NCBI RefSeq assembly: GCF_000380645.1
Contig: NZ_AQXZ01000017.1
Location: forward strand, 372,001 to 436,000
Direction of reading: 5' to 3'
Length of the DNA: 64,000 nt
DNA from: Smaragdicoccus niigatensis DSM 44881 = NBRC 103563
Lineage (GTDB): Bacteria; Actinomycetota; Actinomycetes; Mycobacteriales; Mycobacteriaceae
In this document: positions 1 through 64,000 of the stretch, in pieces
Layout of the letters: each line of letters begins with the position of its first letter
How positions within the stretch are numbered: the first letter of the stretch is position 1
The notes under the pieces: model-generated
Told to the model about the DNA's origin: nothing
The model's input: only the letters and a program-made list of their open reading frames with translations
Database searches by the model: none
Position numbers and translations under genes: made by a program

Positions 1-193
1 TAAACCGCCATTTCGACTGACGGTGAGCGCTCAACGGTTGCCTCCATTTGTCGTCCCTTTTGGCACTCTGGCGGTTGCTGGTTCGAGTCCAGTCGGGGGA
101 GCGGAAAGTGCCCAAGGCCCGCGTAAGCAGCGGGTTGCGCGGCGGTCCAGGCGTTCCGGACTCTCTTCGCGGAATGCACGACATTGCACACTG
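1..193. other. Non-coding start of window with a tRNA 3'-end-like fragment
   Basis: No convincing gene is seen here. Positions 77-101 look like the 3' end of a tRNA: a T-arm with a GTTCGAGTCC loop followed by an acceptor-like CGGGGGA. The sequence upstream does not supply a matching 5' acceptor strand, D-arm or anticodon stem, so this is not an intact tRNA gene. It could be a degenerate tRNA or the 3' remnant left by integration into a tRNA gene, but no integrase is visible in the window. The short reading frames here are typical false frames of a tRNA-like stretch. Confidence 0.4.
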
Positions 194-215
194 TACAAAC
201 AAGCGTTTGTTTGTA
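194..215. promoter_or_regulatory. 22-bp palindromic operator upstream of the acyl-CoA carboxylase operon
   Basis: Inverted repeat with half-site TACAAACAAGC and the complementary GTTTGTTTGTA; one symmetric position is mismatched. It ends 10 nt before the ATG at 226. A perfect copy of the palindrome lies at 6252-6273 next to the TetR gene at 5527-6180, so this is most likely a second operator for that repressor. The position overlaps the expected promoter or initiation region, consistent with repression. Confidence 0.75.
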
Positions 216-225
216 TGCTGGATGA

Positions 226-1944
226 ATGTTCGACAAGGTGCTTATCGCGAACCGTGGAGAGATCGCGGTGCGGGTGATCCGAGCGTGCCGCAAGCTCGGC
301 GTGACGTCGGTGGCCGTCCATTCGGATGCGGACGCGGATGCTTTACACGTTCGGCTCGCCGATGAGGCCTACCGCCTCCCGGGCAACACCGCCGCGGAGA
401 CGTATCTGAACGTCGACGCGATCATGTCGGCGGTCCGAAGGTCCGGTCCCCAGGCAGTGCATCCCGGCTACGGGTTTCTGTCGGAGAGCACTCTGCTCGC
501 TGATGCGTTGACCGCAGAAGGCCGCACGTTCATTGGCCCGAGTGCAGCCGTCATCGACTCCATGGGAAGCAAGATCACCGCCCGCAAACTCGCCACTGCC
601 GCGGGTGTGCCCAGCGTGCCGGGCGTTGCCGACGCCGTGGTCGGCGCCGACGAAGTGCTCGAGTTCGCCTCGGAGCATGGGTTCCCGATCGCTATCAAGG
701 CGTCCTTCGGTGGCGGTGGCCGCGGAATCCGCGTGGTGCGATATGCCACGGAAGTCGCGGATGCGCTCGAAGCGGCTCAGCGCGAAGCACTCTCGTACTT
801 CGGGCGGGGCGATGTCTTCCTCGAGCGCTACCTCGACCGACCGCGTCACGTCGAAATCCAGATCCTCGCCGACGCCCACGGCAACGCGGTGTGGGTCGGT
901 GACCGTGACTGTTCGGTCCAACGACGTCACCAGAAACTCATCGAGGAAGCACCGGCATCGGTCCTCGACGCGGACCTGCGTGCGCGCATGGGGGAGGCGG
1001 CCGTGGCGCTCGCGCGCGAGGTCGGCTACGTCAACGCCGGCACGGTCGAGTTCCTCGTCGAAGACGACGAGTTCTACTTCCTCGAAATGAACACGCGTCT
1101 GCAGGTCGAGCATCCGGTGACCGAGATGGTGACGGGAATCGACCTGGTCGTCGAGCAACTTCGGATCGCCGCTGGTGAGGCGCTCAACCTGCGGCAGAGC
1201 GACATCGTGACCACCGGTCATGCGATCGAGATCCGGATCAATGCCGAGGACCCGGCCGGGGGACGCTTCATTCCAACACCGGGAACGCTGAAGGAGATCC
1301 GCTGGCCAAGCGGTGCCGGTGTCCGGGTCGACCACGGCTACGAGTCCGGCGACACCGTCAGCGAGTACTACGACGGTCTGGTCGCGAAGCTGATCGTCCA
1401 CGGCCGGGACCGGGCGGACGCGATCGAGCGCACGAAGGCGGCGCTCGACGAATTCTCCGTCACCGGAATCAAGACGACGGTTCCCGCGCAGCGGATGATC
1501 CTCGATCACGAGGATTTCGTCGCCGACCGGCACTACACCCGCTGGCTCGAAGACACCGTCACTCTGCCTGAGGCCTTCCGCATTCCGGCGCAACGTTCGG
1601 TCGTGACCGTCGCGGGGCGGCAGCACTGGATTCCGCGTCACGGAGTCGCTGACCACCGTCCCCCCGGCGCCATGACCGAAAGGCAAGCCCGGGTCGCGGA
1701 TGCGCAGTCCGGCGACGGTACGGTCCGTTCGCCGATGCAGGGGACCGTGGTGAAAGTCCTTGCCACCGTTGGCCAAACCGTCCAAGCCACCGACGTCATC
1801 TGCGTCGTGGAGGCCATGAAGATGGAAAACGTCGTTCGCGCCGACGTCGACGGAACAGTCCGTGCGATCACGGCTTCCGTCGGAGCGACCGTTGCCCCGG
1901 GTGAGACTCTCGCCTTGATTGACCGCAAGGAAGACGCGTCATGA
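226..1944 (+). CDS. Acyl-CoA carboxylase alpha subunit (biotin carboxylase + biotin carrier)
   Basis: 572 aa. The N-terminus (FDKVLIANRGEIAVRV) and central ATP-grasp segments (GGGGRGIRVV, FLEMNTRLQVEHPVTE) are those of biotin carboxylase, and the C-terminal ~75 residues are a biotinyl domain with the EAMKMEN motif, biotinylated lysine K532. The protein would carboxylate its biotin with bicarbonate and ATP and pass the carboxyl group to the carboxyltransferase encoded immediately downstream. It is shorter than most actinobacterial AccA proteins (about 590-670 aa), mainly between the two domains. ATG lies just after the TetR-type palindrome, and the next gene overlaps by ATGA. Substrate class (propionyl-, 3-methylcrotonyl-, geranyl- or another acyl-CoA) cannot be told from the alpha subunit. 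Confidence 0.93.
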   Translation: MFDKVLIANRGEIAVRVIRACRKLGVTSVAVHSDADADALHVRLADEAYRLPGNTAAETYLNVDAIMSAVRRSGPQAVHPGYGFLSESTLLADALTAEGRTFIGPSAAVIDSMGSKITARKLATAAGVPSVPGVADAVVGADEVLEFASEHGFPIAIKASFGGGGRGIRVVRYATEVADALEAAQREALSYFGRGDVFLERYLDRPRHVEIQILADAHGNAVWVGDRDCSVQRRHQKLIEEAPASVLDADLRARMGEAAVALAREVGYVNAGTVEFLVEDDEFYFLEMNTRLQVEHPVTEMVTGIDLVVEQLRIAAGEALNLRQSDIVTTGHAIEIRINAEDPAGGRFIPTPGTLKEIRWPSGAGVRVDHGYESGDTVSEYYDGLVAKLIVHGRDRADAIERTKAALDEFSVTGIKTTVPAQRMILDHEDFVADRHYTRWLEDTVTLPEAFRIPAQRSVVTVAGRQHWIPRHGVADHRPPGAMTERQARVADAQSGDGTVRSPMQGTVVKVLATVGQTVQATDVICVVEAMKMENVVRADVDGTVRAITASVGATVAPGETLALIDRKEDAS

Positions 1945-3488
1945 CATCGACCATGAACCACTCCGTCCACGACGAACTGCTCGCCAGGCTCGACACCGCG
2001 CGTGCCGGCGGGCCAGCGAAGAACCACGAACGGCTCGCTGCGGCCGGCAAATTATTCGTCCGGGACCGCCTGAAGCTGCTGTTCGACGCAGGCACGGATG
2101 TCATCGAGGACGGGCTGCTCGCTCGCCACCTCGAGGACCTGCCGGCGGACGGCGTCGTCACCTGCATCGGCACGGTCGATGGACGACGAGTCTGCGTGAT
2201 CGCCAACGACTTCACCGTCAAGGCGGGTGCCTGGGGCAAGCGCACCTTCGAGAAAATGACCGCGATGCAGCGCCTGGCCGACGAGCTGAGCCTGCCCCTG
2301 GTCTATCTCGTCGATGCCGCGGGTGCGCGCATCGACGAGCAGTTCGAGAGCTATGCCGGGCGCAAGGCGTGGGGCAACATCTTCTACAACCAGATCCAGA
2401 TCTCCGGACGAGTGCCGCAGATCTGCGCGCTGTTCGGGCCGTCACCGGCTGGTTCGGCGTACGTGCCGGCCCTCTGCGACGTGACGATCATGGTGCGCGG
2501 AACCGCGACCGCATACATCGGGTCGCCGCGGGTCGCCGAGATGGTCACTGGCGAGAAGGTCTCGCTGGAGGAAATGGGCGGCGCGGATCTACATTCGCGC
2601 GTATCGGGCTTGTCCGACTTGCTTGCCGAGACCGAAGAAGAGGCGATCGCCGCGGTACGCCTCTACCTGTCGTACCTGCCGCCGTCGTGGGAGGACAAGC
2701 CTCCCGTGATCGAAGGGTGGGATCCGGTTCCGGTCGATGACCTTCGCTCGATCGTTCCCGAGGATCAGGCGACACCGTACGACGTGCACGAACTCATTGA
2801 CGCCATCGTCGACGCGAACACGTTCTTCGAGCACAAGGAACTGTTCGCGCCCGAACTCGTCACCGGCTTTGCCCGGATGGGCGGTAGCCCGGTCGGCATC
2901 GTCGCCAATCAGTCGTCGGTCAAGGCCGGCGTTCTGTTCAGCGACTCGTCCGACAAAGCGGCGCGCTTCATCTGGATGTGCAACGCCTACAACGTTCCGC
3001 TGCTGTTCCTCGTCGACGTGCCGGGTTACATGCTCGGCACCGTTGCCGAACGAGAAGGCATCATCCGGCACGGAGCCAAGATGCTGTACGCGGTCGCGGA
3101 GTCGACCGTTCCGCGCATCGCAGTGCTAGTCCGTAAGGCCTACGGCGGCGGCTACCTCGGGATGTCGGGCAGTCCAATGAACCCCGATGCGGTGATCGCG
3201 CTGCCGACCGCGAAGCCCGCGCTGCTCGGCCCCGAGGGTGCGATCAACGGCATTTACTACAACAAGGTCATGGCGATCGAGGACCTCGACGTACGTGCGA
3301 AGTACATCGACGATCTGCGTGCCGAGTACGACAAGAAAATCGACGTCTTCCAGATCGCAAACGAGAACGCGGTGGAAGCCGTGGTCCCGGTCGAAGACCT
3401 GCGGCACGAGCTCATCGCCCGCTTTGCGCTGTACCGCGGGCGTCGCAAGCACGTTTCCCCACGCCGCAATGGCGTCTACCCCGTCTGA
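1941..3488 (+). CDS. Acyl-CoA carboxylase beta subunit (carboxyltransferase)
   Basis: 515 aa, carboxyltransferase family (AccD/PccB/MccB type) with both crotonase-like halves. The oxyanion-type glycine motifs are visible: SGRVPQICALFGPSPAGSAY in the N-half and KAYGGGYLGMSGSPMNPD in the C-half, plus the acyl-CoA pocket segment around VDVPGYMLG. It transfers CO2 from carboxybiotin to an acyl-CoA. ATGA overlap with the alpha subunit implies translational coupling and a fixed complex. Followed by an acyl-CoA dehydrogenase and an FAH-family gene, which suggests a dedicated degradation branch such as carboxylation of a branched enoyl-CoA rather than fatty acid synthesis; that is an inference. Confidence 0.92.
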   Translation: MTSTMNHSVHDELLARLDTARAGGPAKNHERLAAAGKLFVRDRLKLLFDAGTDVIEDGLLARHLEDLPADGVVTCIGTVDGRRVCVIANDFTVKAGAWGKRTFEKMTAMQRLADELSLPLVYLVDAAGARIDEQFESYAGRKAWGNIFYNQIQISGRVPQICALFGPSPAGSAYVPALCDVTIMVRGTATAYIGSPRVAEMVTGEKVSLEEMGGADLHSRVSGLSDLLAETEEEAIAAVRLYLSYLPPSWEDKPPVIEGWDPVPVDDLRSIVPEDQATPYDVHELIDAIVDANTFFEHKELFAPELVTGFARMGGSPVGIVANQSSVKAGVLFSDSSDKAARFIWMCNAYNVPLLFLVDVPGYMLGTVAEREGIIRHGAKMLYAVAESTVPRIAVLVRKAYGGGYLGMSGSPMNPDAVIALPTAKPALLGPEGAINGIYYNKVMAIEDLDVRAKYIDDLRAEYDKKIDVFQIANENAVEAVVPVEDLRHELIARFALYRGRRKHVSPRRNGVYPV

Positions 3489-3504
3489 ATGTGCAGGAGA
3501 CACA

Positions 3505-4701
3505 ATGGCTTTGGAAGTGACCGACGCAATCGGCCGGAACGCTGATCCGCTTGCGGAGTCGCCGGAACAGCTCGAACTGCGGGCGATGATCCGATCCGTC
3601 ATCGAGGCCGCAGCACCGGTGGACCGCACCCTCGAACTCGACGATCGCGAAGAGTTCGACGAGGTGTTGCACAAGCGCCTGGCTGAACTCGGCATCATGT
3701 CGATCGGGGCGCCCGAGTCCGACGGCGGGATGGGTGACATTCGCGAGCAGGCGACCGTCGTCGAAGAACTGGCCGCCGGCCCCACGTCGATGGCCATCAA
3801 CATGGTCGTGCACTACATGGGTGTGGAGGTGTTCAGCAGCCACGGTTCACCGGCACACAAGGCGCAATGGTTAGGCCGGCTGCTGTCCGGCGACGCGAAG
3901 TTCTCGTTTGCTTTGAGCGAGCCGGGCGCAGGCACCGACATCGCGCGCGGGATGCGCACATCGGCACGGAACGTCGACGGCTCGTGGGTCATCAACGGGC
4001 AGAAGACCTGGATCTCGGGAGCGACCCACGCTGACGTCTTCCTCGTTGTCGCGCGGACGGCCCCGATACAACGGTCCGCGGTCGAAGGCGTCACGATGTT
4101 CGTCATGCCCGCTGATACGCCGGGAATCTCGGTGCGCGAGTTGCCGACGGTCGCGGTCCATGGCTTGTCGACGTGTGAGGTGTTCTTCGACAACGTCACG
4201 GTCCCGGAGTCGGCGGTGATGGGAGAAGTGCATCAAGGTTTCCGCATGCTGTTCGGCACGCTCAACCGAGAACGGATCAACGCGGCGGCAGGATCGATCG
4301 GCGCCGCGCGCGGAGCACTCGAGTATGCGGTGAACTACGCGAACGAGCGGCAGGCATTCGGACGTAGCATCGGTGCGTTTCAGGCGGTCCAGCACCGACT
4401 GGTGGACGGTGCGCTGGCGATTGAAAGTGCGCGGGGATTGGTTGCCCGAGCCGCGGCTGTGGAAGCGGCCGGCGGACGCGCCGACATACTTTCGTCGATG
4501 GCCAAAGTCGCCGCGTCGGAGGCCGCGGTGAAGGTGACCACCGATGGGATGGAGATCCTGGGTGGCGCCGGCTTCAGTCGGGAGATCCCGATGCAGCGCT
4601 GGTTCCGCGACGTGCGGCTGTGGGTCTTCGCTCCGCTGGCCAACGACATGGTGCGCAACAACCTCGGCACCACCCTGCTCGGTCTGCCAAAGGCGTTCTG
4701 A
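3505..4701 (+). CDS. Acyl-CoA dehydrogenase
   Basis: 398 aa from the ATG at 3505, which has an AGGAGA ribosome site; the longer open frame upstream overlaps the carboxylase and is rejected. FAD-dependent alpha,beta-dehydrogenation of an acyl-CoA: N-terminal helical domain, the SEPGAGTDI and WVINGQKTWISGA flavin motifs, and C-terminal RQAFGRSIGAFQAVQHRLVD. The usual C-terminal catalytic Glu position is occupied by other residues (RDVRLWVFAP), while E256 in LNRERI aligns with the catalytic Glu of isovaleryl-CoA and long-chain acyl-CoA dehydrogenases. Third gene of the carboxylase operon, 16 nt after it. Confidence 0.9.
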   Translation: MALEVTDAIGRNADPLAESPEQLELRAMIRSVIEAAAPVDRTLELDDREEFDEVLHKRLAELGIMSIGAPESDGGMGDIREQATVVEELAAGPTSMAINMVVHYMGVEVFSSHGSPAHKAQWLGRLLSGDAKFSFALSEPGAGTDIARGMRTSARNVDGSWVINGQKTWISGATHADVFLVVARTAPIQRSAVEGVTMFVMPADTPGISVRELPTVAVHGLSTCEVFFDNVTVPESAVMGEVHQGFRMLFGTLNRERINAAAGSIGAARGALEYAVNYANERQAFGRSIGAFQAVQHRLVDGALAIESARGLVARAAAVEAAGGRADILSSMAKVAASEAAVKVTTDGMEILGGAGFSREIPMQRWFRDVRLWVFAPLANDMVRNNLGTTLLGLPKAF

Positions 4702-4703
4702 CG

Positions 4704-5576
4704 ATGAAGCTCGTGACGTTCCGCCTACAGGACAAGGTGTCGTGGGGCGCGGTAGAGGGCGATGCCATCATCGAATTCGGCAGGGGATTGGAGCCTGCGT
4801 ACTCGATCGTCGATGCGCTCGCGTTCGGGACTGCGGAGATCGAGGAGTGGTACTCCAAAGGCGTGGCAACGATTCCCCTTGAGTCCGTGGAGCTCCTGCC
4901 GCCGATTCCGTCACCCGGAAAGATCCTGTGTATCGGCCTGAACTACGCCGACCATCAGCGAGAGATGAAGCGCGAGCGCGCGCCGCGGCCCACGGTCTTT
5001 GCGCGCTTCGCGGACACGGTTGTCGGCGCGGGGGAGCCGTTGATCGCGCCAGAAGTAAGCGAATCGTTCGACTATGAGGGTGAGCTCGCCGTCGTCATCG
5101 GCCGCAGCGGACGTCACGTTCCCGTGGACCGTGCACTCGAGATGGTGGCCGGCTACACGTTGTTCAACGACGGATCCATCCGCGACTACCAGCGGCACAG
5201 CACCCAATTCACCCCCGGCAAGAATTTCCCGCGCAGTGGAGCTATGGGGCCTTGGCTGGTGACGCCTGACGAACTCGAAAGTGGCTTCGAGACAAGGGTT
5301 CTCACAACAAGGCTCAACGGTGCCGTGGTCCAGCAGGCCCCTCTTGCCGACATGCTCTATTCGGTGGCCGAGCTCATTGCGTACTGCTCCGAGTGGACCG
5401 AGCTGCGGCCGGGCGATGTCATCGCAACCGGAACGCCTGGTGGCGTCGGTACCGCACGCACGCCGCAACTCTGGATGCGTCCTGGCGACACTGTCGAGGT
5501 CGAGCTGCCTGGAATTGGCCTACTCGTCAATCCTGTTGTCGCGGAGGTCCGGCAAGCGGCGCATACATCCTGGTGA
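4704..5576 (+). CDS. Fumarylacetoacetate hydrolase family protein
   Basis: 290 aa from the ATG at 4704, 2 nt after the dehydrogenase stop. FAH-fold enzyme of the acylpyruvase / 2-hydroxyhepta-2,4-dienedioate isomerase group. The core begins at KILCIGLNYADH (about residue 73), and the metal-binding carboxylates are visible as E125 and E127 (DYEGELAVVIG) and D156 (NDGSIRDYQ). Such enzymes hydrolyse or isomerise 2,4-dioxo or 2-oxo-enoic acids with Mg2+. The role beside a carboxylase is not obvious; it may cleave a C-C bond of a carboxylated intermediate. Its 3' end overlaps the convergent TetR gene by 50 nt. Confidence 0.85.
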   Translation: MKLVTFRLQDKVSWGAVEGDAIIEFGRGLEPAYSIVDALAFGTAEIEEWYSKGVATIPLESVELLPPIPSPGKILCIGLNYADHQREMKRERAPRPTVFARFADTVVGAGEPLIAPEVSESFDYEGELAVVIGRSGRHVPVDRALEMVAGYTLFNDGSIRDYQRHSTQFTPGKNFPRSGAMGPWLVTPDELESGFETRVLTTRLNGAVVQQAPLADMLYSVAELIAYCSEWTELRPGDVIATGTPGGVGTARTPQLWMRPGDTVEVELPGIGLLVNPVVAEVRQAAHTSW

Positions 5577-6180
5577 GAGTATCGGCGACCTCGTCGAGAC
5601 TGAGGTCGCCACCCTCGCGGTACCAGGTGGAAACGTGTGCGCTGATGGCGATGCAGGCATATGCCGCCATTCGCACATCAGGAATGTCGAGGCCGGTCGC
5701 GGCACATTCCCGCAGGACGGCGGTCAGTCGGTCTTCATAGGCGTCACGAAGGGCCTGAATTTGGACCCGGTAATCGGCCGGCAGGGACCGCAGCTCGGTG
5801 TTGCCGATGACCGATCGCCGGATGTTCTCGCCGTAGTACCTGATGGTCGTCTTCATGAGCGCTTCGAGCCGGCGAACGGGATCGTTGATCCCCTCGACCG
5901 CTTCATCGACCGCGGTGAGCACGCCGTCCATCGCACTCTTCATGATCGCGAAGAGCAAAGCTTCCTTGGAGGCGATGTGGTTGTACAGGCTGCCGACGGT
6001 GAGGTCGACGGTATCGGCGATGTCGCGCAGGCTCGTCCCGCCGTACCCGCGCTCGAAAAAGAGGTCTTCAGCAGCACGGTAGATGGCATCGGACGTGCTC
6101 CCGGCCGGGCCGCGGGACTTGCCACGCGAACGGCCGCGGGAGGAGCGCGCATCAGTCGCGCTTTCGACGTCTTGCGACAT
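5527..6180 (-). CDS. TetR family transcriptional regulator
   Basis: 217 aa. N-terminal TetR helix-turn-helix at about residues 30-75 (FFERGYGGTSLRDIADTVDLTVGSLYNHIASKEALL) preceded by a basic tail; the C-terminal part is a ligand-binding domain of the kind seen in acyl-CoA-sensing regulators. It is divergent from the cupin gene at 6285, and the 104-bp gap holds a perfect 22-bp palindrome whose near-copy precedes the carboxylase operon. The simplest model is a repressor of both transcription units and of itself, released by a pathway CoA thioester. The ligand is inferred from context only. Confidence 0.9.
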   Translation of the reverse strand: MSQDVESATDARSSRGRSRGKSRGPAGSTSDAIYRAAEDLFFERGYGGTSLRDIADTVDLTVGSLYNHIASKEALLFAIMKSAMDGVLTAVDEAVEGINDPVRRLEALMKTTIRYYGENIRRSVIGNTELRSLPADYRVQIQALRDAYEDRLTAVLRECAATGLDIPDVRMAAYACIAISAHVSTWYREGGDLSLDEVADTLTRMYAPLAGPPRQQD

Positions 6181-6251
6181 GCCTGGTCCCTTCCCTTGGT
6201 TCGGTCATCCTACGCATCGACTGTTGCTTCGCAGAACGTTTACAAGTATTC

Positions 6252-6273
6252 TACAAACAAACGTTTGTTTGTA
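6252..6273. promoter_or_regulatory. Perfect 22-bp palindromic operator (TetR site)
   Basis: Half-site TACAAACAAAC followed directly by its exact complement GTTTGTTTGTA, 11 bp each, in the divergent region between the TetR gene (start 6180) and the cupin gene (start 6285). It ends just before the AGGAG ribosome site of the cupin gene. A copy with one mismatched pair is at 194-215. Confidence 0.85.
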
Positions 6274-6284
6274 CAGGAGTTGAC

Positions 6285-6716
6285 ATGACCGCACAGGTTC
6301 AAGCCCGTCCCGTCGTCACGAAATGCGGGGAAGAGCACCAGGGCACCGCACAGTCCGGTGGAGCGCACCGCGTGTCGGGCGTGAGCATCGCCCACACGCC
6401 GGCCACGAAGATCTGGTTCGGAAAGGTGTCCAACGAGCCTGGATTTCGGTCGCTCCCGCACCACCACGGTGAGGCCGAGACCGGCGGATATGTGCTCAAG
6501 GGAATCGCTCGCATCTACTTCGGCGAGAACTACTCCGAGTACGTCGACATGAGCGAGGGCGACTGGGTATTCGTGCCGCCGTTCATGCCGCACGTCGAGG
6601 TCAATATGTCGACGACCGACGAGCTCATCTGGCTGACCACTCGTACGCCGGAGAACATCGTCGTCAATCTCGACGACGTCGACGACAGCGTTCTCGTCGG
6701 ATATCGACGCGCATGA
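6285..6716 (+). CDS. Cupin domain protein
   Basis: 143 aa single-domain cupin. Motif 1 is visible as LPHHHGEAETGGYVLKG (about residues 64-80), with histidines and a glutamate as metal ligands, and motif 2 as GDWVFVPPFMPHVEVN (about 93-108). It could be a small dioxygenase, isomerase or sensor; substrate unknown. AGGAG at 6276-6280 precedes the ATG. First gene of a two-gene unit with the LLM oxidoreductase (ATGA overlap), directly downstream of the TetR palindrome, so probably co-regulated with the carboxylase operon. Confidence 0.85.
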   Translation: MTAQVQARPVVTKCGEEHQGTAQSGGAHRVSGVSIAHTPATKIWFGKVSNEPGFRSLPHHHGEAETGGYVLKGIARIYFGENYSEYVDMSEGDWVFVPPFMPHVEVNMSTTDELIWLTTRTPENIVVNLDDVDDSVLVGYRRA

Positions 6717-7603
6717 GCGTCCACCTCGGGGTTCATCTGCCCTACCGTGAGCCCTGGGGCGAGCTCGACTTCGCGGGAATGGTCGCGCTGGCCGAACAGT
6801 ACGAATTCGAGAGCGCGTGGGTTCCGGACCACACCGTCCTGGCCGAGAAGACCAATTCGCTCTACCCGTTCAGTGACACCGGCCAGTTCATCAGCCCGCC
6901 CGACGAGGACTGGTACGACTGGGTTGTTCTGTTGTCGTATCTGGCTGGACTGACCTCGACCATTCGACTCGGCGTGGCCGTCGCCATCTTGGCCCATCGT
7001 CACCCGGTGACCGTCGGCAAGCAGATCGCCACGATCGACCGCCTCTCCGGTGGCCGCGTGTCGCTGGGTATTGGTGCCGGCTGGCTGGCAGAGGAGTTCG
7101 AGGCGCTGGGCGTCCCGTTCGATGAGCGCGGAAAGCGTACTGACGCAGGTATCGCACTTCTTCGCGAGGTCTGGACTGGTGCACCCGCGGCCGGCGATTA
7201 CGGGCCGTACCGTATTCCGGAAGGCATCCGCAGTCACCCGACGCCGTTCCAGAACCCGGTCCCGGTCCTCGTCGGCGGAGAGTCGCCAGCCGCCATCAGG
7301 CGCGCGGTCGCAGCCGGCGGCTGGTTCGGCACCTCGGCCGGGGGAACGATGTCTCCGGCACACTTGGAGTCGGTTGTTCAACGCTTGCGCGCGAAGGCCG
7401 AGGCCACCGGAAAAGATCCCGATGGCCTCGACGTCACTTTGCGGGTCGCTGCTCCCGGTCGCCAGGTCGGTACCGCCGAATACACGCAGTATCTGCGTGA
7501 ACTCGTGTCAGCCGGCGCGACTCGACTGACCTTCGACGTCAACTGGGCGGTCGCAGAGCGTGCCGAAATCGTGCTCAAGCAACTGGCTCAATTGGAGCTC
7601 TAG
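6713..7603 (+). CDS. LLM class (F420-dependent type) oxidoreductase
   Basis: 296 aa, luciferase-like TIM-barrel. Typical segments: VHLGVHLPYREPWGELDFAGMV at the N-terminus, TSTIRLGVAVAILAHRHPVTVGKQIATIDRLSGGR in the middle and GIGAGWLAEEF shortly after. Members of this group use F420H2 or FMN to reduce or oxidise carbonyl and alkene groups. Overlaps the cupin gene by ATGA. Its stop overlaps the stop of the convergent P450 in a shared CTAG. The cofactor is inferred from the mycobacterial-type family; the sequence alone does not prove F420. Confidence 0.85.
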   Translation: MSVHLGVHLPYREPWGELDFAGMVALAEQYEFESAWVPDHTVLAEKTNSLYPFSDTGQFISPPDEDWYDWVVLLSYLAGLTSTIRLGVAVAILAHRHPVTVGKQIATIDRLSGGRVSLGIGAGWLAEEFEALGVPFDERGKRTDAGIALLREVWTGAPAAGDYGPYRIPEGIRSHPTPFQNPVPVLVGGESPAAIRRAVAAGGWFGTSAGGTMSPAHLESVVQRLRAKAEATGKDPDGLDVTLRVAAPGRQVGTAEYTQYLRELVSAGATRLTFDVNWAVAERAEIVLKQLAQLEL

Positions 7604-9012
7604 ACGGTCTCCAAACGAATCGGCAACCCATCGCTTGGTACCGGACCCGTGCCCCACTCGAGGGGCGGTTCGTAGTTCGCGGGAACACTCCACCGGTACT
7701 TCAGCAGCATCTGGTGCATGATCGCCTTGACCGTCATTCCGCCGAAGTACAGCCCGATGCACTTGTGTGCGCCACCACCGAAGGGCGACCAGGCGAACCG
7801 GTGCACCCGATCCTCGCGTCGGTCGTCGGCGAAGCGTTCGGGATCGAAGGTGTCCGGATTCGGCCACCACTTTTCCAGGCGCATCGAGACGAAGGGCTGC
7901 AGCAGCACCTTGGTTCCGGCCGGAATGTAGTGTCCGAGGATCTCGGTGTCCTTGATCGCCTCTCGCGCGAGCCCTCCGGCCGGCGCGAACATTCGCAACG
8001 TCTCTTTGAACACCAGATCGAGCGACGGAAGGCGGTCGAGATCGGCCACGTCGAGTGCCGGCTTGCCCAGCGCCTCGGACTCGGCGCGAACGCGCTCCTG
8101 CCACTCCGGATGCTTACCGAGTAGGTAGGTCATCATCGACAGCGTGATCGTGCTGGTGTCGTGTGCGGCGAGCATGACGAATCGCATGTGGTTCACGATG
8201 TCGTCGTCGCTGAACCGCTGCCCCTCCTCGTCTTCCGCATTGCACAGCACGCTGAACAGGTCTACGCCGTCGCCGGCTCGCTTCGCCGGGATCTGAGCGT
8301 GGAAGTATTCGTCGAGCGTCCGCCGGCCCGCAAGGCCGCGCGACCACGCGTTCCCCGGCAACGGGAAACGGATCACCGATAGGCCAGCGTTCAGACAATC
8401 AACGAATGCGTTCTCGATGCGACGGGATTCGGGGCCGCTTGTTGTCCCGACGAACACTTCCGTAGCCAAACGCAGCAGCGACTGTTTCGCGCAGGTGTAC
8501 ATGTGGAAGTCGTCACCAGGGCGCCAACTGGCCAGTTCCCGCTCGATCGTCGGCTTCATGCGGCTCATGTAGTCGTCCAGCCTGGGTCGGCTGAACGCCT
8601 GCTGCATGATCCGGCGGTGCTCCAAGTGCTCCTCGAAGTCGAGAAGAAGCAAACCGCGGTGGAAGAACGGTCCGATGAAGAATTCGAGCCCGCTCGCGGT
8701 CAGGGCCTTGTCCCGATTCATCCAAGCGATCTCGAGTGCCTCGGGACCTAAGAGGAACACCACCGGCGTGGGCCCGAAGTTCGTCCACGACACCGGTCCA
8801 GTCTCGGCGAATACCTTTCTCCCCCAACGGATGCTGTCGTACAAGATGGTGGGTGCATAGCCGAACAGCGGCGCCCCCGGTTTGCCGAGCACCGGTTTGA
8901 GATCGCTGTCCGGCGGCGGTTCCGCGAACGCCCGCCGCTGGCCCGGAAGCCGGTCGTAAAGCTGCACGCCGGCGACCTGTGTGCGGCGAACGAGGTTGTC
9001 GAGAAGAGTCAT
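7600..9012 (-). CDS. Cytochrome P450 (paralogue 1)
   Basis: 470 aa from the ATG at 9012, chosen because it overlaps the ferredoxin stop by ATGA; an upstream start at 9042 is possible. All P450 signatures are present: I-helix AAHDTST, K-helix KETLR (ExxR) and heme loop FGGGAHKCIG with C418. It resembles the P450s at 25534 and 44242 over the whole length, including a 52-54 residue tail after the heme cysteine, so the three form a local paralogous family. It is likely fed by the 3Fe-4S ferredoxin directly upstream. Last gene of the BVMO/SDR/WS-DGAT operon. Substrate unknown, probably a hydrophobic aliphatic. Confidence 0.93.
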   Translation of the reverse strand: MTLLDNLVRRTQVAGVQLYDRLPGQRRAFAEPPPDSDLKPVLGKPGAPLFGYAPTILYDSIRWGRKVFAETGPVSWTNFGPTPVVFLLGPEALEIAWMNRDKALTASGLEFFIGPFFHRGLLLLDFEEHLEHRRIMQQAFSRPRLDDYMSRMKPTIERELASWRPGDDFHMYTCAKQSLLRLATEVFVGTTSGPESRRIENAFVDCLNAGLSVIRFPLPGNAWSRGLAGRRTLDEYFHAQIPAKRAGDGVDLFSVLCNAEDEEGQRFSDDDIVNHMRFVMLAAHDTSTITLSMMTYLLGKHPEWQERVRAESEALGKPALDVADLDRLPSLDLVFKETLRMFAPAGGLAREAIKDTEILGHYIPAGTKVLLQPFVSMRLEKWWPNPDTFDPERFADDRREDRVHRFAWSPFGGGAHKCIGLYFGGMTVKAIMHQMLLKYRWSVPANYEPPLEWGTGPVPSDGLPIRLETV

Positions 9013-9197
9013 TGCTGCACGCTCAACGCCATGACGGGGCATGCTTCTACGGCGGCGAGGACGTACTTGCGGTCCGCTTCATCGGGAGATTCGTTGAGGA
9101 TGTGGACGAACCCGTCCGCACCCACCTCGAAGATTTCGGACATCGCTTCGCACATACCGTGGCCATCGCATTTGCTCAGGTCAGCGACGATTTTCAT
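9009..9197 (-). CDS. 3Fe-4S ferredoxin
   Basis: 62 aa. Cysteines are arranged C-DGHGM-C near residues 10-16 and a C-terminal CP (EACPVMAL), as in small [3Fe-4S] ferredoxins that serve actinobacterial P450s; the usual second cysteine of a 4Fe site is replaced by histidine (CDGHGMC). Located between WS/DGAT and the P450, which it overlaps by ATGA, so it is the likely electron donor of that P450. A TTATCA-preceded weak GGAGGCC ribosome site is present just upstream. Confidence 0.9.
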   Translation of the reverse strand: MKIVADLSKCDGHGMCEAMSEIFEVGADGFVHILNESPDEADRKYVLAAVEACPVMALSVQQ

Positions 9198-9227
9198 GAT
9201 AAGGCCTCCGTTGCGGGTCTTGCCGGC

Positions 9228-10628
9228 CTAGCCGACAGCTTGGACATCGGTGTCGACTGCGTCCTCGAGTTCGACCAATGCGGCGTCGAAGTACTCCGCG
9301 AGCCGGTCGAGGTGCGGCACGGTCTTCTTGTCGCCGACCAGCGAAATCGCGACCCGCCCGGAGTTGGTGAGCAGACCGACGAACAATCCGTTGCCGTGGT
9401 ACAGCATCGCCATCGGGTACAGGGCCTCGAGCTTGGCGCCCGCGAGATATTGCTGCGCACGCGGACCGGGGACGTTCGAGGTCGAGATACTGAACGGTGG
9501 CGTGGTGCGTCCGCCCAGGCCGACGATGCTGGCTCCGATCAGCGGACCCATGTAGACCGCGGGGTACAGCTCGGACGTCTTCTTCGGCAGCTTCTCCAGT
9601 AATGCTTTGCCCGCCCTGCCGGATCGCGCGATAGCGGCGAGGCGTTCGATCGGATCGACGATGTCGGTGGCGAGGGCCACAAGGAAGACGGTGAACGCGT
9701 TGGCCGTCAATTGGTCGTCGCCGTCACGGGTATTGATTGGAGCGGCTGCGGTCAAGGACGTCGCCGGCAGGTTGTCAGTGACCGCGAGGTACTGACGAAT
9801 ACCGCCCGAACACATCGCCAGAAAGATGTCGTTGATCTTGCAGTTCGCGGCCTTGGCAAGGCCGTGGATTCGGTTGAAGTCGTACGTCAGGGTGACGACT
9901 TCGCGTTCGTTGCTGATTGGCCGGTTGAGCATCGTCGGCTGGACTGCAAACGGAAGCGGCACATCCGGTTCGGTACCGAACCGGCCGCCAGTCGCGACTG
10001 TCCATGCGTAGCTGCCGAGGCCCATGACGGTCTCAGCCAGCTCGAACAGCGCCGAACCAGCGTGTCCGAGTCGGTGCCGGAACGAAGGGCTGTTGTCGCT
10101 CACCGCGGGTCCGACGGTCCAGACGGCTCGTGGCGTCATCAGGTGTGGGTCACCCGTGATCATTTCGGACAACCGGCCGATTCCCCCGACACCGTCCATG
10201 ATCGCGTGATGCACCTTGAAGTGGATCGCGATCCCGCCACGCTCGAGGCCGTCGATCAGACGGAACTCCCACAATGGACGACTTGGGTCCAGGGGGACGG
10301 TGTGCAGCCAGGAGAGCAGTTCGTGCAACTCTTTCTGGCCACCAGGGGCGGGCAGCGTCATTCGCTGGAAATGGTGATCGAAGTCGATCTCGTCGTTGGA
10401 AACCACGTCCCAGCGCGGTGCATAGGCCCGCCGCGCCGGGTCGTGGAGCCGGAAGTTGAACGGAGCCGCCGCAGTCCGCTGCGCTCGCAGATCCCGTTCC
10501 AACGTGTCGAGCCAGTCCTTCGATGCGCCGTCGGGTGGCGTGAACGTGGCGAGACAGGTGATGTGTTGAGGCGTTTCAGCGCTGTCAGCGGCGAGAAACA
10601 GCCGGTCTGGGATGGCAACTCTTGGCAT
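9228..10628 (-). CDS. Wax ester synthase / diacylglycerol acyltransferase (WS/DGAT)
   Basis: 466 aa. The catalytic HHxxxDG motif of the bacterial WS/DGAT family is at H140-H141-x3-D145-G146 (VHHAIMDGVGG), the start MPRVAIPDRLFLAADSAETPQH is typical, and the C-terminal DUF1298-like half contains the conserved STSNVPGP segment. These enzymes esterify fatty alcohols or diacylglycerol with acyl-CoA. Here it sits inside an oxidative operon, one base overlapping (TGATG) the preceding ferritin-like gene, so it may esterify an alcohol made by the operon or store surplus acyl-CoA. Confidence 0.92.
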   Translation of the reverse strand: MPRVAIPDRLFLAADSAETPQHITCLATFTPPDGASKDWLDTLERDLRAQRTAAAPFNFRLHDPARRAYAPRWDVVSNDEIDFDHHFQRMTLPAPGGQKELHELLSWLHTVPLDPSRPLWEFRLIDGLERGGIAIHFKVHHAIMDGVGGIGRLSEMITGDPHLMTPRAVWTVGPAVSDNSPSFRHRLGHAGSALFELAETVMGLGSYAWTVATGGRFGTEPDVPLPFAVQPTMLNRPISNEREVVTLTYDFNRIHGLAKAANCKINDIFLAMCSGGIRQYLAVTDNLPATSLTAAAPINTRDGDDQLTANAFTVFLVALATDIVDPIERLAAIARSGRAGKALLEKLPKKTSELYPAVYMGPLIGASIVGLGGRTTPPFSISTSNVPGPRAQQYLAGAKLEALYPMAMLYHGNGLFVGLLTNSGRVAISLVGDKKTVPHLDRLAEYFDAALVELEDAVDTDVQAVG

Positions 10629-11518
10629 CAGTGCTGCGCGCCCAACGCGGCTGGAGACGTTGCCAGGTACTTGATGGCCTTATCCATTGGCCCCATTTCG
10701 GAGGGGTGGAAGTTCGGCTTGAGGTACGGGGGCAGATCAGTGACGACGAACTGGATGCCCGGCAAGAGGTGCTTTCGAGTGGCCTCGATCATCTGAACCG
10801 GCCACGGCTTCCACCACTTCTTCGGAGCCGGGTCGTGCTTCATGAGGTAGTGGGCCGTACCGAGCCACCACACCGCCAACCCGACGCTTCCGACGAGGCC
10901 GGTGCGCAGACGGCGGATATAGCTGCCGTCGAGGTGCTGGTACACATCGAACAGCACGTTGCGGTGCTCGACCTCTTCGGCACAGTGCCATTTGAGAAGG
11001 TCTAGGACCATCGGATGCGTGCCGGCTTCTTCGAGCGCCTCGTTGTCGAGCATCCACTGCCCGACGACCGCGGTGAAGTGCTCCATCGCAGCGAAGAGCG
11101 CAAGACGTTCTTTGAGCCACTCTTCCTTGGCGCGCCCCTTCAATCCGTGATCGGTCACCACCTTTCGGAACCAGAAGTTGTACGCGGAGATGATCGCTTC
11201 GACGTTGACGCCCTCCTCGGCGAGACGGCTGTGGAAGCTCTCGTGAGAAACCGCGTGCATCGCTTCTTGGCCAACGAAGCCGACCGCTTCCTCATGAAGG
11301 CGTTCGTCGGTGATGTAGGCAAGTGCCTCAGACACAGTGCCGGCCATGGCCTTCTCACCTTCGGGCACGAGCAGGTGCATGATGTTCCAGAACTGCGACG
11401 CGAACGGTTCATTCGGGATGTAATGCAACGGCACGTCGTTCCAGTCGAACGAGACGTCCCGCGGAGCGATGACGTGCCCTTCCTTCTGATACGTGTTCTT
11501 GGTCGGTTCCTTCGCCAT
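10628..11518 (-). CDS. Predicted metal-dependent hydrolase, ferritin-like (PF10118 type)
   Basis: 296 aa from the ATG at 11518; the open frame extends further but overlaps the reductase gene. Matches the poorly characterised family often annotated as metal-dependent hydrolase. Histidine/glutamate clusters suggest a di-metal helical site: HEEAVGFVGQEAMHAVSHESFH (about residues 82-103), MEHFTAV and CAEEVEHRNVLFD. Function is unknown; members are commonly found beside P450 or fatty acid desaturase-type genes in actinomycetes. A hydrophobic stretch at GSVGLAVWWLGTAHYL may associate with membrane. Lies 40 nt after the reductase and overlaps WS/DGAT by one base. Confidence 0.8.
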   Translation of the reverse strand: MAKEPTKNTYQKEGHVIAPRDVSFDWNDVPLHYIPNEPFASQFWNIMHLLVPEGEKAMAGTVSEALAYITDERLHEEAVGFVGQEAMHAVSHESFHSRLAEEGVNVEAIISAYNFWFRKVVTDHGLKGRAKEEWLKERLALFAAMEHFTAVVGQWMLDNEALEEAGTHPMVLDLLKWHCAEEVEHRNVLFDVYQHLDGSYIRRLRTGLVGSVGLAVWWLGTAHYLMKHDPAPKKWWKPWPVQMIEATRKHLLPGIQFVVTDLPPYLKPNFHPSEMGPMDKAIKYLATSPAALGAQH

Positions 11519-11558
11519 GTCGGCGCTCCTCTCAACATTGAGGGTGGATTTTGAAGTC

Positions 11559-12647
11559 TTAGAGGTCGATGAGAAGGGGTCCGTCGCACCGGGAAACGCA
11601 CACGAGCATGCCGCCGGCGTCGCGTTCGGAGTCGAGGAGCTTGTGATCGCGATGCTCGACCCTTCCGGCGAGCACCTTGACCATGCAGGTACCGCAATAG
11701 CCCTGCTGGCACGAGTAGGAAACGTCGGGCTTGACCCGGCGAATTGCCGCCAAAGCGGACTCGTCGGCTCCGACCTCGACCCGGATTGCACTACGCGCCA
11801 ACGAGACCTGGAACGGTTGTCCGCCGGCGACGGGTGGGGGAGAAAACCGTTCGGTGTGGAGCTCGGCACGGCCGCCGCCAGGCATGAGTCGGTGAGCGGC
11901 GTCGAGCAACGGAGGCGGGCCGCACAGGTAGACCGCTTCGGTGTCGCGACGTCCTTCCAGGATCGTCGTCATGTTCGGCAAGCCGTACTCGTCGTCGGTC
12001 CGTACCTCGACTCGTCCACCTTTCAGCGCGGCGAGTTCGTCGAGGAATGGCAAAGTTTCGCGGCTTCGGCCCAGGTAGACCATGCGCCACGGCTTGCCTG
12101 CCCGATTCGCAGCGCGGACCATCGGCAGGATCGGGGTGATTCCGATTCCACCGGCAATGAAGAGGTATGACTCGGCATCGGCAAGTTGGAAAGCGTTGCG
12201 GGGCCCGCGGATGCGAACCGTGTCGCCGACCGACAGGGATTCGTGGATCTCTCGTGATCCGCCGCCGCCATCCCGGATGAACCGCACAGCGATCCGGTAG
12301 CGGCGACGATCCTGTGGATCGCCGCACAGTGAGTACTGTCGCTGCTTGCCCGACGGCAGGAAGACGTCGAGGTGCGAGCCCGCTCGCCACTGCGGCAGGT
12401 CCTCGCCGGTAGGGGAGACGAGGGTGATGCTGACGACGTCCTGGGCTTCGGCGACGATATTCTCGATCTGGAGTGCCATGTCGAAGCCGCGGTACTGCAC
12501 TTGGTTTGGGTGGGAGAGTAGGTGCGCCAAAGGGCCGGTGAAGATGTGCTTGTACGCCTCGAAAGCGGTTGCGCCGGCTTTCAGGGCAATCGGTAGATCC
12601 TTGGGCGGGGGGCCGACCGGGGAATTTCCCTTGATGAGCTCGACCAT
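11559..12647 (-). CDS. Ferredoxin reductase with fused 2Fe-2S domain (phthalate dioxygenase reductase-like)
   Basis: 362 aa from the ATG at 12647 with an AGGAG site. Domain order: FNR-type flavin barrel (RQYSLCGDP motif, about residue 105-115), NAD-binding domain (FIAGGIGITPILPMV), then a C-terminal plant-type [2Fe-2S] ferredoxin with C-x4-C-x2-C (CQQGYCGTC) and a distal cysteine near the end. It would move electrons from NAD(P)H to an oxygenase, most likely the P450 or ferredoxin at the end of the operon. An N-terminal stretch of about 50 residues precedes the flavin domain, as in actinobacterial homologues. Confidence 0.9.
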   Translation of the reverse strand: MVELIKGNSPVGPPPKDLPIALKAGATAFEAYKHIFTGPLAHLLSHPNQVQYRGFDMALQIENIVAEAQDVVSITLVSPTGEDLPQWRAGSHLDVFLPSGKQRQYSLCGDPQDRRRYRIAVRFIRDGGGGSREIHESLSVGDTVRIRGPRNAFQLADAESYLFIAGGIGITPILPMVRAANRAGKPWRMVYLGRSRETLPFLDELAALKGGRVEVRTDDEYGLPNMTTILEGRRDTEAVYLCGPPPLLDAAHRLMPGGGRAELHTERFSPPPVAGGQPFQVSLARSAIRVEVGADESALAAIRRVKPDVSYSCQQGYCGTCMVKVLAGRVEHRDHKLLDSERDAGGMLVCVSRCDGPLLIDL

Positions 12648-12699
12648 GGTGAATCTCCTAGGGTGGGGCGGCACAATCGTTGGGCCGCCGACAGGGAAA

Positions 12700-13533
12700 T
12701 CAGTGCTGGGTGATCCGGTCGTCGTAGACCTTGCGCGCAGACTGATCGACATCGAGGAAGGCGTCGTAGGCGCCGAGTGCGCGGTTGATCCGGTCCCGCA
12801 CGCCATAGGGGATGAGCCCGAAAATGGCCGCGGTTCCCGCCAGCGAACCAGGGACCCACTTCTCGGGCACGGGATGACTTATGGCATCAGCGATCGCCTG
12901 CGCGACGTCTTCGGGTTCGACGGTCTTGAAACCCTTGAGCCCCTTGGTGCCGGCGATCAGGTCGGTGTTGGTGAACGCGGGCAGGATGGACGTGAAATCG
13001 ATGTTGTCGCCGGCGAACTCGATACGCGCGGTATCAGTGAGTGAGGCAACGGCGGCCTTGGTCGCGCCATACACGAGTCCTCCCGGCACGGGAGCCTTGC
13101 CCGCGCTCGAGGCGACGTTGATGATGTGACCGCTGCCCCGTTCGATCATTCCGGGCAGGGCCGCGCGCATCCCGTTGAGGACGCCATAGACATTGATGTC
13201 GAACGTGCGGCGCTGAAGCTCTTGGCTCTGCTCGAGGAAATGACCGATCGGCATGATGCCGGCGTTGTTGATCAGGATGTCGAGGGTGCCCAGTGCGTCC
13301 TCGGCAGCTGCGATGAACGCCGCGACAGATTCGTCGTTCGAAACATCGACCTGGAGCGCGACGACGCCACGTGCGAGAGACGTCGCAGCTGACCTCACCG
13401 CCGCTGCATCGATGTCACCGATCGCGACCCGCGCGCCTTGGCTCAGCAAGTGCGCGGCGGTTGCGTATCCGATGCCGCGTGCGGCACCCGTGATGGCGAC
13501 GACTTTGCCTTCGATACTTCTGTCACGGCTCAT
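12700..13533 (-). CDS. SDR family oxidoreductase (paralogue A)
   Basis: 277 aa from the ATG at 13533 (ATGA overlap with the BVMO stop). Rossmann motif TGAARGIG, NNAG at about residue 92, catalytic S and Y-x3-K (VYGATKAAV). An NAD(P)-dependent alcohol/ketone dehydrogenase. It is a close paralogue of the SDR at 41654-42457, sharing the segment FTNT-LIAGTKGLKG-TVEP. In the operon it could oxidise the hydroxyl introduced by the P450 to the ketone used by the BVMO. Substrate not determined. Confidence 0.9.
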   Translation of the reverse strand: MSRDRSIEGKVVAITGAARGIGYATAAHLLSQGARVAIGDIDAAAVRSAATSLARGVVALQVDVSNDESVAAFIAAAEDALGTLDILINNAGIMPIGHFLEQSQELQRRTFDINVYGVLNGMRAALPGMIERGSGHIINVASSAGKAPVPGGLVYGATKAAVASLTDTARIEFAGDNIDFTSILPAFTNTDLIAGTKGLKGFKTVEPEDVAQAIADAISHPVPEKWVPGSLAGTAAIFGLIPYGVRDRINRALGAYDAFLDVDQSARKVYDDRITQH

Positions 13534-15053
13534 CGGTTCACTCCTACGGCGCTCTTCGGGGCGGTGTGCATGTCGTAGTCCTTCAGGTTGAAATGGCCAC
13601 TGGTCCAATGAACTTCGGGTGTCAGGGCAGCACGGATGGGCACATCGCCGTGCTGGTCGAAGAAGTAGCTGTTCGAGCCGTTGCAGCTGTCGCTGAAATA
13701 GATCTGATTGCGTCGGCGAGCGAGCATGCTGGCGAAGTACCGGTCATTTGCTTCGCGTTTGACGTCGACGAACGTTGCCTTGATCCGGCGGGCAGTGCCG
13801 AGAAGGCGGACGATGTACCTCGCCTGGCTCTCGATGAACTGGAAGTAGACCGTCAGGTTGTAGGCGTACGGGCCATTCATCAAGAGAAGGTTCGGGAAAC
13901 CGGGAACGCTCACGCCGTAGTAGGCCTGATAGCGGTGTTCGTCCCAGAATGCTTCGAGATCTGCTCCGCCTGCGCCGAGGACGGGGAACGGAGGCATGTT
14001 GCCGCTCTCGAAGGTCTTGAAGCCCGTGGCGAAAATCAGGACGTCGAAATGGTGTTCAGTTCCGTCCTTGGCGCGGATTCCGGTCGGGGTGATGCGTTCG
14101 ATCCCGGACGCTTCCAACGTGACGTTCGGCCGATTGAAGGTCGGTAGATAGTCGTTGGAGAAGCCGACTCGCTTGCACCCGACGGCGTACTTCGGCGTGA
14201 GCGCTTTTCTTGTCTGCTTGTCGCGCACCTGGTGAAGCAGCTGCAGGCGACCGATCCGTTCGTACACCTTCGGCACGATGGGAAGCTGCCGGTAGTAGTT
14301 CGTGGTGAGGGTGTAACTGACCTCCCCGAGTACATTGCTCGCCGCTCGCAGGGCCGGCAGTACGCCGGGTACATGGCGTAGAACGGTCCGCTGCGGCCCG
14401 TCGAGCTTGGCCTCCGGCTTGGGCATGATCCAGATCGGCGTCCGCTGGAACACAGTCAAGTGCTCGACAGTCGGTGCGATCGTCGGCGCTATGGTGACGG
14501 TCGACGCGCCCGTTCCGATGATGCCGACGCGCTTGCCGGCCAGGTCAACGTCGTGATTCCAGCGCGCCGAGTGCATCGTGACGCCGCGGAAGTCGTCGGC
14601 ACCTGGAATGTCGGGCGTCTTTGGCTGGGTGAGCGCGCCGGTCGCGGTGATCAGGAAACGGGACGTCACTTCTCTGCCGGTACTGAGCGTCAGGCGCCAG
14701 ATATGGAGTTCGTCGTCGAACTCGGCTGTCGTGATCGCAGTGTTCAGGACCAACCGCGAGCGCAGGTTGTACTTGTCGAGGCAGTGCTCGGCATAAGCCT
14801 TGAGTTCGGCACCCTTCGCATACACGCCGGACCATTCGGAGCTCTGCTCGAACGAGAATGAGTAGGCGAACGAAGGCACGTCGACGACGACGCCGGGATA
14901 GGTATTCGAATGCCAGGCGCCGCCGGCACCGGACGCTGATTCCACGATGAGGAAGTCGTTGATCCCGGCCTCGTCGAGTTTTATTGCCACCCCGATTCCG
15001 GAGAAACCGGCGCCGACAATTACCACCTCGTGGTCGAAGATCTGCCCTGTCAT
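13530..15053 (-). CDS. FAD-dependent monooxygenase, Baeyer-Villiger type
   Basis: 507 aa. N-terminal FAD motif VIVGAGFSGIG, second Rossmann motif GIIGTGASTVTIAP, and between them FRGVTMHSARWN, which fits the Baeyer-Villiger fingerprint FxGxxxHxxxW with N in the last position instead of the usual P or D. It would insert oxygen beside a ketone to give an ester or lactone using NADPH and O2; flavin N-monooxygenase activity is less likely. First gene of the (-) operon, divergent from the EthD gene, with a motif shared by three promoters at 15087-15106. Confidence 0.88.
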   Translation of the reverse strand: MTGQIFDHEVVIVGAGFSGIGVAIKLDEAGINDFLIVESASGAGGAWHSNTYPGVVVDVPSFAYSFSFEQSSEWSGVYAKGAELKAYAEHCLDKYNLRSRLVLNTAITTAEFDDELHIWRLTLSTGREVTSRFLITATGALTQPKTPDIPGADDFRGVTMHSARWNHDVDLAGKRVGIIGTGASTVTIAPTIAPTVEHLTVFQRTPIWIMPKPEAKLDGPQRTVLRHVPGVLPALRAASNVLGEVSYTLTTNYYRQLPIVPKVYERIGRLQLLHQVRDKQTRKALTPKYAVGCKRVGFSNDYLPTFNRPNVTLEASGIERITPTGIRAKDGTEHHFDVLIFATGFKTFESGNMPPFPVLGAGGADLEAFWDEHRYQAYYGVSVPGFPNLLLMNGPYAYNLTVYFQFIESQARYIVRLLGTARRIKATFVDVKREANDRYFASMLARRRNQIYFSDSCNGSNSYFFDQHGDVPIRAALTPEVHWTSGHFNLKDYDMHTAPKSAVGVNR

Positions 15054-15086
15054 CGAATACCTCCAACGGCATTGTCAAAGCGTTTC

Positions 15087-15106
15087 AGAGGTTCAACGTA
15101 TCCGAA
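15087..15106. promoter_or_regulatory. Shared promoter motif, copy 1
   Basis: AGAGGTTCAACGTATCCGAA in the divergent region between the BVMO operon and the EthD gene. Copies matching 18 of 20 and 16 of 20 positions lie at 16149-16168 (opposite orientation) and 25464-25483, and the half CGTATCCGAA is repeated in the promoter of the TetR gene at 15513. It is probably the binding site of that TetR. Confidence 0.6.
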
Positions 15107-15144
15107 GGTTGCCAACATGGCAATGAGCGCGCGACGATGTTCGC

Positions 15145-15474
15145 ATGGTGAAACTGATTGGCCTCATACGTCGGCGCCCCGAAATCGAGCTGGCGGAGTT
15201 CTACCGAATCTGGCGCGAAGATCTGCCGCCGCGAGTGAAGAAACTTCCCGGCCTACGCGCGTACCGGCAGAACCATGCAGTCCCGCGCGCGAAAGGCTGG
15301 CCCTGGGACGGTGTGGCCGAACTCTGGTTCGACGACCGTGATGCGGTCGGCCAAGCCCTCGCCAGTCCGGCCGGCGTCGACCTGATCGCTTTCGAACGCA
15401 CCTTCATTGGTGAAACCGAGGTCCTCATCGCGCAAGAGCACGAGGTCTGGGAAGAACGTGATTTACCTAGCTAA
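15145..15474 (+). CDS. EthD family protein
   Basis: 109 aa, a single ferredoxin-fold alpha/beta-barrel domain of the EthD type (KLIGLIRRRPEIELAEFYRIWREDLPP at the N-terminus, ending with a conserved hydrophobic strand around FERTFIGETEVLIAQEHEV). EthD proteins are required for P450 systems such as the ethyl tert-butyl ether monooxygenase and are frequently found beside oxygenases, though the reaction is not established. Divergent from the BVMO/P450 operon and just upstream of a TetR regulator. No strong ribosome site is seen. Confidence 0.82.
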   Translation: MVKLIGLIRRRPEIELAEFYRIWREDLPPRVKKLPGLRAYRQNHAVPRAKGWPWDGVAELWFDDRDAVGQALASPAGVDLIAFERTFIGETEVLIAQEHEVWEERDLPS

Positions 15475-15494
15475 ACATCCAGATGTCTGACGTA

Positions 15495-15504
15495 TTCGGA
15501 TACG
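15495..15504. promoter_or_regulatory. Half-copy of the shared promoter motif before the TetR gene
   Basis: TTCGGATACG is the exact complement of the CGTATCCGAA half of the 15087 motif and sits 8 nt before the ATG at 15513. With the preceding CGTAT it also forms an inverted repeat CGTAT-tcgg-ATACG. Suggests autoregulation. Confidence 0.45.
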
Positions 15505-15512
15505 GTTTATTC

Positions 15513-16124
15513 ATGGCCAAACGTCTTACTCGTGCGGAGAGTCAGGAGCGCACCCGCGGCGCTCTCGTTGAGGCGGCCACCAAGCTGTTCCTGCGAGACG
15601 GATTCAAGGCGACATCGCTCGATCAGGTTGCTGAGGAGGCGGGTTACACCCGCGGCGCGGTGCACAGCAACTTCGAAAGCAAAGCGGAGTTGGGTGCCGC
15701 GGTTCTCGACGATATGTATCGAAAAGCGGCCGACAGTGCGGCGGAGACTCTGCGTGCCAGCGGACTCGACGACCTCGGCAAGGTGGTCGCGACGCTCTCG
15801 CAGTGGGTGCAGATAGCGATTGGTGCTCCGCAATGGATTCGCCTCGAGATGGAGGTTGCCGGTGCGAGTGCCTACAACGACGAGACGAAGGCGGCTACCG
15901 CAAAACGGGTCGGGTACATGCGCGAGATGGCAAGCGCGGTGTTTGCCGAGGCTGCCGAGAAGTCTGGATCGCAACTACTGCTGACTCCCGATGAGACGGC
16001 ACTCGTCGTCCTCAGCATCGCGTTGGGTCTGGGATTCCAAACCGCCGCCGATTCCTCGATCTCGGCAGAGGTGCTACAGACGGCCATCAGTCGCGCCCTT
16101 GGACTGCCCTCGCCAGTGGGGTAG
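15513..16124 (+). CDS. TetR family transcriptional regulator
   Basis: 203 aa from the ATG at 15513; an in-frame ATG at 15483 would place the motif at 15495 inside the gene, so the later start is preferred. HTH at about residues 25-60 (FLRDGFKATSLDQVAEEAGYTRGAVHSNFESKAEL). C-terminal ligand domain of uncertain specificity. It lies among the BVMO operon, EthD and aldehyde dehydrogenase genes, all of which carry the shared 20-nt promoter motif, so it is the best candidate regulator of these units and of the divergent pair at 25.4 kb. Confidence 0.88.
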   Translation: MAKRLTRAESQERTRGALVEAATKLFLRDGFKATSLDQVAEEAGYTRGAVHSNFESKAELGAAVLDDMYRKAADSAAETLRASGLDDLGKVVATLSQWVQIAIGAPQWIRLEMEVAGASAYNDETKAATAKRVGYMREMASAVFAEAAEKSGSQLLLTPDETALVVLSIALGLGFQTAADSSISAEVLQTAISRALGLPSPVG

Positions 16125-16148
16125 TCGGTTGTGGCCAAAGTTCCCCAT

Positions 16149-16168
16149 TTCGGATACCTTCAACCTCT
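16149..16168. promoter_or_regulatory. Shared promoter motif, copy 2 (reverse orientation)
   Basis: The complement reads AGAGGTTGAAGGTATCCGAA, 18 of 20 positions identical with the copy at 15087. Located between the TetR stop and the aldehyde dehydrogenase promoter. Confidence 0.6.
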
Positions 16169-16221
16169 AGATGTCCACCGGTGCTAGAGGTTGTTGACAT
16201 CTCGACGGTGTCGTCTATCTG
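16161..16221 (+). promoter_or_regulatory. Inverted repeat and likely promoter of the aldehyde dehydrogenase gene
   Basis: A perfect 10-bp inverted repeat CAACCTCTAG (16161-16170) / CTAGAGGTTG (16184-16193) abuts a consensus -35 TTGACA (16194-16199). A TATCTG -10-like hexamer follows after 16 nt (16216-16221). The predicted transcript start would be within about 10 nt of the ATG at 16236, so the message may be nearly leaderless; no ribosome site is seen before that ATG. Confidence 0.5.
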
Positions 16222-16235
16222 AAATGTGGTGCACA

Positions 16236-17756
16236 ATGACCGAAATCATCGCTGAGCTGCAACTGCCCGTCCTCAGTCCGCTGACGCGTACTGCCACCGG
16301 ATTCGTCCCAGAGTCGACTCCAGAGCAGGTTGCCGCAATCGTCGCAAGCCTGCGCGACCACCAACCGGATTGGGCCGCACTCGGGGTCGCTGGTCGCGCC
16401 GCGTGGGTAGCCAAGTATCGAGACTGGTTGCTGGACAACCAAGACCACATCGCGGACCTCCTCCGCTCAGAGACCGGTAAGCCGCGGGCTGAAGCGGTGT
16501 TCGAAGTGCCCTTCGTCGTGGACGAACTGAACTACTACGCGAACAATGCGGCGAAGTTCCTCGCCGACGAGCATCCCCGTCCGCACGGTCTCATGACCGC
16601 GGGCCGCCGGATGACTGTCCGCTACGTACCGCACCAGGTCGTCGGCGTGATCAGCCCGTGGAACTTCCCGATCGCGTTGACCCTGTGGGATGCCATTCCC
16701 GCGCTGTTGGCGGGTGCAGCGGTCATCGTCAAGCCGTCCGAGCACACCCCGCTCGCCGTCCACTACGTGTTGAAGGGGTGGGAGGAAATCGGCGCGCCGC
16801 CAGTGTTCGCATTCGCGGGCGGCGCTGGCGCGACCGGCGCCGCGGTCGTCGACAACGTCGACTTCGTGCAGTTCACCGGCTCGACTCGCACTGGCCGGGC
16901 CATCGCCGAACAGGCTGGCCGGCGGCTCATTCCGTACAGCCTCGAACTCGGCGGCAAGGACCCGGCCATCGTCGCCGCGGACGCCGATCTCGACTACGCG
17001 GCCTCCGGCATCGCCTTCGGCGCGCTGCTGAACTCTGGCCAGATGTGCGTGTCCACCGAGCGGATCTACGTCGAGGAATCGGTCCACGACGAATTCGTCG
17101 ACAAACTCGTCGCGCAGGTTTCGGCACTGCGTCAAAACGGCGAAAGCGGCTTTGAGACCGATCTCGGTCCGCTGATCACCGACGAGCAATTCACGATCGT
17201 CGAGAAGCATGTCGCTGATGCGATCCACCGTGGCGCGGTGGTGAAGACCGGCGGAAAACCTGGCCTGGCACCGGGATTCTTCGAACCCACGGTGCTGACC
17301 AACGTCGATCACTCAATGCTCGTCATGCGAGAGGAAACGTTCGGTCCGATCCTGCCCGTCATGCGGGTGCGCGACATCGATCACGCGGTCGAACTGGCCA
17401 ACGACTCCGTTTATGGGTTGGGGGCCACGGTATGGACGGCGAGCACTAAGCGCGGCAAAGAGATCGCGCAGCGCCTCGAAGTCGGTGCGGTCGACGTCAA
17501 CGACACCTCAGCTGCCCATCTGATCTGCTTCCCGGCACCCTCGACCGGATGGAAATCCTCCGGCATCGGCGGGCGATTCGGCATCGACGGGATTCGCAAG
17601 TACTGCAAGGTCCGCTCCGTCGTGTCTTCCGTACCCGGTACCGCGGCCGCCGTCCAGATGGCCTGGTTCCCTTATACCGCTGCGCGCAGCAAAGCCTTCG
17701 GCGTCTTTATGCGCTTCACGGGAGGCCGCGACATTCGGCGTCGGCTGGGCATCTGA
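16236..17756 (+). CDS. Aldehyde dehydrogenase family protein
   Basis: 506 aa from the ATG at 16236; an alternative ATG is at 16224. NAD(P)-dependent oxidation of an aldehyde to the acid: PWNFPIAL and FTGSTRTG cofactor segments, general base E237 (ELGGKDP) and nucleophile C271 (NSGQMCVSTERIYV). Closest in type to succinate-semialdehyde-like dehydrogenases and to the paralogue at 42492-44045. A C-terminal extension of roughly 30 residues follows the usual end. Followed by an acyl-CoA ligase 46 nt on, which would activate the acid produced. Confidence 0.92.
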   Translation: MTEIIAELQLPVLSPLTRTATGFVPESTPEQVAAIVASLRDHQPDWAALGVAGRAAWVAKYRDWLLDNQDHIADLLRSETGKPRAEAVFEVPFVVDELNYYANNAAKFLADEHPRPHGLMTAGRRMTVRYVPHQVVGVISPWNFPIALTLWDAIPALLAGAAVIVKPSEHTPLAVHYVLKGWEEIGAPPVFAFAGGAGATGAAVVDNVDFVQFTGSTRTGRAIAEQAGRRLIPYSLELGGKDPAIVAADADLDYAASGIAFGALLNSGQMCVSTERIYVEESVHDEFVDKLVAQVSALRQNGESGFETDLGPLITDEQFTIVEKHVADAIHRGAVVKTGGKPGLAPGFFEPTVLTNVDHSMLVMREETFGPILPVMRVRDIDHAVELANDSVYGLGATVWTASTKRGKEIAQRLEVGAVDVNDTSAAHLICFPAPSTGWKSSGIGGRFGIDGIRKYCKVRSVVSSVPGTAAAVQMAWFPYTAARSKAFGVFMRFTGGRDIRRRLGI

Positions 17757-17802
17757 GACCGCCTGTCCACGAACAGAATTCGACTTCCCAGGAGCCAAGT
17801 TC

Positions 17803-19641
17803 ATGACCGATCTCTTTAATACAACCCGACAGCTGTGGACGAAGATCAGCAGCAAGCGAGGGGATGCCCCGACTGCGCCGGCAACGATGTGCGAGGCATT
17901 CCAGCAGACGCGTACCGTGCGGCCAGAGCAAGTCGCCATTCGTAGCTCCGACGGAGCCGTCGAACTGACGTGGGCGGATTACGCCAGGCGAGTCGAGAAC
18001 GCCACCCGAGGTTTGCACGCACTCGGCGTGCGCCGCGGCGACCCGGTGGCCCTCATGCTCACCAATCGACCCGAGTTCCACATCGTCGACAACGCTGCGA
18101 TTCACCTTGGCGCAGTGCCGTTCTCGATCTACGCCACGTTGGCGTCGGAGCAGATCGCCCACCTGTTCTCGAACGCGAAAGCACGCGTGGTCGTCTGTGA
18201 GGCGCAATTCCTCGAAAAGATCCTGGCCGCGGACGCCGCCGGAACCGTCCAGCACATCGTCTGCGTTGATGCCGATATCGACGGCGTCATGACCCTGGCC
18301 GAACTCGAAGACCTCGACAGCCCGGGTTTCGACTTCGAACGCATCTGGCGTGCCGTCGAACCAGCCGACACGTTGACGATCATCTACACGTCTGGGACGA
18401 CCGGGCCGCCGAAGGGCGTCGAACTCACCCACGCGGGGCTGCTTGCCGAGGTCGATGGCATGAGCGAATTGATGCCTCTCGGGTTCGATGACAGCCTCAT
18501 CTCGTACCTGCCGGATGCGCACATCGCCAACCGCTGGGGAGTGCACTACACGAACCTGTGTCGTGGCGTGCAAGTCACGACTCTCGCTGACCCGAAACAA
18601 TTGGTTCCCACACTGCTTTCGGTTCGTCCGACGTACTTCGGTGGCGTGCCGCAGGTTTGGTACAAGATCAAGGCCGGGGTCGAGGCAGCCATCAACGCCG
18701 AGCCGGACGAAACCAAGCGCACCGCCGCGAAGTGGGCGATCGAGGTTGGCACGAAGGTCGCGTGGCTGAAGTCCGACCGTAAGCCGGTCCCAGCCGAGCT
18801 CGCCGCCGAACATGCCACGGCGGAGGCGCTCGTACTGAGCAAGCTCCGCGCGAAGGTCGGGCTCGACCGAGTTCGCTTCGCAGCTTCCGGCGCAGCCGCG
18901 CTGGCCCCGGACGCGACCGCGTTCATCCTCGCGCTCGGTCTCGACGTATGCGAGCTCTGGGGGATGTCCGAGACGTCCGCGGTGCTCCTCGCGAACCCTC
19001 CGGGCGGCGTCAAGATCGGTACGGTCGGAAAGCCGATTCCGGGCAAGAACGAGGTCACGCTGGCGCCCGATGGCGAACTGCTCGTGCGTGGACCTCTCGT
19101 GATGAAGGGCTACCGCAACGATCCGGAGAAGACTGCGGAGGCGGTTGATCCCGACGGTTGGTTGCACACGGGGGATATCGCGACGATCGACGACGAGGGC
19201 TATGTCCGGATCGTGGACCGCAAGAAGGAACTCATCATCAACAGCGCCGGCAAGAACATGTCACCTTCGAACATCGAAGGGCTGGTGAAGGTGAGCTGTC
19301 CGTTCGTCGGTTCGGTGGTGGCGATCGGCGATGCCAAGCCGTACGTCACCGCGCTCATCACGCTCGACCCGGACATCACGGCCATGTACGCCGCGAAGAC
19401 CGGCCTGACCGACACCTCAGCGGCGGCGCTGGCGTCGAACGACGGCATTGCGGCAGCGATCGCTGCCGGGGTCGAAGCGGCGAACGCCAAACTGGCGCGC
19501 GTCGAACAGATCAAGAAGTTCACGATCCTGCCGGTCTTCTGGGAAGCCGGAGGAGAGGAACTGACGCCGACGATGAAGCTCAAGCGGAATGTCGTGGTCA
19601 AGAAGTACGCGGCTGAGGTGGATGCGCTCTACGCGTCCTGA
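17803..19641 (+). CDS. Long-chain fatty acid-CoA ligase (AMP-forming)
   Basis: 612 aa, ANL superfamily. ATP-binding P-loop TIIYTSGTTGPPKGV (about residues 192-206), the ELWGMSE motif (about 383) and the hinge/catalytic segment DGWLHTGDIATIDDEGYVRIVDRKKELI, with the FACS-type C-terminal domain. It forms an acyl-adenylate and then the CoA thioester. A GGAGCC ribosome site precedes the ATG. Operon partner of the aldehyde dehydrogenase; a strong hairpin terminator follows. Confidence 0.92.
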   Translation: MTDLFNTTRQLWTKISSKRGDAPTAPATMCEAFQQTRTVRPEQVAIRSSDGAVELTWADYARRVENATRGLHALGVRRGDPVALMLTNRPEFHIVDNAAIHLGAVPFSIYATLASEQIAHLFSNAKARVVVCEAQFLEKILAADAAGTVQHIVCVDADIDGVMTLAELEDLDSPGFDFERIWRAVEPADTLTIIYTSGTTGPPKGVELTHAGLLAEVDGMSELMPLGFDDSLISYLPDAHIANRWGVHYTNLCRGVQVTTLADPKQLVPTLLSVRPTYFGGVPQVWYKIKAGVEAAINAEPDETKRTAAKWAIEVGTKVAWLKSDRKPVPAELAAEHATAEALVLSKLRAKVGLDRVRFAASGAAALAPDATAFILALGLDVCELWGMSETSAVLLANPPGGVKIGTVGKPIPGKNEVTLAPDGELLVRGPLVMKGYRNDPEKTAEAVDPDGWLHTGDIATIDDEGYVRIVDRKKELIINSAGKNMSPSNIEGLVKVSCPFVGSVVAIGDAKPYVTALITLDPDITAMYAAKTGLTDTSAAALASNDGIAAAIAAGVEAANAKLARVEQIKKFTILPVFWEAGGEELTPTMKLKRNVVVKKYAAEVDALYAS

Positions 19642-19651
19642 TTCGGCATGA

Positions 19652-19690
19652 ACGATGAGCTCCCCCAATGACAATGGGGGAGCTCATCGT
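19652..19690. terminator. Hairpin terminator after the CoA ligase gene
   Basis: Perfect 16-bp stem (ACGATGAGCTCCCCCA and its complement) with a 7-nt loop, starting 10 nt after the ligase stop. It ends 3 nt from the stop of the convergent toxin gene, so it can serve both directions. No long T-run follows. Confidence 0.75.
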
Positions 19691-19692
19691 GT

Positions 19693-19986
19693 TCATAGAC
19701 TGCGGTCGACATCCATTCGCTGGTGAAGGATGCGAACTACGTCCATGACGCCGTCGTTCGCGATCCGGTAGAAAAACACATGCGCTCCAGCGGCGAGCTT
19801 GAAGTAGCCGGATCGAATCTCGTCGCATCGACGACCGATCCCCGGTGCTGCGGCAGCCCGCTCGATCACTCGTTGGAGGAGCCGCACATATTGTTCGGCT
19901 TGGTCGAGGCTCCACTGTTGGGCGGTGTATTCCCAAATGCCTTCAAGATCGGCTTGAGCGGCCGGCGATAGTACGTAGTTACTCAC
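19693..19986 (-). CDS. parE: ParE/RelE family toxin
   Basis: 97 aa. N-terminal YVLSPAAQADLEGIWEYTAQQWSLDQAEQY and C-terminal FFYRIANDGVMDVVRILHQRMD match the ParE branch of the RelE/ParE toxin fold (gyrase-targeting in known members). Located 5 nt downstream of a ParD-type antitoxin gene, the usual order for parDE. Family membership is clear, target is inferred from the family. Confidence 0.88.
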   Translation of the reverse strand: MSNYVLSPAAQADLEGIWEYTAQQWSLDQAEQYVRLLQRVIERAAAAPGIGRRCDEIRSGYFKLAAGAHVFFYRIANDGVMDVVRILHQRMDVDRSL

Positions 19987-19991
19987 CGAGG

Positions 19992-20237
19992 CTAGGGCTC
20001 GAGGCCAGCTCGTTTGCGGGCCACGAAAGCATCGAAGTCAAACGCCGTAGAAGTACCGCTACGTTCACCCTCGACCAACGCATTGCGCAGCGCGCCAAGC
20101 TGGGTTTCACGATCTTCGAGCAATCTCAGCGCCGAACGGACCACATCGCTGGCTGAGCGATAGCGGCCAGCGGCGACCTCAGCATCGATGAAGGCGCTGT
20201 AGTGCTCGTCGAGGCTGAACGATGTGTTCTTACCCAT
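19992..20237 (-). CDS. parD: ParD-type antitoxin (ribbon-helix-helix)
   Basis: 81 aa. N-terminal RHH DNA-binding region (TSFSLDEHYSAFIDAEVAAGRYRSASDVVRSALRLLED) and a C-terminal tail expected to wrap the toxin (FDFDAFVARKRAGLEP). Antitoxin first, toxin 5 nt later, and a palindrome at 20248-20262 just upstream, as expected for autorepression by the ParD-ParE complex. Confidence 0.88.
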   Translation of the reverse strand: MGKNTSFSLDEHYSAFIDAEVAAGRYRSASDVVRSALRLLEDRETQLGALRNALVEGERSGTSTAFDFDAFVARKRAGLEP

Positions 20238-20247
20238 AAATCAAGGT

Positions 20248-20262
20248 TACCAATAATTGGTA
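20248..20262. promoter_or_regulatory. Palindromic operator of the parDE operon
   Basis: TACCAAT-A-ATTGGTA, a perfect 7+1+7 inverted repeat, centred 18 nt upstream of the antitoxin ATG. AT-rich compared with the surroundings. Confidence 0.65.
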
Positions 20263-20312
20263 CTGCGCGTGGATGTGAATCCGCTTGGGTAGGAACTGGC
20301 GCGACAGAGCCC

Positions 20313-20744
20313 TTACGGAGCATCACCGCCGATCGCCACGAAAGTCGCCGTCCCGGTGGCTAACGGTCGTGGTCTGTCGGCCCGGAACACGCTTCCCTGG
20401 ATGTACAGCCGGCTGCCGGCCATTGACACCAATGACGCTCGGACCTCGAGTCGGGCGCCGACCGGTGCCGGTGCGTGGTACTCGATCGCAAGGGCGGCGG
20501 TTCGCGCTGTCGTGCCGCGGACGTGAATGAGCAAGCTCATCGCCTCGTCGAGCGCGAGTGCGAGCACACCACCGTGCCCGATCTCGGGCGGCCCCTGCAG
20601 ATCGGACCGTAGGACGAACGTGCCCGCCACGGCGTCCGGACCGTCCTGAGCCAGCTTCAGGTGCAGGCCAGACGGGTTCTTAGTTCCACACCCGAAGCAG
20701 TGTTCGTGATGCATCGGCTTTCGTGGTGCGCAAAGACTCGTCAT
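20313..20744 (-). CDS. PaaI-type hotdog thioesterase
   Basis: 143 aa, 4HBT/PaaI hotdog fold. The central helix segment HGGVLALALDEAMSLL carries the HGG and acidic residue typical of PaaI thioesterases. N-terminal HEHCFGCGTKNPSGLHL has two cysteines in CFGCG, a feature of one actinobacterial subgroup. It would hydrolyse acyl-CoA intermediates. Last gene of the (-) operon beginning at 25386, 19 nt after the carotenoid oxygenase gene. Confidence 0.87.
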   Translation of the reverse strand: MTSLCAPRKPMHHEHCFGCGTKNPSGLHLKLAQDGPDAVAGTFVLRSDLQGPPEIGHGGVLALALDEAMSLLIHVRGTTARTAALAIEYHAPAPVGARLEVRASLVSMAGSRLYIQGSVFRADRPRPLATGTATFVAIGGDAP

Positions 20745-20763
20745 CTCGCGCTTCTTTCGATAA

Positions 20764-22218
20764 TCACTTTTGGGAGGCTGCCTTCGATCCGGCGACCCGC
20801 GGCGTGAAGCTGCCGTGGAAACCAGGGTAAAAATGGCCGGTCAGCCGGGCGATTGCTACCGGCTCGTCCTCGATCCTGGCGGCGTCAACAATGTGCAGTG
20901 CAGTCCGGTGCTCAGCGGCGTTGTAGGTGAGGACCAGAACCCAGCCGTCGTCCTCCGCGGCGTTGTCTGAGCGGGGTACGAAGATCGGCTCCCCGGCCGT
21001 CGTGCTCGACTCGAACGCGTGTTGGCGAAGCTCGCCGGTCAGATGGTCCACCTTGGCGATGACGCTGGAGCCGTCGGCAAATTCGGTGAGATAGGTGAAG
21101 CGGTGTTCGCGTCCCGTGCGGCGCTCATCATGGGTGGGGAACTCACAAGCGACCATCTCGATGTCGTCGCGGAGAACGCGCCCGCGCGAGGTTATCCGCA
21201 GCCGGGTCGGACACGCGGCCAGCGGAAGAACGCCGTCGCGGAACGTCTTGAGGGCGCTTGACAGGAACTCCGACGATTGATGTTGAACGAGATCGAGAAC
21301 GATGTCGCCGCTGTCCTCGTACGCGTTGCCCACATGGAAGTAGACCAACGGATCGCACTCGATCACACGCTGTCTTCCGCCGTTCCGGGGGACGAGCACG
21401 ATCTTCATCCCTTTCTCCGGTCGGTACTCGGCGGCATCCCCAATGGTCCCGAATCCGGCCAGAGCCAGCGCACCCTTGATCGGATCGACGGTGATGGGGG
21501 ACAGGGCGAACACCAGATAGTTCTCGGTGATGGCGAAGTCGTGCTGAACGATGACGTCCTCGAGCGGTACGACGCCGATGGTGGTCAGCCGGCCGCTGGG
21601 ATCGACCCGATAGCACCGGAGCCCGGCCGGAATGTGCATCCCCAGTCGCGGGGCGAGATCGAGACCGAAATTGAACAGCTCGCCCGTGACCGGGTCGATC
21701 TTGGGGTGTGCCGAGAACCTGGAGAGGCGCGGAAGGCGGCCGTTGAAATCGCACACGCCCTTCGTGGTGAGGTCGTCGAGATCGATATCCCAGGCATGGC
21801 CGATATCGCTGAGAGCCAGGAGCCGCTCGGCGTGCACGACCGCGTGGGTGTTGGCGCTGTCCGCCGCAAACTGGCCAGCGTTGTGTCGGAGTCCGCGGGC
21901 TTGGGTGTAAAGCCCTCGTACCTCCGCGCCACGCCCGGCTTCCTGCGCACGAAATTTCGGCGTGCGGACGTACCGAGACTGGAAGCGAACGGCGCCACCG
22001 TCGATGACGAATTTCGAGACGAGGCCGTCGCCGTCGAAAATGTGGCCAGCGGCGAACCCGCCAGTGTTGAACCGGCCCGGTCCGATTCGATAGAGCGTTC
22101 CTTGAAGTTCTTGGGGCACAACACCAGTCAGCTCGAGTTCGACTTCGTGCGGGACTTCCGGGGCGTCTTCGAACGTGCGGGCGTTGTACTGCCGGATATT
22201 GGGGGTTGTACTGGTCAT
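20764..22218 (-). CDS. Carotenoid oxygenase family protein (RPE65/CCD/lignostilbene dioxygenase type)
   Basis: 484 aa from the ATG at 22218, which has a GGAGA site; a GTG at 22317 would add 33 residues and overlap the preceding gene. The four iron-binding histidines of the seven-bladed propeller family can be placed at H171 (SAHPKIDP), H226 (VQHDFAI), H295 (YFHVGNAYE) and H468 (GFHGSF near the end). The N-terminal LYRIGPGRFNTGG and HIFDGDGLV are family hallmarks. It would oxidatively cleave a C=C bond in a polyene, stilbene or isoeugenol-like substrate. It is embedded among beta-oxidation genes, which is unusual. Confidence 0.92.
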   Translation of the reverse strand: MTSTTPNIRQYNARTFEDAPEVPHEVELELTGVVPQELQGTLYRIGPGRFNTGGFAAGHIFDGDGLVSKFVIDGGAVRFQSRYVRTPKFRAQEAGRGAEVRGLYTQARGLRHNAGQFAADSANTHAVVHAERLLALSDIGHAWDIDLDDLTTKGVCDFNGRLPRLSRFSAHPKIDPVTGELFNFGLDLAPRLGMHIPAGLRCYRVDPSGRLTTIGVVPLEDVIVQHDFAITENYLVFALSPITVDPIKGALALAGFGTIGDAAEYRPEKGMKIVLVPRNGGRQRVIECDPLVYFHVGNAYEDSGDIVLDLVQHQSSEFLSSALKTFRDGVLPLAACPTRLRITSRGRVLRDDIEMVACEFPTHDERRTGREHRFTYLTEFADGSSVIAKVDHLTGELRQHAFESSTTAGEPIFVPRSDNAAEDDGWVLVLTYNAAEHRTALHIVDAARIEDEPVAIARLTGHFYPGFHGSFTPRVAGSKAASQK

Positions 22219-22300
22219 GCCAGCAAGGTCTCCATCTGGATTCGTAGCAGGAACTCGTCCAACTCGAGGGGGAGCAATTTCTCTCTCAGAGGGTTCTTTG

Positions 22301-23161
22301 TCAGAGCGGATTGACACCTACCCGCGCGTTCTCCATCCCGACGATCTCGCCCCACTTGGCTTCCACGTCGTCGACGGACGGAATGCCGTCGAAGGTCACG
22401 CCCTCGTTCTCGAACAGCTGCGTCCGGTACATCCGACCGGCACCTGCCACGATGACCGTTGCGGTGTCGGTGGTGTACTCGTTCAGAAGGTGGGCCACCA
22501 GCGGCGCCACGAAACCAGGCGGCATCTTGGCGGCGAACTCTTCGGTGACGAGTTCCTGGGTCATGCGAGTGGCGGCGAGCGGTGACACGGCATTGGCGGT
22601 GATGTTCACGCGCGCGCCCTCGATGGCCAGGGTGTTAATCAAGCCGACCATGCCCATCTTCGCCGCGCCATAGTTCGCTTGGCCAAAGTTCCCGAACAGT
22701 CCTGACGTCGACGTGGCCACGACGATGCGGCCGAACTTCTGCTCTCGCATGTGCGGCCACGCGGCACGGATGACGTTGTACGTACCGGTGAGGTGCACGT
22801 CGATAACGGCCTGCCACTGGTCGCTCGTCATCTTGTGGAATGAGACATCGCGCAGGATTCCGGCGTTGGACACGATTCCGTCAATGCGGCCATACGTGTC
22901 GAGTGCCGTGGCGACGATCGCTTCGCCACCGGCCTCGGTGGCAACGCTGTCGTAGTTGGCGACAGCCTCGCCGCCGGCGGCCTTGATCTCGTCGACGACT
23001 GCGTCTGCGGCTGCGTGTGCCGCGCCCGTGCCGTCGCGGCTGCCGCCGAGGTCATTGACGACCACCTTGGCTCCTTCGCGGGCGCAGAGCAGCGCGTATT
23101 CGCGACCGAGGCCATTACCGGCGCCGGTGACTGTGACGACTTTGCCTTCTAGTCCGATCAT
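22301..23161 (-). CDS. SDR family, (3R)-hydroxyacyl-CoA dehydrogenase-like (MFE-2/HSD17B4 type)
   Basis: 286 aa from the ATG at 23161 with an AGAAGGG site. TGAGNGLGREYALL at the start, NDLGG (about residues 36-40), SNAGILRD and YGAAKMGMVGL (Y-x3-K) are those of the dehydrogenase unit of peroxisomal multifunctional enzyme 2. It would oxidise an (R)-3-hydroxyacyl-CoA to the 3-ketoacyl-CoA. The matching (R)-specific MaoC hydratase is encoded two genes upstream in the same operon. Confidence 0.9.
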   Translation of the reverse strand: MIGLEGKVVTVTGAGNGLGREYALLCAREGAKVVVNDLGGSRDGTGAAHAAADAVVDEIKAAGGEAVANYDSVATEAGGEAIVATALDTYGRIDGIVSNAGILRDVSFHKMTSDQWQAVIDVHLTGTYNVIRAAWPHMREQKFGRIVVATSTSGLFGNFGQANYGAAKMGMVGLINTLAIEGARVNITANAVSPLAATRMTQELVTEEFAAKMPPGFVAPLVAHLLNEYTTDTATVIVAGAGRMYRTQLFENEGVTFDGIPSVDDVEAKWGEIVGMENARVGVNPL

Positions 23162-23186
23162 GTTGTCGTTCAACCCTTCTCGTTGG

Positions 23187-23999
23187 TCAGTTGTTCAGTT
23201 GTAAGGTCTGGACGCGATCGCCGAACCGCGGCGGGCGCTTCTCGAGGAATGCCGCGACCCCTTCGTCGTATTCGCCGGACTCGGACTGTTCCTGCTGCAG
23301 GTCCGCCTCGAGAGCCAGTTGCTCGCGCAACGTCGAGTAGGCGGCGGCGTTGACCATCCGTTTGGTGTTCGCGAACGCGACGGGAGGTCCGTCAGCCAGT
23401 CGTTGCGCCAGCGCGAAGGCTTCTGCTTCAAGCGCGTCGGCGGGATGGATCGCGTTGATCAGGCCCCAATCCAGTGCGCGTACTGCTGGCAGGCGTTCAG
23501 CCAACAGCGCCAGTTCCGTGGCGCGAGTCGGACCTATGCGCGCGTTGATAAACGCGAGTGCCCCGCCATCGGGAACCAGACCCACCTTCGTGAACGCCAG
23601 GAGGAAGTACGTGGATTCGGCCGCGAGGACGAAGTCCGAGGCAAACGCCAACGAACATCCGATCCCTGCGACGGGACCATGTACGGCGGCAATCACCGGT
23701 TTCGGCGCGTCGCGAAGAGCGAGCATGAGCGGCGTGGAGACCTTTTCGATCGTGCGCCGCATATCGATGTAGCCCGCCGCATTGCGCGGGTAATCCTCGT
23801 TGAGGTCGCCGCCCGCGCAGAACGCACGCCCCGCGCCACACAGCACGATCGAGCGCACGCTCGGATCACGCGAGGCAATCGCGACGGCGGCAGTGAGATC
23901 TCGACCCATCGTGCCCGACCACGCGTTGAGAACAGTTGGTCGGTTGAGGCGGATCACCCCGACTCGGTCGGTCACCGAGTAATCGACTGTCTCGAACAT
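23187..23999 (-). CDS. Enoyl-CoA hydratase/isomerase (crotonase) family protein
   Basis: 270 aa from the ATG at 23999 (one-base TGATG overlap with the MaoC stop). Crotonase fold: GAGRAFCAGGDLNE at about residue 56-69 and AAVHGPVAGIGCSLAFASDF at about 104-123 form the oxyanion hole. The second glutamate typical of hydratases is replaced in the FTKVGLVPDGG segment by D, so isomerase or another crotonase reaction is possible. Operon with MaoC and two SDR genes. Confidence 0.9.
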   Translation of the reverse strand: MFETVDYSVTDRVGVIRLNRPTVLNAWSGTMGRDLTAAVAIASRDPSVRSIVLCGAGRAFCAGGDLNEDYPRNAAGYIDMRRTIEKVSTPLMLALRDAPKPVIAAVHGPVAGIGCSLAFASDFVLAAESTYFLLAFTKVGLVPDGGALAFINARIGPTRATELALLAERLPAVRALDWGLINAIHPADALEAEAFALAQRLADGPPVAFANTKRMVNAAAYSTLREQLALEADLQQEQSESGEYDEGVAAFLEKRPPRFGDRVQTLQLNN

Positions 24000-24451
24000 C
24001 AGAAGTAGTACCGGCCGATCTGCTCGGCGATCAGCGCAGGCTTCGAACCGCCTTCGATCTCGACGACGGTTAGGGTCTTGGTCTGTGCGGAATTGCCGTC
24101 TACGGCCACGTCGACCAAGGTCGTCGTGCCGCGAATCTTGGAACCCGCGGGGACCGGCGCGGGGAATCGCACCTTGTCCAGGCCGTAGTTGATCGCCATC
24201 TTCAGGCCTTCGACCTTGAAGTTCTCCGCGAGGAACACCGGGACCAGAGAGAGCGTGAGAAATCCGTGCGCGATCGTTCCGCCAAACGGGCCGGTCTTCG
24301 CCCGCTCGGGGTCGGTGTGGATCCACTGGTGATCATCGGTGGCGTCCGCAAAGGTGTCGATACGGTCCTGCTCGACGACGAACCAGTCGCTCGTGCCCAA
24401 TACTTCGCCGACCGCGGCGGCCATCTCGTCAGCGTTCGTGAAGATCCTCAT
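23999..24451 (-). CDS. MaoC family (R)-specific enoyl-CoA hydratase
   Basis: 150 aa single hotdog domain. The catalytic Asp/His pair is in DATDDHQWIHTDPERAK (about residues 38-54), followed by GTIAHGFLTLSL. It hydrates a trans-2-enoyl-CoA to the (R)-3-hydroxyacyl-CoA. Overlaps both neighbours (ATGA with the SDR, TGATG with the crotonase), so expression is tightly coupled. Confidence 0.9.
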   Translation of the reverse strand: MRIFTNADEMAAAVGEVLGTSDWFVVEQDRIDTFADATDDHQWIHTDPERAKTGPFGGTIAHGFLTLSLVPVFLAENFKVEGLKMAINYGLDKVRFPAPVPAGSKIRGTTTLVDVAVDGNSAQTKTLTVVEIEGGSKPALIAEQIGRYYF

Positions 24452-25386
24452 TGTGCCTCCTGTGCATGCTTGGCAGAGTTTTCGTGGTCGAAGAACCGTT
24501 GCTCGATCGCCCGGATGGCTCCGTGGGTCCAGGAATCGGCGGTGAGATAGCGATCGATGGGGGCCGCGAGGAGCCCTCGAAGCAGAGCGATGGATTCCCA
24601 GATTGCTGGGGTGACGGTCGTGGCGGCGCGGCGGCTGATCCCGTCGGCAACGGCCTTTGCCGCCTGTTCGGGGGTGGCCCGGTGGCGCAAGGGGAGTGGG
24701 ACCTGCGCGTTGAACTCGCGAAGCAGCGGGTCCTCATCGAGGGGGCGTACGAACGCGGTCTGGACAAAGCCGAAGTAGGCGATTCCCGCGGATGCGCCGT
24801 GTGGCGCCAGTTCGATCCGGAGCGCCCGGCCGAGCTGTTCGACGCCGGCCTTGCTGGCCATGTAGGCGGCCATTCCCATGCCGGGCATGAACGCGGCCGC
24901 CGAGGCGACCAGGACGATGTGGCCCTGACTTTCGATGATGGGCTCAATCGCGGGCTTCACTGTGTTGAATACGCCGATGAGGTTGACGTCGATGATTCGC
25001 TCGAATTCGTCGGCTTCGATCGTACGAATGGTGGCGGGGTCGGGAGAAACACCGGCATTGGCGACCACGATGTCGAGGCGACCAAAGTGATCGACGACAT
25101 GCTGGATGTGCTTTGCCATTACCTCGCGATCCCGAACGTCGGCTTCGAGGTACAAGACTCCGTCGCGTAGGACTGTTCGCGCAGACTCCAGGGCCTCGGC
25201 GTTCCGATCGATGATCGCGACGCTGGCTCCTCTGGTCTTGAGCTTTCGAGCAAGTGCAAGACCGATCCCGTCAGCGCCGCCAGTCACCACTGCAACTCGG
25301 CCGGACACCTCGTAGGTGGGCTCGGGATACACCGCTTCCGCCGCAATTCGCACTGGTAGAAGTGCTTTTTCAAAGAGGTTCTTCAC
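24448..25386 (-). CDS. SDR family oxidoreductase
   Basis: 312 aa from the GTG at 25386 with a GGGAG site. An N-terminal segment of about 27 residues (KNLFEKALLPVRIAAEAVYPEPT) precedes the Rossmann motif TGGADGIG. VANAG and the Y-x3-K segment (YMASKAGVEQ) follow. A C-terminal region rich in hydrophobic residues (IALLRGLLAAPIDRYL) may anchor it to membrane. First gene of the (-) operon and divergent from the P450 at 25534; the shared motif at 25464 lies between them. Substrate unknown. Confidence 0.88.
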   Translation of the reverse strand: MKNLFEKALLPVRIAAEAVYPEPTYEVSGRVAVVTGGADGIGLALARKLKTRGASVAIIDRNAEALESARTVLRDGVLYLEADVRDREVMAKHIQHVVDHFGRLDIVVANAGVSPDPATIRTIEADEFERIIDVNLIGVFNTVKPAIEPIIESQGHIVLVASAAAFMPGMGMAAYMASKAGVEQLGRALRIELAPHGASAGIAYFGFVQTAFVRPLDEDPLLREFNAQVPLPLRHRATPEQAAKAVADGISRRAATTVTPAIWESIALLRGLLAAPIDRYLTADSWTHGAIRAIEQRFFDHENSAKHAQEAQ

Positions 25387-25463
25387 GTGAGGTACTCCCT
25401 TGTCCCCGGGAAGGTATTGCTTCCAACTCGCAGGTCTGCAACATTTAGCTACAGTCAACCTTC

Positions 25464-25483
25464 CGAGGTTCACCGTATCTGAG
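25464..25483. promoter_or_regulatory. Shared promoter motif, copy 3
   Basis: CGAGGTTCACCGTATCTGAG matches 16 of 20 positions of the copy at 15087. It lies in the 147-bp divergent region between the SDR operon (start 25386) and the P450 operon (start 25534). The flank AACCT-tccg-AGGTT (25457-25470) is an inverted repeat. Confidence 0.5.
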
Positions 25484-25533
25484 TGTGTTAGCCTCCGCAA
25501 AGGGGGCAGGCCGCCGAGTAAAGGGAGATTCCG

Positions 25534-26862
25534 ATGCCAGTTCTAGCGGCACCCGATGCGAAAGCTGCGGGCCTCAAGCCCATTCCGGGTGATCCCGGGT
25601 TACCGATCCTCGGGCGGTCGCTCGAGTACCTGTTGGGCACGTTCAACTACAACGCGGACTGGTACCGGCGATTCGGGCCGGTGTCCTGGTATAGGAGCTT
25701 CGGAATCACGCTGGTCAGCGTGGTCGGGCCGGAAGCTTCGAAGGTGGTGTTCAAGAACTCCGACCGGGCGTATGCGAATGAGCCGGGCTGGTCGTTCTTC
25801 CTGGGGCCCTTCTTCAAGCGTGGTCTCTTGCTCCTCGATTTCGATGAGCACCTCCAGAACCGCCGGATTCTCCAACAAGCGTTCACGCGTGATCGGCTCA
25901 TCGGCTACTTGGCCAATATGACCCCGGTGATGCGCGACATTCTCGGCCGGTGGAAGGCGGGCCAGGACTTCCGCGTGTTCCCGGCGGTGAAGAATCTGAC
26001 GCTGAACATCGCGAGCCGGACTTTCGTCGGGGAAGAGGTCGGGCCCGAGAACGACAAGGTGATCCAGGCCTTCGTCGACTGCGTCGAAGCGACGACGGCG
26101 ATCGTCCGGGCACCTATCCCGGGCACGTTGTGGTGGCGCGGACTTCGGGGACGCGAGTTCCTCGAGACCTATCTGAAGCCGCGCGTCGCCGAGGCTCGAA
26201 AAGCCGATCGGGAAGATCTGCTCGCCGCCTTGTGCCACATCGAGGACGAAGGTGGGGAGAGGTTCAGCGACGAAGACGTCATCAACCACATGATCTTCCT
26301 CCTGATGGCGGCACACGATACGTCGACCGTCACCGCGACCGCGATGATCTACCAACTCGCCAAGCACCCGGAATGGCAGGAGCGCTGCCGGGCGGAGTCC
26401 GAAGCGCTCGGCAAAGCCGAGCTCGAGTACGGAGATCTCGACAAACTCGCTTCGCTCGACCTCGTAATGAAGGAATCGATCCGAATCACGACGCCGATTC
26501 CGGGGGTCATCCGGAAGACGGTCAAGGACACCGAACTTGTCGGTTACCACGTGCCGAAGGGCTCCTACGTCACGGTGGCGATGCACACGACGCATCAGCT
26601 CGAAGACGTGTGGAAGAACCCAAAGACGTTCGACCCCGAGCGCCACGTTCGCGGCGAAGGCAAGGACGCGTGGATGCCGTTCGGTGGCGGCGTTCACAAA
26701 TGCATCGGAATGTACTTCGGCGGTATGGAAGTCAAGGCGCTGCTGCACCAGATGCTCTTGAACTTCACCTGGTCCGTCCCGGCCGATTACAAGCTCGACA
26801 TGGACTATTCGTCACTTCCCAAGCCGCGCGACGGACTGAAGATCAGCCTCGTTCGCCGCTAG
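25534..26862 (+). CDS. Cytochrome P450 (paralogue 2)
   Basis: 442 aa, AAGGGAGA site before the ATG. I-helix MAAHDTSTVTATAM, ExxR in KESIRI, heme loop MPFGGGVHKCIGMYFGG with C390. Closely related to the P450s at 7600 and 44242. No ferredoxin adjoins it; the 2[4Fe-4S]-type ferredoxin and FprA at 30647-32265 or the shared 3Fe-4S ferredoxins may donate electrons. Followed after 30 nt by a thiolase/dehydrogenase operon, which suggests it starts the degradation of the compound those genes process. Confidence 0.92.
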   Translation: MPVLAAPDAKAAGLKPIPGDPGLPILGRSLEYLLGTFNYNADWYRRFGPVSWYRSFGITLVSVVGPEASKVVFKNSDRAYANEPGWSFFLGPFFKRGLLLLDFDEHLQNRRILQQAFTRDRLIGYLANMTPVMRDILGRWKAGQDFRVFPAVKNLTLNIASRTFVGEEVGPENDKVIQAFVDCVEATTAIVRAPIPGTLWWRGLRGREFLETYLKPRVAEARKADREDLLAALCHIEDEGGERFSDEDVINHMIFLLMAAHDTSTVTATAMIYQLAKHPEWQERCRAESEALGKAELEYGDLDKLASLDLVMKESIRITTPIPGVIRKTVKDTELVGYHVPKGSYVTVAMHTTHQLEDVWKNPKTFDPERHVRGEGKDAWMPFGGGVHKCIGMYFGGMEVKALLHQMLLNFTWSVPADYKLDMDYSSLPKPRDGLKISLVRR

Positions 26863-26892
26863 TTGAGAACACCATTCCTACAAGGAGAAGCT

Positions 26893-28047
26893 GTGCCTGA
26901 GGCATACATCATCGACGCTGTCCGCACCCCGGTCGGCCGTCGTAACGGCGGGCTCGCGGGCTACCAGCCTGCGGACCTGGGTGCGATACCCATCCGCGCA
27001 CTCGTCGAGCGACATGACTTCGATCCCGCCGCCATTGACGACGTCATCTACGGCTGCCTGGACACGATCGGCGCACAGGCTGGGGACATCGCCCGCACTG
27101 CGGCCCTCGTGGCCGGCCTGCCGGAATCTGTGCCTGGCGTGACCGTCGACCGGCAGTGCGGCTCGTCCCAGCAGGCCGTGCACTTCGCCGCACAGGCAGT
27201 GATGAGTGGGACCTCCGACCTCGTCATCGCCGGCGGGGTGCAGAGCATGAGCCGGTACCCGTTGTTGTCCGCGTACACCGCGGGCGAACCCTACGGCGCC
27301 ACGGATCCGTGGACCTCCTCGCCCGGGTGGGTGGCCCGATACGGCCCGAAACCGTTGTCCCAGTTCGACTCTGCGGAGCGGATCGCGTCGCAGTGGGGCA
27401 TCTCCCGCGAGGATATGGAGGAGTTCGCCTTCGCCAGTCACCAGCGCGCTCTCACGGCACAGTCTGAAAACCGGTTTGACCGGGAGTTGCTCAGTGTCGA
27501 AGGCATTGCCGCAGACGAGGGGCCACGCCCCGACACTTCGCTGGAGAAGATGGCAGCACTGCGGACCCTCGTCGAGGGCGGTCGGGTCACCGCGGCGGTG
27601 TCGAGCCAGATCTCGGACGCGTCCTCGGCGCTGCTCATCGCATCCGCAGAAGCGGTCAAGGCGCACGGCTTCACGCCGCGGGCACGCATCCACCACATCT
27701 CGGTGCGCGGCGCAGACCCGGTCCTCATGCTGACGGCGCCGATTCCCGCCACCCAGCACGCGCTCAAGCGATGTGGGCTCACCATGGACGACATCGATCT
27801 CGTCGAGATCAACGAGGCCTTCGCGAGCGTCGTGCTGGCGTGGCAGAAGGACCTCGACGCCGACCCCGCCCGGGTCAACGTCAACGGCGGCGCGATCTCC
27901 CTCGGCCACCCCATCGGCGCCACCGGCGCCCGTCTCATGACCACCCTGCTGCATGAACTCGAACGCACCGGCAAGCGATACGGCTTGCAGACCATGTGCG
28001 AGGGCGGCGGACAGGCAAACGTCACAATTATCGAGAGGCTTGGCTGA
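26893..28047 (+). CDS. Acetyl-CoA acyltransferase (thiolase)
   Basis: 384 aa from the GTG at 26893, preceded by AAGGAGA. Thiolase fold with nucleophile C89 (VDRQCGSSQQ), H339 (SLGHPIGATGAR) and C369 (MCEGGGQANVTI). It cleaves a 3-ketoacyl-CoA with CoA. The paralogue at 40446-41639 has the same active-site wording (DRQCGSSQQA). Stop overlaps the acyl-CoA dehydrogenase start (TGATG). Confidence 0.92.
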   Translation: MPEAYIIDAVRTPVGRRNGGLAGYQPADLGAIPIRALVERHDFDPAAIDDVIYGCLDTIGAQAGDIARTAALVAGLPESVPGVTVDRQCGSSQQAVHFAAQAVMSGTSDLVIAGGVQSMSRYPLLSAYTAGEPYGATDPWTSSPGWVARYGPKPLSQFDSAERIASQWGISREDMEEFAFASHQRALTAQSENRFDRELLSVEGIAADEGPRPDTSLEKMAALRTLVEGGRVTAAVSSQISDASSALLIASAEAVKAHGFTPRARIHHISVRGADPVLMLTAPIPATQHALKRCGLTMDDIDLVEINEAFASVVLAWQKDLDADPARVNVNGGAISLGHPIGATGARLMTTLLHELERTGKRYGLQTMCEGGGQANVTIIERLG

Positions 28048-29201
28048 TGAAGCGCAACCTGTTCACGGCGGACCACGAGCAGTACCGGGAGACAGTCCGC
28101 GCATTCATGGAGCGCGAGGTCGTACCCCACTACGAAAAGTGGGAGGCCGACAAGTTCACTCCGCGCGACCTGTATCTGAAGGCGGCTGAGCAGGGGATTT
28201 ACGGCCTGAGCATCCCGGAAGAATTCGGCGGAAGTGGTGAGACCGACTACCGGTACCGCGTGGTCGTGCACGAGGAGGTCTACCGCGTACACGCGATGTC
28301 TCTGGCCGTGGCGTTCGGTCTGCAGGACGACATCGTGCTGCAGTACTTGCTGCACCTGTGCACCCCGGAGCAGAAGCAACGTTGGTTACCGCGATTCGCC
28401 ACGGGCGAGATGATCGGCGCCATCGGGATGACTGAACCCGGCGCGGGCAGTGATCTGAAGGGCCTCCGGACGACCGCCGTCCAAGACGGCGACGATTGGG
28501 TGCTCAACGGGCAGAAGACGTTCATCAGCTGCGGTATCAGCGCCGACCTGGTGATCGTTGCCGCCCGCACGGACCCCAATGGCGGATCTCGCTCGCTGAG
28601 CTTGTTCGCGGTGGAGGCCGGAATGCCGGGCTTCGAGCGCGGTCGCAAGCTCGACAAACTCGGACTCGCCTCGCAGGACACGTCGGAGCTCTACTTCGAC
28701 AACGTCCGCGTCCCGGCGAACAACGTCATCGGGGAAATCGGCCGCGGAATGGGCCACATGATGGCCCACCTGCCGAGCGAGCGGCTCGGTGTTTACACCG
28801 GTGCGGTCGCGAGCGCCAAGGCGATCTTCGACGTCACCCGAAAGTACTGCTCCGACCGCATGGCCTTCGGGCAGCCGATCGCCGATTTCCAGCACGTGCG
28901 ATTCGAGCTCGCTGAGATTGCGACAGAGATCGACGTTGCTGAGGCCTACCTCGACAAGTCGGTCCTTGCCTTCAACGCGGGAGAGCTCACCGCGGTGGAC
29001 GCGGCCAAGGGCAAATGGTGGACCAGCGAGTTGCAGTTGCGGGTCATCGACCGGTGTCTGCAACTGCATGGTGGCTACGGCTTCATGAACGAGTACGCCG
29101 TCGCCCGCGCCTACAAGGACGCACGCATCCAGACCATCTACGGCGGCACGACCGCGATCATGAAGGAAATCATCGGTCGCGATCTGGCCGGGCAGCGGTA
29201 G
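28047..29201 (+). CDS. Acyl-CoA dehydrogenase
   Basis: 384 aa from the ATG at 28047 overlapping the thiolase stop. FAD motifs MTEPGAGSDLKG and WVLNGQKTFISCG, and RMAFGQPIADFQHVRFEL. As in the dehydrogenase at 3505, the C-terminal YEGT glutamate is absent (YGGT), and E245 in LPSERLGVY aligns with the catalytic Glu of isovaleryl-/long-chain-type enzymes. Likely acts on branched or long acyl-CoA. Part of the P450-thiolase-MaoC-CitE operon. Confidence 0.92.
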   Translation: MKRNLFTADHEQYRETVRAFMEREVVPHYEKWEADKFTPRDLYLKAAEQGIYGLSIPEEFGGSGETDYRYRVVVHEEVYRVHAMSLAVAFGLQDDIVLQYLLHLCTPEQKQRWLPRFATGEMIGAIGMTEPGAGSDLKGLRTTAVQDGDDWVLNGQKTFISCGISADLVIVAARTDPNGGSRSLSLFAVEAGMPGFERGRKLDKLGLASQDTSELYFDNVRVPANNVIGEIGRGMGHMMAHLPSERLGVYTGAVASAKAIFDVTRKYCSDRMAFGQPIADFQHVRFELAEIATEIDVAEAYLDKSVLAFNAGELTAVDAAKGKWWTSELQLRVIDRCLQLHGGYGFMNEYAVARAYKDARIQTIYGGTTAIMKEIIGRDLAGQR

Positions 29202-29211
29202 GGCGTCGATC

Positions 29212-29664
29212 GTGGGTATGTGGTTTGAAGAATTGACGCCTGGACTGGAGTTCGATCACCCGATCCGCCGGACGGTCACCGAGACCGACAACGTGCTATT
29301 CAGCACGCTGACGATGAATCCGCAGCCGTTGCACCTCGATGAGGAGTTCGGCAAGGAATCGGAATTCGGCTCGCGCGTCGTGAATGGCTTGTTCTCGTTG
29401 TCGCTGGTCATCGGGCTTTCGGTCACCGACATCTCCCTGGGGACGACGATCGCCAACCTCGGTTACGACGTCGTCGAGATGCCGGCTCCGGTTCGCCACG
29501 GTGACACGATCCGCGTGCAGAGCGTGATTCTCGAGGCTCGTGAGTCGAAATCCCGCCCGACGATGGGCATCGTCAAGCTCGAACACCGTGGCTACAACCA
29601 GCGAAACGAGCTCGTGATTCGAGTGGTGCGCTCGGCGTTGTTCCGGAAGAAGGCAGCGGCGTGA
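29212..29664 (+). CDS. MaoC family dehydratase (mesaconyl-/itaconyl-CoA hydratase-like)
   Basis: 150 aa from a GTG at 29212 (ATG at 29218 also possible). Hotdog fold with TMNPQPLHLDEEFGKESEFGSRVVNG, the form of the MaoC motif seen in beta-methylmalyl-CoA/mesaconyl-CoA dehydratases. Overlaps the CitE-like lyase gene by GTGA. A MaoC next to a CitE-like lyase and an acyl-CoA dehydrogenase recalls the M. tuberculosis Rv2498c-Rv2500c neighbourhood, where the lyase acts on (S)-citramalyl-CoA-type substrates. Confidence 0.85.
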   Translation: MGMWFEELTPGLEFDHPIRRTVTETDNVLFSTLTMNPQPLHLDEEFGKESEFGSRVVNGLFSLSLVIGLSVTDISLGTTIANLGYDVVEMPAPVRHGDTIRVQSVILEARESKSRPTMGIVKLEHRGYNQRNELVIRVVRSALFRKKAAA

Positions 29665-30509
29665 GTGCCCGCCGTCGATCCACTCTTTTTGCGCCCGGAC
29701 ACAATCGGGCGCTGCTGGAGAAGATGTCGCGGTGCGAACCGGACTGCGTCGTCCTCGATCTCGAGGACGGCACGCCACCCGCGGCCAAGGATGAGGGACG
29801 CGCGGTCGTAGCGGCGGCGCTCCACGAGGTCGACTTCGGTGGCGCCGAGACGATCGTCCGGATCAACGCGATGGACACCGCACTGGCTGCACGTGACATC
29901 GAGTGGCTGCGGAGTCTCGATCATTTCCCCGATGCGGTGATGCTGCCGAAGGTGGACAGTGCCGCCGACCTCGCGAAGTTCGAGGAACTGCTCGGCCGCA
30001 ACGGTGTGCCGCTGTGGATCCTGCCGACCGAAACCGCCGTCGGGTACCGGAACCTCGATGAGTCGTGCCAGTACCCCTCGGTGACAGCAGTCATATGGGC
30101 GGCGGAAGACTTCGCTGCTGATATCGGCGCCAACGGTTCCCGTGAGCCAGGCGGTCGCCTGCGCGAAGTGTTCCGGGTTGCGCGGTCGAACACGCTGCTC
30201 GCCGCTAAGGCCGCAGGCATCTCGGCGATCGACACGACCTACGTCGATCTCAAGGATCTCGAGGGCCTGCGCCGAGAGGCTCTCGAGTGTTCCGGAATGG
30301 GCTTCGACGGCAAGGCGGCGATCCACCCATCGCACGTCACCGTCATCAACTCCATCTTCCAGCCGGACGACGCGAGCATCGAGCACGCCGAGCGGCTGGT
30401 CGAGGCATTCGACTCGGCGGGCGGGGGAGCGATCAGTTTCGGGGGTCGAATGGTCGACGCCCCGCATTACAAACAGGCGCGGCGGTTACTCGCCCGCGCT
30501 GGGCGATAA
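29661..30509 (+). CDS. HpcH/HpaI aldolase / CitE-like CoA-ester lyase
   Basis: 282 aa, GTG start in a GTGA overlap. TIM-barrel lyase of the malyl-/citramalyl-CoA lyase family: RRSTLFAPGHNRALLEKM at the start, VVLDLEDGTPPAAKDEGR (about 30-47), ETAVGYRNL and the metal-binding AAEDFAADIG segment near residue 150. It would split a 3-hydroxy-3-methyl- or 3-hydroxy-dicarboxyl-CoA into acetyl-CoA and an oxo acid, or run in reverse. Last gene of the operon. Confidence 0.87.
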   Translation: MSARRRSTLFAPGHNRALLEKMSRCEPDCVVLDLEDGTPPAAKDEGRAVVAAALHEVDFGGAETIVRINAMDTALAARDIEWLRSLDHFPDAVMLPKVDSAADLAKFEELLGRNGVPLWILPTETAVGYRNLDESCQYPSVTAVIWAAEDFAADIGANGSREPGGRLREVFRVARSNTLLAAKAAGISAIDTTYVDLKDLEGLRREALECSGMGFDGKAAIHPSHVTVINSIFQPDDASIEHAERLVEAFDSAGGGAISFGGRMVDAPHYKQARRLLARAGR

Positions 30510-30555
30510 GACGCTCGTCACTGCTGCATCCCTTCCGCAGACGACGAGTGGAAGC

Positions 30556-30561
30556 TACAAT
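30556..30561 (+). promoter_or_regulatory. Possible -10 element before the ferredoxin/FprA genes
   Basis: TACAAT lies in the 137-bp gap between the lyase and the ferredoxin gene; no good -35 is seen at the matching distance. The gap suggests a separate promoter for the ferredoxin-FprA unit. Confidence 0.3.
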
Positions 30562-30646
30562 AGTACAAAACATGTCGAGTTGTTGCGCAGGCGATTGCTC
30601 GGCGAGCCGGCCGGCATCAACCCCGGCAGACGTCAAGGAGGCCGTC

Positions 30647-30907
30647 ATGGCATTTGTGATTGCCGCGCCCTGTATCGCGGACTATTCGTGCGTCGAAGCG
30701 TGTCCGGTGGACTGCATCTCGCCTGGTCCGGACGACCCGGGCTTCGACAAGGCAGAGCAACTGTTCATCGACCCGCAAAACTGCATCGACTGCGGAGTCT
30801 GCGTCGACGTATGTCCCGTGGACGCAGTGTACGAAGCTGATCTGCTGCCTCCGAAGTGGGCGCACTACGAGCAGATCAACGCGCAGTATTTCGAGGAGCT
30901 GTCGTGA
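30647..30907 (+). CDS. Seven/eight-iron ferredoxin (FdxA type)
   Basis: 86 aa from the ATG at 30647 with AAGGAG upstream. Two cluster-binding regions: CIADYSCVEACPVDCI near the N-terminus, with the longer first spacing typical of the 3Fe/4Fe site, and CIDCGVCVDVCPVDAV (about residues 46-61), a classical [4Fe-4S] motif. C-terminal tail WAHYEQINAQYFEEL. GTGA overlap with fprA indicates an NADPH-FprA-ferredoxin chain serving P450s or other oxygenases. Confidence 0.9.
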   Translation: MAFVIAAPCIADYSCVEACPVDCISPGPDDPGFDKAEQLFIDPQNCIDCGVCVDVCPVDAVYEADLLPPKWAHYEQINAQYFEELS

Positions 30908-32265
30908 GCGGCCCGTTGCGCGTCGCGATCGTCGGATCGGGGCCAGCTGGCATGTATGCGGCCAAGCACTTGCTGGCCGGCTTCGGCGGAAAGGGCCCGA
31001 AGGTCGCCGTCGAGGTGGACATGCTCGACCGCCTGCCAACCCCCTATGGTCTGATTCGTCACGGAGTGGCGCCGGATCATCCGGAAAAGAAGAAGGCGGC
31101 CTCGGTGTTTGACGAGGTGGCCGATTTTTCGGGATTCCGGTTTTTCGGCAACCTTGAACTCGGTCGCGACGTGAAGGCCGACGAGCTGGCCCAGTGGTAC
31201 GACGCGGTGATTTATGCGACCGGGGCAAGCGGCGACGCTCACCTGGAAATTCCTGGCGAGGATCTGACCGGTAGCCTCTCGGCGCGCGAGTTCGTGGCCT
31301 GGTACAACGGGCATCCGGACTTCAATGGCGTTGCTCCTGACCTGAGCGGCGAACGTGCCGTGGTCGTGGGCAACGGCAACGTCGCGATGGACGTGGCCCG
31401 GATTCTGAGTACTGATCCAGATGTCCTGGCGAAGACCGATATCTCAGACACCGCTCTGGCGGCGCTCCGGAACAGCCGGATCCGCGAAGTTGTCGTGTTG
31501 GGTCGCCGAGATGCTCAGCATGCTGCGTTCAAGAACCCAGAGCTCGAGGAGTTCGATGAGCTCAACGGTGTTGACATCGTCGTCGAAGGCGATGATCTTG
31601 CTGAGGTTCGTGGAGCCGATGCCACGACCGCACGCAAGCTGGACACTCTGCGGCGATACGCCAAGCGCGGGGCGACCGGTAACCCCCGTCGGATCGTGTT
31701 GCGCTTTCTCGCATCCCCGGTAGAGGTGCGCGGGGAAGGCCATGTCGATGCACTCGTCGTGGGCCGCAACCGGCTCGAACCCGGACCGGACGGGCAGGTC
31801 GTGGCCCGGCCGAGCGGCGAGACGAAGGTCATCGAAACCGGGCTCGTCCTGCGGGCGGTCGGCTACTTCGGAACCGAGTTGCCTGGTCTGCCGTTCGATG
31901 CCAGTTCCGGAACCATTCCGAATCGTGAGGGGCGAGTTGTCGACGGCGAGGCCACCGTGTCGAGCGTCTATGTCACTGGGTGGGCCAAACGCGGACCCCA
32001 GGGAATCATCGGTACCAACAAGAAGTGTGCGCGGGACACCGTTCGCTCGTTCCTTGCCGACGCGACGGCCGGGAGTCTGCATACTGCGGGAACGCTCAGT
32101 CGCACCGATGTCGAAAAGGCGCTGCGCGAGCGCCAAAGTCACGTGGTCGACATCGCCGGATGGCGCCGGATCGACGACGTCGAGCGCACCGCCGGGCGCA
32201 GTCAAGGGCGTCCGCGCGTCAAGCTCAGCGACCTGGGCGAACTGCTTCGCGTTAGCGCGGGGTGA
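30904..32265 (+). CDS. fprA: Ferredoxin-NADP+ reductase (FprA-like)
   Basis: 453 aa, GTG start. Adrenodoxin reductase family: FAD motif VAIVGSGPAGMYAA (residues ~7-20), DRLPTPYGLIRHGVAPDHPEKK, the NADP motif VVGNGNVAMDVAR and the C-terminal GWAKRGPQGIIGTNKKCA. It passes electrons from NADPH to the ferredoxin encoded directly upstream. Length is normal for FprA (about 455 aa). Confidence 0.93.
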   Translation: MSGPLRVAIVGSGPAGMYAAKHLLAGFGGKGPKVAVEVDMLDRLPTPYGLIRHGVAPDHPEKKKAASVFDEVADFSGFRFFGNLELGRDVKADELAQWYDAVIYATGASGDAHLEIPGEDLTGSLSAREFVAWYNGHPDFNGVAPDLSGERAVVVGNGNVAMDVARILSTDPDVLAKTDISDTALAALRNSRIREVVVLGRRDAQHAAFKNPELEEFDELNGVDIVVEGDDLAEVRGADATTARKLDTLRRYAKRGATGNPRRIVLRFLASPVEVRGEGHVDALVVGRNRLEPGPDGQVVARPSGETKVIETGLVLRAVGYFGTELPGLPFDASSGTIPNREGRVVDGEATVSSVYVTGWAKRGPQGIIGTNKKCARDTVRSFLADATAGSLHTAGTLSRTDVEKALRERQSHVVDIAGWRRIDDVERTAGRSQGRPRVKLSDLGELLRVSAG

Positions 32266-32272
32266 TCCGATA

Positions 32273-33349
32273 ATGGACACCAAGACCGAGCGATCGGTGT
32301 TTGCAGCGGAGGTCCGCATGAAATTCGACGACCTGCTGCGAGCCGGCAACGAGGCGGTGCGGACCCAGATGACCCGCGGCGCCGACCTGCTGCTGCTTCG
32401 CGGTGATGACGATCTGATCCCCGCCTCGGACGACGGCTACTTTCCGGAGGGGTCGATGATCCGCCGGGTCCAGTCCGAGCATGCGGTAGGCCTGTTGTTC
32501 GGGCCGCGCGCCATGACGACGCTCGTGCTGGACCCACGGGTGTTCTCCGGAACAGCCATTCACGCGTTCAACCGGAAACGGTTCTTCCTCCGGATGGCGC
32601 ACACTGGCCATGTCTTCGAAACCGTATTCTTCGGTTCGAAAGCCGAAGCGGACGCGGCGCTTGCCCGGGTGCACAAGATGCACGAATCCGTCGAGGGTGT
32701 CATCCCTCGAAACGTTGGGACCTGGAAAGCCGGAACGCCCTATTCGGCATTCGGCCCCGAGGAGCAACTGTGGACGGTCGGGTCCATGTTCGACGCGGCA
32801 CTGACGTTCTACGAGTTGCTCGTCGCCAAACTCACCGACGCCGAGCGTGAGCAGCTGTGGCAGGACTACCGGCTGTTCGGCGAGCTTTTCGGGATGGACC
32901 GCAGCTTGATGCCCGCGACCTATCCGGATTTCGTCGAATATTGGAACGGCCGGATCAACAGCGGCGAACTCTGCCTCAGCGACGATGCCAAAGCGATGGG
33001 TTACCACCTGAGTTTCGGCCTGCCGCTGCCGCTTTTCATGAAACCCATTCAGTCGATCATGGAGCTGATCCTCAAGGGCAGTCTCCCGCCGTGGGTTCGC
33101 GAACAGTACCGGCTCACGTACAACCTCGCCGACGCCGCGCGATTCGAGGCGGTGACGAGGGCTATCCGTGCGTCGCGGTTGGAAAAGCCGATGTCCGTCT
33201 CAAGGCGGCTCACGAAGGCGTATGGGAAACCGTGGCGCGGCGACAACGCCTACTTGTTCAACATGGTCGCGCGGACCGAACGCCGGCGCGTGCTTCGTGG
33301 GCGTACGAGCATCCCTGGATTCTCGGATCTCGAGTACCTGAAGGACTGA
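32273..33349 (+). CDS. DUF2236 / MpaB-type oxygenase family protein (copy 1)
   Basis: 358 aa from the ATG at 32273, 7 nt after the fprA stop; the longer frame overlapping fprA is rejected. Belongs to the DUF2236 family related to latex-clearing protein and the fungal MpaB oxygenase, proposed heme-containing oxygenases. Visible family segments are MIRRVQSEHAVGLLFGPRAMTTLVLDPRVF, VFETVFFGSKAEADAALARVHKMHESVEG, with the conserved His/Arg-rich motif, and the YAFGPEEQLW-like segment. Activity unknown here. A second member is at 45711. Confidence 0.82.
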   Translation: MDTKTERSVFAAEVRMKFDDLLRAGNEAVRTQMTRGADLLLLRGDDDLIPASDDGYFPEGSMIRRVQSEHAVGLLFGPRAMTTLVLDPRVFSGTAIHAFNRKRFFLRMAHTGHVFETVFFGSKAEADAALARVHKMHESVEGVIPRNVGTWKAGTPYSAFGPEEQLWTVGSMFDAALTFYELLVAKLTDAEREQLWQDYRLFGELFGMDRSLMPATYPDFVEYWNGRINSGELCLSDDAKAMGYHLSFGLPLPLFMKPIQSIMELILKGSLPPWVREQYRLTYNLADAARFEAVTRAIRASRLEKPMSVSRRLTKAYGKPWRGDNAYLFNMVARTERRRVLRGRTSIPGFSDLEYLKD

Positions 33350-33487
33350 CGCCATAGGCCCCGTGGACCGTTCGCGAACTGCGCCCGTCTATCCAGTTGC
33401 TACAGTAATACGCTAACTGTCTCTATGTCGTAAGCCGCGAGTGGGGAATTCAAGCCCTACAGAGCGCGCAAGAATCTAAGGCTTTCC
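33350..33487. promoter_or_regulatory. 138-bp gap, probable promoter region of the ligase/reductase/NTF2 operon
   Basis: Contains ACAGT-n9-ACTGT at 33402-33420, a weak inverted repeat, and is less GC-rich than the flanks. It separates the FprA unit from the operon that starts at 33488. No ribosome site beyond a weak AGGC is seen before the next ATG. Confidence 0.35.
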
Positions 33488-35101
33488 ATGAAGATCCCCA
33501 CCCGTCTGACGCGGCTCCGCGATGAGATCGCTGCCGTCGAGGTACTACGTCGTGCCGGAATAGTGCCGACGGATCCGCGCGCACTCGTGGCGGGCGGACG
33601 TGCGATTGTCCAACTGGGCCCATTGGGTGGATTACCGGCTTTCTGTGCCGCCGGTCACGGCGATCGAGTCGCCATTATCGATGACCGAGGGGAAGTGACG
33701 TTTGCCGAGTTTGCACGCCGCACGCATCAGCTTGCGTACGCCTTGCGTGCACAGCTGTCGCCGAGTCGCCCGGGTGTAGGGATCCTCTGCCGCAACCACA
33801 GCGAGTCGGTGATCGCACTCTTTGCCGCGAACGCTATCGGTGCGCGCGTCGTGCTCCTGAACTCCGACTTCAGCCGTCAGCAAGTAGCTGACGTCGCAGC
33901 TCGGGAACGTCTTGAATGTCTGCTCTACGACGAGGAGTTCGGTGCGGCTGCCGAAGGTTTCGCGGGAAAGCGCTGGTGTACGTGGTGGGCGGATGTCGAG
34001 CCGTTGCACTCCACGAAGCGCCTGCGTGCCGCGTATCCCAGCACGCTGCCGCCGCGGCCGGCTCAGCGGGCGGCGTTGGTGATCCTCACCAGTGGATCGA
34101 CTGGTACCCCGAAGGGCGCGCCTCGCGACAACATGAATACCGCGCTGCTGCCAGCCGGCCTGCTTCGCAAGATACCGCTGCGACCGAACGATCGAATCCT
34201 GCTTTCCGCGCCGATCTTCCACGGCTGGGGCCTGTCGATTGCCACCCTTGCACTGGTCTTGGGCGCGACGCTCGTGCTTCATCGCCGGTTCGATCCCGCC
34301 CGCGCGGTCCGTGATCTCGAAGCCCACGAGTGCACCGTGTTCATCGCGGTACCCACCATGCTTCGTCGGGTGCTCGCCCTCGAAGAAGAGGTGGCACGCG
34401 CCGATCTGCGTGCGCTGCGCATCGTCGCCAGCGGCGGTGCACGGCTCGATCCGTCCGTCGTCAGCGGTGTCACCGACGCCTTCGGGCAGGTTCTGCACAA
34501 TCTGTACGGCTCAACTGAAGCCGCGTACATCACCATCGCGACACCCGAGGATCTGGCGGTGTCTCCCGACAGCGCCGGTCGGCCCACGCCGGGCACAACT
34601 GTGCGAATTCTCGACGGTGACGACAAACCCGTTGCAGTCGGGGCGACCGGGCGCATTCTTGTTCGCACACCGACGCAGATCGACAAATACACCGACGGAA
34701 CCGCGAAGAGCCGCGCCGATGGTTTCCTCGACACCGGCGACGTCGGCCACCTCGACGCCGCAGGGGCGTTGCATGTGACGGGTCGCTCCGACGGCATGAT
34801 CGTCTCGGGTGGAGAAAACGTCTTCCCCGAAGAAGTCGAACAGGCGTTGCTCGCCCATCCGCACATCGCGGACGCTGCCGTGACTCCCGTCAATGACCCT
34901 GACTTCGGCCAGCGTCTTCGCGCCTACATCGTGCCGGCAGACGACTCTCTCGCCGTCGATGACGTCCGTGAGTATCTGGGCGCCCGACTGTCCAGATCAC
35001 GGATGCCGAGGGACGTCATTTTCGTTCCCGACTTGCCGCGCGGTTCATCGGGGAAGGTGCTCCGGCGCACCCTCGATGCCCTTCAGGAGGCCCAGCCGTG
35101 A
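33488..35101 (+). CDS. Acyl-CoA synthetase (AMP-forming, FadD-type)
   Basis: 537 aa ANL-superfamily ligase. P-loop VILTSGSTGTPKGAPRDN (about residues 198-215), NLYGSTEAAYI, DTGDVGHLDAAGALHVTGRSDGMIVSGGENVFPEEVE and a C-terminal catalytic lysine in GSSGKVLRR. Converts a carboxylic acid to its CoA thioester; the substrate is not predictable. GTGA overlap with the reductase gene downstream. Confidence 0.9.
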   Translation: MKIPTRLTRLRDEIAAVEVLRRAGIVPTDPRALVAGGRAIVQLGPLGGLPAFCAAGHGDRVAIIDDRGEVTFAEFARRTHQLAYALRAQLSPSRPGVGILCRNHSESVIALFAANAIGARVVLLNSDFSRQQVADVAARERLECLLYDEEFGAAAEGFAGKRWCTWWADVEPLHSTKRLRAAYPSTLPPRPAQRAALVILTSGSTGTPKGAPRDNMNTALLPAGLLRKIPLRPNDRILLSAPIFHGWGLSIATLALVLGATLVLHRRFDPARAVRDLEAHECTVFIAVPTMLRRVLALEEEVARADLRALRIVASGGARLDPSVVSGVTDAFGQVLHNLYGSTEAAYITIATPEDLAVSPDSAGRPTPGTTVRILDGDDKPVAVGATGRILVRTPTQIDKYTDGTAKSRADGFLDTGDVGHLDAAGALHVTGRSDGMIVSGGENVFPEEVEQALLAHPHIADAAVTPVNDPDFGQRLRAYIVPADDSLAVDDVREYLGARLSRSRMPRDVIFVPDLPRGSSGKVLRRTLDALQEAQP

Positions 35102-36309
35102 GCGACATTCTGATTGTCGGCGCCTCCGTGGCCGGCGTACGCACCGCGCAGGCGTTGCGTACGTCGGGATGCCAGGCCTCTATCACGATGCTGAGCGAGG
35201 AAACCGAACTTCCGTACGACAAGCCACCGTTGTCGAAGGAGATGCTTGCGGAGAGCAGCCCGGGTACGGCGGTTCCGCTGCTGTCTTCAGATGAGGTGAG
35301 CGCGCTCGAGATTGACCTGCATATCGCTACTCGCGCTGTGCGACTCGACCCGGACCGCCGGGTCGTTCATACTGCGGACGGCCGAGAATTCGGCTATTCC
35401 ACGCTGGTGATCGCCACCGGCGTCCGGCCGCGCACGTTGCCCGGCACAGATGGACTCGCGGGTGTCTATACGCTCCGGCAGGCGGAGGACGCCCGGGAAT
35501 TACGCGCCGAATTGCCTCGGGCAAAACAGGTCGTCGTGATCGGAGCCGGGTTCATCGGCGCCGAGTTCGCCTCGGCAGCAGTGAAATACGGCGCCTCGGT
35601 GACGATTGTGGAGGCGCAGGCGACGCCGCTCGCGCACATTCTTGGGGAAGGCGTCGGCCGTCAACTAGCCGGGCTGCACGCCCTCAACGGTGTAACGGTG
35701 CTTGCCGGCGAACAGGTTTCCGGGTTCCTCGGCACGGACCGAGTGACCGGCGTCGAGCTGGCCAGCGGACGTACCCTGCCCGCCGACCTGGTTGTCATTG
35801 GCATCGGGACTCAAACAAACTCGGAATGGCTCGCGGACTCCGGAGTGCCCATCAGCAACGGTGTCGAATGCGACGAGAACCTGCGGGTACCTGGGTTCCC
35901 GGAGATCTTCGCGGCGGGCGACATCGCGCTACGACAGCATCCGATCTACCAGACACCAGTCCGAATCGAGCACTGGACCAATGCGGGTGAACACGGTGGG
36001 ATCGTTGCGGCCGCCATCATGGGTGCGCCCTCTCCGACTTCACAGCCCCCGTATGTCTGGTCCGATCAGTACGGGCGCCGAATTCAGATCATCGGACGCC
36101 CATCGCTCGGCCACGTGGCGGTGACCCGTGGAAGCGCAGATGAGCCTGGCTTCCTCGCGGTCTACGCAAACGCGGAGGGTATTTGCGTCGGTGCGGTCAT
36201 CCTCGACGATCCACGAATGATGCTGCGGTGCCGAAAGGCCATCGTCACTGGGCAAAAGGCAGCAGATCTAGACATCCCGACCCTTCACCGAGAGGCCTTC
36301 GCGAAATGA
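35098..36309 (+). CDS. FAD-dependent ferredoxin reductase (rhodocoxin/putidaredoxin reductase-like)
   Basis: 403 aa, GTG start. FAD motif ILIVGASVAGVRTAQALR, TELPYDKPPLSKEML (typical of Rieske/P450 ferredoxin reductases), NADH motif VVIGAGFIGAEFASAAVKYG, and GIFAAGDIA-type sequence EIFAAGDIALRQH. It provides electrons to a ferredoxin. Together with FprA and the 2Fe-2S fused reductase at 11559, it is the third reductase in this region that could serve P450s. ATGA overlap with the next gene. Confidence 0.9.
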   Translation: MSDILIVGASVAGVRTAQALRTSGCQASITMLSEETELPYDKPPLSKEMLAESSPGTAVPLLSSDEVSALEIDLHIATRAVRLDPDRRVVHTADGREFGYSTLVIATGVRPRTLPGTDGLAGVYTLRQAEDARELRAELPRAKQVVVIGAGFIGAEFASAAVKYGASVTIVEAQATPLAHILGEGVGRQLAGLHALNGVTVLAGEQVSGFLGTDRVTGVELASGRTLPADLVVIGIGTQTNSEWLADSGVPISNGVECDENLRVPGFPEIFAAGDIALRQHPIYQTPVRIEHWTNAGEHGGIVAAAIMGAPSPTSQPPYVWSDQYGRRIQIIGRPSLGHVAVTRGSADEPGFLAVYANAEGICVGAVILDDPRMMLRCRKAIVTGQKAADLDIPTLHREAFAK

Positions 36310-36653
36310 CTACCGAAGAAACCCGTGCAGTTCTGGAGCGTCATCTGAAGGCCTGGCGTGCCGGCGATGTCGACGGCGTTATGGCTGACTGGGCCGAGGA
36401 CGGTGTGCTGATCAACGGCGCCGGAGTTTTCGTCGGCAAGGACGCGATCCGAGGGTTCTATCCGGCCGTGTTCGAGCAGTACTACCCGGCGGACGTACGA
36501 GCGAGCGTCGACCTGAGCAACGTCAAGGTCGAAGGTGACGTCGCGTTCTGCGAATGGAGCGGCGGTATCTCGAAGTATGCGGCGGACACCATCGTCGTTC
36601 GCGATGGCAAGAAGGTCGTGCATTCGTTTGCCGCGACCTACGACTCGGCGTAA
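36306..36653 (+). CDS. SnoaL/NTF2-like protein
   Basis: 115 aa from the ATG at 36306 overlapping the reductase stop by ATGA. NTF2-like cone fold, SnoaL-like: ETRAVLERHLKAWRAGDVDGVMADWAEDGVLINGAGVFVGKDAIRGF. Such proteins are small isomerases, hydrolases or dehydratases, or have no known activity. Tight coupling to the ligase and reductase suggests a role in the same pathway. Confidence 0.85.
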   Translation: MTTEETRAVLERHLKAWRAGDVDGVMADWAEDGVLINGAGVFVGKDAIRGFYPAVFEQYYPADVRASVDLSNVKVEGDVAFCEWSGGISKYAADTIVVRDGKKVVHSFAATYDSA

Positions 36654-36734
36654 GCCGCGGCAAACCGGGTTTCAGGCCGGCATCGCCGAAGGAACTCTCT
36701 TCGATTACCTGAACACCCCGTCGACCCGGTCGTT

Positions 36735-37364
36735 TCATTGGCGGTTGCGGGCGGACAGCAGCGGCGCGATGTAAGTCCGCGCGAAGCGGCGGATAGCGTC
36801 GAGATCGTGCAAGTCCAGGTAACTGTCCGGCGTCATGAGAAGCGACATCCCGGTCCGGGTCACCATCTCCGCCACGCCGTCGAGATCGACGTCTTCCGGG
36901 AGGTCGCTAGCAACGCGAAGTTGCGCGGCGAAGAACATTCGGCAGGCCGCGATCGTTGCTCCGCCGTTCGTGGTGAGGTACGGGAGCGCTGTCTCGGGTT
37001 CGCTCTGGACAACTCGGATGGCCAAAGGCTCGGTGCGGATGGTGTGTAGTGCGAGCGCGAAGCCCTCCACCAGGCGTTCTTCTATCGTTGGCAGGTCTTT
37101 CACTGCACTGCCGATACGGGTGAAGTATCGGCCGAGCCACGCGATTGCGGCCGCTGTGACGACTTCGTCCTTGTTCTTGAAATAGCGATAGACCGTCACA
37201 CGGTGCACGCCCGCGCGACGCGCGATGTCCTCGACGTTGACGCGACGGATTCCGTACTCGGTGAATTCTTCGATCGCTGCTTCGATGACTCGCGACTCGA
37301 CGCCAGCGGACACGGACTGGTCGTTGGGTGCTGAGCTGTGCGCGGATATCACTACGAGATTCAC
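36735..37364 (-). CDS. TetR family transcriptional regulator
   Basis: 209 aa, GTG start with GAAGGG upstream. HTH segment FTEYGIRRVNVEDIARRAGVHRVTVYRYFKNKDEVV at about residues 34-69. It is similar to the TetR at 47825-48442 (FTEFGLRRVSVDDIAGRAGVHRTTIYRYFKTKQE). The two flank the ten-gene (-) operon, so one or both likely control it. Convergent with the NTF2-like gene. Confidence 0.88.
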   Translation of the reverse strand: MNLVVISAHSSAPNDQSVSAGVESRVIEAAIEEFTEYGIRRVNVEDIARRAGVHRVTVYRYFKNKDEVVTAAAIAWLGRYFTRIGSAVKDLPTIEERLVEGFALALHTIRTEPLAIRVVQSEPETALPYLTTNGGATIAACRMFFAAQLRVASDLPEDVDLDGVAEMVTRTGMSLLMTPDSYLDLHDLDAIRRFARTYIAPLLSARNRQ

Positions 37365-37461
37365 CGCCCTTCACTGCGAGGCCGGAATGTGCCACACCTT
37401 GATGAAGCCGAGTGGTGAATGCAATTGGTGCTTGGAGTCGCCGGGCGAAGACAATTGATAC

Positions 37462-37483
37462 TCAGGTGGTGCGACCCACCTGA
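37462..37483. terminator. Hairpin at the end of the ten-gene operon
   Basis: Inverted repeat TCAGGTGG-n6-CCACCTGA, 8 bp stem, located 7 nt beyond the stop of the last SDR gene (37491, - strand). Acts most probably as terminator of the operon; only a short mixed T-tract follows on the - strand. Confidence 0.5.
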
Positions 37484-37490
37484 CCAATCG

Positions 37491-38234
37491 TCAGGCGCGC
37501 CAGAGTTCACTGCCCGCTCGCGAGATGACGATGTTGGGGACAACGGCATTCGACGAAAGTCGAGTGATCGCCATCGCCATTTCCGCGATGTCGCCGGTCG
37601 TGAGCATCGCCGCCTGGTCGAGTTGTGAGCGTTTCCAGGCGGTCATGTCGGTGTCGACGTAGCCGGGGGAGATGGCGGTCGCGGCGACTCCCGCGGACGA
37701 CTCCTCGAGGGACAGCGTCTCGCACAGCGAGATCAGTGCGGCTTTGGTCGCCCCGTAGGCAGCGAGGCCCGCCTCGCCGGCGACTCCGGCCATGGATGCG
37801 AGTGCAATGACCTTCGCGCCCCGCCCTGGTTCGAGCGCGGCTGACTTCCGGAGCTGCGGCAGCGTTTCCTGAAGTAGTGCGATCGGAGCGCGCAGATTGA
37901 CGTTGAGCATCAGCTCGAGCGTCTTTTTCGACATCGTCGCCACCGGTCCGGCAGTACCGAGCCCCGCGGCCAGAACGAGGACGTCGAGGCGTTCGAACCT
38001 CTCCGCATGTGCTGCGCCCAGGGCTCGAACCTGGTCCTCGTCGGTCATGTCCGCGACGACCGTATGGACCTCTACGCCATGGACTTTGCGCAAGCGCTGT
38101 GCGGCGTCAAGCAGCGCGGCTTCCTGCCGAGCCGCGATGGTGAGCGAATAGCCTTCAGCCGCAAGACGTTCAGCGATCGCCCCGCCAATGCCCCGGGACC
38201 CGCCCGTGACGAGTGCCGTTCTCGGGTTCGTCAT
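37491..38234 (-). CDS. SDR family oxidoreductase
   Basis: 247 aa from the ATG at 38234 (ATGA overlap with the kinase gene). TGGSRGIG cofactor motif, LAAG in place of the usual NNAG, ALASMAGVAGEAGLAAYGATKAAL with S and Y-x3-K. A 3-oxoacyl or hydroxyacyl dehydrogenase type. Last gene of the ten-gene operon. After the predicted 4-to-3-hydroxyacyl conversion by its two neighbours, it could oxidise the 3-hydroxyacyl-CoA; this is inference. Confidence 0.88.
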   Translation of the reverse strand: MTNPRTALVTGGSRGIGGAIAERLAAEGYSLTIAARQEAALLDAAQRLRKVHGVEVHTVVADMTDEDQVRALGAAHAERFERLDVLVLAAGLGTAGPVATMSKKTLELMLNVNLRAPIALLQETLPQLRKSAALEPGRGAKVIALASMAGVAGEAGLAAYGATKAALISLCETLSLEESSAGVAATAISPGYVDTDMTAWKRSQLDQAAMLTTGDIAEMAMAITRLSSNAVVPNIVISRAGSELWRA

Positions 38235-39250
38235 GCGAGCGTCTCGAGTCCGCGGTCGAGCAGCAGCGGAACCGCCGAGCCTAAGGTGTCGAATCCCGAA
38301 CCGATCGTCTTCCCGGCGAGGAAGCGCTGGTGGATGCCTTCGGCGATGACGGCGAGCTTGAAGTAGCCCAGTGCCCGGTAGAACGCCAGGTTGTCCAGCG
38401 AGCGACCCGTGACGGCGGCGTACCGGTCGGCGATCTCGTCTCCGCTGAGGAAACCCGGATTCGCACTCGGCGCATGCCGAACACCGAGCACTGGTTCGCT
38501 GCTCGGATCCCAATAGACCTGCAGCAGGCCGACATCGGCGAGCGGGTCGCCAAGGGTCGCCATCTCCCAGTCGACGATCGCGGCGATCCGCCCGAAGTCC
38601 GTCGGGTCGATGATCGTGTTGTCCAGGCGGTAGTCGCCGTGGACGATGGTCGACCCGGACTGTTCCGGCATGGCCTTTTCGAGTGCTTCACGAAGCTGAT
38701 CGAGGGTGTCGAGTTCGCGGGTGGCCACCCGATCCCATTGACCGCGCCAACGCTTGACCTGACGTCCCAGATAGCCTGCGGGCCTGCCGAATTCACCGAG
38801 ACCGACCTCGGCGTACGGCACTGCGTGCAGCTGCGCGAGCGCGTCGACCAGGGCGAGAGAGCAGTCGCGCGCCTCCGCCGTGGTCAGCTTTTCGGTGTCA
38901 TTGCCGTCCTGCAATGACCGGCCGGCGACGAACGCGACGACCGCGAACGGCACGCCGATCACCGACTCGTCCTCGCACAACACGACCGCCTCGGCGGCGG
39001 GCACGTCGGTCTGGTTGAGCGCCTTGACGATTCGGAACTCGCGGGACATGTCGTGTGCGGTGGGCGTCAGCGGGCCCAACGGCGGACGGCGCAGTACCCA
39101 GTCGTGCACGCCGTCGCCGAGTCGGTACGTGAGGTTCGACTTGCCGCCTGCCATCAGCGACGCTTCGAGCGGCCCCGCCAGGTCCGGCACGTTCGTTTCG
39201 AAGAATCGTTGCAGGGCAACAAGATCCAACCCTGCAATCGTGGCGGTCAC
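38231..39250 (-). CDS. APH-fold phosphotransferase (ACAD10/11 N-domain and LvaA-like kinase)
   Basis: 339 aa, GTG start. Aminoglycoside-phosphotransferase fold with the catalytic motif HGDYRLDN (D206, N211) and the metal-binding VDWE (D227); N-terminal GGKSNLTYRL is the glycine-loop segment. Fused to an acyl-CoA dehydrogenase in human ACAD10/ACAD11. Separate homologues (LvaA) act with a dehydrogenase-like partner in the Pseudomonas levulinate pathway, where a 4-hydroxyacyl-CoA is phosphorylated. Here the partner dehydrogenase overlaps it by GTGA, so the same chemistry is likely. Confidence 0.87.
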   Translation of the reverse strand: MTATIAGLDLVALQRFFETNVPDLAGPLEASLMAGGKSNLTYRLGDGVHDWVLRRPPLGPLTPTAHDMSREFRIVKALNQTDVPAAEAVVLCEDESVIGVPFAVVAFVAGRSLQDGNDTEKLTTAEARDCSLALVDALAQLHAVPYAEVGLGEFGRPAGYLGRQVKRWRGQWDRVATRELDTLDQLREALEKAMPEQSGSTIVHGDYRLDNTIIDPTDFGRIAAIVDWEMATLGDPLADVGLLQVYWDPSSEPVLGVRHAPSANPGFLSGDEIADRYAAVTGRSLDNLAFYRALGYFKLAVIAEGIHQRFLAGKTIGSGFDTLGSAVPLLLDRGLETLA

Positions 39251-40443
39251 GCTTTCCCCTTCTCGATGTTGCGCAGTACGCGACGGGCAATCGCCCAGCG
39301 GTGCGTCTCGGACGGGCCGTCATAGATCCGGAACGGACGAACCTCCGCATAGAGGCGAGCCAGCGGGGCATCCCCGGAAACTCCGAGCGACCCGCAGATC
39401 TGCAGCGACCGGTCGACGACGCGGTTGACCGCTTCGGCGACGAAGGTCTTCGTGATCGAAGTGATCTGTGCCGACGGATTTCCGGTGTCCAGGTCCCAGC
39501 AGGCCTTGAGGATCAGCGCGCGGCTCGCTTCGATGTCGATCTCGTTATCGGCGACCAGTTGCTGGATCATGCCGAGGTCGCCGAGTTTGGCGCCGAACGC
39601 TTTTCGGGTGTTCGCCCGGTCCGCGGCGATATCCGCCGCGCGGCGTGCGGTACCCAGCCAGCGCATGCAGTGCGTCATGCGGGCGGGTCCGAGGCGCACC
39701 TGGGCGTACTCGAAGCCCTTGTCGACCTCTCCGAGGACGGCGTCGTCGCCCACTTCGAGGTTCTCGAAGACGATCTCCGAGTGCCCGCCGAACATGCTGA
39801 TATCGAGGGTCTCGATGTCACGCTGGATGTTGAATCCCGGGGTGTTCGTGTCCGCCAGGAACATCGTGGCACCGCCGCGCGAACCGGGCTCACCGCTGGT
39901 ACGCGCCATGATGATCGAGAAGGCAGCCCCGGTGGCGCCGGTGATGAACCACTTGTGGCCGTTGATCACCCAGCCGTTGGAGGTCTTCGTCGCGGTGGTC
40001 GCCAGCGCCGTCGGGTCGGAACCGGCTCCGGGAGCAGGCTCGGTCATCGCAAAACAGGATCGGGTGTCGCCGGTCGCCAACGGTCGAAGGAACTTCTCCT
40101 TCTGCGCTTCGGTCGCGACGATCTCGAGCAGATGCATGTTGCCTTCGTCCGGCGCCGCGCAGTTCAGCGCGAGCGGTCCGAACAACGAGTAGCCGGCCGC
40201 CTCGAACACCGGCGCACGGTCGCGCATGTTGAGACCGAGACCGCCGTACTCGGTGCTGACGTGCGGAGCGAAGACGCCCGCTACCTGGGCCACGCTTTGC
40301 AACTGCTTGCGCAGTGCATCGGGCGCATCGTGCGCAGAGCCGCGGTATTCGTTCTCCACGGGAATGATGTGTTCGCGCACAAGTGCTTTCGTGCGCTCGA
40401 CGGTCTCGGTGACAGAGCCGTCGAACTCGAAGTCGATAGCCAC
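39247..40443 (-). CDS. Acyl-CoA dehydrogenase, ACAD10/11-like
   Basis: 398 aa from the GTG at 40443, 2 nt after the thiolase stop. Flavin motifs MTEPAPGAGSDPTAL and WVINGHKWFITGA. The C-terminal catalytic position reads RIYDGPSETHR with D375 where ordinary dehydrogenases have Glu, as in the ACAD10/11 and LvaC-like group. With the kinase downstream it probably turns a 4-phosphoacyl-CoA into an enoyl-CoA or 3-hydroxyacyl-CoA. The extra PG in EPAPGAGSD is also characteristic of this subgroup. Confidence 0.9.
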   Translation of the reverse strand: MAIDFEFDGSVTETVERTKALVREHIIPVENEYRGSAHDAPDALRKQLQSVAQVAGVFAPHVSTEYGGLGLNMRDRAPVFEAAGYSLFGPLALNCAAPDEGNMHLLEIVATEAQKEKFLRPLATGDTRSCFAMTEPAPGAGSDPTALATTATKTSNGWVINGHKWFITGATGAAFSIIMARTSGEPGSRGGATMFLADTNTPGFNIQRDIETLDISMFGGHSEIVFENLEVGDDAVLGEVDKGFEYAQVRLGPARMTHCMRWLGTARRAADIAADRANTRKAFGAKLGDLGMIQQLVADNEIDIEASRALILKACWDLDTGNPSAQITSITKTFVAEAVNRVVDRSLQICGSLGVSGDAPLARLYAEVRPFRIYDGPSETHRWAIARRVLRNIEKGKA

Positions 40444-40445
40444 GC

Positions 40446-41639
40446 TCAGATCCGTTCGATGATGGTCGCGTTGGCGAGGCCGCCGGCCTCGCACATCGTC
40501 TGCAGCGCGTAGCGCCCGCCGGTCTGCTCGAGGTGGTTCACCATCGTCGCGAGAATGCGGGTGCCCGACGCGCCAAGGGGGTGGCCGAGCGCGATCGCTC
40601 CGCCGCGCGGATTCAGCTTTGCCGGGTCGGCACCGAGTTCGTGCTGCCACACCAGCGGGACCGGTGCGAATGCCTCGTTGACCTCGAAAGCGTCGATGTC
40701 ATCGATCGACAGATTCACGCGTGCCAGCGCCTTCCGGGTCGCCGGGATGACCGCCGTCAGCATGAGCAACGGGTCGTCGCCGACGACCGAGAATGAATGG
40801 AAACGCGCCCGCGGGGTGAGCCCCAGTGCAAGCGCCTTCTCCTCGCTCATGATCAACGCCGCCGATGCGCCGTCGGACAGGGGAGAGGAATTGCCCGGGG
40901 TGATCGACCAGTCGATCTCCGGGAAACGTGCCTTCATCTCCGGATCGGTGAACGCCGGCTTCAGACCAGCCAGCCCGGCTGCAGTGGTTGATGCACGGAC
41001 TGTCTCGTCTCGGTCATGCCGTATCGGTCGGCCATCAGCGTCGACGGTGTCCACGGCGACGATTTCGCGGCCGAATCCGCCGGCCGCTGCCGTTTCGGCG
41101 GCAAGTCGGTGAGAACGCGCTGCGAACTCATCGAGACTGTCCCGGTCCAGCTTCCAGCGTCCCGCGAGGATCTCGGCCGCTATGCCCTGCGACACCAAGC
41201 CGTCGGGGAAGCGGTGCGCGACCGGGCCCTGGTTGGCGTCCTTGCCCTGCGCGCTCGAGAACATCGGCACGCGGCTCATCGATTCAACACCGCACGCGAT
41301 GGCAACGTCGTACACACCGGACAGCACACCCTGCGCCGCGAAGTGTGCGGCTTGCTGGCTCGAACCACATTGCCGGTCAACGGTCGTGGCCGGGACGGAC
41401 TCGGGGAAGCCGGCGGCCAGGGCCGCGGTCCGGCTGATGTTGAAGGTCTGTTCACCACTCTGCGACACACAGCCGCCGATGACGTCGTCAACGAGTGCCG
41501 GATCGATGTCGTTGCGGGCGACGAGTTCAGCCAGCACGCCGGCGAGCAGAGTTGCCGGATGCACGTTCGACAACGCGCCGCCGGGCTTGCCTTTGCCGGT
41601 GGCGGTACGCACCACGTCGACGATTACCGCAGATCTCAT
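40446..41639 (-). CDS. Acetyl-CoA acyltransferase (thiolase)
   Basis: 397 aa from the ATG at 41639 (GGAG site); an ATG at 41654 overlapping the SDR stop as TGATG would add 5 residues. Active-site C91 (VDRQCGSSQQA), H353 (ALGHPLGASGTR) and C383 (MCEAGGLANATI). Cleaves 3-ketoacyl-CoA. Paralogue of the thiolase at 26893. Followed 2 nt later by the ACAD10/11-like gene. Confidence 0.92.
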   Translation of the reverse strand: MRSAVIVDVVRTATGKGKPGGALSNVHPATLLAGVLAELVARNDIDPALVDDVIGGCVSQSGEQTFNISRTAALAAGFPESVPATTVDRQCGSSQQAAHFAAQGVLSGVYDVAIACGVESMSRVPMFSSAQGKDANQGPVAHRFPDGLVSQGIAAEILAGRWKLDRDSLDEFAARSHRLAAETAAAGGFGREIVAVDTVDADGRPIRHDRDETVRASTTAAGLAGLKPAFTDPEMKARFPEIDWSITPGNSSPLSDGASAALIMSEEKALALGLTPRARFHSFSVVGDDPLLMLTAVIPATRKALARVNLSIDDIDAFEVNEAFAPVPLVWQHELGADPAKLNPRGGAIALGHPLGASGTRILATMVNHLEQTGGRYALQTMCEAGGLANATIIERI

Positions 41640-41653
41640 GTTCACTCCAGCCA

Positions 41654-42457
41654 TCAGCCAGCAATTCGCTTGTCGTAGGACGTGCGACCTTTGTGGTCGA
41701 CGTCGAGAAATACCCGGTCAGCGCCCGTCAACTTCGTCAGAAATTCGAGGACGAAACCAGGGACTAGCCGCTGCAGGGCAGCGAGGGGTTCGAGGTAACC
41801 GGGGACGAAGACCGTCGCGTGCTTGCGTGCGATCGCATTGGCGACGGCGTTCGCCACATCGGCGGGCTCCACGGTCGGAACTCCCTTGAGTCCCTTGGTT
41901 CCCGCAATGAGTTCGGTGTTGGTGAATGACGGGAGCACCGTCGTCACAGTGACGTTGTCCGCAGCGAACTCCTGCCGAACGGCCTCACTCATTCCGACGA
42001 CCGCGAATTTGGTGGCCGAGTAGACCACCCCGCCCGGCACGCCGCGCACCCCGGCAGTGGAGGCGACGTTGACGATGTGTCCGCCGCCGCGCGCCTTCAT
42101 CCTCGGCAGGACTGCACGCATGCCGTTCAGGGGACCGTGCAGGTTGATGTTGACGGCTCGTTGTGCGAGTGCCACGTCGTGTTCGAGGAACGGGCCGATC
42201 GGCATGATGCCGGCGTTGTTCACCAGGATGTCGATCGGACCGAGCGATGCTTCGACCTCGTCGATGAACCGCTCGAAACTCGCCGCGTCCGATACATCGA
42301 CATGGTGCCCGACGGCCCCCTCGATCTCGGTGGCGGCGGTGCGTGCCGACGCTACGTCGACGTCGCCGATGGCGACCCGCATGCCGTCGGCAGCCAACCG
42401 CTCGGCGATCGCACGCCCGATTCCCCGGCCGCCGCCGGTAATTGCTACAACAGTCAT
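41654..42457 (-). CDS. SDR family oxidoreductase (paralogue B)
   Basis: 267 aa from the ATG at 42457 with GGGAG; a GTG at 42466 is possible. TGGGRGIG, NNAG and VYSATKFAV. Very similar to the SDR at 12700-13533, including FTNTELIAGTKGLKGVPTVEPADVA and the C-terminal DRVFLDVDHKGR-YD-RI. Both lie in operons with a P450 and ferredoxin, so probably a dehydrogenase for the P450-made alcohol. Confidence 0.9.
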   Translation of the reverse strand: MTVVAITGGGRGIGRAIAERLAADGMRVAIGDVDVASARTAATEIEGAVGHHVDVSDAASFERFIDEVEASLGPIDILVNNAGIMPIGPFLEHDVALAQRAVNINLHGPLNGMRAVLPRMKARGGGHIVNVASTAGVRGVPGGVVYSATKFAVVGMSEAVRQEFAADNVTVTTVLPSFTNTELIAGTKGLKGVPTVEPADVANAVANAIARKHATVFVPGYLEPLAALQRLVPGFVLEFLTKLTGADRVFLDVDHKGRTSYDKRIAG

Positions 42458-42491
42458 TCCGCACACTCCCTTGTGGCGATAGAAGTTCGGC

Positions 42492-44045
42492 TCAGCGGCC
42501 GGGAAGGCGCTGTACTACCTGGAAGAGCGGGAGGAAAGCCTCCTGCCAAATCGCGTTCGGGAGTCCGAACGGCGGGTCGCCGTTGATGAAGCTGGTCGTC
42601 GTGATCGTCTGTGCCTCGGTGTATTTCAGGAGGCCCTCAGGGCCGTGGCGACGGCCGAGGCCGGATGCACCCATGCCGCCCATCGGGGCTGCGGTACTGG
42701 CGAACGCGGCACCGTAGCCCTCATCGACGTTGACCGTGCCGGTGCGCAGTCGCATACCGATGGCCTCGCCCTCGGACTTGGAGCGTGCCCACACACTGGC
42801 ATTGAGCCCGTAGATCGAATCGTTGGCCCGCGTGATCGCTTCCTCGACGTCGGCGACCGGGTAGATCGACACCAGTGGTCCGAACGTCTCGTTCCGCGCG
42901 CATTCCATGTCATCGGTGACACCGGTGAGCACGGTGGGTTCAAAGAACAGCGGTCCGATGTCGGGACGATGCTTGCCGCCCGCGATCACCTTTGCGCCCT
43001 TCGCCTTGGCATCCTCGACGTGACCCGACACCGTGGCGAGTTGGTCGTCGGAAATGAGCGATCCCATGTCGACGGTGAAGTCGTAGGCAGTGCCGAGCTT
43101 CATGTCGCGCACCTTCTGCCCGAACTTCTCGACGAACTCGCCGAAGGCAGGTTCCTCGACGTAGATCCGCTCGATCGAGATGCACAGCTGGCCCGCATTC
43201 GAGAAGCACGCCCGAGTCGCGGCCTGAGCGACGACGTCGAGGTTTGCACCTTTGGTGACGATCATCGGATTCTTACCGCCGAGCTCGGCGGAGATTCCGA
43301 TCAGTCGACGCGCGGCCTGCTCCGCGAGCAGTCGGCCCGTGGCAGACGATCCGGTGAACATCAGGTACTCGCAGTTCTCCACGAGCGCCGTGCCGACGAC
43401 CGAGCCCGGTCCGGGCACGACGGCGAGGAGGTCACGAGGGACGCCCGCCTCGTACAGCAGCTCCACATTTGCGAGCGTGCAGTACGGAGTCTGGCTGTCG
43501 GGCTTGATCACCACGCCGTTGCCCGCCATGAGGGCGGGAATGGCATCGGAGATGGACAGCGACATCGGATAGTTCCAGGGCGCGATCACGCCGACGACAC
43601 CCTTGGGGTGGTGGTGCACGACCGTCTTCATCACTCCCGGCATCGCGCTCTGCACGCGTTGCGGGGCAAGAAGTTTCGGTCCCTCCTTGGCGTAGTAGCG
43701 CGCGTTGAGCGCCAGATCGACGACTTCCTCCTGGGCAGCGGAACGCGACTTGCCCGTTTCCGCCTGCGCCACGTCCATCAGGAACTCGCGATGCTTGAAC
43801 ACGAGGCCGCGGAAACGTTCCAGCACCTCTGCACGTTTCTTCGGCGAACGGGCGGCCCACTCGCGTTGAGCTGTACGCGCGTTGGCGATTGCGGCGAGAA
43901 CGTCGTCGGCGGTGCCGACGGGGATCGTGGCGATCTCAGTGCCGGTGAACACCTCGGTGATCGGCTTACTCGGGCGCGAATCGACGTCGTCGATCGCAAC
44001 GAGAGTACGCAGTCGCTCGAGGTCGGCGCGTGACGGAACAGCCAT
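42492..44045 (-). CDS. Aldehyde dehydrogenase (succinate-semialdehyde dehydrogenase-like)
   Basis: 517 aa from the ATG at 44045, 2 nt after the ferredoxin stop. PWNYPMSLSISDAIPAL, FTGSSATGR, base E254 (ELGGKNP) and nucleophile C288 (NAGQLCISIERIYV). Oxidises an aldehyde to the acid with NAD(P)+. Position after P450 and ferredoxin suggests terminal oxidation of a methyl group: alcohol, aldehyde, acid. Paralogue of the enzyme at 16236. Confidence 0.92.
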   Translation of the reverse strand: MAVPSRADLERLRTLVAIDDVDSRPSKPITEVFTGTEIATIPVGTADDVLAAIANARTAQREWAARSPKKRAEVLERFRGLVFKHREFLMDVAQAETGKSRSAAQEEVVDLALNARYYAKEGPKLLAPQRVQSAMPGVMKTVVHHHPKGVVGVIAPWNYPMSLSISDAIPALMAGNGVVIKPDSQTPYCTLANVELLYEAGVPRDLLAVVPGPGSVVGTALVENCEYLMFTGSSATGRLLAEQAARRLIGISAELGGKNPMIVTKGANLDVVAQAATRACFSNAGQLCISIERIYVEEPAFGEFVEKFGQKVRDMKLGTAYDFTVDMGSLISDDQLATVSGHVEDAKAKGAKVIAGGKHRPDIGPLFFEPTVLTGVTDDMECARNETFGPLVSIYPVADVEEAITRANDSIYGLNASVWARSKSEGEAIGMRLRTGTVNVDEGYGAAFASTAAPMGGMGASGLGRRHGPEGLLKYTEAQTITTTSFINGDPPFGLPNAIWQEAFLPLFQVVQRLPGR

Positions 44046-44047
44046 GG

Positions 44048-44245
44048 CTACACCTGGTCTTCCACGATGAGCAGCGCAGCCCGAGGGCATTGTGCGACTG
44101 CTTGTTGGACAGCGCCGCTGAGCGCGTCCGGAACGGGGTTCGATATCGCGAGCTCGTCGTTGTCGTCGAGATCGAACACATCGGGCGCTATGCCGATACA
44201 GATGCCGTTGATCTCGCATCGAGCCTTGTCGACGTCGACTCTCAT
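44048..44245 (-). CDS. 3Fe-4S ferredoxin
   Basis: 65 aa from the ATG at 44245, overlapping the P450 stop by ATGA. Cysteines C-EINGI-C near residues 10-16 and CP (AQCPRAAL), with isoleucine/glycine replacing the other cluster cysteines, so a [3Fe-4S] ferredoxin. Probable electron donor of the P450 encoded directly upstream. Equivalent to the ferredoxin at 9009. Confidence 0.9.
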   Translation of the reverse strand: MRVDVDKARCEINGICIGIAPDVFDLDDNDELAISNPVPDALSGAVQQAVAQCPRAALLIVEDQV

Positions 44246-45648
44246 GACGGCCTTCTCTCCAATCGAATCGGCAGCCCGTCCTTGACCTTCGGCAGGACTG
44301 TTGCGGACCAGGGAATTTCGTAGTCGGCCGGGACCGACCACTCGAACTTGCGCAGCATCTGGTGCAGGGTCGACTTGATCTCCATGCCGGCGAAGTACAT
44401 GCCGATGCACTTGTGGGCGTGGCTGCCAAACGGGACGTAGATGTCCTTGTAAGCCTTGTCTTCACGACGCGCTTCCGAGAAACGTTCGGGGTCGAACTTC
44501 TCGGGGTCCGTCCAGTACTCGGGCAAGTGATGGTTGATATGCGGTGCGACGATGCAGAGTGTGCCCTTGGGCAGGTGGTAGCCAAGCACTTCGGTGTCTT
44601 TGACGGTCGCCCGGAACATCTGGCGAACCGGCGCGTTCAACCGCAGCGTTTCCTTCAGCACCAGATCAAGTGACTCCATGCCCTCGAGTTCTTCGAAGGT
44701 CGGATGGTCTCCCAGTGCAAGCGCTTCCGCGCGGCACCGGTCCTGCCATTCGGGATGCTTGCCCAGGTGGTGCACCATCATCGTCATCGCGAGGGTCGAG
44801 GTGTCGTGCGCGGCGAACATGATGAAGATCATGTGATCGATGATCTGCTGGTCGGTGAACGTGTCGCCGTCCTCGGACGTCGCGTGGCACAGCACGCTGA
44901 GCAGGTCGCTACCGTCGCCGGCCCGTTTTTCCGGGATCAGCCGGCCTATCTCGCGCTCGAGGAATGCGCGTCCTTTCAGGCCGCGCGCCCAGGTCGTGCC
45001 GGGCAGGTGCTTGTCCAACACGGGAATCTTGATGCGCGAGCCCGGCGTCCTGAATCGGACGATCGCACCGAGCGCTTCGAGGATGTCCTCGAAGGCACGA
45101 TTCATCTTGTCCGCGCGCTCGCCCGGCTCCACGCCCATGAACGTCTTGGTCGCGATGTTGAGCGCCATCTGCTTGATGGCCGGGCTGACGCGGAAGTCCT
45201 TTCCGGCAGGCCACGTATCGAGGGTGGCATCGATCGTCTGGTTCATGCCGTCCAGGTAGCCGAGGAGTTTGGCGCGCCCGAACGCCGATTGAAGGATTCG
45301 CTTGTGGAACATGTGGTCGTCGAAGTCCTTGAGCATGATCGCGTCGTGGTAAAACGCGCCCATCATCCGACTCCAGCCCTCGGCATGCGAGAACGCTTTG
45401 TCCCGGTTCTGGTGCACAACGCCCCAGGTGTCGGGCCCGGTGAGTGCAACGATGTTGAAGCCGAAGAGGCGACGCCACGCGATCGGGCCATCCGCCTCGT
45501 ATCCCTCCTTCAGGTAGCGGTTCACATCCTGCATGAGGGCGATCGTGTCACCGACGTACGGCAATTGACCCGCATGCCCCGGAATGGCTTTGAGGTCGCT
45601 ACCCGGAGGCGGCGGGAACGGATGAGTGGAGTGTTGCGGCATCTTCAT
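44242..45648 (-). CDS. Cytochrome P450 (paralogue 3)
   Basis: 468 aa, strong GAGGAG site. I-helix MFAAHDTSTLAMTMM, KETLRL (ExxR), heme loop VPFGSHAHKCIGMYFAG with C414. An N-terminal proline-rich stretch (HPFPPPPGSDLK) precedes the fold. Third member of the local P450 family. In operon with its 3Fe-4S ferredoxin, an aldehyde dehydrogenase and an SDR. Likely hydroxylates a hydrophobic side chain or terminal carbon. Confidence 0.93.
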   Translation of the reverse strand: MKMPQHSTHPFPPPPGSDLKAIPGHAGQLPYVGDTIALMQDVNRYLKEGYEADGPIAWRRLFGFNIVALTGPDTWGVVHQNRDKAFSHAEGWSRMMGAFYHDAIMLKDFDDHMFHKRILQSAFGRAKLLGYLDGMNQTIDATLDTWPAGKDFRVSPAIKQMALNIATKTFMGVEPGERADKMNRAFEDILEALGAIVRFRTPGSRIKIPVLDKHLPGTTWARGLKGRAFLEREIGRLIPEKRAGDGSDLLSVLCHATSEDGDTFTDQQIIDHMIFIMFAAHDTSTLAMTMMVHHLGKHPEWQDRCRAEALALGDHPTFEELEGMESLDLVLKETLRLNAPVRQMFRATVKDTEVLGYHLPKGTLCIVAPHINHHLPEYWTDPEKFDPERFSEARREDKAYKDIYVPFGSHAHKCIGMYFAGMEIKSTLHQMLRKFEWSVPADYEIPWSATVLPKVKDGLPIRLERRPS

Positions 45649-45710
45649 TGATGACTCCTCTTTCGGTGTCGACTTCCAGGACGGGAAGGCGAACGGAGTG
45701 GTGCACGACG

Positions 45711-46676
45711 TCAGGCGCCGATGGACTTGTTGTGGATCTTGCGGGGATCAATCCCCTCGCGTGCCCAGGCGTCCGCGGCCCGGGGTTGGTAGAGAACGTT
45801 GACGGGCAGTCGGTTGAAGACCGGATTGAGTCTGCGGATCAGCGCCGCGCCGCGCTGAAATCTCTTCTCCTGCCGGTCATTCCACTCGAGCCCACAGGTC
45901 GCGCGAACCTGAGGTGGGAGCGTGCCGACGATCATCGTCCGTCCGTAAACGTTCAGCGGCGCGGAGAGAAGTTTCCACACGGGACCGGGTACGCCCTTCG
46001 GGCGGGGAACGCCCTTACGGAGATAGCCAGTGCCATACATCAGCGTGTGTGTGGGCACGGCGCGGCTGACCATGTCCTCCCAGTATTCGAGGAATTCGTC
46101 GTAGGTCTGCGGTTGTGAACGATCGCTGACTCCGTACAGCCGATACCAGGCCTTACCCTCTTCGAAGATCTGCACCTTCTCCGCGTACGAGAGCCGTCGC
46201 ACGAACATGTCGGTGTTGTAGATGACGGCGTCGACGAACGTGGCATGGATCCAGTACCAGAGCTCCGGGCTCAGGGCGTGGTAGCGCGTCCCGTCGTCCA
46301 TCGATCCTTTGATGTTCTTGTGATAGTCGCGAACCTTGTGACCCCAGGCTTGTTGGTCGTCGCCATAGATCACCTGCATGAGGTTGCGGATGGTCCGCTG
46401 GCCTCGCCCCAAAGCGTCGTTCCACACCGCCGAATGCTCGTAGAGTGCGGTACCGATTTGCGCGATCACGGTCTCGGTTCCAGCAATGCGTTGGAAGCCG
46501 AACAGCGAAACTCGCCAGTCGCCGAAGTACTTCCAGATCAGCGAGTCAGCGCCAAGGCGCGGAGCATCGAGCGCCACGCTGGCGTCGGGCTCAGCCAGGA
46601 TTGGCAATCCATCGCCGACATGCTCGTCGAACTTGTTCTGAAATGGGGCGTGGTCGTGCCCGTTCGTGGCGGTCAT
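45711..46676 (-). CDS. DUF2236 / MpaB-type oxygenase family protein (copy 2)
   Basis: 321 aa. DUF2236 family segments are visible: FQRIAGTETVIAQIGTALYEHSAVWNDALGRGQRT near residues 60-94, HKVRDYHKNIKGSMDDGTRYHALSPELWYWIHATFVDAVIYNTDMFV, which contains the conserved histidines thought to bind heme in latex-clearing relatives. GAGAGG precedes the ATG. Substrate unknown. Second DUF2236 gene in this window (other at 32273), both beside P450 electron-transfer genes. Confidence 0.83.
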   Translation of the reverse strand: MTATNGHDHAPFQNKFDEHVGDGLPILAEPDASVALDAPRLGADSLIWKYFGDWRVSLFGFQRIAGTETVIAQIGTALYEHSAVWNDALGRGQRTIRNLMQVIYGDDQQAWGHKVRDYHKNIKGSMDDGTRYHALSPELWYWIHATFVDAVIYNTDMFVRRLSYAEKVQIFEEGKAWYRLYGVSDRSQPQTYDEFLEYWEDMVSRAVPTHTLMYGTGYLRKGVPRPKGVPGPVWKLLSAPLNVYGRTMIVGTLPPQVRATCGLEWNDRQEKRFQRGAALIRRLNPVFNRLPVNVLYQPRAADAWAREGIDPRKIHNKSIGA

Positions 46677-46685
46677 AGATACCTC

Positions 46686-47687
46686 TCAGAATCCGCCGGC
46701 GACGCGAACGACGGTCCGCCCCGTGTTCCGGCCCGCACGTACCTGGTTGATCACGGATACGACGTCGCGGACGGGGATTTCGTGAGCGAGCGAAGCAAGG
46801 TGGCGCGGCCGAAGGTCGGTGCCGAGTCGCTGCCAGAGTGCACGACGCCGCTCGATGTCGACCTGGACGGAGTCCATGCCGAGCAGCGAGACGCCACGCA
46901 GGATGAACGGAAGAACGGTCGTCGGAAGGTCGGGACCGCCGGTCAGACCGCTCGCGGCAACCGCGCCGCCATACTTCACCGTGCTGAGCACGTGAGCGAG
47001 GGTCTTGCCTCCAACGCAATCGACGGCACCTGCCCAGGTCTCGCGACCGAGGGGGCGGATCGGTGCACTCGGATCCTCGGGAAGCCGGCCGATAATCGAT
47101 GACGCACCGAGCGATTTCAGCAGGTCAGCCGCCTCCGGCTTGCCGGTGGAAGCGACGACGTCGAAGCCCGCGGCCGACAGCAGATCGACAGCGACGCTGC
47201 CGACTCCGCCGGTTGCGCCGGTGACCAGAATCGGTCCGTCAGCTGGCGTGAGGCCGTGCTTGGTGAGCGCTTCAACACTCAGGGCGGCGGTGAATCCGGC
47301 CGTACCGATGGTGACGGCATCTCGAGCCGAGAGTTCGCCAAGGGGCACGACCCATCCGGCCGGAACCCGAGCGAACTCGGCGTAGGCGCCGTGCTGCGAG
47401 ATTCCGATTCCGTAGCCGTGTGCAAGGACGCGGTCGCCAACTTTGAAGTCCGGGCTCTTCGATGCGACGACTTCGCCGGCCAAGTCGATCCCGGGAACCA
47501 AGGGGTAGTCCCGAACGGCGCCACCGCGCGGCGTCACGGCCAGTGCGTCTTTGAAGTTGACGCTCGAGTACTCGACCTTGATCGTGACGTCACCGGCGGG
47601 CAGGAACTTCTCGTTGACGGTTTCCGCGGCCACAACAATCTTGCCGTCGGCTTCGCGGGCAACCATCGCCTTGAACTTTTGACTCAT
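46686..47687 (-). CDS. MDR family oxidoreductase (acrylyl-CoA reductase AcuI/YhdH-like)
   Basis: 333 aa from the ATG at 47687; a GTG at 47693 would add two residues. Medium-chain dehydrogenase/reductase fold without zinc ligands: NFKDALAVTPRGG, PGIDLAGEV, GTAGFTAALSVEAL and VTGATGGVGSVAVDLLS. The YhdH/AcuI group reduces enoyl-CoA such as acrylyl-CoA with NADPH. First gene of the ten-gene operon; an inverted repeat at 47735-47752 lies upstream. Confidence 0.87.
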   Translation of the reverse strand: MSQKFKAMVAREADGKIVVAAETVNEKFLPAGDVTIKVEYSSVNFKDALAVTPRGGAVRDYPLVPGIDLAGEVVASKSPDFKVGDRVLAHGYGIGISQHGAYAEFARVPAGWVVPLGELSARDAVTIGTAGFTAALSVEALTKHGLTPADGPILVTGATGGVGSVAVDLLSAAGFDVVASTGKPEAADLLKSLGASSIIGRLPEDPSAPIRPLGRETWAGAVDCVGGKTLAHVLSTVKYGGAVAASGLTGGPDLPTTVLPFILRGVSLLGMDSVQVDIERRRALWQRLGTDLRPRHLASLAHEIPVRDVVSVINQVRAGRNTGRTVVRVAGGF

Positions 47688-47734
47688 GTTCACAGTCTAC
47701 AACACAACACTTTGTGATGGAATGTAGCATCCAA

Positions 47735-47752
47735 ACAGAATGCTCGTTCTGT
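47735..47752. promoter_or_regulatory. Candidate operator between the TetR gene and the ten-gene operon
   Basis: ACAGAA-TGCTCG-TTCTGT, a perfect 6-bp inverted repeat with 6-nt spacer, 48 nt upstream of the first gene of the operon and within 90 nt of the TetR gene end. Plausible TetR-type site by position; no second copy was found. Confidence 0.4.
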
Positions 47753-47781
47753 AAGGGGTTCAGCGACTGTCTGTAAAGACG

Positions 47782-47813
47782 AAACGGGCCCGCGCGATTG
47801 CGCGGGCCCGTTT
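47782..47813. terminator. Hairpin terminator after the TetR gene (47825-48442)
   Basis: Perfect 14-bp stem AAACGGGCCCGCGC with its complement and a GATT tetraloop, 11 nt beyond the TetR stop on the - strand. It separates the TetR transcript from the ten-gene operon, which must therefore have its own promoter at about 47700-47780. Confidence 0.75.
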
Positions 47814-47824
47814 GGGGACAAGGG

Positions 47825-48442
47825 TTAGGACTGCCTGGATGCGGGCAGGAAGGGAACGAGATAGCGACGAGCGAACTCCCGCCGCCCGTCGGCGCTGTCG
47901 AGGTGGAAGTGGCTTTGCGGTGTCAAGACCATGGACAGGCCAAGACGCGCGACGATCTCCGCGAGCCCTTCGGGATCAAAGTCGCCACCTATGTCGGTGT
48001 TGCAGGCTTGCTTGAGCCAGACGGCGAACATTCCGCTCACCATTGTTAGTGCCGGACCGCCGTCGACCGTCACCGCGCGCACCCCGGCGTCGGTGTCGGT
48101 AGAGAGGATTCGCTGAACAAGAGGAGAATCCAGAATGCGTCCGAAGCACGTCGCCCAGCCTTCAACAAGCTGATCTTCGATCGTGGGCTGCGCACCAACT
48201 TCGATCGCTACGGCGACAAAGAGGTCTTGGATCCACTTTGCCGCAGCCGCCTGGATGATCTCCTGCTTGGTCTTGAAGTACCGGTAGATCGTCGTGCGGT
48301 GGACGCCTGCGCGACCGGCGATATCGTCGACACTGACGCGTCGTAGCCCGAATTCGGTGAACTCCGCGAGCGCCGCTTCCAGGATCTTGATGGAGACCGC
48401 GTCGAACGCCGGAACGTCAATTGGATTGATCGAAGCCGTCAT
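47825..48442 (-). CDS. TetR family transcriptional regulator
   Basis: 205 aa from the ATG at 48442. HTH FTEFGLRRVSVDDIAGRAGVHRTTIYRYFKTKQEII at about residues 29-64. Resembles the TetR at 36735 over much of its length (shared LTPxSxxxLxxxxxxRxFARxYxxPxL end), so the two probably arose by duplication. Lies immediately upstream of the ten-gene operon on the same strand. Confidence 0.88.
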   Translation of the reverse strand: MTASINPIDVPAFDAVSIKILEAALAEFTEFGLRRVSVDDIAGRAGVHRTTIYRYFKTKQEIIQAAAAKWIQDLFVAVAIEVGAQPTIEDQLVEGWATCFGRILDSPLVQRILSTDTDAGVRAVTVDGGPALTMVSGMFAVWLKQACNTDIGGDFDPEGLAEIVARLGLSMVLTPQSHFHLDSADGRREFARRYLVPFLPASRQS

Positions 48443-48515
48443 TCGCAGCCTCCGGCGATCTGTTGCGTGGTCATCGAGGGTCCATCGTAGTGGGTCGTCG
48501 TCAGGTTCGTTCGGA

Positions 48516-48782
48516 TCAGGCGGCGAGCTCGGGAGTGGGCACTGCCTGTTTCTGCTGCTTCTGCAGCATGCGCGCGTTCTCCACCAGCGCAAAGCCATCG
48601 GGGCCGAGGGGCCACCGGTTTACCCGATCGCCGATTGCCGGGACGCTGAGCAAAGCGAGGGGCGGCCGGGTCATCTGGAATGCAACGTTGAGTACGGGAT
48701 CGGCTACTGCGGGGATGCCCCAGCGCCGGCGGGCGATCCCTGGCATGGAATTGCTCACCTTCGCGCGGAAGGCGTCGACCAT
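48516..48782 (-). CDS. Small hypothetical protein
   Basis: 88 aa, ATG at 48782. I do not recognise it. The composition is ordinary for a soluble protein, GC-rich third codon positions support coding on this strand, and the end has a charged-glutamine stretch (MLQKQQKQAV). An N-terminal KVSNSMPGIARRRWGIPA and a RPPLALLSVPAIG segment are the main features. It lies between the TetR and MBL genes on the same strand. No clear ribosome site. Could be a remnant of a larger gene. Confidence 0.45.
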   Translation of the reverse strand: MVDAFRAKVSNSMPGIARRRWGIPAVADPVLNVAFQMTRPPLALLSVPAIGDRVNRWPLGPDGFALVENARMLQKQQKQAVPTPELAA

Positions 48783-48854
48783 GGCGCTCGTGAAAGGGAT
48801 CGTCCAAGTGCGTCATGGTTGGCACTCATAGCGATTGCCGTACGGGGTAGGACG

Positions 48855-49589
48855 CTAGTGGCGGCCGGCGAGCGCCTTCTCCACCGCCTCGGCCATGGAC
48901 CCACGATGAACGGGTCCATGGCCCGGGTGCATCACCGTCGCGGCGACCGATGCCAGCGTCGACAACGTCGAAAGATGTTCCACGCGATCGTGGTCGAAGA
49001 ATGCGGGCAGTATCTGGGGGCCGGTGGTCCGGCTGAGCATGTGGCCGGTACACAGTGCGTCGCCGGTGATGACCACATCGCCGACGAGATAACACGTGTG
49101 TCCGTCCGTATGGCCAGGCACCAGGAACGGCACCGGATTGCCCGGAACATCGAGGGGAACGTCGAGCGGAACTCCGGTCGCCGTCGGCACGGCGACCTTC
49201 TTCATCGCGCCCTTCGCCATGATGTGCATCGACCACCGGAGTATCCCGGGCAGGAGCGCGTTCTTTGCGACGTCGAGAGGCGTTGCCTGCTGAAGGTACT
49301 CGCGCCGCGCGTGGCGGGCTTCCTCAGTCGAGGTGTAGACGGGTACTGAAACCTTCGACAGCAGCTGGGGGAGTGAACCGATGTGATCGACGTGCGCGTG
49401 GGTGACCAGAACCGCGCGGACGGAGTCGAGACTGTGCCCGATCTGCTGCAGCGAGTCGACAACCTCGGCGTAATCGCCCGGATAGCCGGCATCGACGAGC
49501 GTCACGCCAGTGTCGTCGGCCAGGATCGTCCAGTTCACGCCCTCGGTAGTGACGAGGTAGGAACGGTCGGTCGTCTGTTCGATATGCAT
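48855..49589 (-). CDS. MBL fold metallo-hydrolase
   Basis: 244 aa. Metallo-beta-lactamase fold with the zinc motif THAHVDHIG (H64, H66, D68, H69), later ligand histidine in VPGHTDGHTCYLVGD, GDALCTGH and a final MHPGHG. Family includes glyoxalase II-like, lactonase and thioester hydrolases; substrate is unknown. Downstream of the small secreted protein gene but separated from it by a strong hairpin. Confidence 0.88.
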   Translation of the reverse strand: MHIEQTTDRSYLVTTEGVNWTILADDTGVTLVDAGYPGDYAEVVDSLQQIGHSLDSVRAVLVTHAHVDHIGSLPQLLSKVSVPVYTSTEEARHARREYLQQATPLDVAKNALLPGILRWSMHIMAKGAMKKVAVPTATGVPLDVPLDVPGNPVPFLVPGHTDGHTCYLVGDVVITGDALCTGHMLSRTTGPQILPAFFDHDRVEHLSTLSTLASVAATVMHPGHGPVHRGSMAEAVEKALAGRH

Positions 49590-49633
49590 GGCGGCGGCCT
49601 TCCGTCAGACGTTCAGGACCACCTCGAGAAACG

Positions 49634-49667
49634 ACTGTGTCCGGGTCCCATGGGACCCGGACACAGT
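49634..49667. terminator. 34-bp perfect palindrome, terminator of the small secreted protein gene 1
   Basis: ACTGTGTCCGGGTCCCA followed directly by its exact complement, centred on CCATGG. It begins 12 nt beyond the stop of the gene at 49679 on the - strand. With no loop bases between arms, the transcript folds with a minimal loop. A short T-rich GTTTCT follows on the - strand. Confidence 0.7.
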
Positions 49668-49678
49668 AACTGAGTCGA

Positions 49679-49906
49679 TTAGTGTCGCGTGAACACGACG
49701 CGGCAGACCGTCTTCTCCGGAACGTGGATGACGCTGCCGGGACGAGCTGGATAGGTCTTCTTGCCGATGATGATGTCGTGGGCCGGAATCGTGGTGCAGA
49801 CCTTCGTGGCCTTCGCGGATGCCGGCGCGGACGAGAGCAGTGAAACGCCGATCGCGGTGGCGACAACTCCAAGCACCATTCGTCGGGCGGTCGTCGTCTT
49901 CCCCAT
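49679..49906 (-). CDS. Small secreted two-cysteine protein (copy 1)
   Basis: 75 aa from the ATG at 49906 with GAGAGG upstream. N-terminal signal peptide (basic start GKTTTARR, hydrophobic core VLGVVATAIGVSLL, cleavage likely after PASA). The mature part of about 45 residues has two cysteines, KVCTTIPAHD near its start and KTVCRVVF near its end. It is clearly homologous to the protein at 52465-52797: [VI]CxT[IL]PAxD, then GxK, YPxR, H and CxV in the same order. Divergent from a DUF4012 gene. I do not recognise a named family. Confidence 0.8.
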   Translation of the reverse strand: MGKTTTARRMVLGVVATAIGVSLLSSAPASAKATKVCTTIPAHDIIIGKKTYPARPGSVIHVPEKTVCRVVFTRH

Positions 49907-49959
49907 GGCCAACCTCTCACTAATTCGCTGCCGGACCGGTGTCCTCGGCAGCAATAAAG

Positions 49960-49968
49960 TATCAAACC
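49960..49968. promoter_or_regulatory. Promoter-like element conserved in both DUF4012 modules (copy 1)
   Basis: TATCAAACC (complement GGTTTGATA) lies 54 nt upstream of the small secreted gene start here and 50 nt upstream in the second module (52847-52855). On the - strand both continue with an AT-rich stretch that could hold the -10 of the small gene. Confidence 0.4.
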
Positions 49969-50058
49969 GTGGCTAAACTTGCGCACCGGAGAGGCGCCAT
50001 ATCCCGCTTATCTGCTGTTTGAAAGTGGTAATTCATTCAATCGACTGACAGGGCAATA

Positions 50059-51795
50059 GTGGTTGTGAGTCCGCGTAAGCGTGTTTTGCTCGTAATTCTT
50101 GCTGGGTTCACCGTATTCGTGGGCTGGTTCGTATGGAACCTGCTTGACGCGAAGTCGTCGCTCGAATCGGTTCGCAGCCACGTCCTGTCCGCGCGGGAAG
50201 CGATCTCGCATGGCGACTCGAAAACCGCGAAGTCGGATGCCGAGCAGGCGCGCTCGGCAGCGGCTGATGCACAGTCTTCACTCGGCTCTTTGCCGTGCCG
50301 AATAGTTGCTGGTATCCCGTTCGTGGGCTCACCGGTCGTCGCCGCCACCGGCATTTCGGACACGGTGTCAGCAGTGACGAACGACGTTTTGCCCCACCTC
50401 ATCGACGCCGGCGAGGCGATCGACCTCGATCACCTGCGCCTACCGGGGGGTGGCCTTGACGTAGAGCGGCTGTCACGTGCAAGAGAACCGCTCAATGCGG
50501 CAGTTCACGCGATGGACAACGTGCGGGCCCTGGCGGCGGAGATCCCTAGCGCGCGGTTCGCTCCGCCCGTCGAAGATGCTCGCGCGAAGCTTCGCGAACA
50601 GGTTGCCGAGCTTGACTCCCTCCTCTCGAACTCCGAGCGCGCTGCTCAGTTGGTGCCATCGATGCTCGGCGGAAGCGGCGAACGCGTCTACTTCGTGGCC
50701 TTCCAGACCAACGCTGAATTGCGCGGCACTGGCGGCTTTATCGGTGGTACGGCATTGTTGCGAGCCAATAATGGGCGGGTTTCCATCGACCGTCTCGGCA
50801 GTAATCGAGAATTGAAGGCGCTCGACTGGGGAATTGATCTGGGCCCCGATTTCAATGGCCTTTACGGCGATTTGGAATCGACCAAGATGTGGTACAACTC
50901 GAATGTCAGTCCGCATTTCCCGTACGCCGGTCAGATTTGGCAAGACATTGCGCGCAAAGAATGGGCAACGGATATCGACGGCGCCATCGCGGTGGACCCC
51001 GTCGCACTGAGCTACCTGCTGAAGGCGACCGGGCCCATCACGCTCGCGAGCGGCGAGGAAGTCACCAGCGACAACGTGGTCAAGCTCACGGAATCTGATG
51101 TATACGAGCGGTTTCCGACTGATCAGACGGCGCGGAAGGAGTTCCTGACGACGATCGCGGCGGCTGTGCTCGAGAAGTTGGCTGCGGGAAATGGAAGCTT
51201 GCCGGCAATCCTGGAAGGCGTCGGTAAGGGCGTCAGCGAAAACCGTGTGATGGTGTGGAGTTCACATCCTGAAGAGCAGAAGGTTCTCGAACAAACTCCA
51301 CTCGCTCACGCGGTGCCGGAGACCGCTTCACCCTATGCGAACGTGACCATCATCAATTCTGCGCCAAGCAAACTCGACTATTACTTGCGGCGTGAGCTGA
51401 GTTACACCGCCGAGAGTTGTACAGACAATCGTCGGAAAAGCAGCGTCGCCGTCAAGTTGACCAACACCGCGCCAGACAATCTGCCGGACTACGTCGATCA
51501 AATCGAGGGAGTCGAAGGTCCGCCCGGGACGAATGTGGAAACGATCTATCTGCACGCTACGACCGACTCTGAACTGAAGGCGGTGTCGATCAACGGTGTC
51601 TCGGTTCTCGACACGATCGGTCGAGGTGCCGAACGTGGGCACCCGGTCTATTTCTTGACGGTTGTTCTGTTTCCGAACGAGCCCATTGACGTGAGGTTCG
51701 AGCTGTCCGAGCCGTCGAGTAAGGGCGCACCGACGTTGGCCGTGCAACCCCTCGTGGACAACGGCACGAAGCGAGTGGACGTCCCCGCGTGCTGA
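50059..51795 (+). CDS. DUF4012 domain membrane-anchored protein (copy 1)
   Basis: 578 aa, GTG start (GTG at 50065 also possible). One N-terminal transmembrane helix (about residues 9-28), then a large extracellular DUF4012 region. Highly conserved segments with the paralogue at 52895: PCRIVAG, FQTNAELRGTGG, NSNVSPHFPYAGQIW, AIAVDPVALSYLL, and SKLDYYLRREL. The protein ends in a cysteine (DVPAC). Three cysteines (PCR, SCTD, terminal AC) recur in the paralogue. DUF4012 proteins are found in polysaccharide loci, but their activity is unknown. Followed by a DUF4333 lipoprotein. Confidence 0.9.
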   Translation: MVVSPRKRVLLVILAGFTVFVGWFVWNLLDAKSSLESVRSHVLSAREAISHGDSKTAKSDAEQARSAAADAQSSLGSLPCRIVAGIPFVGSPVVAATGISDTVSAVTNDVLPHLIDAGEAIDLDHLRLPGGGLDVERLSRAREPLNAAVHAMDNVRALAAEIPSARFAPPVEDARAKLREQVAELDSLLSNSERAAQLVPSMLGGSGERVYFVAFQTNAELRGTGGFIGGTALLRANNGRVSIDRLGSNRELKALDWGIDLGPDFNGLYGDLESTKMWYNSNVSPHFPYAGQIWQDIARKEWATDIDGAIAVDPVALSYLLKATGPITLASGEEVTSDNVVKLTESDVYERFPTDQTARKEFLTTIAAAVLEKLAAGNGSLPAILEGVGKGVSENRVMVWSSHPEEQKVLEQTPLAHAVPETASPYANVTIINSAPSKLDYYLRRELSYTAESCTDNRRKSSVAVKLTNTAPDNLPDYVDQIEGVEGPPGTNVETIYLHATTDSELKAVSINGVSVLDTIGRGAERGHPVYFLTVVLFPNEPIDVRFELSEPSSKGAPTLAVQPLVDNGTKRVDVPAC

Positions 51796-51848
51796 GCTTT
51801 GACCGAATATCCTGACGGGACGCATTTGCGTGTTGTGAAAGGGCGGCA

Positions 51849-52409
51849 ATGAGATTCAGGGGAGCGCTCGCCATCGGTCTGTCGGTGGTGGCCGTCGGCG
51901 CCTGTTCGTCGCCGACACCGGAAGTTTCGCGCGAATCCTTGGAGCACCAGCTCTTTGACAAGCTGACAGCTGCTCTCGGCTACAAGCCACAGTCGGTGAC
52001 CTGTCCCGGCGGACTCACAGCGGTGAAGGGCACGAAGCAGACCTGCACGATGAAGAACGACGGCGTCGACTACCACGTTGTCGTGACCGCGTCCGAGGTG
52101 AAGGGCGACAAGGTTTCCTTCGACGTCAGCATGAGCGGTGAGCCCGTCCAGGAGCCTGGAAAGCCGATCGACGGACCCATGATCGGAAAGGCGGAACTGG
52201 TCGATGCGGTCACCGAATTTGCGCAGTCTCAGGATGGCAAGGCGCCGGACCGTGTCGTCTGCCCGGAAGACCTGCCGGTCAAGCTCGACGCGAGTGTCAC
52301 CTGCTACCTGCACGAGGGCCGTGATGTCTTCGACGTTTCGGTGAGGGCGACGAAGGTCGAGGGTGTTGACGTGGAGTTCGAGATCGGGATTTCCGCCAAG
52401 CCGCGATAG
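51849..52409 (+). CDS. Lipoprotein with two DUF4333 domains (copy 1)
   Basis: 186 aa. Signal peptide with lipobox VGAC, lipidated C19. Two repeats of a DUF4333-type domain follow, each with a cysteine pair: VTCPGGL/TCTMKNDGVDYHV and VVCPEDL/TCYLHEGRDVFDV. Expected on the outer face of the membrane. AAAGGGCGG precedes the ATG. A 53-nt gap from the DUF4012 gene holds ACCGAATATCCTG, also present before the second lipoprotein gene, so an internal promoter is possible. Function unknown. Confidence 0.9.
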   Translation: MRFRGALAIGLSVVAVGACSSPTPEVSRESLEHQLFDKLTAALGYKPQSVTCPGGLTAVKGTKQTCTMKNDGVDYHVVVTASEVKGDKVSFDVSMSGEPVQEPGKPIDGPMIGKAELVDAVTEFAQSQDGKAPDRVVCPEDLPVKLDASVTCYLHEGRDVFDVSVRATKVEGVDVEFEIGISAKPR

Positions 52410-52418
52410 GTGCGAAGA

Positions 52419-52460
52419 CGACTGTGGCCGGACTCCTCAAGAGCCCGGCCACAGTTGTCG
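52419..52460. terminator. Bidirectional hairpin between the two DUF4012 modules
   Basis: Stem ACTGTGGCCGG (52421-52431) and CCGGCCACAGT (52445-52455) with further inner pairing (CTC/GAG). It begins 9 nt after the lipoprotein stop (+) and ends 4 nt before the stop of the second small secreted gene (-), so it can terminate both. Confidence 0.75.
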
Positions 52461-52464
52461 AAAC

Positions 52465-52797
52465 CTAGCTGACGTTCGCGAATCCGCTGAAGGTGATGCG
52501 GCCCAGGTTGAAGTTGAACGGCGGGTGGTTGAAGGGCGGGTTCACGTTCACGCTGCCGGAGCCCGTCGAGGTGAACGGCAGGGTGACGTGACAGAACGTT
52601 CGGGCCCGCAGATGCATGTGGAAGCGGTAGCGCGGGGGATAGCCCTTCTTAGGGCCCATGTGGAAGTCCATGGCAGGCAGGGTGTTGCAGATCCGGTTGA
52701 AATCGGCTGACGCAGGCGGTGCGGTCACGACGGCGCTACCCACCGCGATCGTGGCGGCGGCCAGGCCAATTCGAAGGGCGTTCGTCATTGTCTTCAT
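52465..52797 (-). CDS. Small secreted two-cysteine protein (copy 2)
   Basis: 110 aa from the ATG at 52797 with AGAGG upstream. Signal peptide with core IGLAAATIAVGSAVVTA and cleavage after PASA. Mature part starts DFNRICNTLPAMDFHMGPKK, continues YPPRYRFHMHLRARTFCHVTL, aligning with copy 1, and then has a C-terminal extension of about 35 residues rich in N, P and F (NVNPPFNHPPFNFNLG) that copy 1 lacks. Position relative to the DUF4012 gene is the same as in module 1. Function unknown. Confidence 0.8.
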   Translation of the reverse strand: MKTMTNALRIGLAAATIAVGSAVVTAPPASADFNRICNTLPAMDFHMGPKKGYPPRYRFHMHLRARTFCHVTLPFTSTGSGSVNVNPPFNHPPFNFNLGRITFSGFANVS

Positions 52798-52846
52798 CAA
52801 TGCACCTCTTGGAATCCCGGCTCTGCCGCGGTCTGCTTAGATAATC

Positions 52847-52855
52847 TATCAAACC
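52847..52855. promoter_or_regulatory. Promoter-like element conserved in both DUF4012 modules (copy 2)
   Basis: TATCAAACC, identical to 49960-49968 and at nearly the same distance from the small secreted gene start. The complement continues into an AT-rich GATTATCTAA stretch. Confidence 0.4.
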
Positions 52856-52894
52856 CGACTATTCTTGACTAGGGCATACCGATAAGTTTGTTTC

Positions 52895-54679
52895 ATGCTT
52901 GGTGTCGAGTTGGAAAAGCGACCTGCCCACGCTGTGGAGCGTGAATCAGGCAGTCCACGTAAACGCATATTGATCATGGTTTTGAGTGCCTTATGCGTTT
53001 TCGCTGCGTGGCTTGCCTGGAACCTTTACACTGCCAAATCCTCCCTGGAGGCAGTGCGTGCGCACGTGGTCGCGGCGCGCTCGGCGATCGTGAACGGTGA
53101 CGAATCCGCAGCCGAGGCGCAGGCTCGCGCAGCCGGCGAAGCGGCCACGAACGCACGCGACGCACTGCGGTCGACCCCTTGCCGAATAGTTGCCGCGGTT
53201 CCGTTCTTTGGCGATCCGCTCGATGCCCTCGAAGGCATTTCAGATACCGTCTCAAGCCTTACTGATGGCGTTATGCCACATCTTGTCGCTGCTGGTCGCG
53301 TGCTCAACCTCGATCAATTACGGCTGGTGGGAGGTGGTTTAAACGTTGATCAGCTTTCGCGCGCGCACCAGCCAATTGCAGAAGCGGTCGCGGCAATGGC
53401 GAATGTTCGCGTCGCCGCCGCCAAAATCCCCGATGCGCGTTTTGTATCTACTGTGAATGACGTCCGCGACCAACTTCGCAAACAAGTAGCAGAGCTGGAC
53501 GAAGTGCTGGTCAACGCAGGTATGGCCACCCAGCTGGCGCCGTCGATGCTGGGGGCACACGGAGATCGCGTGTACCTCGTGGCATTTCAGACGAATGCTG
53601 AATTGCGGGGGACCGGAGGTCTCCTCGGTGGTACCGCGCTGCTGAAGGCGACGGCCGGAAATATTTCGATCGACCGCCTCGCGCAGAATTACGATCTGGG
53701 AAGTGTTTCTCAAGGTATCGAATTAGGTCCGGAATTTGACCAGCTTTACGGCGAAATGGAGGCGACTTCCCTCTGGTCGAATTCCAATATCAGTCCGCAT
53801 TTCCCTTATGCGGCCAAAATCTGGCGAGACATGGCGCAAAAGAATTGGAAGACAAATGTTGACGGGGTGATCGCTGTCGACCCGGTCGCGCTGAGCTACG
53901 TGCTGGCCGCGATTGGTGAAGTCACGTTGCCCAACGGTGAGAAGGTGACCAGTCAGAACGTCGTCCATCTGACCGAGTCAGAGGTGTACGACCGCTTCCC
54001 GACGGATCAGCTGGCCCGCAAGAAGTTCCTCACGGTCATCGCCTCCTCCGTCTTCAACAAACTCGCCGCGGGCGGGGGCCGTCTGCCCACCCTCATCGAA
54101 GCGGCAGGCAAGGCTGCCAACGAACACCGCCTGATGATCTGGAGCGCACACGACGACGAGCAGAAGGTCCTCGAGCAGACGTCGCTCGGCCACCAGATAC
54201 CAGAGACTGGTGCCCCCTATGCCAACGTCACCGTGATCAACTCTGGTCCAAGCAAGCTCGACTATTACCTGCGCCGCGACCTGGCGTACACGGCCGGCGA
54301 CTGCAAAGACGGTCGGCGGGACAGCCAAGTCAGTGTCACACTCACCAATACCGCGCCGGGCAACCTTCCGGACTACGTCGACAAGATCATCGGATTCAAC
54401 GGTCCGAAGGGGACGAACGTCGTCACGGTCTACCTGTATGCGACCGACGGTGCCGAACTGACGTCGATTACCCGGGATGGAGACCCGGTGACCGAGGCGA
54501 TTGGTGAGGGCGTCGAGCGTGGCCACCCTGTGTTCTTCCTCGTCCTCGCGCTCTTTCCCGGAGAGCCGGTCGACCTCGTGTTCAATCTGTCGGAGCCGGC
54601 CGCAAAGGGAACACCGACTCTGGACGTTCAACCGCTCATCGAGAACGGTCCGGTCAAGGTGAGCGTGCCGGCCTGCTGA
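52895..54679 (+). CDS. DUF4012 domain membrane-anchored protein (copy 2)
   Basis: 594 aa, 16 residues longer at the N-terminus than copy 1. Transmembrane helix at about 25-45, preceded by a basic SPRKR. Same extracellular region as copy 1, with PCRIVAAVPF, FQTNAELRGTGG, NSNISPHFPYAAKIW, IAVDPVALSYVLAAIG, SKLDYYLRRDL and DCKDGRR, and a C-terminal cysteine (SVPAC). The two copies look like an old tandem duplication kept under selection. Precedes lipoprotein copy 2 by 86 nt. Confidence 0.9.
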   Translation: MLGVELEKRPAHAVERESGSPRKRILIMVLSALCVFAAWLAWNLYTAKSSLEAVRAHVVAARSAIVNGDESAAEAQARAAGEAATNARDALRSTPCRIVAAVPFFGDPLDALEGISDTVSSLTDGVMPHLVAAGRVLNLDQLRLVGGGLNVDQLSRAHQPIAEAVAAMANVRVAAAKIPDARFVSTVNDVRDQLRKQVAELDEVLVNAGMATQLAPSMLGAHGDRVYLVAFQTNAELRGTGGLLGGTALLKATAGNISIDRLAQNYDLGSVSQGIELGPEFDQLYGEMEATSLWSNSNISPHFPYAAKIWRDMAQKNWKTNVDGVIAVDPVALSYVLAAIGEVTLPNGEKVTSQNVVHLTESEVYDRFPTDQLARKKFLTVIASSVFNKLAAGGGRLPTLIEAAGKAANEHRLMIWSAHDDEQKVLEQTSLGHQIPETGAPYANVTVINSGPSKLDYYLRRDLAYTAGDCKDGRRDSQVSVTLTNTAPGNLPDYVDKIIGFNGPKGTNVVTVYLYATDGAELTSITRDGDPVTEAIGEGVERGHPVFFLVLALFPGEPVDLVFNLSEPAAKGTPTLDVQPLIENGPVKVSVPAC

Positions 54680-54765
54680 TCTCCGGTTCACGTTGATCGC
54701 TGCGCACCGATATCCTTGCAGGGCTCAGTTGCGGGCGAATCGCTCGCGCAGTCGAGAGGAAGCGC

Positions 54766-55320
54766 ATGAAGCTCGGTCGGTTGTTGGTCGCCGCGATCGC
54801 AATGGCCGGTATTGCGGGTTGTACGGCGCAGATCCCGATCGTCGACAAGGACACCCTCGAGAACCAGGTGTTCGAGCGTCTGGCGAAGGAGTGGGGGCAC
54901 AACCCGCAGAAGGTGAAGTGCCCGTCCGCGCTGCGCGGCGAGGTCAAACAGAAGCAGACGTGCGTGGTCACCGACGATGGTGTCGACCACTTGGTGACCG
55001 TGACGGTCGTCAAGGTCGACGGCAAGAACGTCGACTTCAAACTCGACACCGGTGCGCCGCTCAACGCGCCGACGACGCAGCCTGAGGTCTACGTCGGTCG
55101 TGAGGACGTCGCCAAGCAGGTGGCCGAGCAGATCCTGGCCAAGACCGGACGTCCTGCTGACATGGTGAACTGCCCGAACGATCTTCCGGCGGTCGTCGGC
55201 GCCACGACAACGTGCTACATCCATGACGGCTCGGATGTCTACGACGCGGTTGTCACGGTCCGGGAAGTCAGCGGCGACGATGTGAAGTTCGACGTTCAGG
55301 TGGCCGGCGAGCCCCGATAA
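54766..55320 (+). CDS. Lipoprotein with two DUF4333 domains (copy 2)
   Basis: 184 aa. Lipobox IAGC, C19. Two DUF4333-type repeats with cysteine pairs VKCPSAL/TCVVTDDGVDHLV and VNCPNDL/TCYIHDGSDVYDA. GAGAGGAAG precedes the ATG. Paralogue of the lipoprotein at 51849 with the same domain layout. Gap before it holds ACCGATATCCTTG similar to the element before copy 1. A tRNA-Met gene follows 14 nt later. Confidence 0.9.
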   Translation: MKLGRLLVAAIAMAGIAGCTAQIPIVDKDTLENQVFERLAKEWGHNPQKVKCPSALRGEVKQKQTCVVTDDGVDHLVTVTVVKVDGKNVDFKLDTGAPLNAPTTQPEVYVGREDVAKQVAEQILAKTGRPADMVNCPNDLPAVVGATTTCYIHDGSDVYDAVVTVREVSGDDVKFDVQVAGEPR

Positions 55321-55334
55321 GATCGTCAGGCCAA

Positions 55335-55408
55335 GGGGCGGTAGCTCAGTCGGTTAGAGCCGCGGACTCATAATCCGCTGGTCGTGGGTTCGAGCCCCAC
55401 CCGCCCCA
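55335..55408 (+). tRNA. tRNA with CAT anticodon (tRNA-Met or tRNA-Ile2)
   Basis: 74 nt. Acceptor GGGGCGG pairs with CCGCCCC, D-arm TAGCTCAGTCGGTTAGAG, anticodon stem GCGGA/TCCGC with loop CTCATAA (anticodon CAT), T-arm GTGGGTTCGAGCCCCAC, discriminator A. CCA is not encoded. Elongator methionine is the usual reading; a lysidine-modified isoleucine tRNA cannot be excluded from the sequence. Confidence 0.95.
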
Positions 55409-55426
55409 CAAATGTCGTGTCGGGCC

Positions 55427-56263
55427 TCAGGAGAGGCTCCCGAGGCTGTTCAGCAGATCCGAAATCTCGGTGCCGGTATCCGATGGGGGAGTCGCCGCGC
55501 CCTGCGGAGCGGGAGCCGCGGTAGGCGCCGGCGCGGCCGGCGGCGGTGTCGTGCCACCTGTTGGCGCTGGGCTGGGCTCCACCGCGGGGGCCGGCGGGAC
55601 TGGAGTCGAGGTCGTTGGCGTGGGTGCTTGGGGCTTCAAGTACTTGCTGTCGAGGCAGCCAGTCACCCCAAGGTTCCAGCCCTTCAGGTATGAGCCGAGC
55701 CGCTGTTCCGCGGTCCCGTGGTCCTCGGGCCGCGTCGCTGGTCGCGATTCGCCAAGGAAGTCATTGAAGATCTTTTCGGCGGCGGCCCCATCGCTACCTT
55801 CAAGGGCTTTATTGCCCGCCTTGGCGCTCACGCCGAGCACCGCGCCGGAGAGACAGTCAGCGACGAGTTCCACGAAGCCCGACTTCAAATTCTGTTGAAT
55901 CGCATGGCCCCACTCGTGTGCCACCACCTCGTAGATGAACAGATCACCGAGTTGGTCCGCGCGCCCCAAATAGTTTGTGCCGTAGATGATCGTGTGGTCG
56001 TCGTGGCAGTAAATCGAGTCGTTGGTGTCGACGCGTCCGCACGCGGTACTGCCGGACGTCTGGTCGGGTCCGATGACTTTGGGAGGCGTATAGGTGCCTG
56101 CGAAGAAGTCGGAGTAGTGCGCAGCCCAGTACTTGCTGACCAAATCCACTGCGGACGAGTACACCGTCTGCATGTCCGGAGTCATCGCCGCGGCGTGGCC
56201 GACTCCGGACGAGGCGATCGCGATAGCGACCGCCGCACCCGCGGAAACTCCTAGTTTCCTCAT
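55427..56263 (-). CDS. Secreted neutral zinc metallopeptidase (YpfJ-like)
   Basis: 278 aa. Signal peptide at residues 1-25 (AAVAIAIASSGVGHAAA). Peptidase domain with the zinc motif HEWGH (H116, E117, H120) and ELVADC as third-ligand region, plus GRVDTNDSIYCHDDHTIIY typical of putative neutral zinc metallopeptidases (PF04228 type). From about residue 215 the tail is rich in proline, alanine and threonine (PTPTTSTPVPPAPAVEP), a likely wall-spanning linker, ending in DLLNSLGSL. Substrate unknown. Confidence 0.88.
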   Translation of the reverse strand: MRKLGVSAGAAVAIAIASSGVGHAAAMTPDMQTVYSSAVDLVSKYWAAHYSDFFAGTYTPPKVIGPDQTSGSTACGRVDTNDSIYCHDDHTIIYGTNYLGRADQLGDLFIYEVVAHEWGHAIQQNLKSGFVELVADCLSGAVLGVSAKAGNKALEGSDGAAAEKIFNDFLGESRPATRPEDHGTAEQRLGSYLKGWNLGVTGCLDSKYLKPQAPTPTTSTPVPPAPAVEPSPAPTGGTTPPPAAPAPTAAPAPQGAATPPSDTGTEISDLLNSLGSLS

Positions 56264-56530
56264 GACTCCCCCTGGGACACGCAGGCCGATTGATAGCTCA
56301 TCGTGTTCAACCGGATGAAAGAGGGCGCCCGGATTGCCCTGATCGAAATCGAATGCCGCCGCGGCTTGACTGATCGTTATCGTGTCGCGACTTGAGTTGG
56401 GTCTTGGTGCCGAGGAGATAACGCAGCCGTTCGGCGCGCCCTACCAAGATCACGTTTGCGGTTGATCACCGAACAAAGGCGATATTTCAGGTTGCCGGAT
56501 GCCGACGAGATTGCGTGCTTGAATCTCTGC
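56264..56530. other. 267-bp divergent intergenic region
   Basis: Separates the zinc peptidase (-) from the DUF3558 lipoprotein (+) and should contain both promoters. Short frames here lack ribosome sites and family features. No strong repeat is seen. Confidence 0.4.
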
Positions 56531-57103
56531 ATGTCCTTGCCGGGAAGAGCCTTGGCGGCCCTATTGGTTGCGACTGCGATCTCCGCATGCACGCACCCGT
56601 CGCCGACTTACGAACCAGGGGCGAACGATCCGGCCGATGAGTCGTTTGTCCCGTCGACGGCGTCACAGATCAAGCCCAGGATTCATCTGCCGGACCCCTG
56701 CAACATCTCGCATAACGTCTTGCAGAAAGCGGGGCTGAAGAATTTCTGGAAGCGCCCCGTGCCGCGAGACAGCATCGCGGGCCCAGGGAAGACGGTCAAG
56801 GCGACCCAGTGTCGCTACTACGTCATCGACAATCCGGATCTGCGCGTGGCGATCGACTTCCGTGCGCAGGACACACAGTCCTTGGTGGACGGTTTCAACG
56901 GCTTCCTGTTCCAGCCAACCGAAATTGCCGGCCGAAAGGCATTCCTTCGTCCTGCGCTCGGCAATCAGGTGTGCGGTGTCATCACCGACTTCAAGTTCGG
57001 ACTGATGCTCGTTCTCGTTTACAACGACCAGCAGGCGCACTGCGATCAAGCGAAGGCCATCGCGACCGCAGTGGAGCCCTGGTTCAAGCAGTGGGAGCGT
57101 TAG
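56531..57103 (+). CDS. DUF3558-type lipoprotein
   Basis: 190 aa from the ATG at 56531; upstream in-frame ATG at 56456 would put 25 residues before the signal peptide. Signal peptide ALAALLVATAISAC with lipobox ISAC (lipidated C near residue 20). The mature part has DPCNISHNVLQKAGL, QCRYYV and CGVITDF cysteine positions typical of DUF3558 lipoproteins of mycolate actinomycetes. Function unknown, cell-envelope location. Convergent with the LuxR-type gene, 4-nt overlap of ends. Confidence 0.82.
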   Translation: MSLPGRALAALLVATAISACTHPSPTYEPGANDPADESFVPSTASQIKPRIHLPDPCNISHNVLQKAGLKNFWKRPVPRDSIAGPGKTVKATQCRYYVIDNPDLRVAIDFRAQDTQSLVDGFNGFLFQPTEIAGRKAFLRPALGNQVCGVITDFKFGLMLVLVYNDQQAHCDQAKAIATAVEPWFKQWER

Positions 57104-57366
57104 ACCTCGTCGAGGCGGATGATTCCGTCTTGCAGCGCGCGTGCGAGAAGCGACGCCTTTGTGTTGGCGGAGCGGCCGGCGCGTTCGTACTTTGAGCGAA
57201 TTCGTCCGAGGTGCGTATTGACGGTGCCGACCGAAACGAAGAGGCTGTCGGCGACTTCCTGTTTGGTGTCGCACATGAGCCACGCACGCAGCACTTGCTC
57301 TTCCCGTGCGGAGAGCTCGGGGCTGCGGAATTGGCGGGTGCTGGTTCGCACAGGAGAGAGTGTCAT
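57100..57366 (-). CDS. Stand-alone LuxR-type (GerE) HTH protein
   Basis: 88 aa from the ATG at 57366, which has a GGAGG site; the frame extends upstream to 57495 without a better start. Nearly the whole protein is a GerE-type HTH (LSAREEQVLRAWLMCDTKQEVADSLFVSVGTVNTHLGRIRSKYERAGR), with no receiver or sensor domain. Divergent from a gene whose product joins a similar HTH to an SRPBCC domain. The region between them carries repeated TAGGGA elements. Confidence 0.85.
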   Translation of the reverse strand: MTLSPVRTSTRQFRSPELSAREEQVLRAWLMCDTKQEVADSLFVSVGTVNTHLGRIRSKYERAGRSANTKASLLARALQDGIIRLDEV

Positions 57367-57410
57367 GCGCTCGTCCTCCACGTCGTTGATGCGCCCACTA
57401 ACGAGCCGAA

Positions 57411-57522
57411 CTAGGGAAATAGTAGGGATGTCCAGGCCTCCCAAATCACCACGTGGCCCCGCTAGGGGACAATTCAATGAAAAGATAGGGATCATTCCCT
57501 ATATCGATCGATGTCCCCTATC
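57411..57522. repeat. Cluster of TAGGGA-type repeats in the divergent LuxR promoter region
   Basis: CTAGGGA (57411), TAGGGAT (57423), CTAGGGGA (57462), ATAGGG-atcatt-CCCTAT (57485-57502, perfect inverted repeat) and CCCCTAT (57515) lie within about 110 bp between the two LuxR-type genes. Their number and mixed orientation suggest binding sites for one or both HTH proteins. Confidence 0.55.
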
Positions 57523-57533
57523 GGAGTTACACC

Positions 57534-58163
57534 ATGGTCATTGCGCGGGCATCTGCACTGGTTTTTCGTGCGCCCGCGGATGTCTGGGACTTCATGACGG
57601 ACCTCGTCAACATCCCGGTCTGGACCCCGTCAGCTGAGGAATGTCGCCGAATTACCGAGGGGCCCTTAGGGGTTGGCACACAGTTCGCCGGATACAGCAG
57701 GTTTCTCGGACGCCGCGTCGACTGGGTCGGGGAGTTCACAGTCATCGATCGGCCCCGCCGGAATGAGTTCCGAAGCGTCGATTCCCCGTTCGAATTCTCG
57801 ACGGAGACGACACTGCATGCGGTTGGCACCAACACGCGGGTGAACTTGACGATGACGTTCGGAACCGGCTTCGGGAAGTGGTTCACGATGGCCGATTCGG
57901 TCGTCGCCCGGGCGTACTCGCGCCGGTTGTGGGCTGCGCTGCAGAACATCTCCGACATCTTGAGTCCCGACGATTCCAGCGTCATGACCAAGCGTCAGAT
58001 CGAAGTGCTGTCGCTACTCCAGGACGGGTTGTCGGATGCCGAAATCGCGCAGCGTCTGACGATCTCCCGCAAGACCGCCAGCAACCACGTGGCGGCGATC
58101 TTGGCGGTCCTCGACGTCCCGACGAGGCACCACCTGTACCGGCCGATGCCGGACGCGCGTTAG
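57534..58163 (+). CDS. SRPBCC domain fused to a C-terminal LuxR-type HTH
   Basis: 209 aa, CGGAG before the ATG. Residues 1-145 form a START/SRPBCC-like fold (RAPADVWDFMTDLVNIPVWTPSAEECRRITEGPLGVGTQFAGYSRFLGRR), the usual hydrophobic-ligand cavity fold. Residues 151-205 are a GerE HTH (MTKRQIEVLSLLQDGLSDAEIAQRLTISRKTASNHVAAIL). It reads as a one-component regulator that senses a hydrophobic small molecule. This combination is uncommon. Divergent from a stand-alone HTH gene. Confidence 0.85.
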   Translation: MVIARASALVFRAPADVWDFMTDLVNIPVWTPSAEECRRITEGPLGVGTQFAGYSRFLGRRVDWVGEFTVIDRPRRNEFRSVDSPFEFSTETTLHAVGTNTRVNLTMTFGTGFGKWFTMADSVVARAYSRRLWAALQNISDILSPDDSSVMTKRQIEVLSLLQDGLSDAEIAQRLTISRKTASNHVAAILAVLDVPTRHHLYRPMPDAR

Positions 58164-58278
58164 CCGCGTTCTCCCAGGTTTCTCACAGCAAGGGACGGAA
58201 CCGGAACTACCACTTTCGCGCCGTTAGCTGCGGATTTACGATGGTGGTAGTCGGGTTTCGGACCGGCTGGGGGCGCCA

Positions 58279-58515
58279 ATGAGGTCAACGATTAGCCGTG
58301 GGCTTGCCGCGCTTGGAGTGGCTGGGCTACTTGTCGTGAGCATCGCAGGCGGTCAGGGAACCGCCTCGGCGAACCGCCACGACCACGACCCGGTCTACAG
58401 CGACGCCTGCCGAGACAATGAGAACTACTTCCACGTCGGTGCGTGGTACTGGCTCCCGGGTTACTGGGATGGCCGGCACTGGCACGACGCGCACTGGATC
58501 TGGTGCGTGCCGTAG
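58279..58515 (+). CDS. Small secreted His/Trp-rich protein
   Basis: 78 aa. Signal peptide (core LAALGVAGLLVVSIAGG, cleavage near TASA). Mature part of about 47 residues contains two cysteines (DACRD, WCVP) and a run of aromatic and histidine residues (FHVGAWYWLPGYWDGRHWHDAHWIW). The H/W pattern resembles small YXWXXGXW-type envelope proteins, but I cannot assign a family. Metal binding is possible. Stands alone between the SRPBCC-HTH gene and the convergent sortase-like gene. Confidence 0.7.
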   Translation: MRSTISRGLAALGVAGLLVVSIAGGQGTASANRHDHDPVYSDACRDNENYFHVGAWYWLPGYWDGRHWHDAHWIWCVP

Positions 58516-58533
58516 ATCGCCAGTAACCGTCGG

Positions 58534-59181
58534 TCACGCGAGGGCGGCGAAGACAACGACGTTTTCGTCGGTCTCCATCACGGACAGGTCGGCCTGACCT
58601 CCACACGTGATGAGGGCCAAGCGAGCGTTGCTTGGTTGTGCGTTCAGCGTGTTCACCAGCGCATCCGGGTCTCGCTTGGAGATGCCCGTTTTCACCGAGA
58701 TGACCTTGAATCTCACGCGTTGCGAGGCGTCGGGGCTCTCGACGGTGATCTCGTCGCCGGCCTTGAGATCTTTGATGTTGTTGAAGACCCCGAAGCCCCC
58801 GCCGAACTGCGCGTGACCCAGAACGACAGCCATGGCGTCGCTCCCGATCTTCGGCCCGTCTGACCACCACGCGGTGTGCGTCATGTCTGGCGGGACGCCG
58901 AAGCTCTGGACCTCTTTTCCGCCCAAGAAGGGATCTGGCGAGACTTCGGTCGGCAGCGACATCATCGGTGAGTTCACGTCGATCGCGGGAATGTACAGCT
59001 GACCAGGATCGATCGGTTCGTGGGTAACCGGCACCGCTGAGGTGTTGGAGGGTCGAGCGGCGGCAGAGGCGTCGCCGACTGGAACTGTCCCGCTAGTGCC
59101 CGAATCGCCGCAGCCCGTGGTGAGGGCTGCGGCGATTGCGGATACTGCGAGAGCTTGGAGAAACCTAGCGTGCGGTCGCAC
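58534..59181 (-). CDS. Sortase-like protein (class E/F type)
   Basis: 215 aa from a GTG at 59181 (a TTG at 59193 adds 4). N-terminal hydrophobic segment ending TTGC looks like a lipobox, then a sortase domain: LYIPAIDVNSPMM, catalytic H123 (VLGHAQFGG) and C193 (LITCGG). Sortases also need an arginine C-terminal to the cysteine; the remaining 22 residues contain no Arg, only DENVVVF at the usual place. It may be inactive or use another residue. The gene for a probable substrate lies directly upstream, overlapping by 17 nt. Confidence 0.8.
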   Translation of the reverse strand: MRPHARFLQALAVSAIAAALTTGCGDSGTSGTVPVGDASAAARPSNTSAVPVTHEPIDPGQLYIPAIDVNSPMMSLPTEVSPDPFLGGKEVQSFGVPPDMTHTAWWSDGPKIGSDAMAVVLGHAQFGGGFGVFNNIKDLKAGDEITVESPDASQRVRFKVISVKTGISKRDPDALVNTLNAQPSNARLALITCGGQADLSVMETDENVVVFAALA

Positions 59182-59563
59182 GGCGTACGGCAACTCCGCC
59201 CAAGGCCGTTGCAGCGGCCAGCGTGATCAGGACGATGCCCGAGTCCGAGGAGTTCGGAACCGAGATCGAGCCAGTCTTGGACTGCGTCGGGTAGGTGGTG
59301 GTCTTAGCAGCAGGTGCGGCAGGCTTCGACTCATCCGTCTTGTCCGTGTCGCAAGGTGCGTCGCCACGGTGGTGGTCGGCGTCGTCACCGTGGTGGTCGG
59401 CTTCGCCGGCGTCCCCGCGGTGCTCAGCGGTTGCGGCGTAGTCATCGCCGTCATCGTGGTGGTGGCCGCCGCCTGCTGAAGCGATGCCAGGCATTGCCAA
59501 AGCTGCGGCGATGGTGATTGCCGCAGTGCCTGCGGCCATACGGAACTTGCGATTCAGCGACAT
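59165..59563 (-). CDS. Secreted His/Asp-rich protein with C-terminal membrane anchor
   Basis: 132 aa. Signal peptide (AAITIAAALAMPGIASA), then a region of His and Asp clusters (GGGHHHDDGDD, EADHHGDDADHHRGD), a linker with one cysteine, and a C-terminal hydrophobic segment followed by RRATAR. This is the layout of a sortase substrate, but there is no LPxTG; the residues before the helix are SVPNSSDSG. The acidic/His stretch may bind metal. Located just upstream of the sortase-like gene, so probably its partner. Confidence 0.75.
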   Translation of the reverse strand: MSLNRKFRMAAGTAAITIAAALAMPGIASAGGGHHHDDGDDYAATAEHRGDAGEADHHGDDADHHRGDAPCDTDKTDESKPAAPAAKTTTYPTQSKTGSISVPNSSDSGIVLITLAAATALGGVAVRRATAR

Positions 59564-59777
59564 AGCTGACTCCTCTTAAAGTTGAGCGAGAGGCGCAGTT
59601 GACTACGTGATCTTGCAATCTCGTAGCGAATAGTTGGCCAACAGGATTCTGTGAGCCGGGACTCAACCTATTAGAGAATTCTCAAGTTCCGCAGCATTTT
59701 CCCGATCCATGGGCGTTTCGCGACGGATGTGGATCGTGTGAAGCCGCTGTTATTTGCACGATGCAGCAACTGTCCAG
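59564..59777. other. 214-bp intergenic region
   Basis: Lies between the secreted His/Asp-rich gene (start 59563) and the end of the phosphatase gene (59778), both on -. It should contain the promoter of the His/Asp-rich gene. A GAGAATTCTC palindrome is at 59674-59683. No gene or clear terminator is seen. Confidence 0.35.
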
Positions 59778-60272
59778 TTAGTCGTGAATCCGGTCCACGA
59801 CGACGCGCGTCAAGTCGAGGATTCTCGTTGCGGCCGACTGGAATTCGGCGTACGGATGGCCCATCGGATCGAGGATGTCCTCGTTGGGTTCAGCCGTCGA
59901 AAATGGGCGTGCGGAGTGCAGGTCAGCGACCGTCTCGGCGTCTTGGTCATGGATCAATCGAACCGCTTCGGACAGCGTGAACGTGCGGCGGAATGCGGTC
60001 GGGCTGGTCAAGAGGACGCTGTCGCGGTGCACGGTTGTCATCGCGAGAACGAGGTCCGCCTCGGCGATGACGGCGGGCGTCACGCGTCGAGAGGCAAACC
60101 CGCTCGGGTCGCCTCCGAGCTCGACGAGTGCCTCGGCCGCGGAGGTGACCATGGGCCGACCTTGAAGAGCGCGAGTTCCGGCGCTGACCGCATCTGCCCC
60201 GAGCATTCGTGCGAGTCGCTCGGCGACGGGGGACCTGCATTCATTTGCGGTACAGACGAACAGGATTCGCAT
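59778..60272 (-). CDS. Low molecular weight protein tyrosine phosphatase
   Basis: 164 aa. Catalytic P-loop C-x5-R at the start (FVCTANECRSP, C7 and R13) and the general-acid region DILDPMG near residue 135. Such Wzb-type phosphatases dephosphorylate the tyrosine-rich tail of the BY-kinase of polysaccharide export systems. The kinase gene lies 3 nt upstream, which supports that pairing. Confidence 0.9.
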   Translation of the reverse strand: MRILFVCTANECRSPVAERLARMLGADAVSAGTRALQGRPMVTSAAEALVELGGDPSGFASRRVTPAVIAEADLVLAMTTVHRDSVLLTSPTAFRRTFTLSEAVRLIHDQDAETVADLHSARPFSTAEPNEDILDPMGHPYAEFQSAATRILDLTRVVVDRIHD

Positions 60273-60275
60273 TCT

Positions 60276-61652
60276 CTACTTGTCGTGTTTGGCCCTCCTG
60301 GGCGCCTTTGTGTACGCGTAAGAGTAGCCGTAGTAGGCGTCCCCCCGGCGACTTGGGGACATCGTGATGATCGCGCCAAGCACCCGAGCGTTGACGGCGC
60401 GCAGGTTGTCGACGGCGCGTTCGAACTGATCACGCTTCGTCTTGCCGTGGCGAGCGATCACGAGGGCGCCGTCGGCGGCACTCGCCAGAATCGCCGCGTC
60501 GGTGACGGGGAGGACCGGGGGAGCGTCGATGATCACGAAGTCGAACATCTGGCGCAGCTTCTCGATCGTTGACCTGGCCGTCTCGGAACCAAGCAGCTCG
60601 CTCGGGTTCGGTGGGATCGGGCCTGCCGCAAGGACCTGCAAGCTGCTGCTGGTGCCTTGAATGACATCGTCGAGCGAAGCCTGATGGGCCAGAACGTTAC
60701 TGAGTCCCACGGTGCCGACGACGTTCAGGTACTTCGTTGCGATGGGGCGACGGAGGTCGCCCTCGAGCAGGAGAACCTTGTGGCCGCCTTCGGCGAGTGC
60801 GAGAGCGAGGTTGATCGCCGTCGTGCTCTTGCCCTCGGCCGGCATCGAACTCGTGATGACGATCGCGCGCGGGGGATTGTCGACATCCAGGAATTGCAGG
60901 TTCGTCCGGAGTGAGCGGAATGACTCGGCGCTCGGACTTGACTCGTCAGCGAATCGGATCGCTGCAGACTTCTGGCGGTTCTTGTCGAAGGGGATGGTGC
61001 CGACGAGGCCGGTTTCGCCGAGGTCCTCGACCGTTGAACGGTCCTTCACGGTGTTGTCGAGGCGGTCGCGGAGAAGCGCGCCACCGATGCCGAGAAGGAG
61101 GCCGAGGATGGCGCCGAGGGCGACGTTGCGGGTGGTCGCCGGAAGAATCGGTCCGCTAGGAGCTTCCGCGCGCTGCTCCACGACGACTCGTGAAGTCGGG
61201 TTGCCACCGCTGGTGGGTGTCTCGAGTTCCTTCACGAACGCGGCGAATTCGTCGGACAAGCCGTTTGCGATGTCGGCCGCTCGAGCGGGATTCGTGTCGT
61301 TCACGTGGACGTTGATGAGGACGGTGTTCGGGGCCGCCTCGGCGGTCACGTTGGCCGCCAACTCGTCCGGTGACATGTCCAAGTGGAGGCGGTCGATCGT
61401 CCGCTTTGCGAGGGAGCTGCCAGTCAGGAGCTGCGTGTAGGACAACACGCGCTCTTGGCTGTAGAGCGTTCCCTGGTAGGCGTCGTTGATGTCGGCAGAC
61501 GCCGACGTCGAAACGAATAGGCGGGTGGACGCCTGGTAGACGGGCGTCGTCGTCAGTGAGTATGCGAGGGCGGCAAGGATCACTACAGCAGTCGTGACAG
61601 CGACACTTATCCAGCGCATTCGAAGGATGCGCAGGTAGTCCCTAAGTTCCAA
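60276..61652 (-). CDS. Polysaccharide co-polymerase / BY-kinase (Wzz-Wzc type fusion)
   Basis: 458 aa. N-terminal Wzz domain with membrane helices at about 14-32 and 177-194, an external loop between them, then a cytoplasmic BY-kinase domain: Walker A SSMPAEGKSTTAIN (K275), Walker A' LLLEGDLRRP, Walker B FVIIDAPP. The C-terminus has a tyrosine cluster (DAYYGYSYAYTK) for autophosphorylation. It controls chain length or export of an exopolysaccharide. Operon with the phosphatase, divergent from the glycosyltransferase genes. Confidence 0.92.
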   Translation of the reverse strand: MELRDYLRILRMRWISVAVTTAVVILAALAYSLTTTPVYQASTRLFVSTSASADINDAYQGTLYSQERVLSYTQLLTGSSLAKRTIDRLHLDMSPDELAANVTAEAAPNTVLINVHVNDTNPARAADIANGLSDEFAAFVKELETPTSGGNPTSRVVVEQRAEAPSGPILPATTRNVALGAILGLLLGIGGALLRDRLDNTVKDRSTVEDLGETGLVGTIPFDKNRQKSAAIRFADESSPSAESFRSLRTNLQFLDVDNPPRAIVITSSMPAEGKSTTAINLALALAEGGHKVLLLEGDLRRPIATKYLNVVGTVGLSNVLAHQASLDDVIQGTSSSLQVLAAGPIPPNPSELLGSETARSTIEKLRQMFDFVIIDAPPVLPVTDAAILASAADGALVIARHGKTKRDQFERAVDNLRAVNARVLGAIITMSPSRRGDAYYGYSYAYTKAPRRAKHDK

Positions 61653-62055
61653 TTCACTCTTCCTTGGTTGCTGCAGTGAGTTCCTCAGTCAAAGAAGAGG
61701 ACCGTGCGAAAGCTTATACGGTGCTGGACTGCGCTAAAGCCTATGAAGGCGATTTGGGAGCGTTTGAGGGCGTCTCGGGCCATCGTGGGCAAAAGTTCAT
61801 TCCATTGACTGACACGCAGGAAAAGTGCGGCGTCAAAGTTACATCTCGCCGGAATAATTACGATCCGAAAAGGTTGAATGCTGAAAGAATTCGGAATCTA
61901 TTGTCTATTGTTTGACTGCGTTTAGCAGTGCCCGCTGTTCGGCAGATCGCCGGCTCTCCAAATTTCCGCGCGCATCGTAACCTTTGATCTCGTCGAGGCG
62001 ACGAATACCAGCAATTGCGGAGAAGCCTTTTCGACAATCTGGACTGGGGAGTGGG
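61653..62055. promoter_or_regulatory. 403-bp divergent promoter region of the exopolysaccharide locus
   Basis: Clearly less GC-rich than the window average, especially 61840-61920. It should hold the promoters of the BY-kinase operon (-) and the glycosylphosphotransferase operon (+) and allows a long leader. Short frames (for example 61664-61915) have no ribosome site or recognisable features and are not called. No clear riboswitch or repeat is seen. Confidence 0.5.
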
Positions 62056-63564
62056 GTGTCAGCTGTGTTCCTTGCCGAGGCACCGACATCATCTTCGGAA
62101 AAAGCCCAGTCATCCCCGGCTGAATCTTTGCCTGCACACCGCAAACGCGACTTCCGAGTGGGACTGTCAGTCGCGGTCGCCCTGACTGACGGCTTCGTCA
62201 TCGCGTTCGCGGTCGCCGCTGCGCATGCGTTTCATTTGTTTGTTCGTGCCGGTGTTGGCTTCGGAACCTGGCGGGAGCCTGCATCCTTTGTGATCGCCTT
62301 GGCTTGGTTTGGGCTGCTGCGATTGGGCGACAATCGCTCGTCGGTGCGGATCGGTGGCCCTGACGACGTGAAGCGGGTGATCACCGCAACGCTGTCGGTG
62401 TTCGGGCTGGCGACGATCGTGACTCTGTTCCTCGCCGTCGACTTCGGTCGAGACCAGCTGATGATTGCGCTTCCGCTCGGACTCTTCGGATTGTTGCTGT
62501 CTCGGTTTGGATGGCGGGTTGGCATTCACCGATTCCACGCGCATGGCGTACTGCGGACCCCCGTGCTTGTTGTCGGCAACGCTGAGTCGGCGAGAAACTT
62601 GGCAACCGTCCTCGATGGCGACGTGATCGGCGAATACCGCGTCGCGGGTCTGTACCTCGTCGGAGATGCGCGTCCGTCAGTTCTGGACTGGTCCCAGCGC
62701 GAACTGGTGCCTGTCTACTGGGGTACCGACGACGGCATCATTCGCGCTGTCGAGGAGTGCGGAGCCCGCGCAGTCGCCGTCACCGCATCCGAGCACCTGG
62801 CGCCGGAATTCATCCGCCAGCTGACGTGGAGTCTCGAAGAACACGACGCTCAGCTCATCGTTAGTCCTGGAGTGACCGACGTAGCGCTTCCTCGCATGTT
62901 GCTGCGATCGATCGGAAATGTGCCGCTGCTCTACGTCGAGCCACCCCGGCACTCCCGAGCAAACCGGCTTGGCAAGGCACTGTTCGATCGGTTGTTCGCC
63001 CTTGTGGCATTAACCATCGCTTCGCCGCTGATGATTGCCATTGCCATCGCCATCAAGCTGACGAGTCGCGGCTCGGTGTTCTACTGCTCGGAGCGCATCG
63101 GGGTGTCTGGCCGACCGTTCCAGATGATCAAGTTCCGATCGATGTTTCACGGTGCTGACAAGCAGGTCTTCTCCGTGATCGATGCACATGGCGGTCATCG
63201 CGATCAATTGCTGTTCAAACTTCAGAACGACCCGCGCGTAACGAAACTCGGTCGAGTGCTCCGTCGCTTGAGCGTCGACGAACTTCCGCAGTTCCTGAAC
63301 GTGCTGAAGGGCGACATGAGTGTCGTCGGGCCGAGACCGCCGCTAGGACGTGAGGTTGCGGTCTACACGCCAGACATGCGCCGCCGGCTTCTCGTGAAGC
63401 CTGGCGTCACCGGATTGTGGCAAGTCAGCGGGCGTTCAAACCTCACGGTCGAGCAGGCGATGCAGCTCGATCAGTACTACGTCGACAACTGGTCCATGGG
63501 ATTCGACGTGGCGATCATCTGCAAGACATTCCGTGCGGTTCTTAGCCGCCACGGCGCGTACTGA
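62056..63564 (+). CDS. Exopolysaccharide polyprenyl glycosylphosphotransferase (WcaJ/CpsE-like)
   Basis: 502 aa from a GTG at 62056 with GGGGA upstream; the frame is open from 61984 (TTG). N-terminal multi-helix membrane part (about residues 35-160), a CoA-binding-like middle domain (VLVVGNAESARNLATVL), and a C-terminal bacterial sugar transferase domain: KALFDRLFALVALTIASPLMIAIAIAIK, RIGVSGRPFQMIKFRSM, RRLSVDELPQFLNVLKGDMSVVGPRPP and KPGVTGLWQVSGRS. It transfers a sugar-1-phosphate to undecaprenyl phosphate, the first step of repeat-unit assembly. Confidence 0.92.
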   Translation: MSAVFLAEAPTSSSEKAQSSPAESLPAHRKRDFRVGLSVAVALTDGFVIAFAVAAAHAFHLFVRAGVGFGTWREPASFVIALAWFGLLRLGDNRSSVRIGGPDDVKRVITATLSVFGLATIVTLFLAVDFGRDQLMIALPLGLFGLLLSRFGWRVGIHRFHAHGVLRTPVLVVGNAESARNLATVLDGDVIGEYRVAGLYLVGDARPSVLDWSQRELVPVYWGTDDGIIRAVEECGARAVAVTASEHLAPEFIRQLTWSLEEHDAQLIVSPGVTDVALPRMLLRSIGNVPLLYVEPPRHSRANRLGKALFDRLFALVALTIASPLMIAIAIAIKLTSRGSVFYCSERIGVSGRPFQMIKFRSMFHGADKQVFSVIDAHGGHRDQLLFKLQNDPRVTKLGRVLRRLSVDELPQFLNVLKGDMSVVGPRPPLGREVAVYTPDMRRRLLVKPGVTGLWQVSGRSNLTVEQAMQLDQYYVDNWSMGFDVAIICKTFRAVLSRHGAY

Positions 63565-63573
63565 GGGGCCGGA

Positions 63574-64000
63574 ATGTCTGGATCACTGCGAATCACGATT
63601 ATCGGCGCGAACTATGCGCCCGAGCCGACCGGCATCGCTCCGTACACGACTGGCATGGCGGAAGGCCTGGCGGCTGCTGGACATGAGGTCACCGTCGTCA
63701 CAAGTTATCCGCACTATCCGGCGTGGAATCAACCGGAGGGTGTTCCGCGTCGATCAACAGAGATGCGGAACGGTGTGCGCGTCGAGCGACTGCGTCATTA
63801 CGTTCCAGAGGAGCCGTCGGCGGCAAAGCGGTTGCTCTACGAAATCGGAGTCGGGGCACGGATCTCGCCTAAGCGGCTGAATAATCCGGACGTCGTCATC
63901 TGCATTAGCCCACTACTGTTCGCGTCGCGAATCGCAGTATCGCGCGCTCGACGTCACTCGTCGTCGCCTGCGATCGGCGTCGTCGTTCAGGACATCTACT
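63574..64000 (+). CDS. Glycosyltransferase (WcaI-like), truncated by the window end
   Basis: 142 residues visible, frame open to the window edge. ATG at 63574 with GGGGCCGGA upstream. N-terminal GT-B domain: ITIIGANYAPEPTGIAPYTTGMAEGLAAAGHEVTVVTSYPHYPAW is characteristic of WcaI-type colanic acid/exopolysaccharide glycosyltransferases, and PDVVICISPLLFASRIAV follows. Nine nt after the glycosylphosphotransferase, likely the next enzyme in repeat-unit synthesis. Confidence 0.85.
   Translation, partial: MSGSLRITIIGANYAPEPTGIAPYTTGMAEGLAAAGHEVTVVTSYPHYPAWNQPEGVPRRSTEMRNGVRVERLRHYVPEEPSAAKRLLYEIGVGARISPKRLNNPDVVICISPLLFASRIAVSRARRHSSSPAIGVVVQDIY

Follow-up and report, generated by a model that had tools for sequence, protein, structure and literature searches.

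Two homologous units beside an exopolysaccharide locus

The window considered here, a stretch of 64,000 nucleotides from the genome of Smaragdicoccus niigatensis DSM 44881 (5.3 Mb in 19 contigs), carries two consecutive units, each composed of a gene for a small secreted protein on the minus strand, then a DUF4012 gene and a gene for a lipoprotein with two DUF4333 domains, both on the plus strand (Table 1). The six open reading frames lie at the positions, and in the order, strands and spacing, that a preliminary description of this DNA had given, and the anatomy and neighbourhood of the units can be taken with high confidence. DUF4012 (PF13196) passes the Pfam cut-off in both copies (143.7 and 149 bits against 28), as does DUF4333 (PF14230) in both lipoproteins, with two stretches in each (78.9 and 75.7 bits against 27). 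Judging from the model of copy b, DUF4012 copy a would consist of an N-terminal transmembrane helix, a helical stalk, an LCP-like domain and a C-terminal beta domain. SP1 has no Pfam match and likely starts at Met17 of its reading frame; the true starts of both small proteins probably lie within the listed frames.

Table 1. Features of the window (positions counted from its first nucleotide)
Feature	Position	Strand	Basis
Small secreted protein 1 (SP1); CTTIPAHD motif	49679..49954	-	Signal-peptide pattern by eye
DUF4012 copy a, 578 aa	50059..51795	+	Pfam E 7e-42; 61% to copy b
Double-DUF4333 lipoprotein a; lipobox VGAC	51849..52409	+	Pfam
Small secreted protein 2 (SP2); CNTLPAMD motif	52465..52800	-	BLASTP to SP1
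DUF4012 copy b, 594 aa; predicted LCP-like domain at about residues 223-430	52895..54679	+	Pfam E 2e-43; AlphaFold2; Foldseek
Double-DUF4333 lipoprotein b; lipobox IAGC	54766..55320	+	Pfam; ortholog of sister-species lipoprotein (82%)
Class-F-like sortase, distinct clade	58534..59193	-	Sortase Pfam E 1e-13; NCBIfam class F E 1e-23; tree
Putative sortase-anchored small surface protein; YPTQSKTG	59165..59563	-	Sequence features, no family match
Low-molecular-weight tyrosine phosphatase (Wzb-like)	59778..60272	-	NCBIfam
Wzc-type polysaccharide co-polymerase / tyrosine autokinase	60276..61652	-	TIGR01007 E 2e-52, over cut-off
Initiating sugar-phosphate transferase (Bac_transf)	61984..63564	+	Pfam PF02397 E 3e-65

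Each part is homologous to its counterpart in the other unit, as had been claimed. By BLASTP, the DUF4012 proteins are identical at 348 of 575 positions (61%), the lipoproteins at 36% over 168 residues (E 7e-40) and the small proteins at 37% over 71 residues (E 5e-14). The small proteins have the CxTxPAxD motif in common, SP2 carrying in addition an extended tail rich in Asn, Pro and Phe, and the cysteines of the lipoproteins outside the lipobox align (C52, C66, C136 and C150 of copy b), which bears out the two-domain, four-cysteine layout. The term 'tandemly duplicated', used in the preliminary description, holds insofar as two homologous units stand side by side, but not in the sense of a recent duplication: because a repeat finder detects between them, at the DNA level, one 114-nt stretch only (75% identical), we read it as two old, diverged units.

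The envelope and exopolysaccharide (EPS) setting that had been proposed is visible in the genes of the locus, where phosphatase, Wzc and sugar transferase follow one another. The interval that separates the DUF4012 units from the sortase (55427-57103) holds a DUF3558 lipoprotein and a secreted protein of the Zn-peptidase family whose tail is rich in Pro and Ala; the DUF3558 frame has no match in the sister-species contig described below, where a different frame fills the same interval. Just downstream of the sortase gene, and convergent with it, is a small secreted-looking frame of 78 aa, rich in His, Trp and Tyr (58279-58515, plus strand).

Distribution and history of the units

Retention of all three parts in both units had suggested a single extracellular machine. 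A neighbourhood survey of 121 genomes of the family does not uphold this view as a general one. DUF4012 is present in 51 of these genomes, about 40%, and DUF4333 in 104, and among the 59 DUF4012 genes examined three have a DUF4333 neighbour: the two of the window and one in the single other species of the genus compared (G001, contig JAJFUQ010000210.1, a Nocardiaceae MAG). There is none at the 52 loci read outside the genus, nor beside the four remaining DUF4012 copies within it. At the 57 loci besides the window the flanks read reached about 8 kb at most, and at ten of them one side fell short of 3 kb; searching these loci with a lipoprotein profile returned a neighbour in G001 only, and a profile of the small proteins had no match in the other 120 genomes of the family, that is, it is found in this genome only. 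Outside the genus DUF4012 thus occurs without either partner, the very finding that the preliminary description had named as refuting, and an obligatory three-gene machine is rejected; the grouping is a local speciality of the genus.

G001 has one unit, at the same place as the two described here. Its genes run metallo-beta-lactamase, small secreted protein (minus strand), DUF4012, DUF4333 lipoprotein, Zn-peptidase and LuxR, followed by anchor, sortase, low-molecular-weight phosphatase and Wzc. The same succession of small secreted protein, DUF4012 and lipoprotein is therefore seen in all three units of the genus, and this genome retains every part in both copies, as one would expect if the three proteins formed one dedicated extracellular machine. 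Yet such a machine appears improbable, since no DUF4012 read outside the genus has this neighbourhood, the family commonly carries double-DUF4333 lipoproteins away from the DUF4012 neighbourhoods covered, and the histories of the parts are discordant. The G001 lipoprotein is 82% identical to lipoprotein b and 33% to lipoprotein a, which has no counterpart in G001; the G001 DUF4012 is 51-53% identical to copies a and b alike; and the small protein in the equivalent slot is unrelated in sequence to SP1 and SP2.

The age of the units can be gauged from synonymous distances (NG86). Between DUF4012 copies a and b the value is about 2.2, which is saturated and rules out a recent duplication. Across all DUF4012 comparisons, G001 included, it ranges from 1.6 to 2.2, whereas sortase, LuxR, Zn-peptidase and lipoprotein b differ between this genome and G001 by 0.33-0.69. 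Because the DUF4012 distances far exceed those of neighbouring genes, the units either diverged long before the species split or were exchanged. In the tree copies a and b are sisters (SH-aLRT 98), with the G001 copy outside. Old gene conversion could be the reason for this closer resemblance; a mosaic, or recent conversion, was discarded, nucleotide identity being 55-73% throughout with no high-identity window. The parts of the units do not have one simple common history.

The lipoproteins resemble other Mycobacteriales DUF4333 lipoproteins in having a lipobox and a pair of DUF4333 domains, each with two cysteines, and differ from them in lying beside DUF4012, here and in the sister species only. 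In the present genome DUF4333 is matched eleven times, in about seven genes. An NCBIfam family labelled anti-apoptotic protein (NF052486) matches both lipoproteins below its cut-off (E 8e-34 and 1e-31). An AlphaFold2 model of lipoprotein b (pLDDT 87) predicts two like domains, each a single helix lying against four strands; its best, if weak, PDB match is a multicystatin (probability 0.80, E 0.06). Because of this match a role in binding rather than catalysis is suggested for the modelled protein. A BLIP/BamE-like fold, which had been guessed for DUF4333, is absent from the matches.

At other loci the company of DUF4012 consists of polysaccharide genes, to which a subset adds an anchor protein and a sortase. 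As antisense reading frames in high-GC DNA make the clustering of all neighbouring frames noisy, the count was based on marker genes. At 43 of the 57 loci the flanks hold at least one marker of EPS or sortase: sugar transferase at 17, low-molecular-weight phosphatase and a glycosyltransferase (GT) family at 11 each, Wzc at 10, class-F-like sortase at 8 and UDP-sugar dehydrogenase at 7. The genome has five DUF4012 genes, and the three outside the window are similarly placed. One (C17:500k) adjoins a sortase and a sugar transferase, and another (C10:107k) adjoins MMPL, esterase and Wzt/ABC-2 exporter genes. The exporter of the latter locus (L041, G000:C10:97000-116900, 9231-17516) is of the ABC polysaccharide type with a Wzt C-terminal domain. 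At the third (C17:457k; L039, G000:C17:449000-468900, 7407-12854) genes for an inositol phosphatase, an APS kinase/GTPase and a PAPS-reductase-family protein come after DUF4012, a hint of a sulfated glycan.

Predicted fold and conserved residues of DUF4012

AlphaFold2, run on copy b together with 70 relatives, produced a model with mean pLDDT 93.5 and pTM 0.89, comprising an N-terminal helix, a helical region to residue 218, an alpha/beta domain at about 223-430 and a beta domain at 440-594. Among the best 11 PDB matches of this model in Foldseek, eight are LytR-CpsA-Psr (LCP) proteins: 3nxh (YvhJ), the Cps2A entries 3tep, 3tfl, 3tel, 2xxq, 2xxp and 4de8, and 3pe5, which we take to be an LCP protein, its entry title being silent on the point. 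Their E-values range from 8e-4 to 8e-3 at probability 1.00, with TM-scores all below 0.5 (best 0.47, on target). On the strength of this computed structure, DUF4012 very probably has an LCP-like fold.

Chance resemblance between alpha/beta folds, DUF4012 doing something else in EPS loci, must be considered. The low TM-scores and the weak sequence signal would fit it, as would the unrelated folds that reach similar E-values, such as M1 peptidases, although in the model these probably fall on the C-terminal beta domain. Against it speak eight independent LCP entries among the best 11 matches, an order of strands and helices collinear with that of the LCP domain, and a profile alignment (hhalign) which, obtained prior to the structure, has a register that agrees with it; chance is therefore a very improbable account. 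The alignment is collinear over 141 columns and sets D329 on the Asp of the LCP 'VDF', Y365-x-R367 on 'YVR' and D371..R375 on 'DxxR'. On its own the alignment is not significant, also when repeated against 34 LCPs (E 0.018-0.054 over the two runs, one of 60 block-shuffled decoys scoring higher). With PF03816 (LytR-CpsA-Psr) finding no match in the DUF4012 copies at E up to 1, and a PDB sequence search returning no LCP entry, a proof of homology by sequence was abandoned. A search of a viral structure library gave nothing. The genome also has five ordinary LCP genes, which speaks against the ligase role proposed below.

Conservation was followed over 70 DUF4012 sequences, down to 27% identity. 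E236, R238, N298, S300, D329, Y365 and R375 are invariant and K376 is conserved in 69; the Glu, Arg and Asp among them would fit an active site, as far as conservation can tell. In Cps2A the catalytic set is R267, R362, R374, D234 and D246 (PMC7831098), and in Actinomyces oris LcpA the catalytic arginines are R149 and R266 (PMC6381275). R375 lies in the helix after YVRxR, as do Cps2A R374 and LcpA R266 (the profile register being about one residue off), and the YxR arginine is found in 59 of 70 sequences; the latter likely has a counterpart in DUF4012, and the helix arginine may have one. The arginine of the I-P-R-D loop ('PRD'; TagT R118, LcpA R149, Cps2A R267) has no conserved counterpart, the matching column, R261, being Arg in 8 of 70. 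As the LCP catalytic set is mirrored only in part, we call DUF4012 LCP-like, not a member of LCP. Like the LCP transferases (Cps2A, TagT/U/V, Lcp1), it has one N-terminal transmembrane helix, a predicted extracytoplasmic alpha/beta domain with matching element order and conserved Arg and acidic residues, and it is sited in polysaccharide loci; unlike them it lacks the Pfam match and a conserved PRD arginine, its motif E-x-R-G-T-G-G is a different one, and two further parts, the helical stalk and the C-terminal beta domain, are added.

These differences could also mean that DUF4012 kept the LCP fold without being a transferase, binding lipid-linked EPS or the Wzc complex as a scaffold for assembly or length control. 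The poor conservation of an arginine that LCP enzymes need, the additional stalk and beta domains, and the frequent adjacency to Wzc (10 of 57 loci) are in its favour; charged residues invariant over 70 sequences down to 27% identity look rather like catalysis or tight ligand binding. We hold the scaffold to be possible, on balance unlikely.

Sortases, anchored proteins and a proposed role for DUF4012

The partnership of DUF4012 with a sortase and an anchored protein was absent from the preliminary description. In the window, both DUF4012 genes are 4-8 kb from the anchor gene, in the same locus, and this gene overlaps the start of the sortase gene. The anchor protein, without Pfam or NCBIfam match, has a signal peptide, a His/Asp-rich body, YPTQSKTG, a transmembrane segment and an RRATAR tail. 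The sortase is class-F-like, scoring below the class F cut-off (NF033748; 83.5 bits against 166). The same arrangement, a class-F-like sortase with a small secreted protein adjacent to it, is seen at eight of the 57 other DUF4012 loci, hence nine with the window, and the proteins beside these sortases end in [FYW]P[VMT]Q[AS]xTG, a transmembrane segment and a basic tail. In a tree of 66 sequences the nine DUF4012-linked sortases and four others form one clade of 13 (SH-aLRT 99), beside the canonical class F group. A [FYW]PxQ[AS]xTG anchor is found at 11 of the 13 loci (it is absent at L231 and L238), and none with a transmembrane tail was seen outside the clade among the sortase loci read. The window and ten further clade loci thus present the layout of sortase substrates (signal peptide, TG-ending motif, transmembrane segment, basic tail), and these proteins are putative substrates. 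A missing catalytic Arg was discarded as a special trait of the clade, the class F sortases surveyed often lacking it too.

The best explanation we can offer, tentatively and a little short of even confidence, is that DUF4012 is an LCP-like ligase of the polysaccharide made by the locus to a surface acceptor, with the lipoprotein and the small protein as accessories. Chemistry, acceptor and accessory roles we infer as follows. In each unit DUF4012 would do the central work: anchored in the membrane and facing outward, this enzyme of LCP-like fold would take the polyprenyl-pyrophosphate-linked polysaccharide produced by the neighbouring Wzc and sugar-transferase locus and ligate it to an acceptor at the cell surface. 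This acceptor would be wall peptidoglycan or, at loci with a class-F-like sortase, the adjacent sortase-anchored protein (here 59165-59563). Where a nearby sortase is missing, as at the majority of DUF4012 loci, peptidoglycan or another acceptor would have to serve. The lipoprotein, with its two cystatin-like DUF4333 domains, and the divergent small secreted protein would be genus-specific accessories of this DUF4012 lineage, and the two units old, diverged versions. Enzymatic ligation of EPS by DUF4012 seems to us an evenly balanced matter; that the anchor protein accepts the polysaccharide is doubtful.

A precedent exists in A. oris, where the LCP enzyme LcpA glycosylates the sortase-anchored GspA (PMC6381275). 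As in that LcpA/GspA/SrtA system, a protein of LCP fold, here predicted, is genetically linked to a small sortase-anchored protein and a sortase; unlike it, the locus itself encodes the sortase, which is class-F-like, the signal is [FYW]PxQ[AS]xTG, and DUF4012 is the LCP-like member. The transfer of glycan to an anchored protein belongs to A. oris; the parallel drawn here is one of gene order and predicted fold. In the EPS cluster of Bifidobacterium longum 105-A, DUF4012 (BL105A_0406) stands beside the priming transferase and wzz, and, unlike here, neither a lipoprotein nor a small secreted protein nor a sortase is named in the part of the table consulted (PMC5412050). DUF4012 also occurs in CPR bacteria, Cyanobacteria, Chloroflexi and other Gram-positives (PMC6744442). 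A link between DUF4012 and LCP enzymes was not found in the literature searched.

If DUF4012 is an LCP-fold transferase, it becomes a candidate, with named residues, for the missing last step of many EPS loci, surface attachment. The physiological roles of class F sortases are described as unknown (PMC13251363), and the clade with its uncommon sorting signal suggests a hypothesis for them. A wider proposal, speculative and more probably wrong than right, would make DUF4012 a second, sequence-unrecognised LCP branch which, with the class-F-like sortase and its [FYW]PxQ[AS]xTG signal, attaches exopolysaccharide to small anchored carriers, a protein-linked anchoring of the capsule in mycolic-acid bacteria that the lipoprotein and small secreted protein would tune in this genus. 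Next to canonical class F sortases (L198-L227), candidate anchors often end differently, for example in QVPxGGVDTG (L200, L204, L205, L215).
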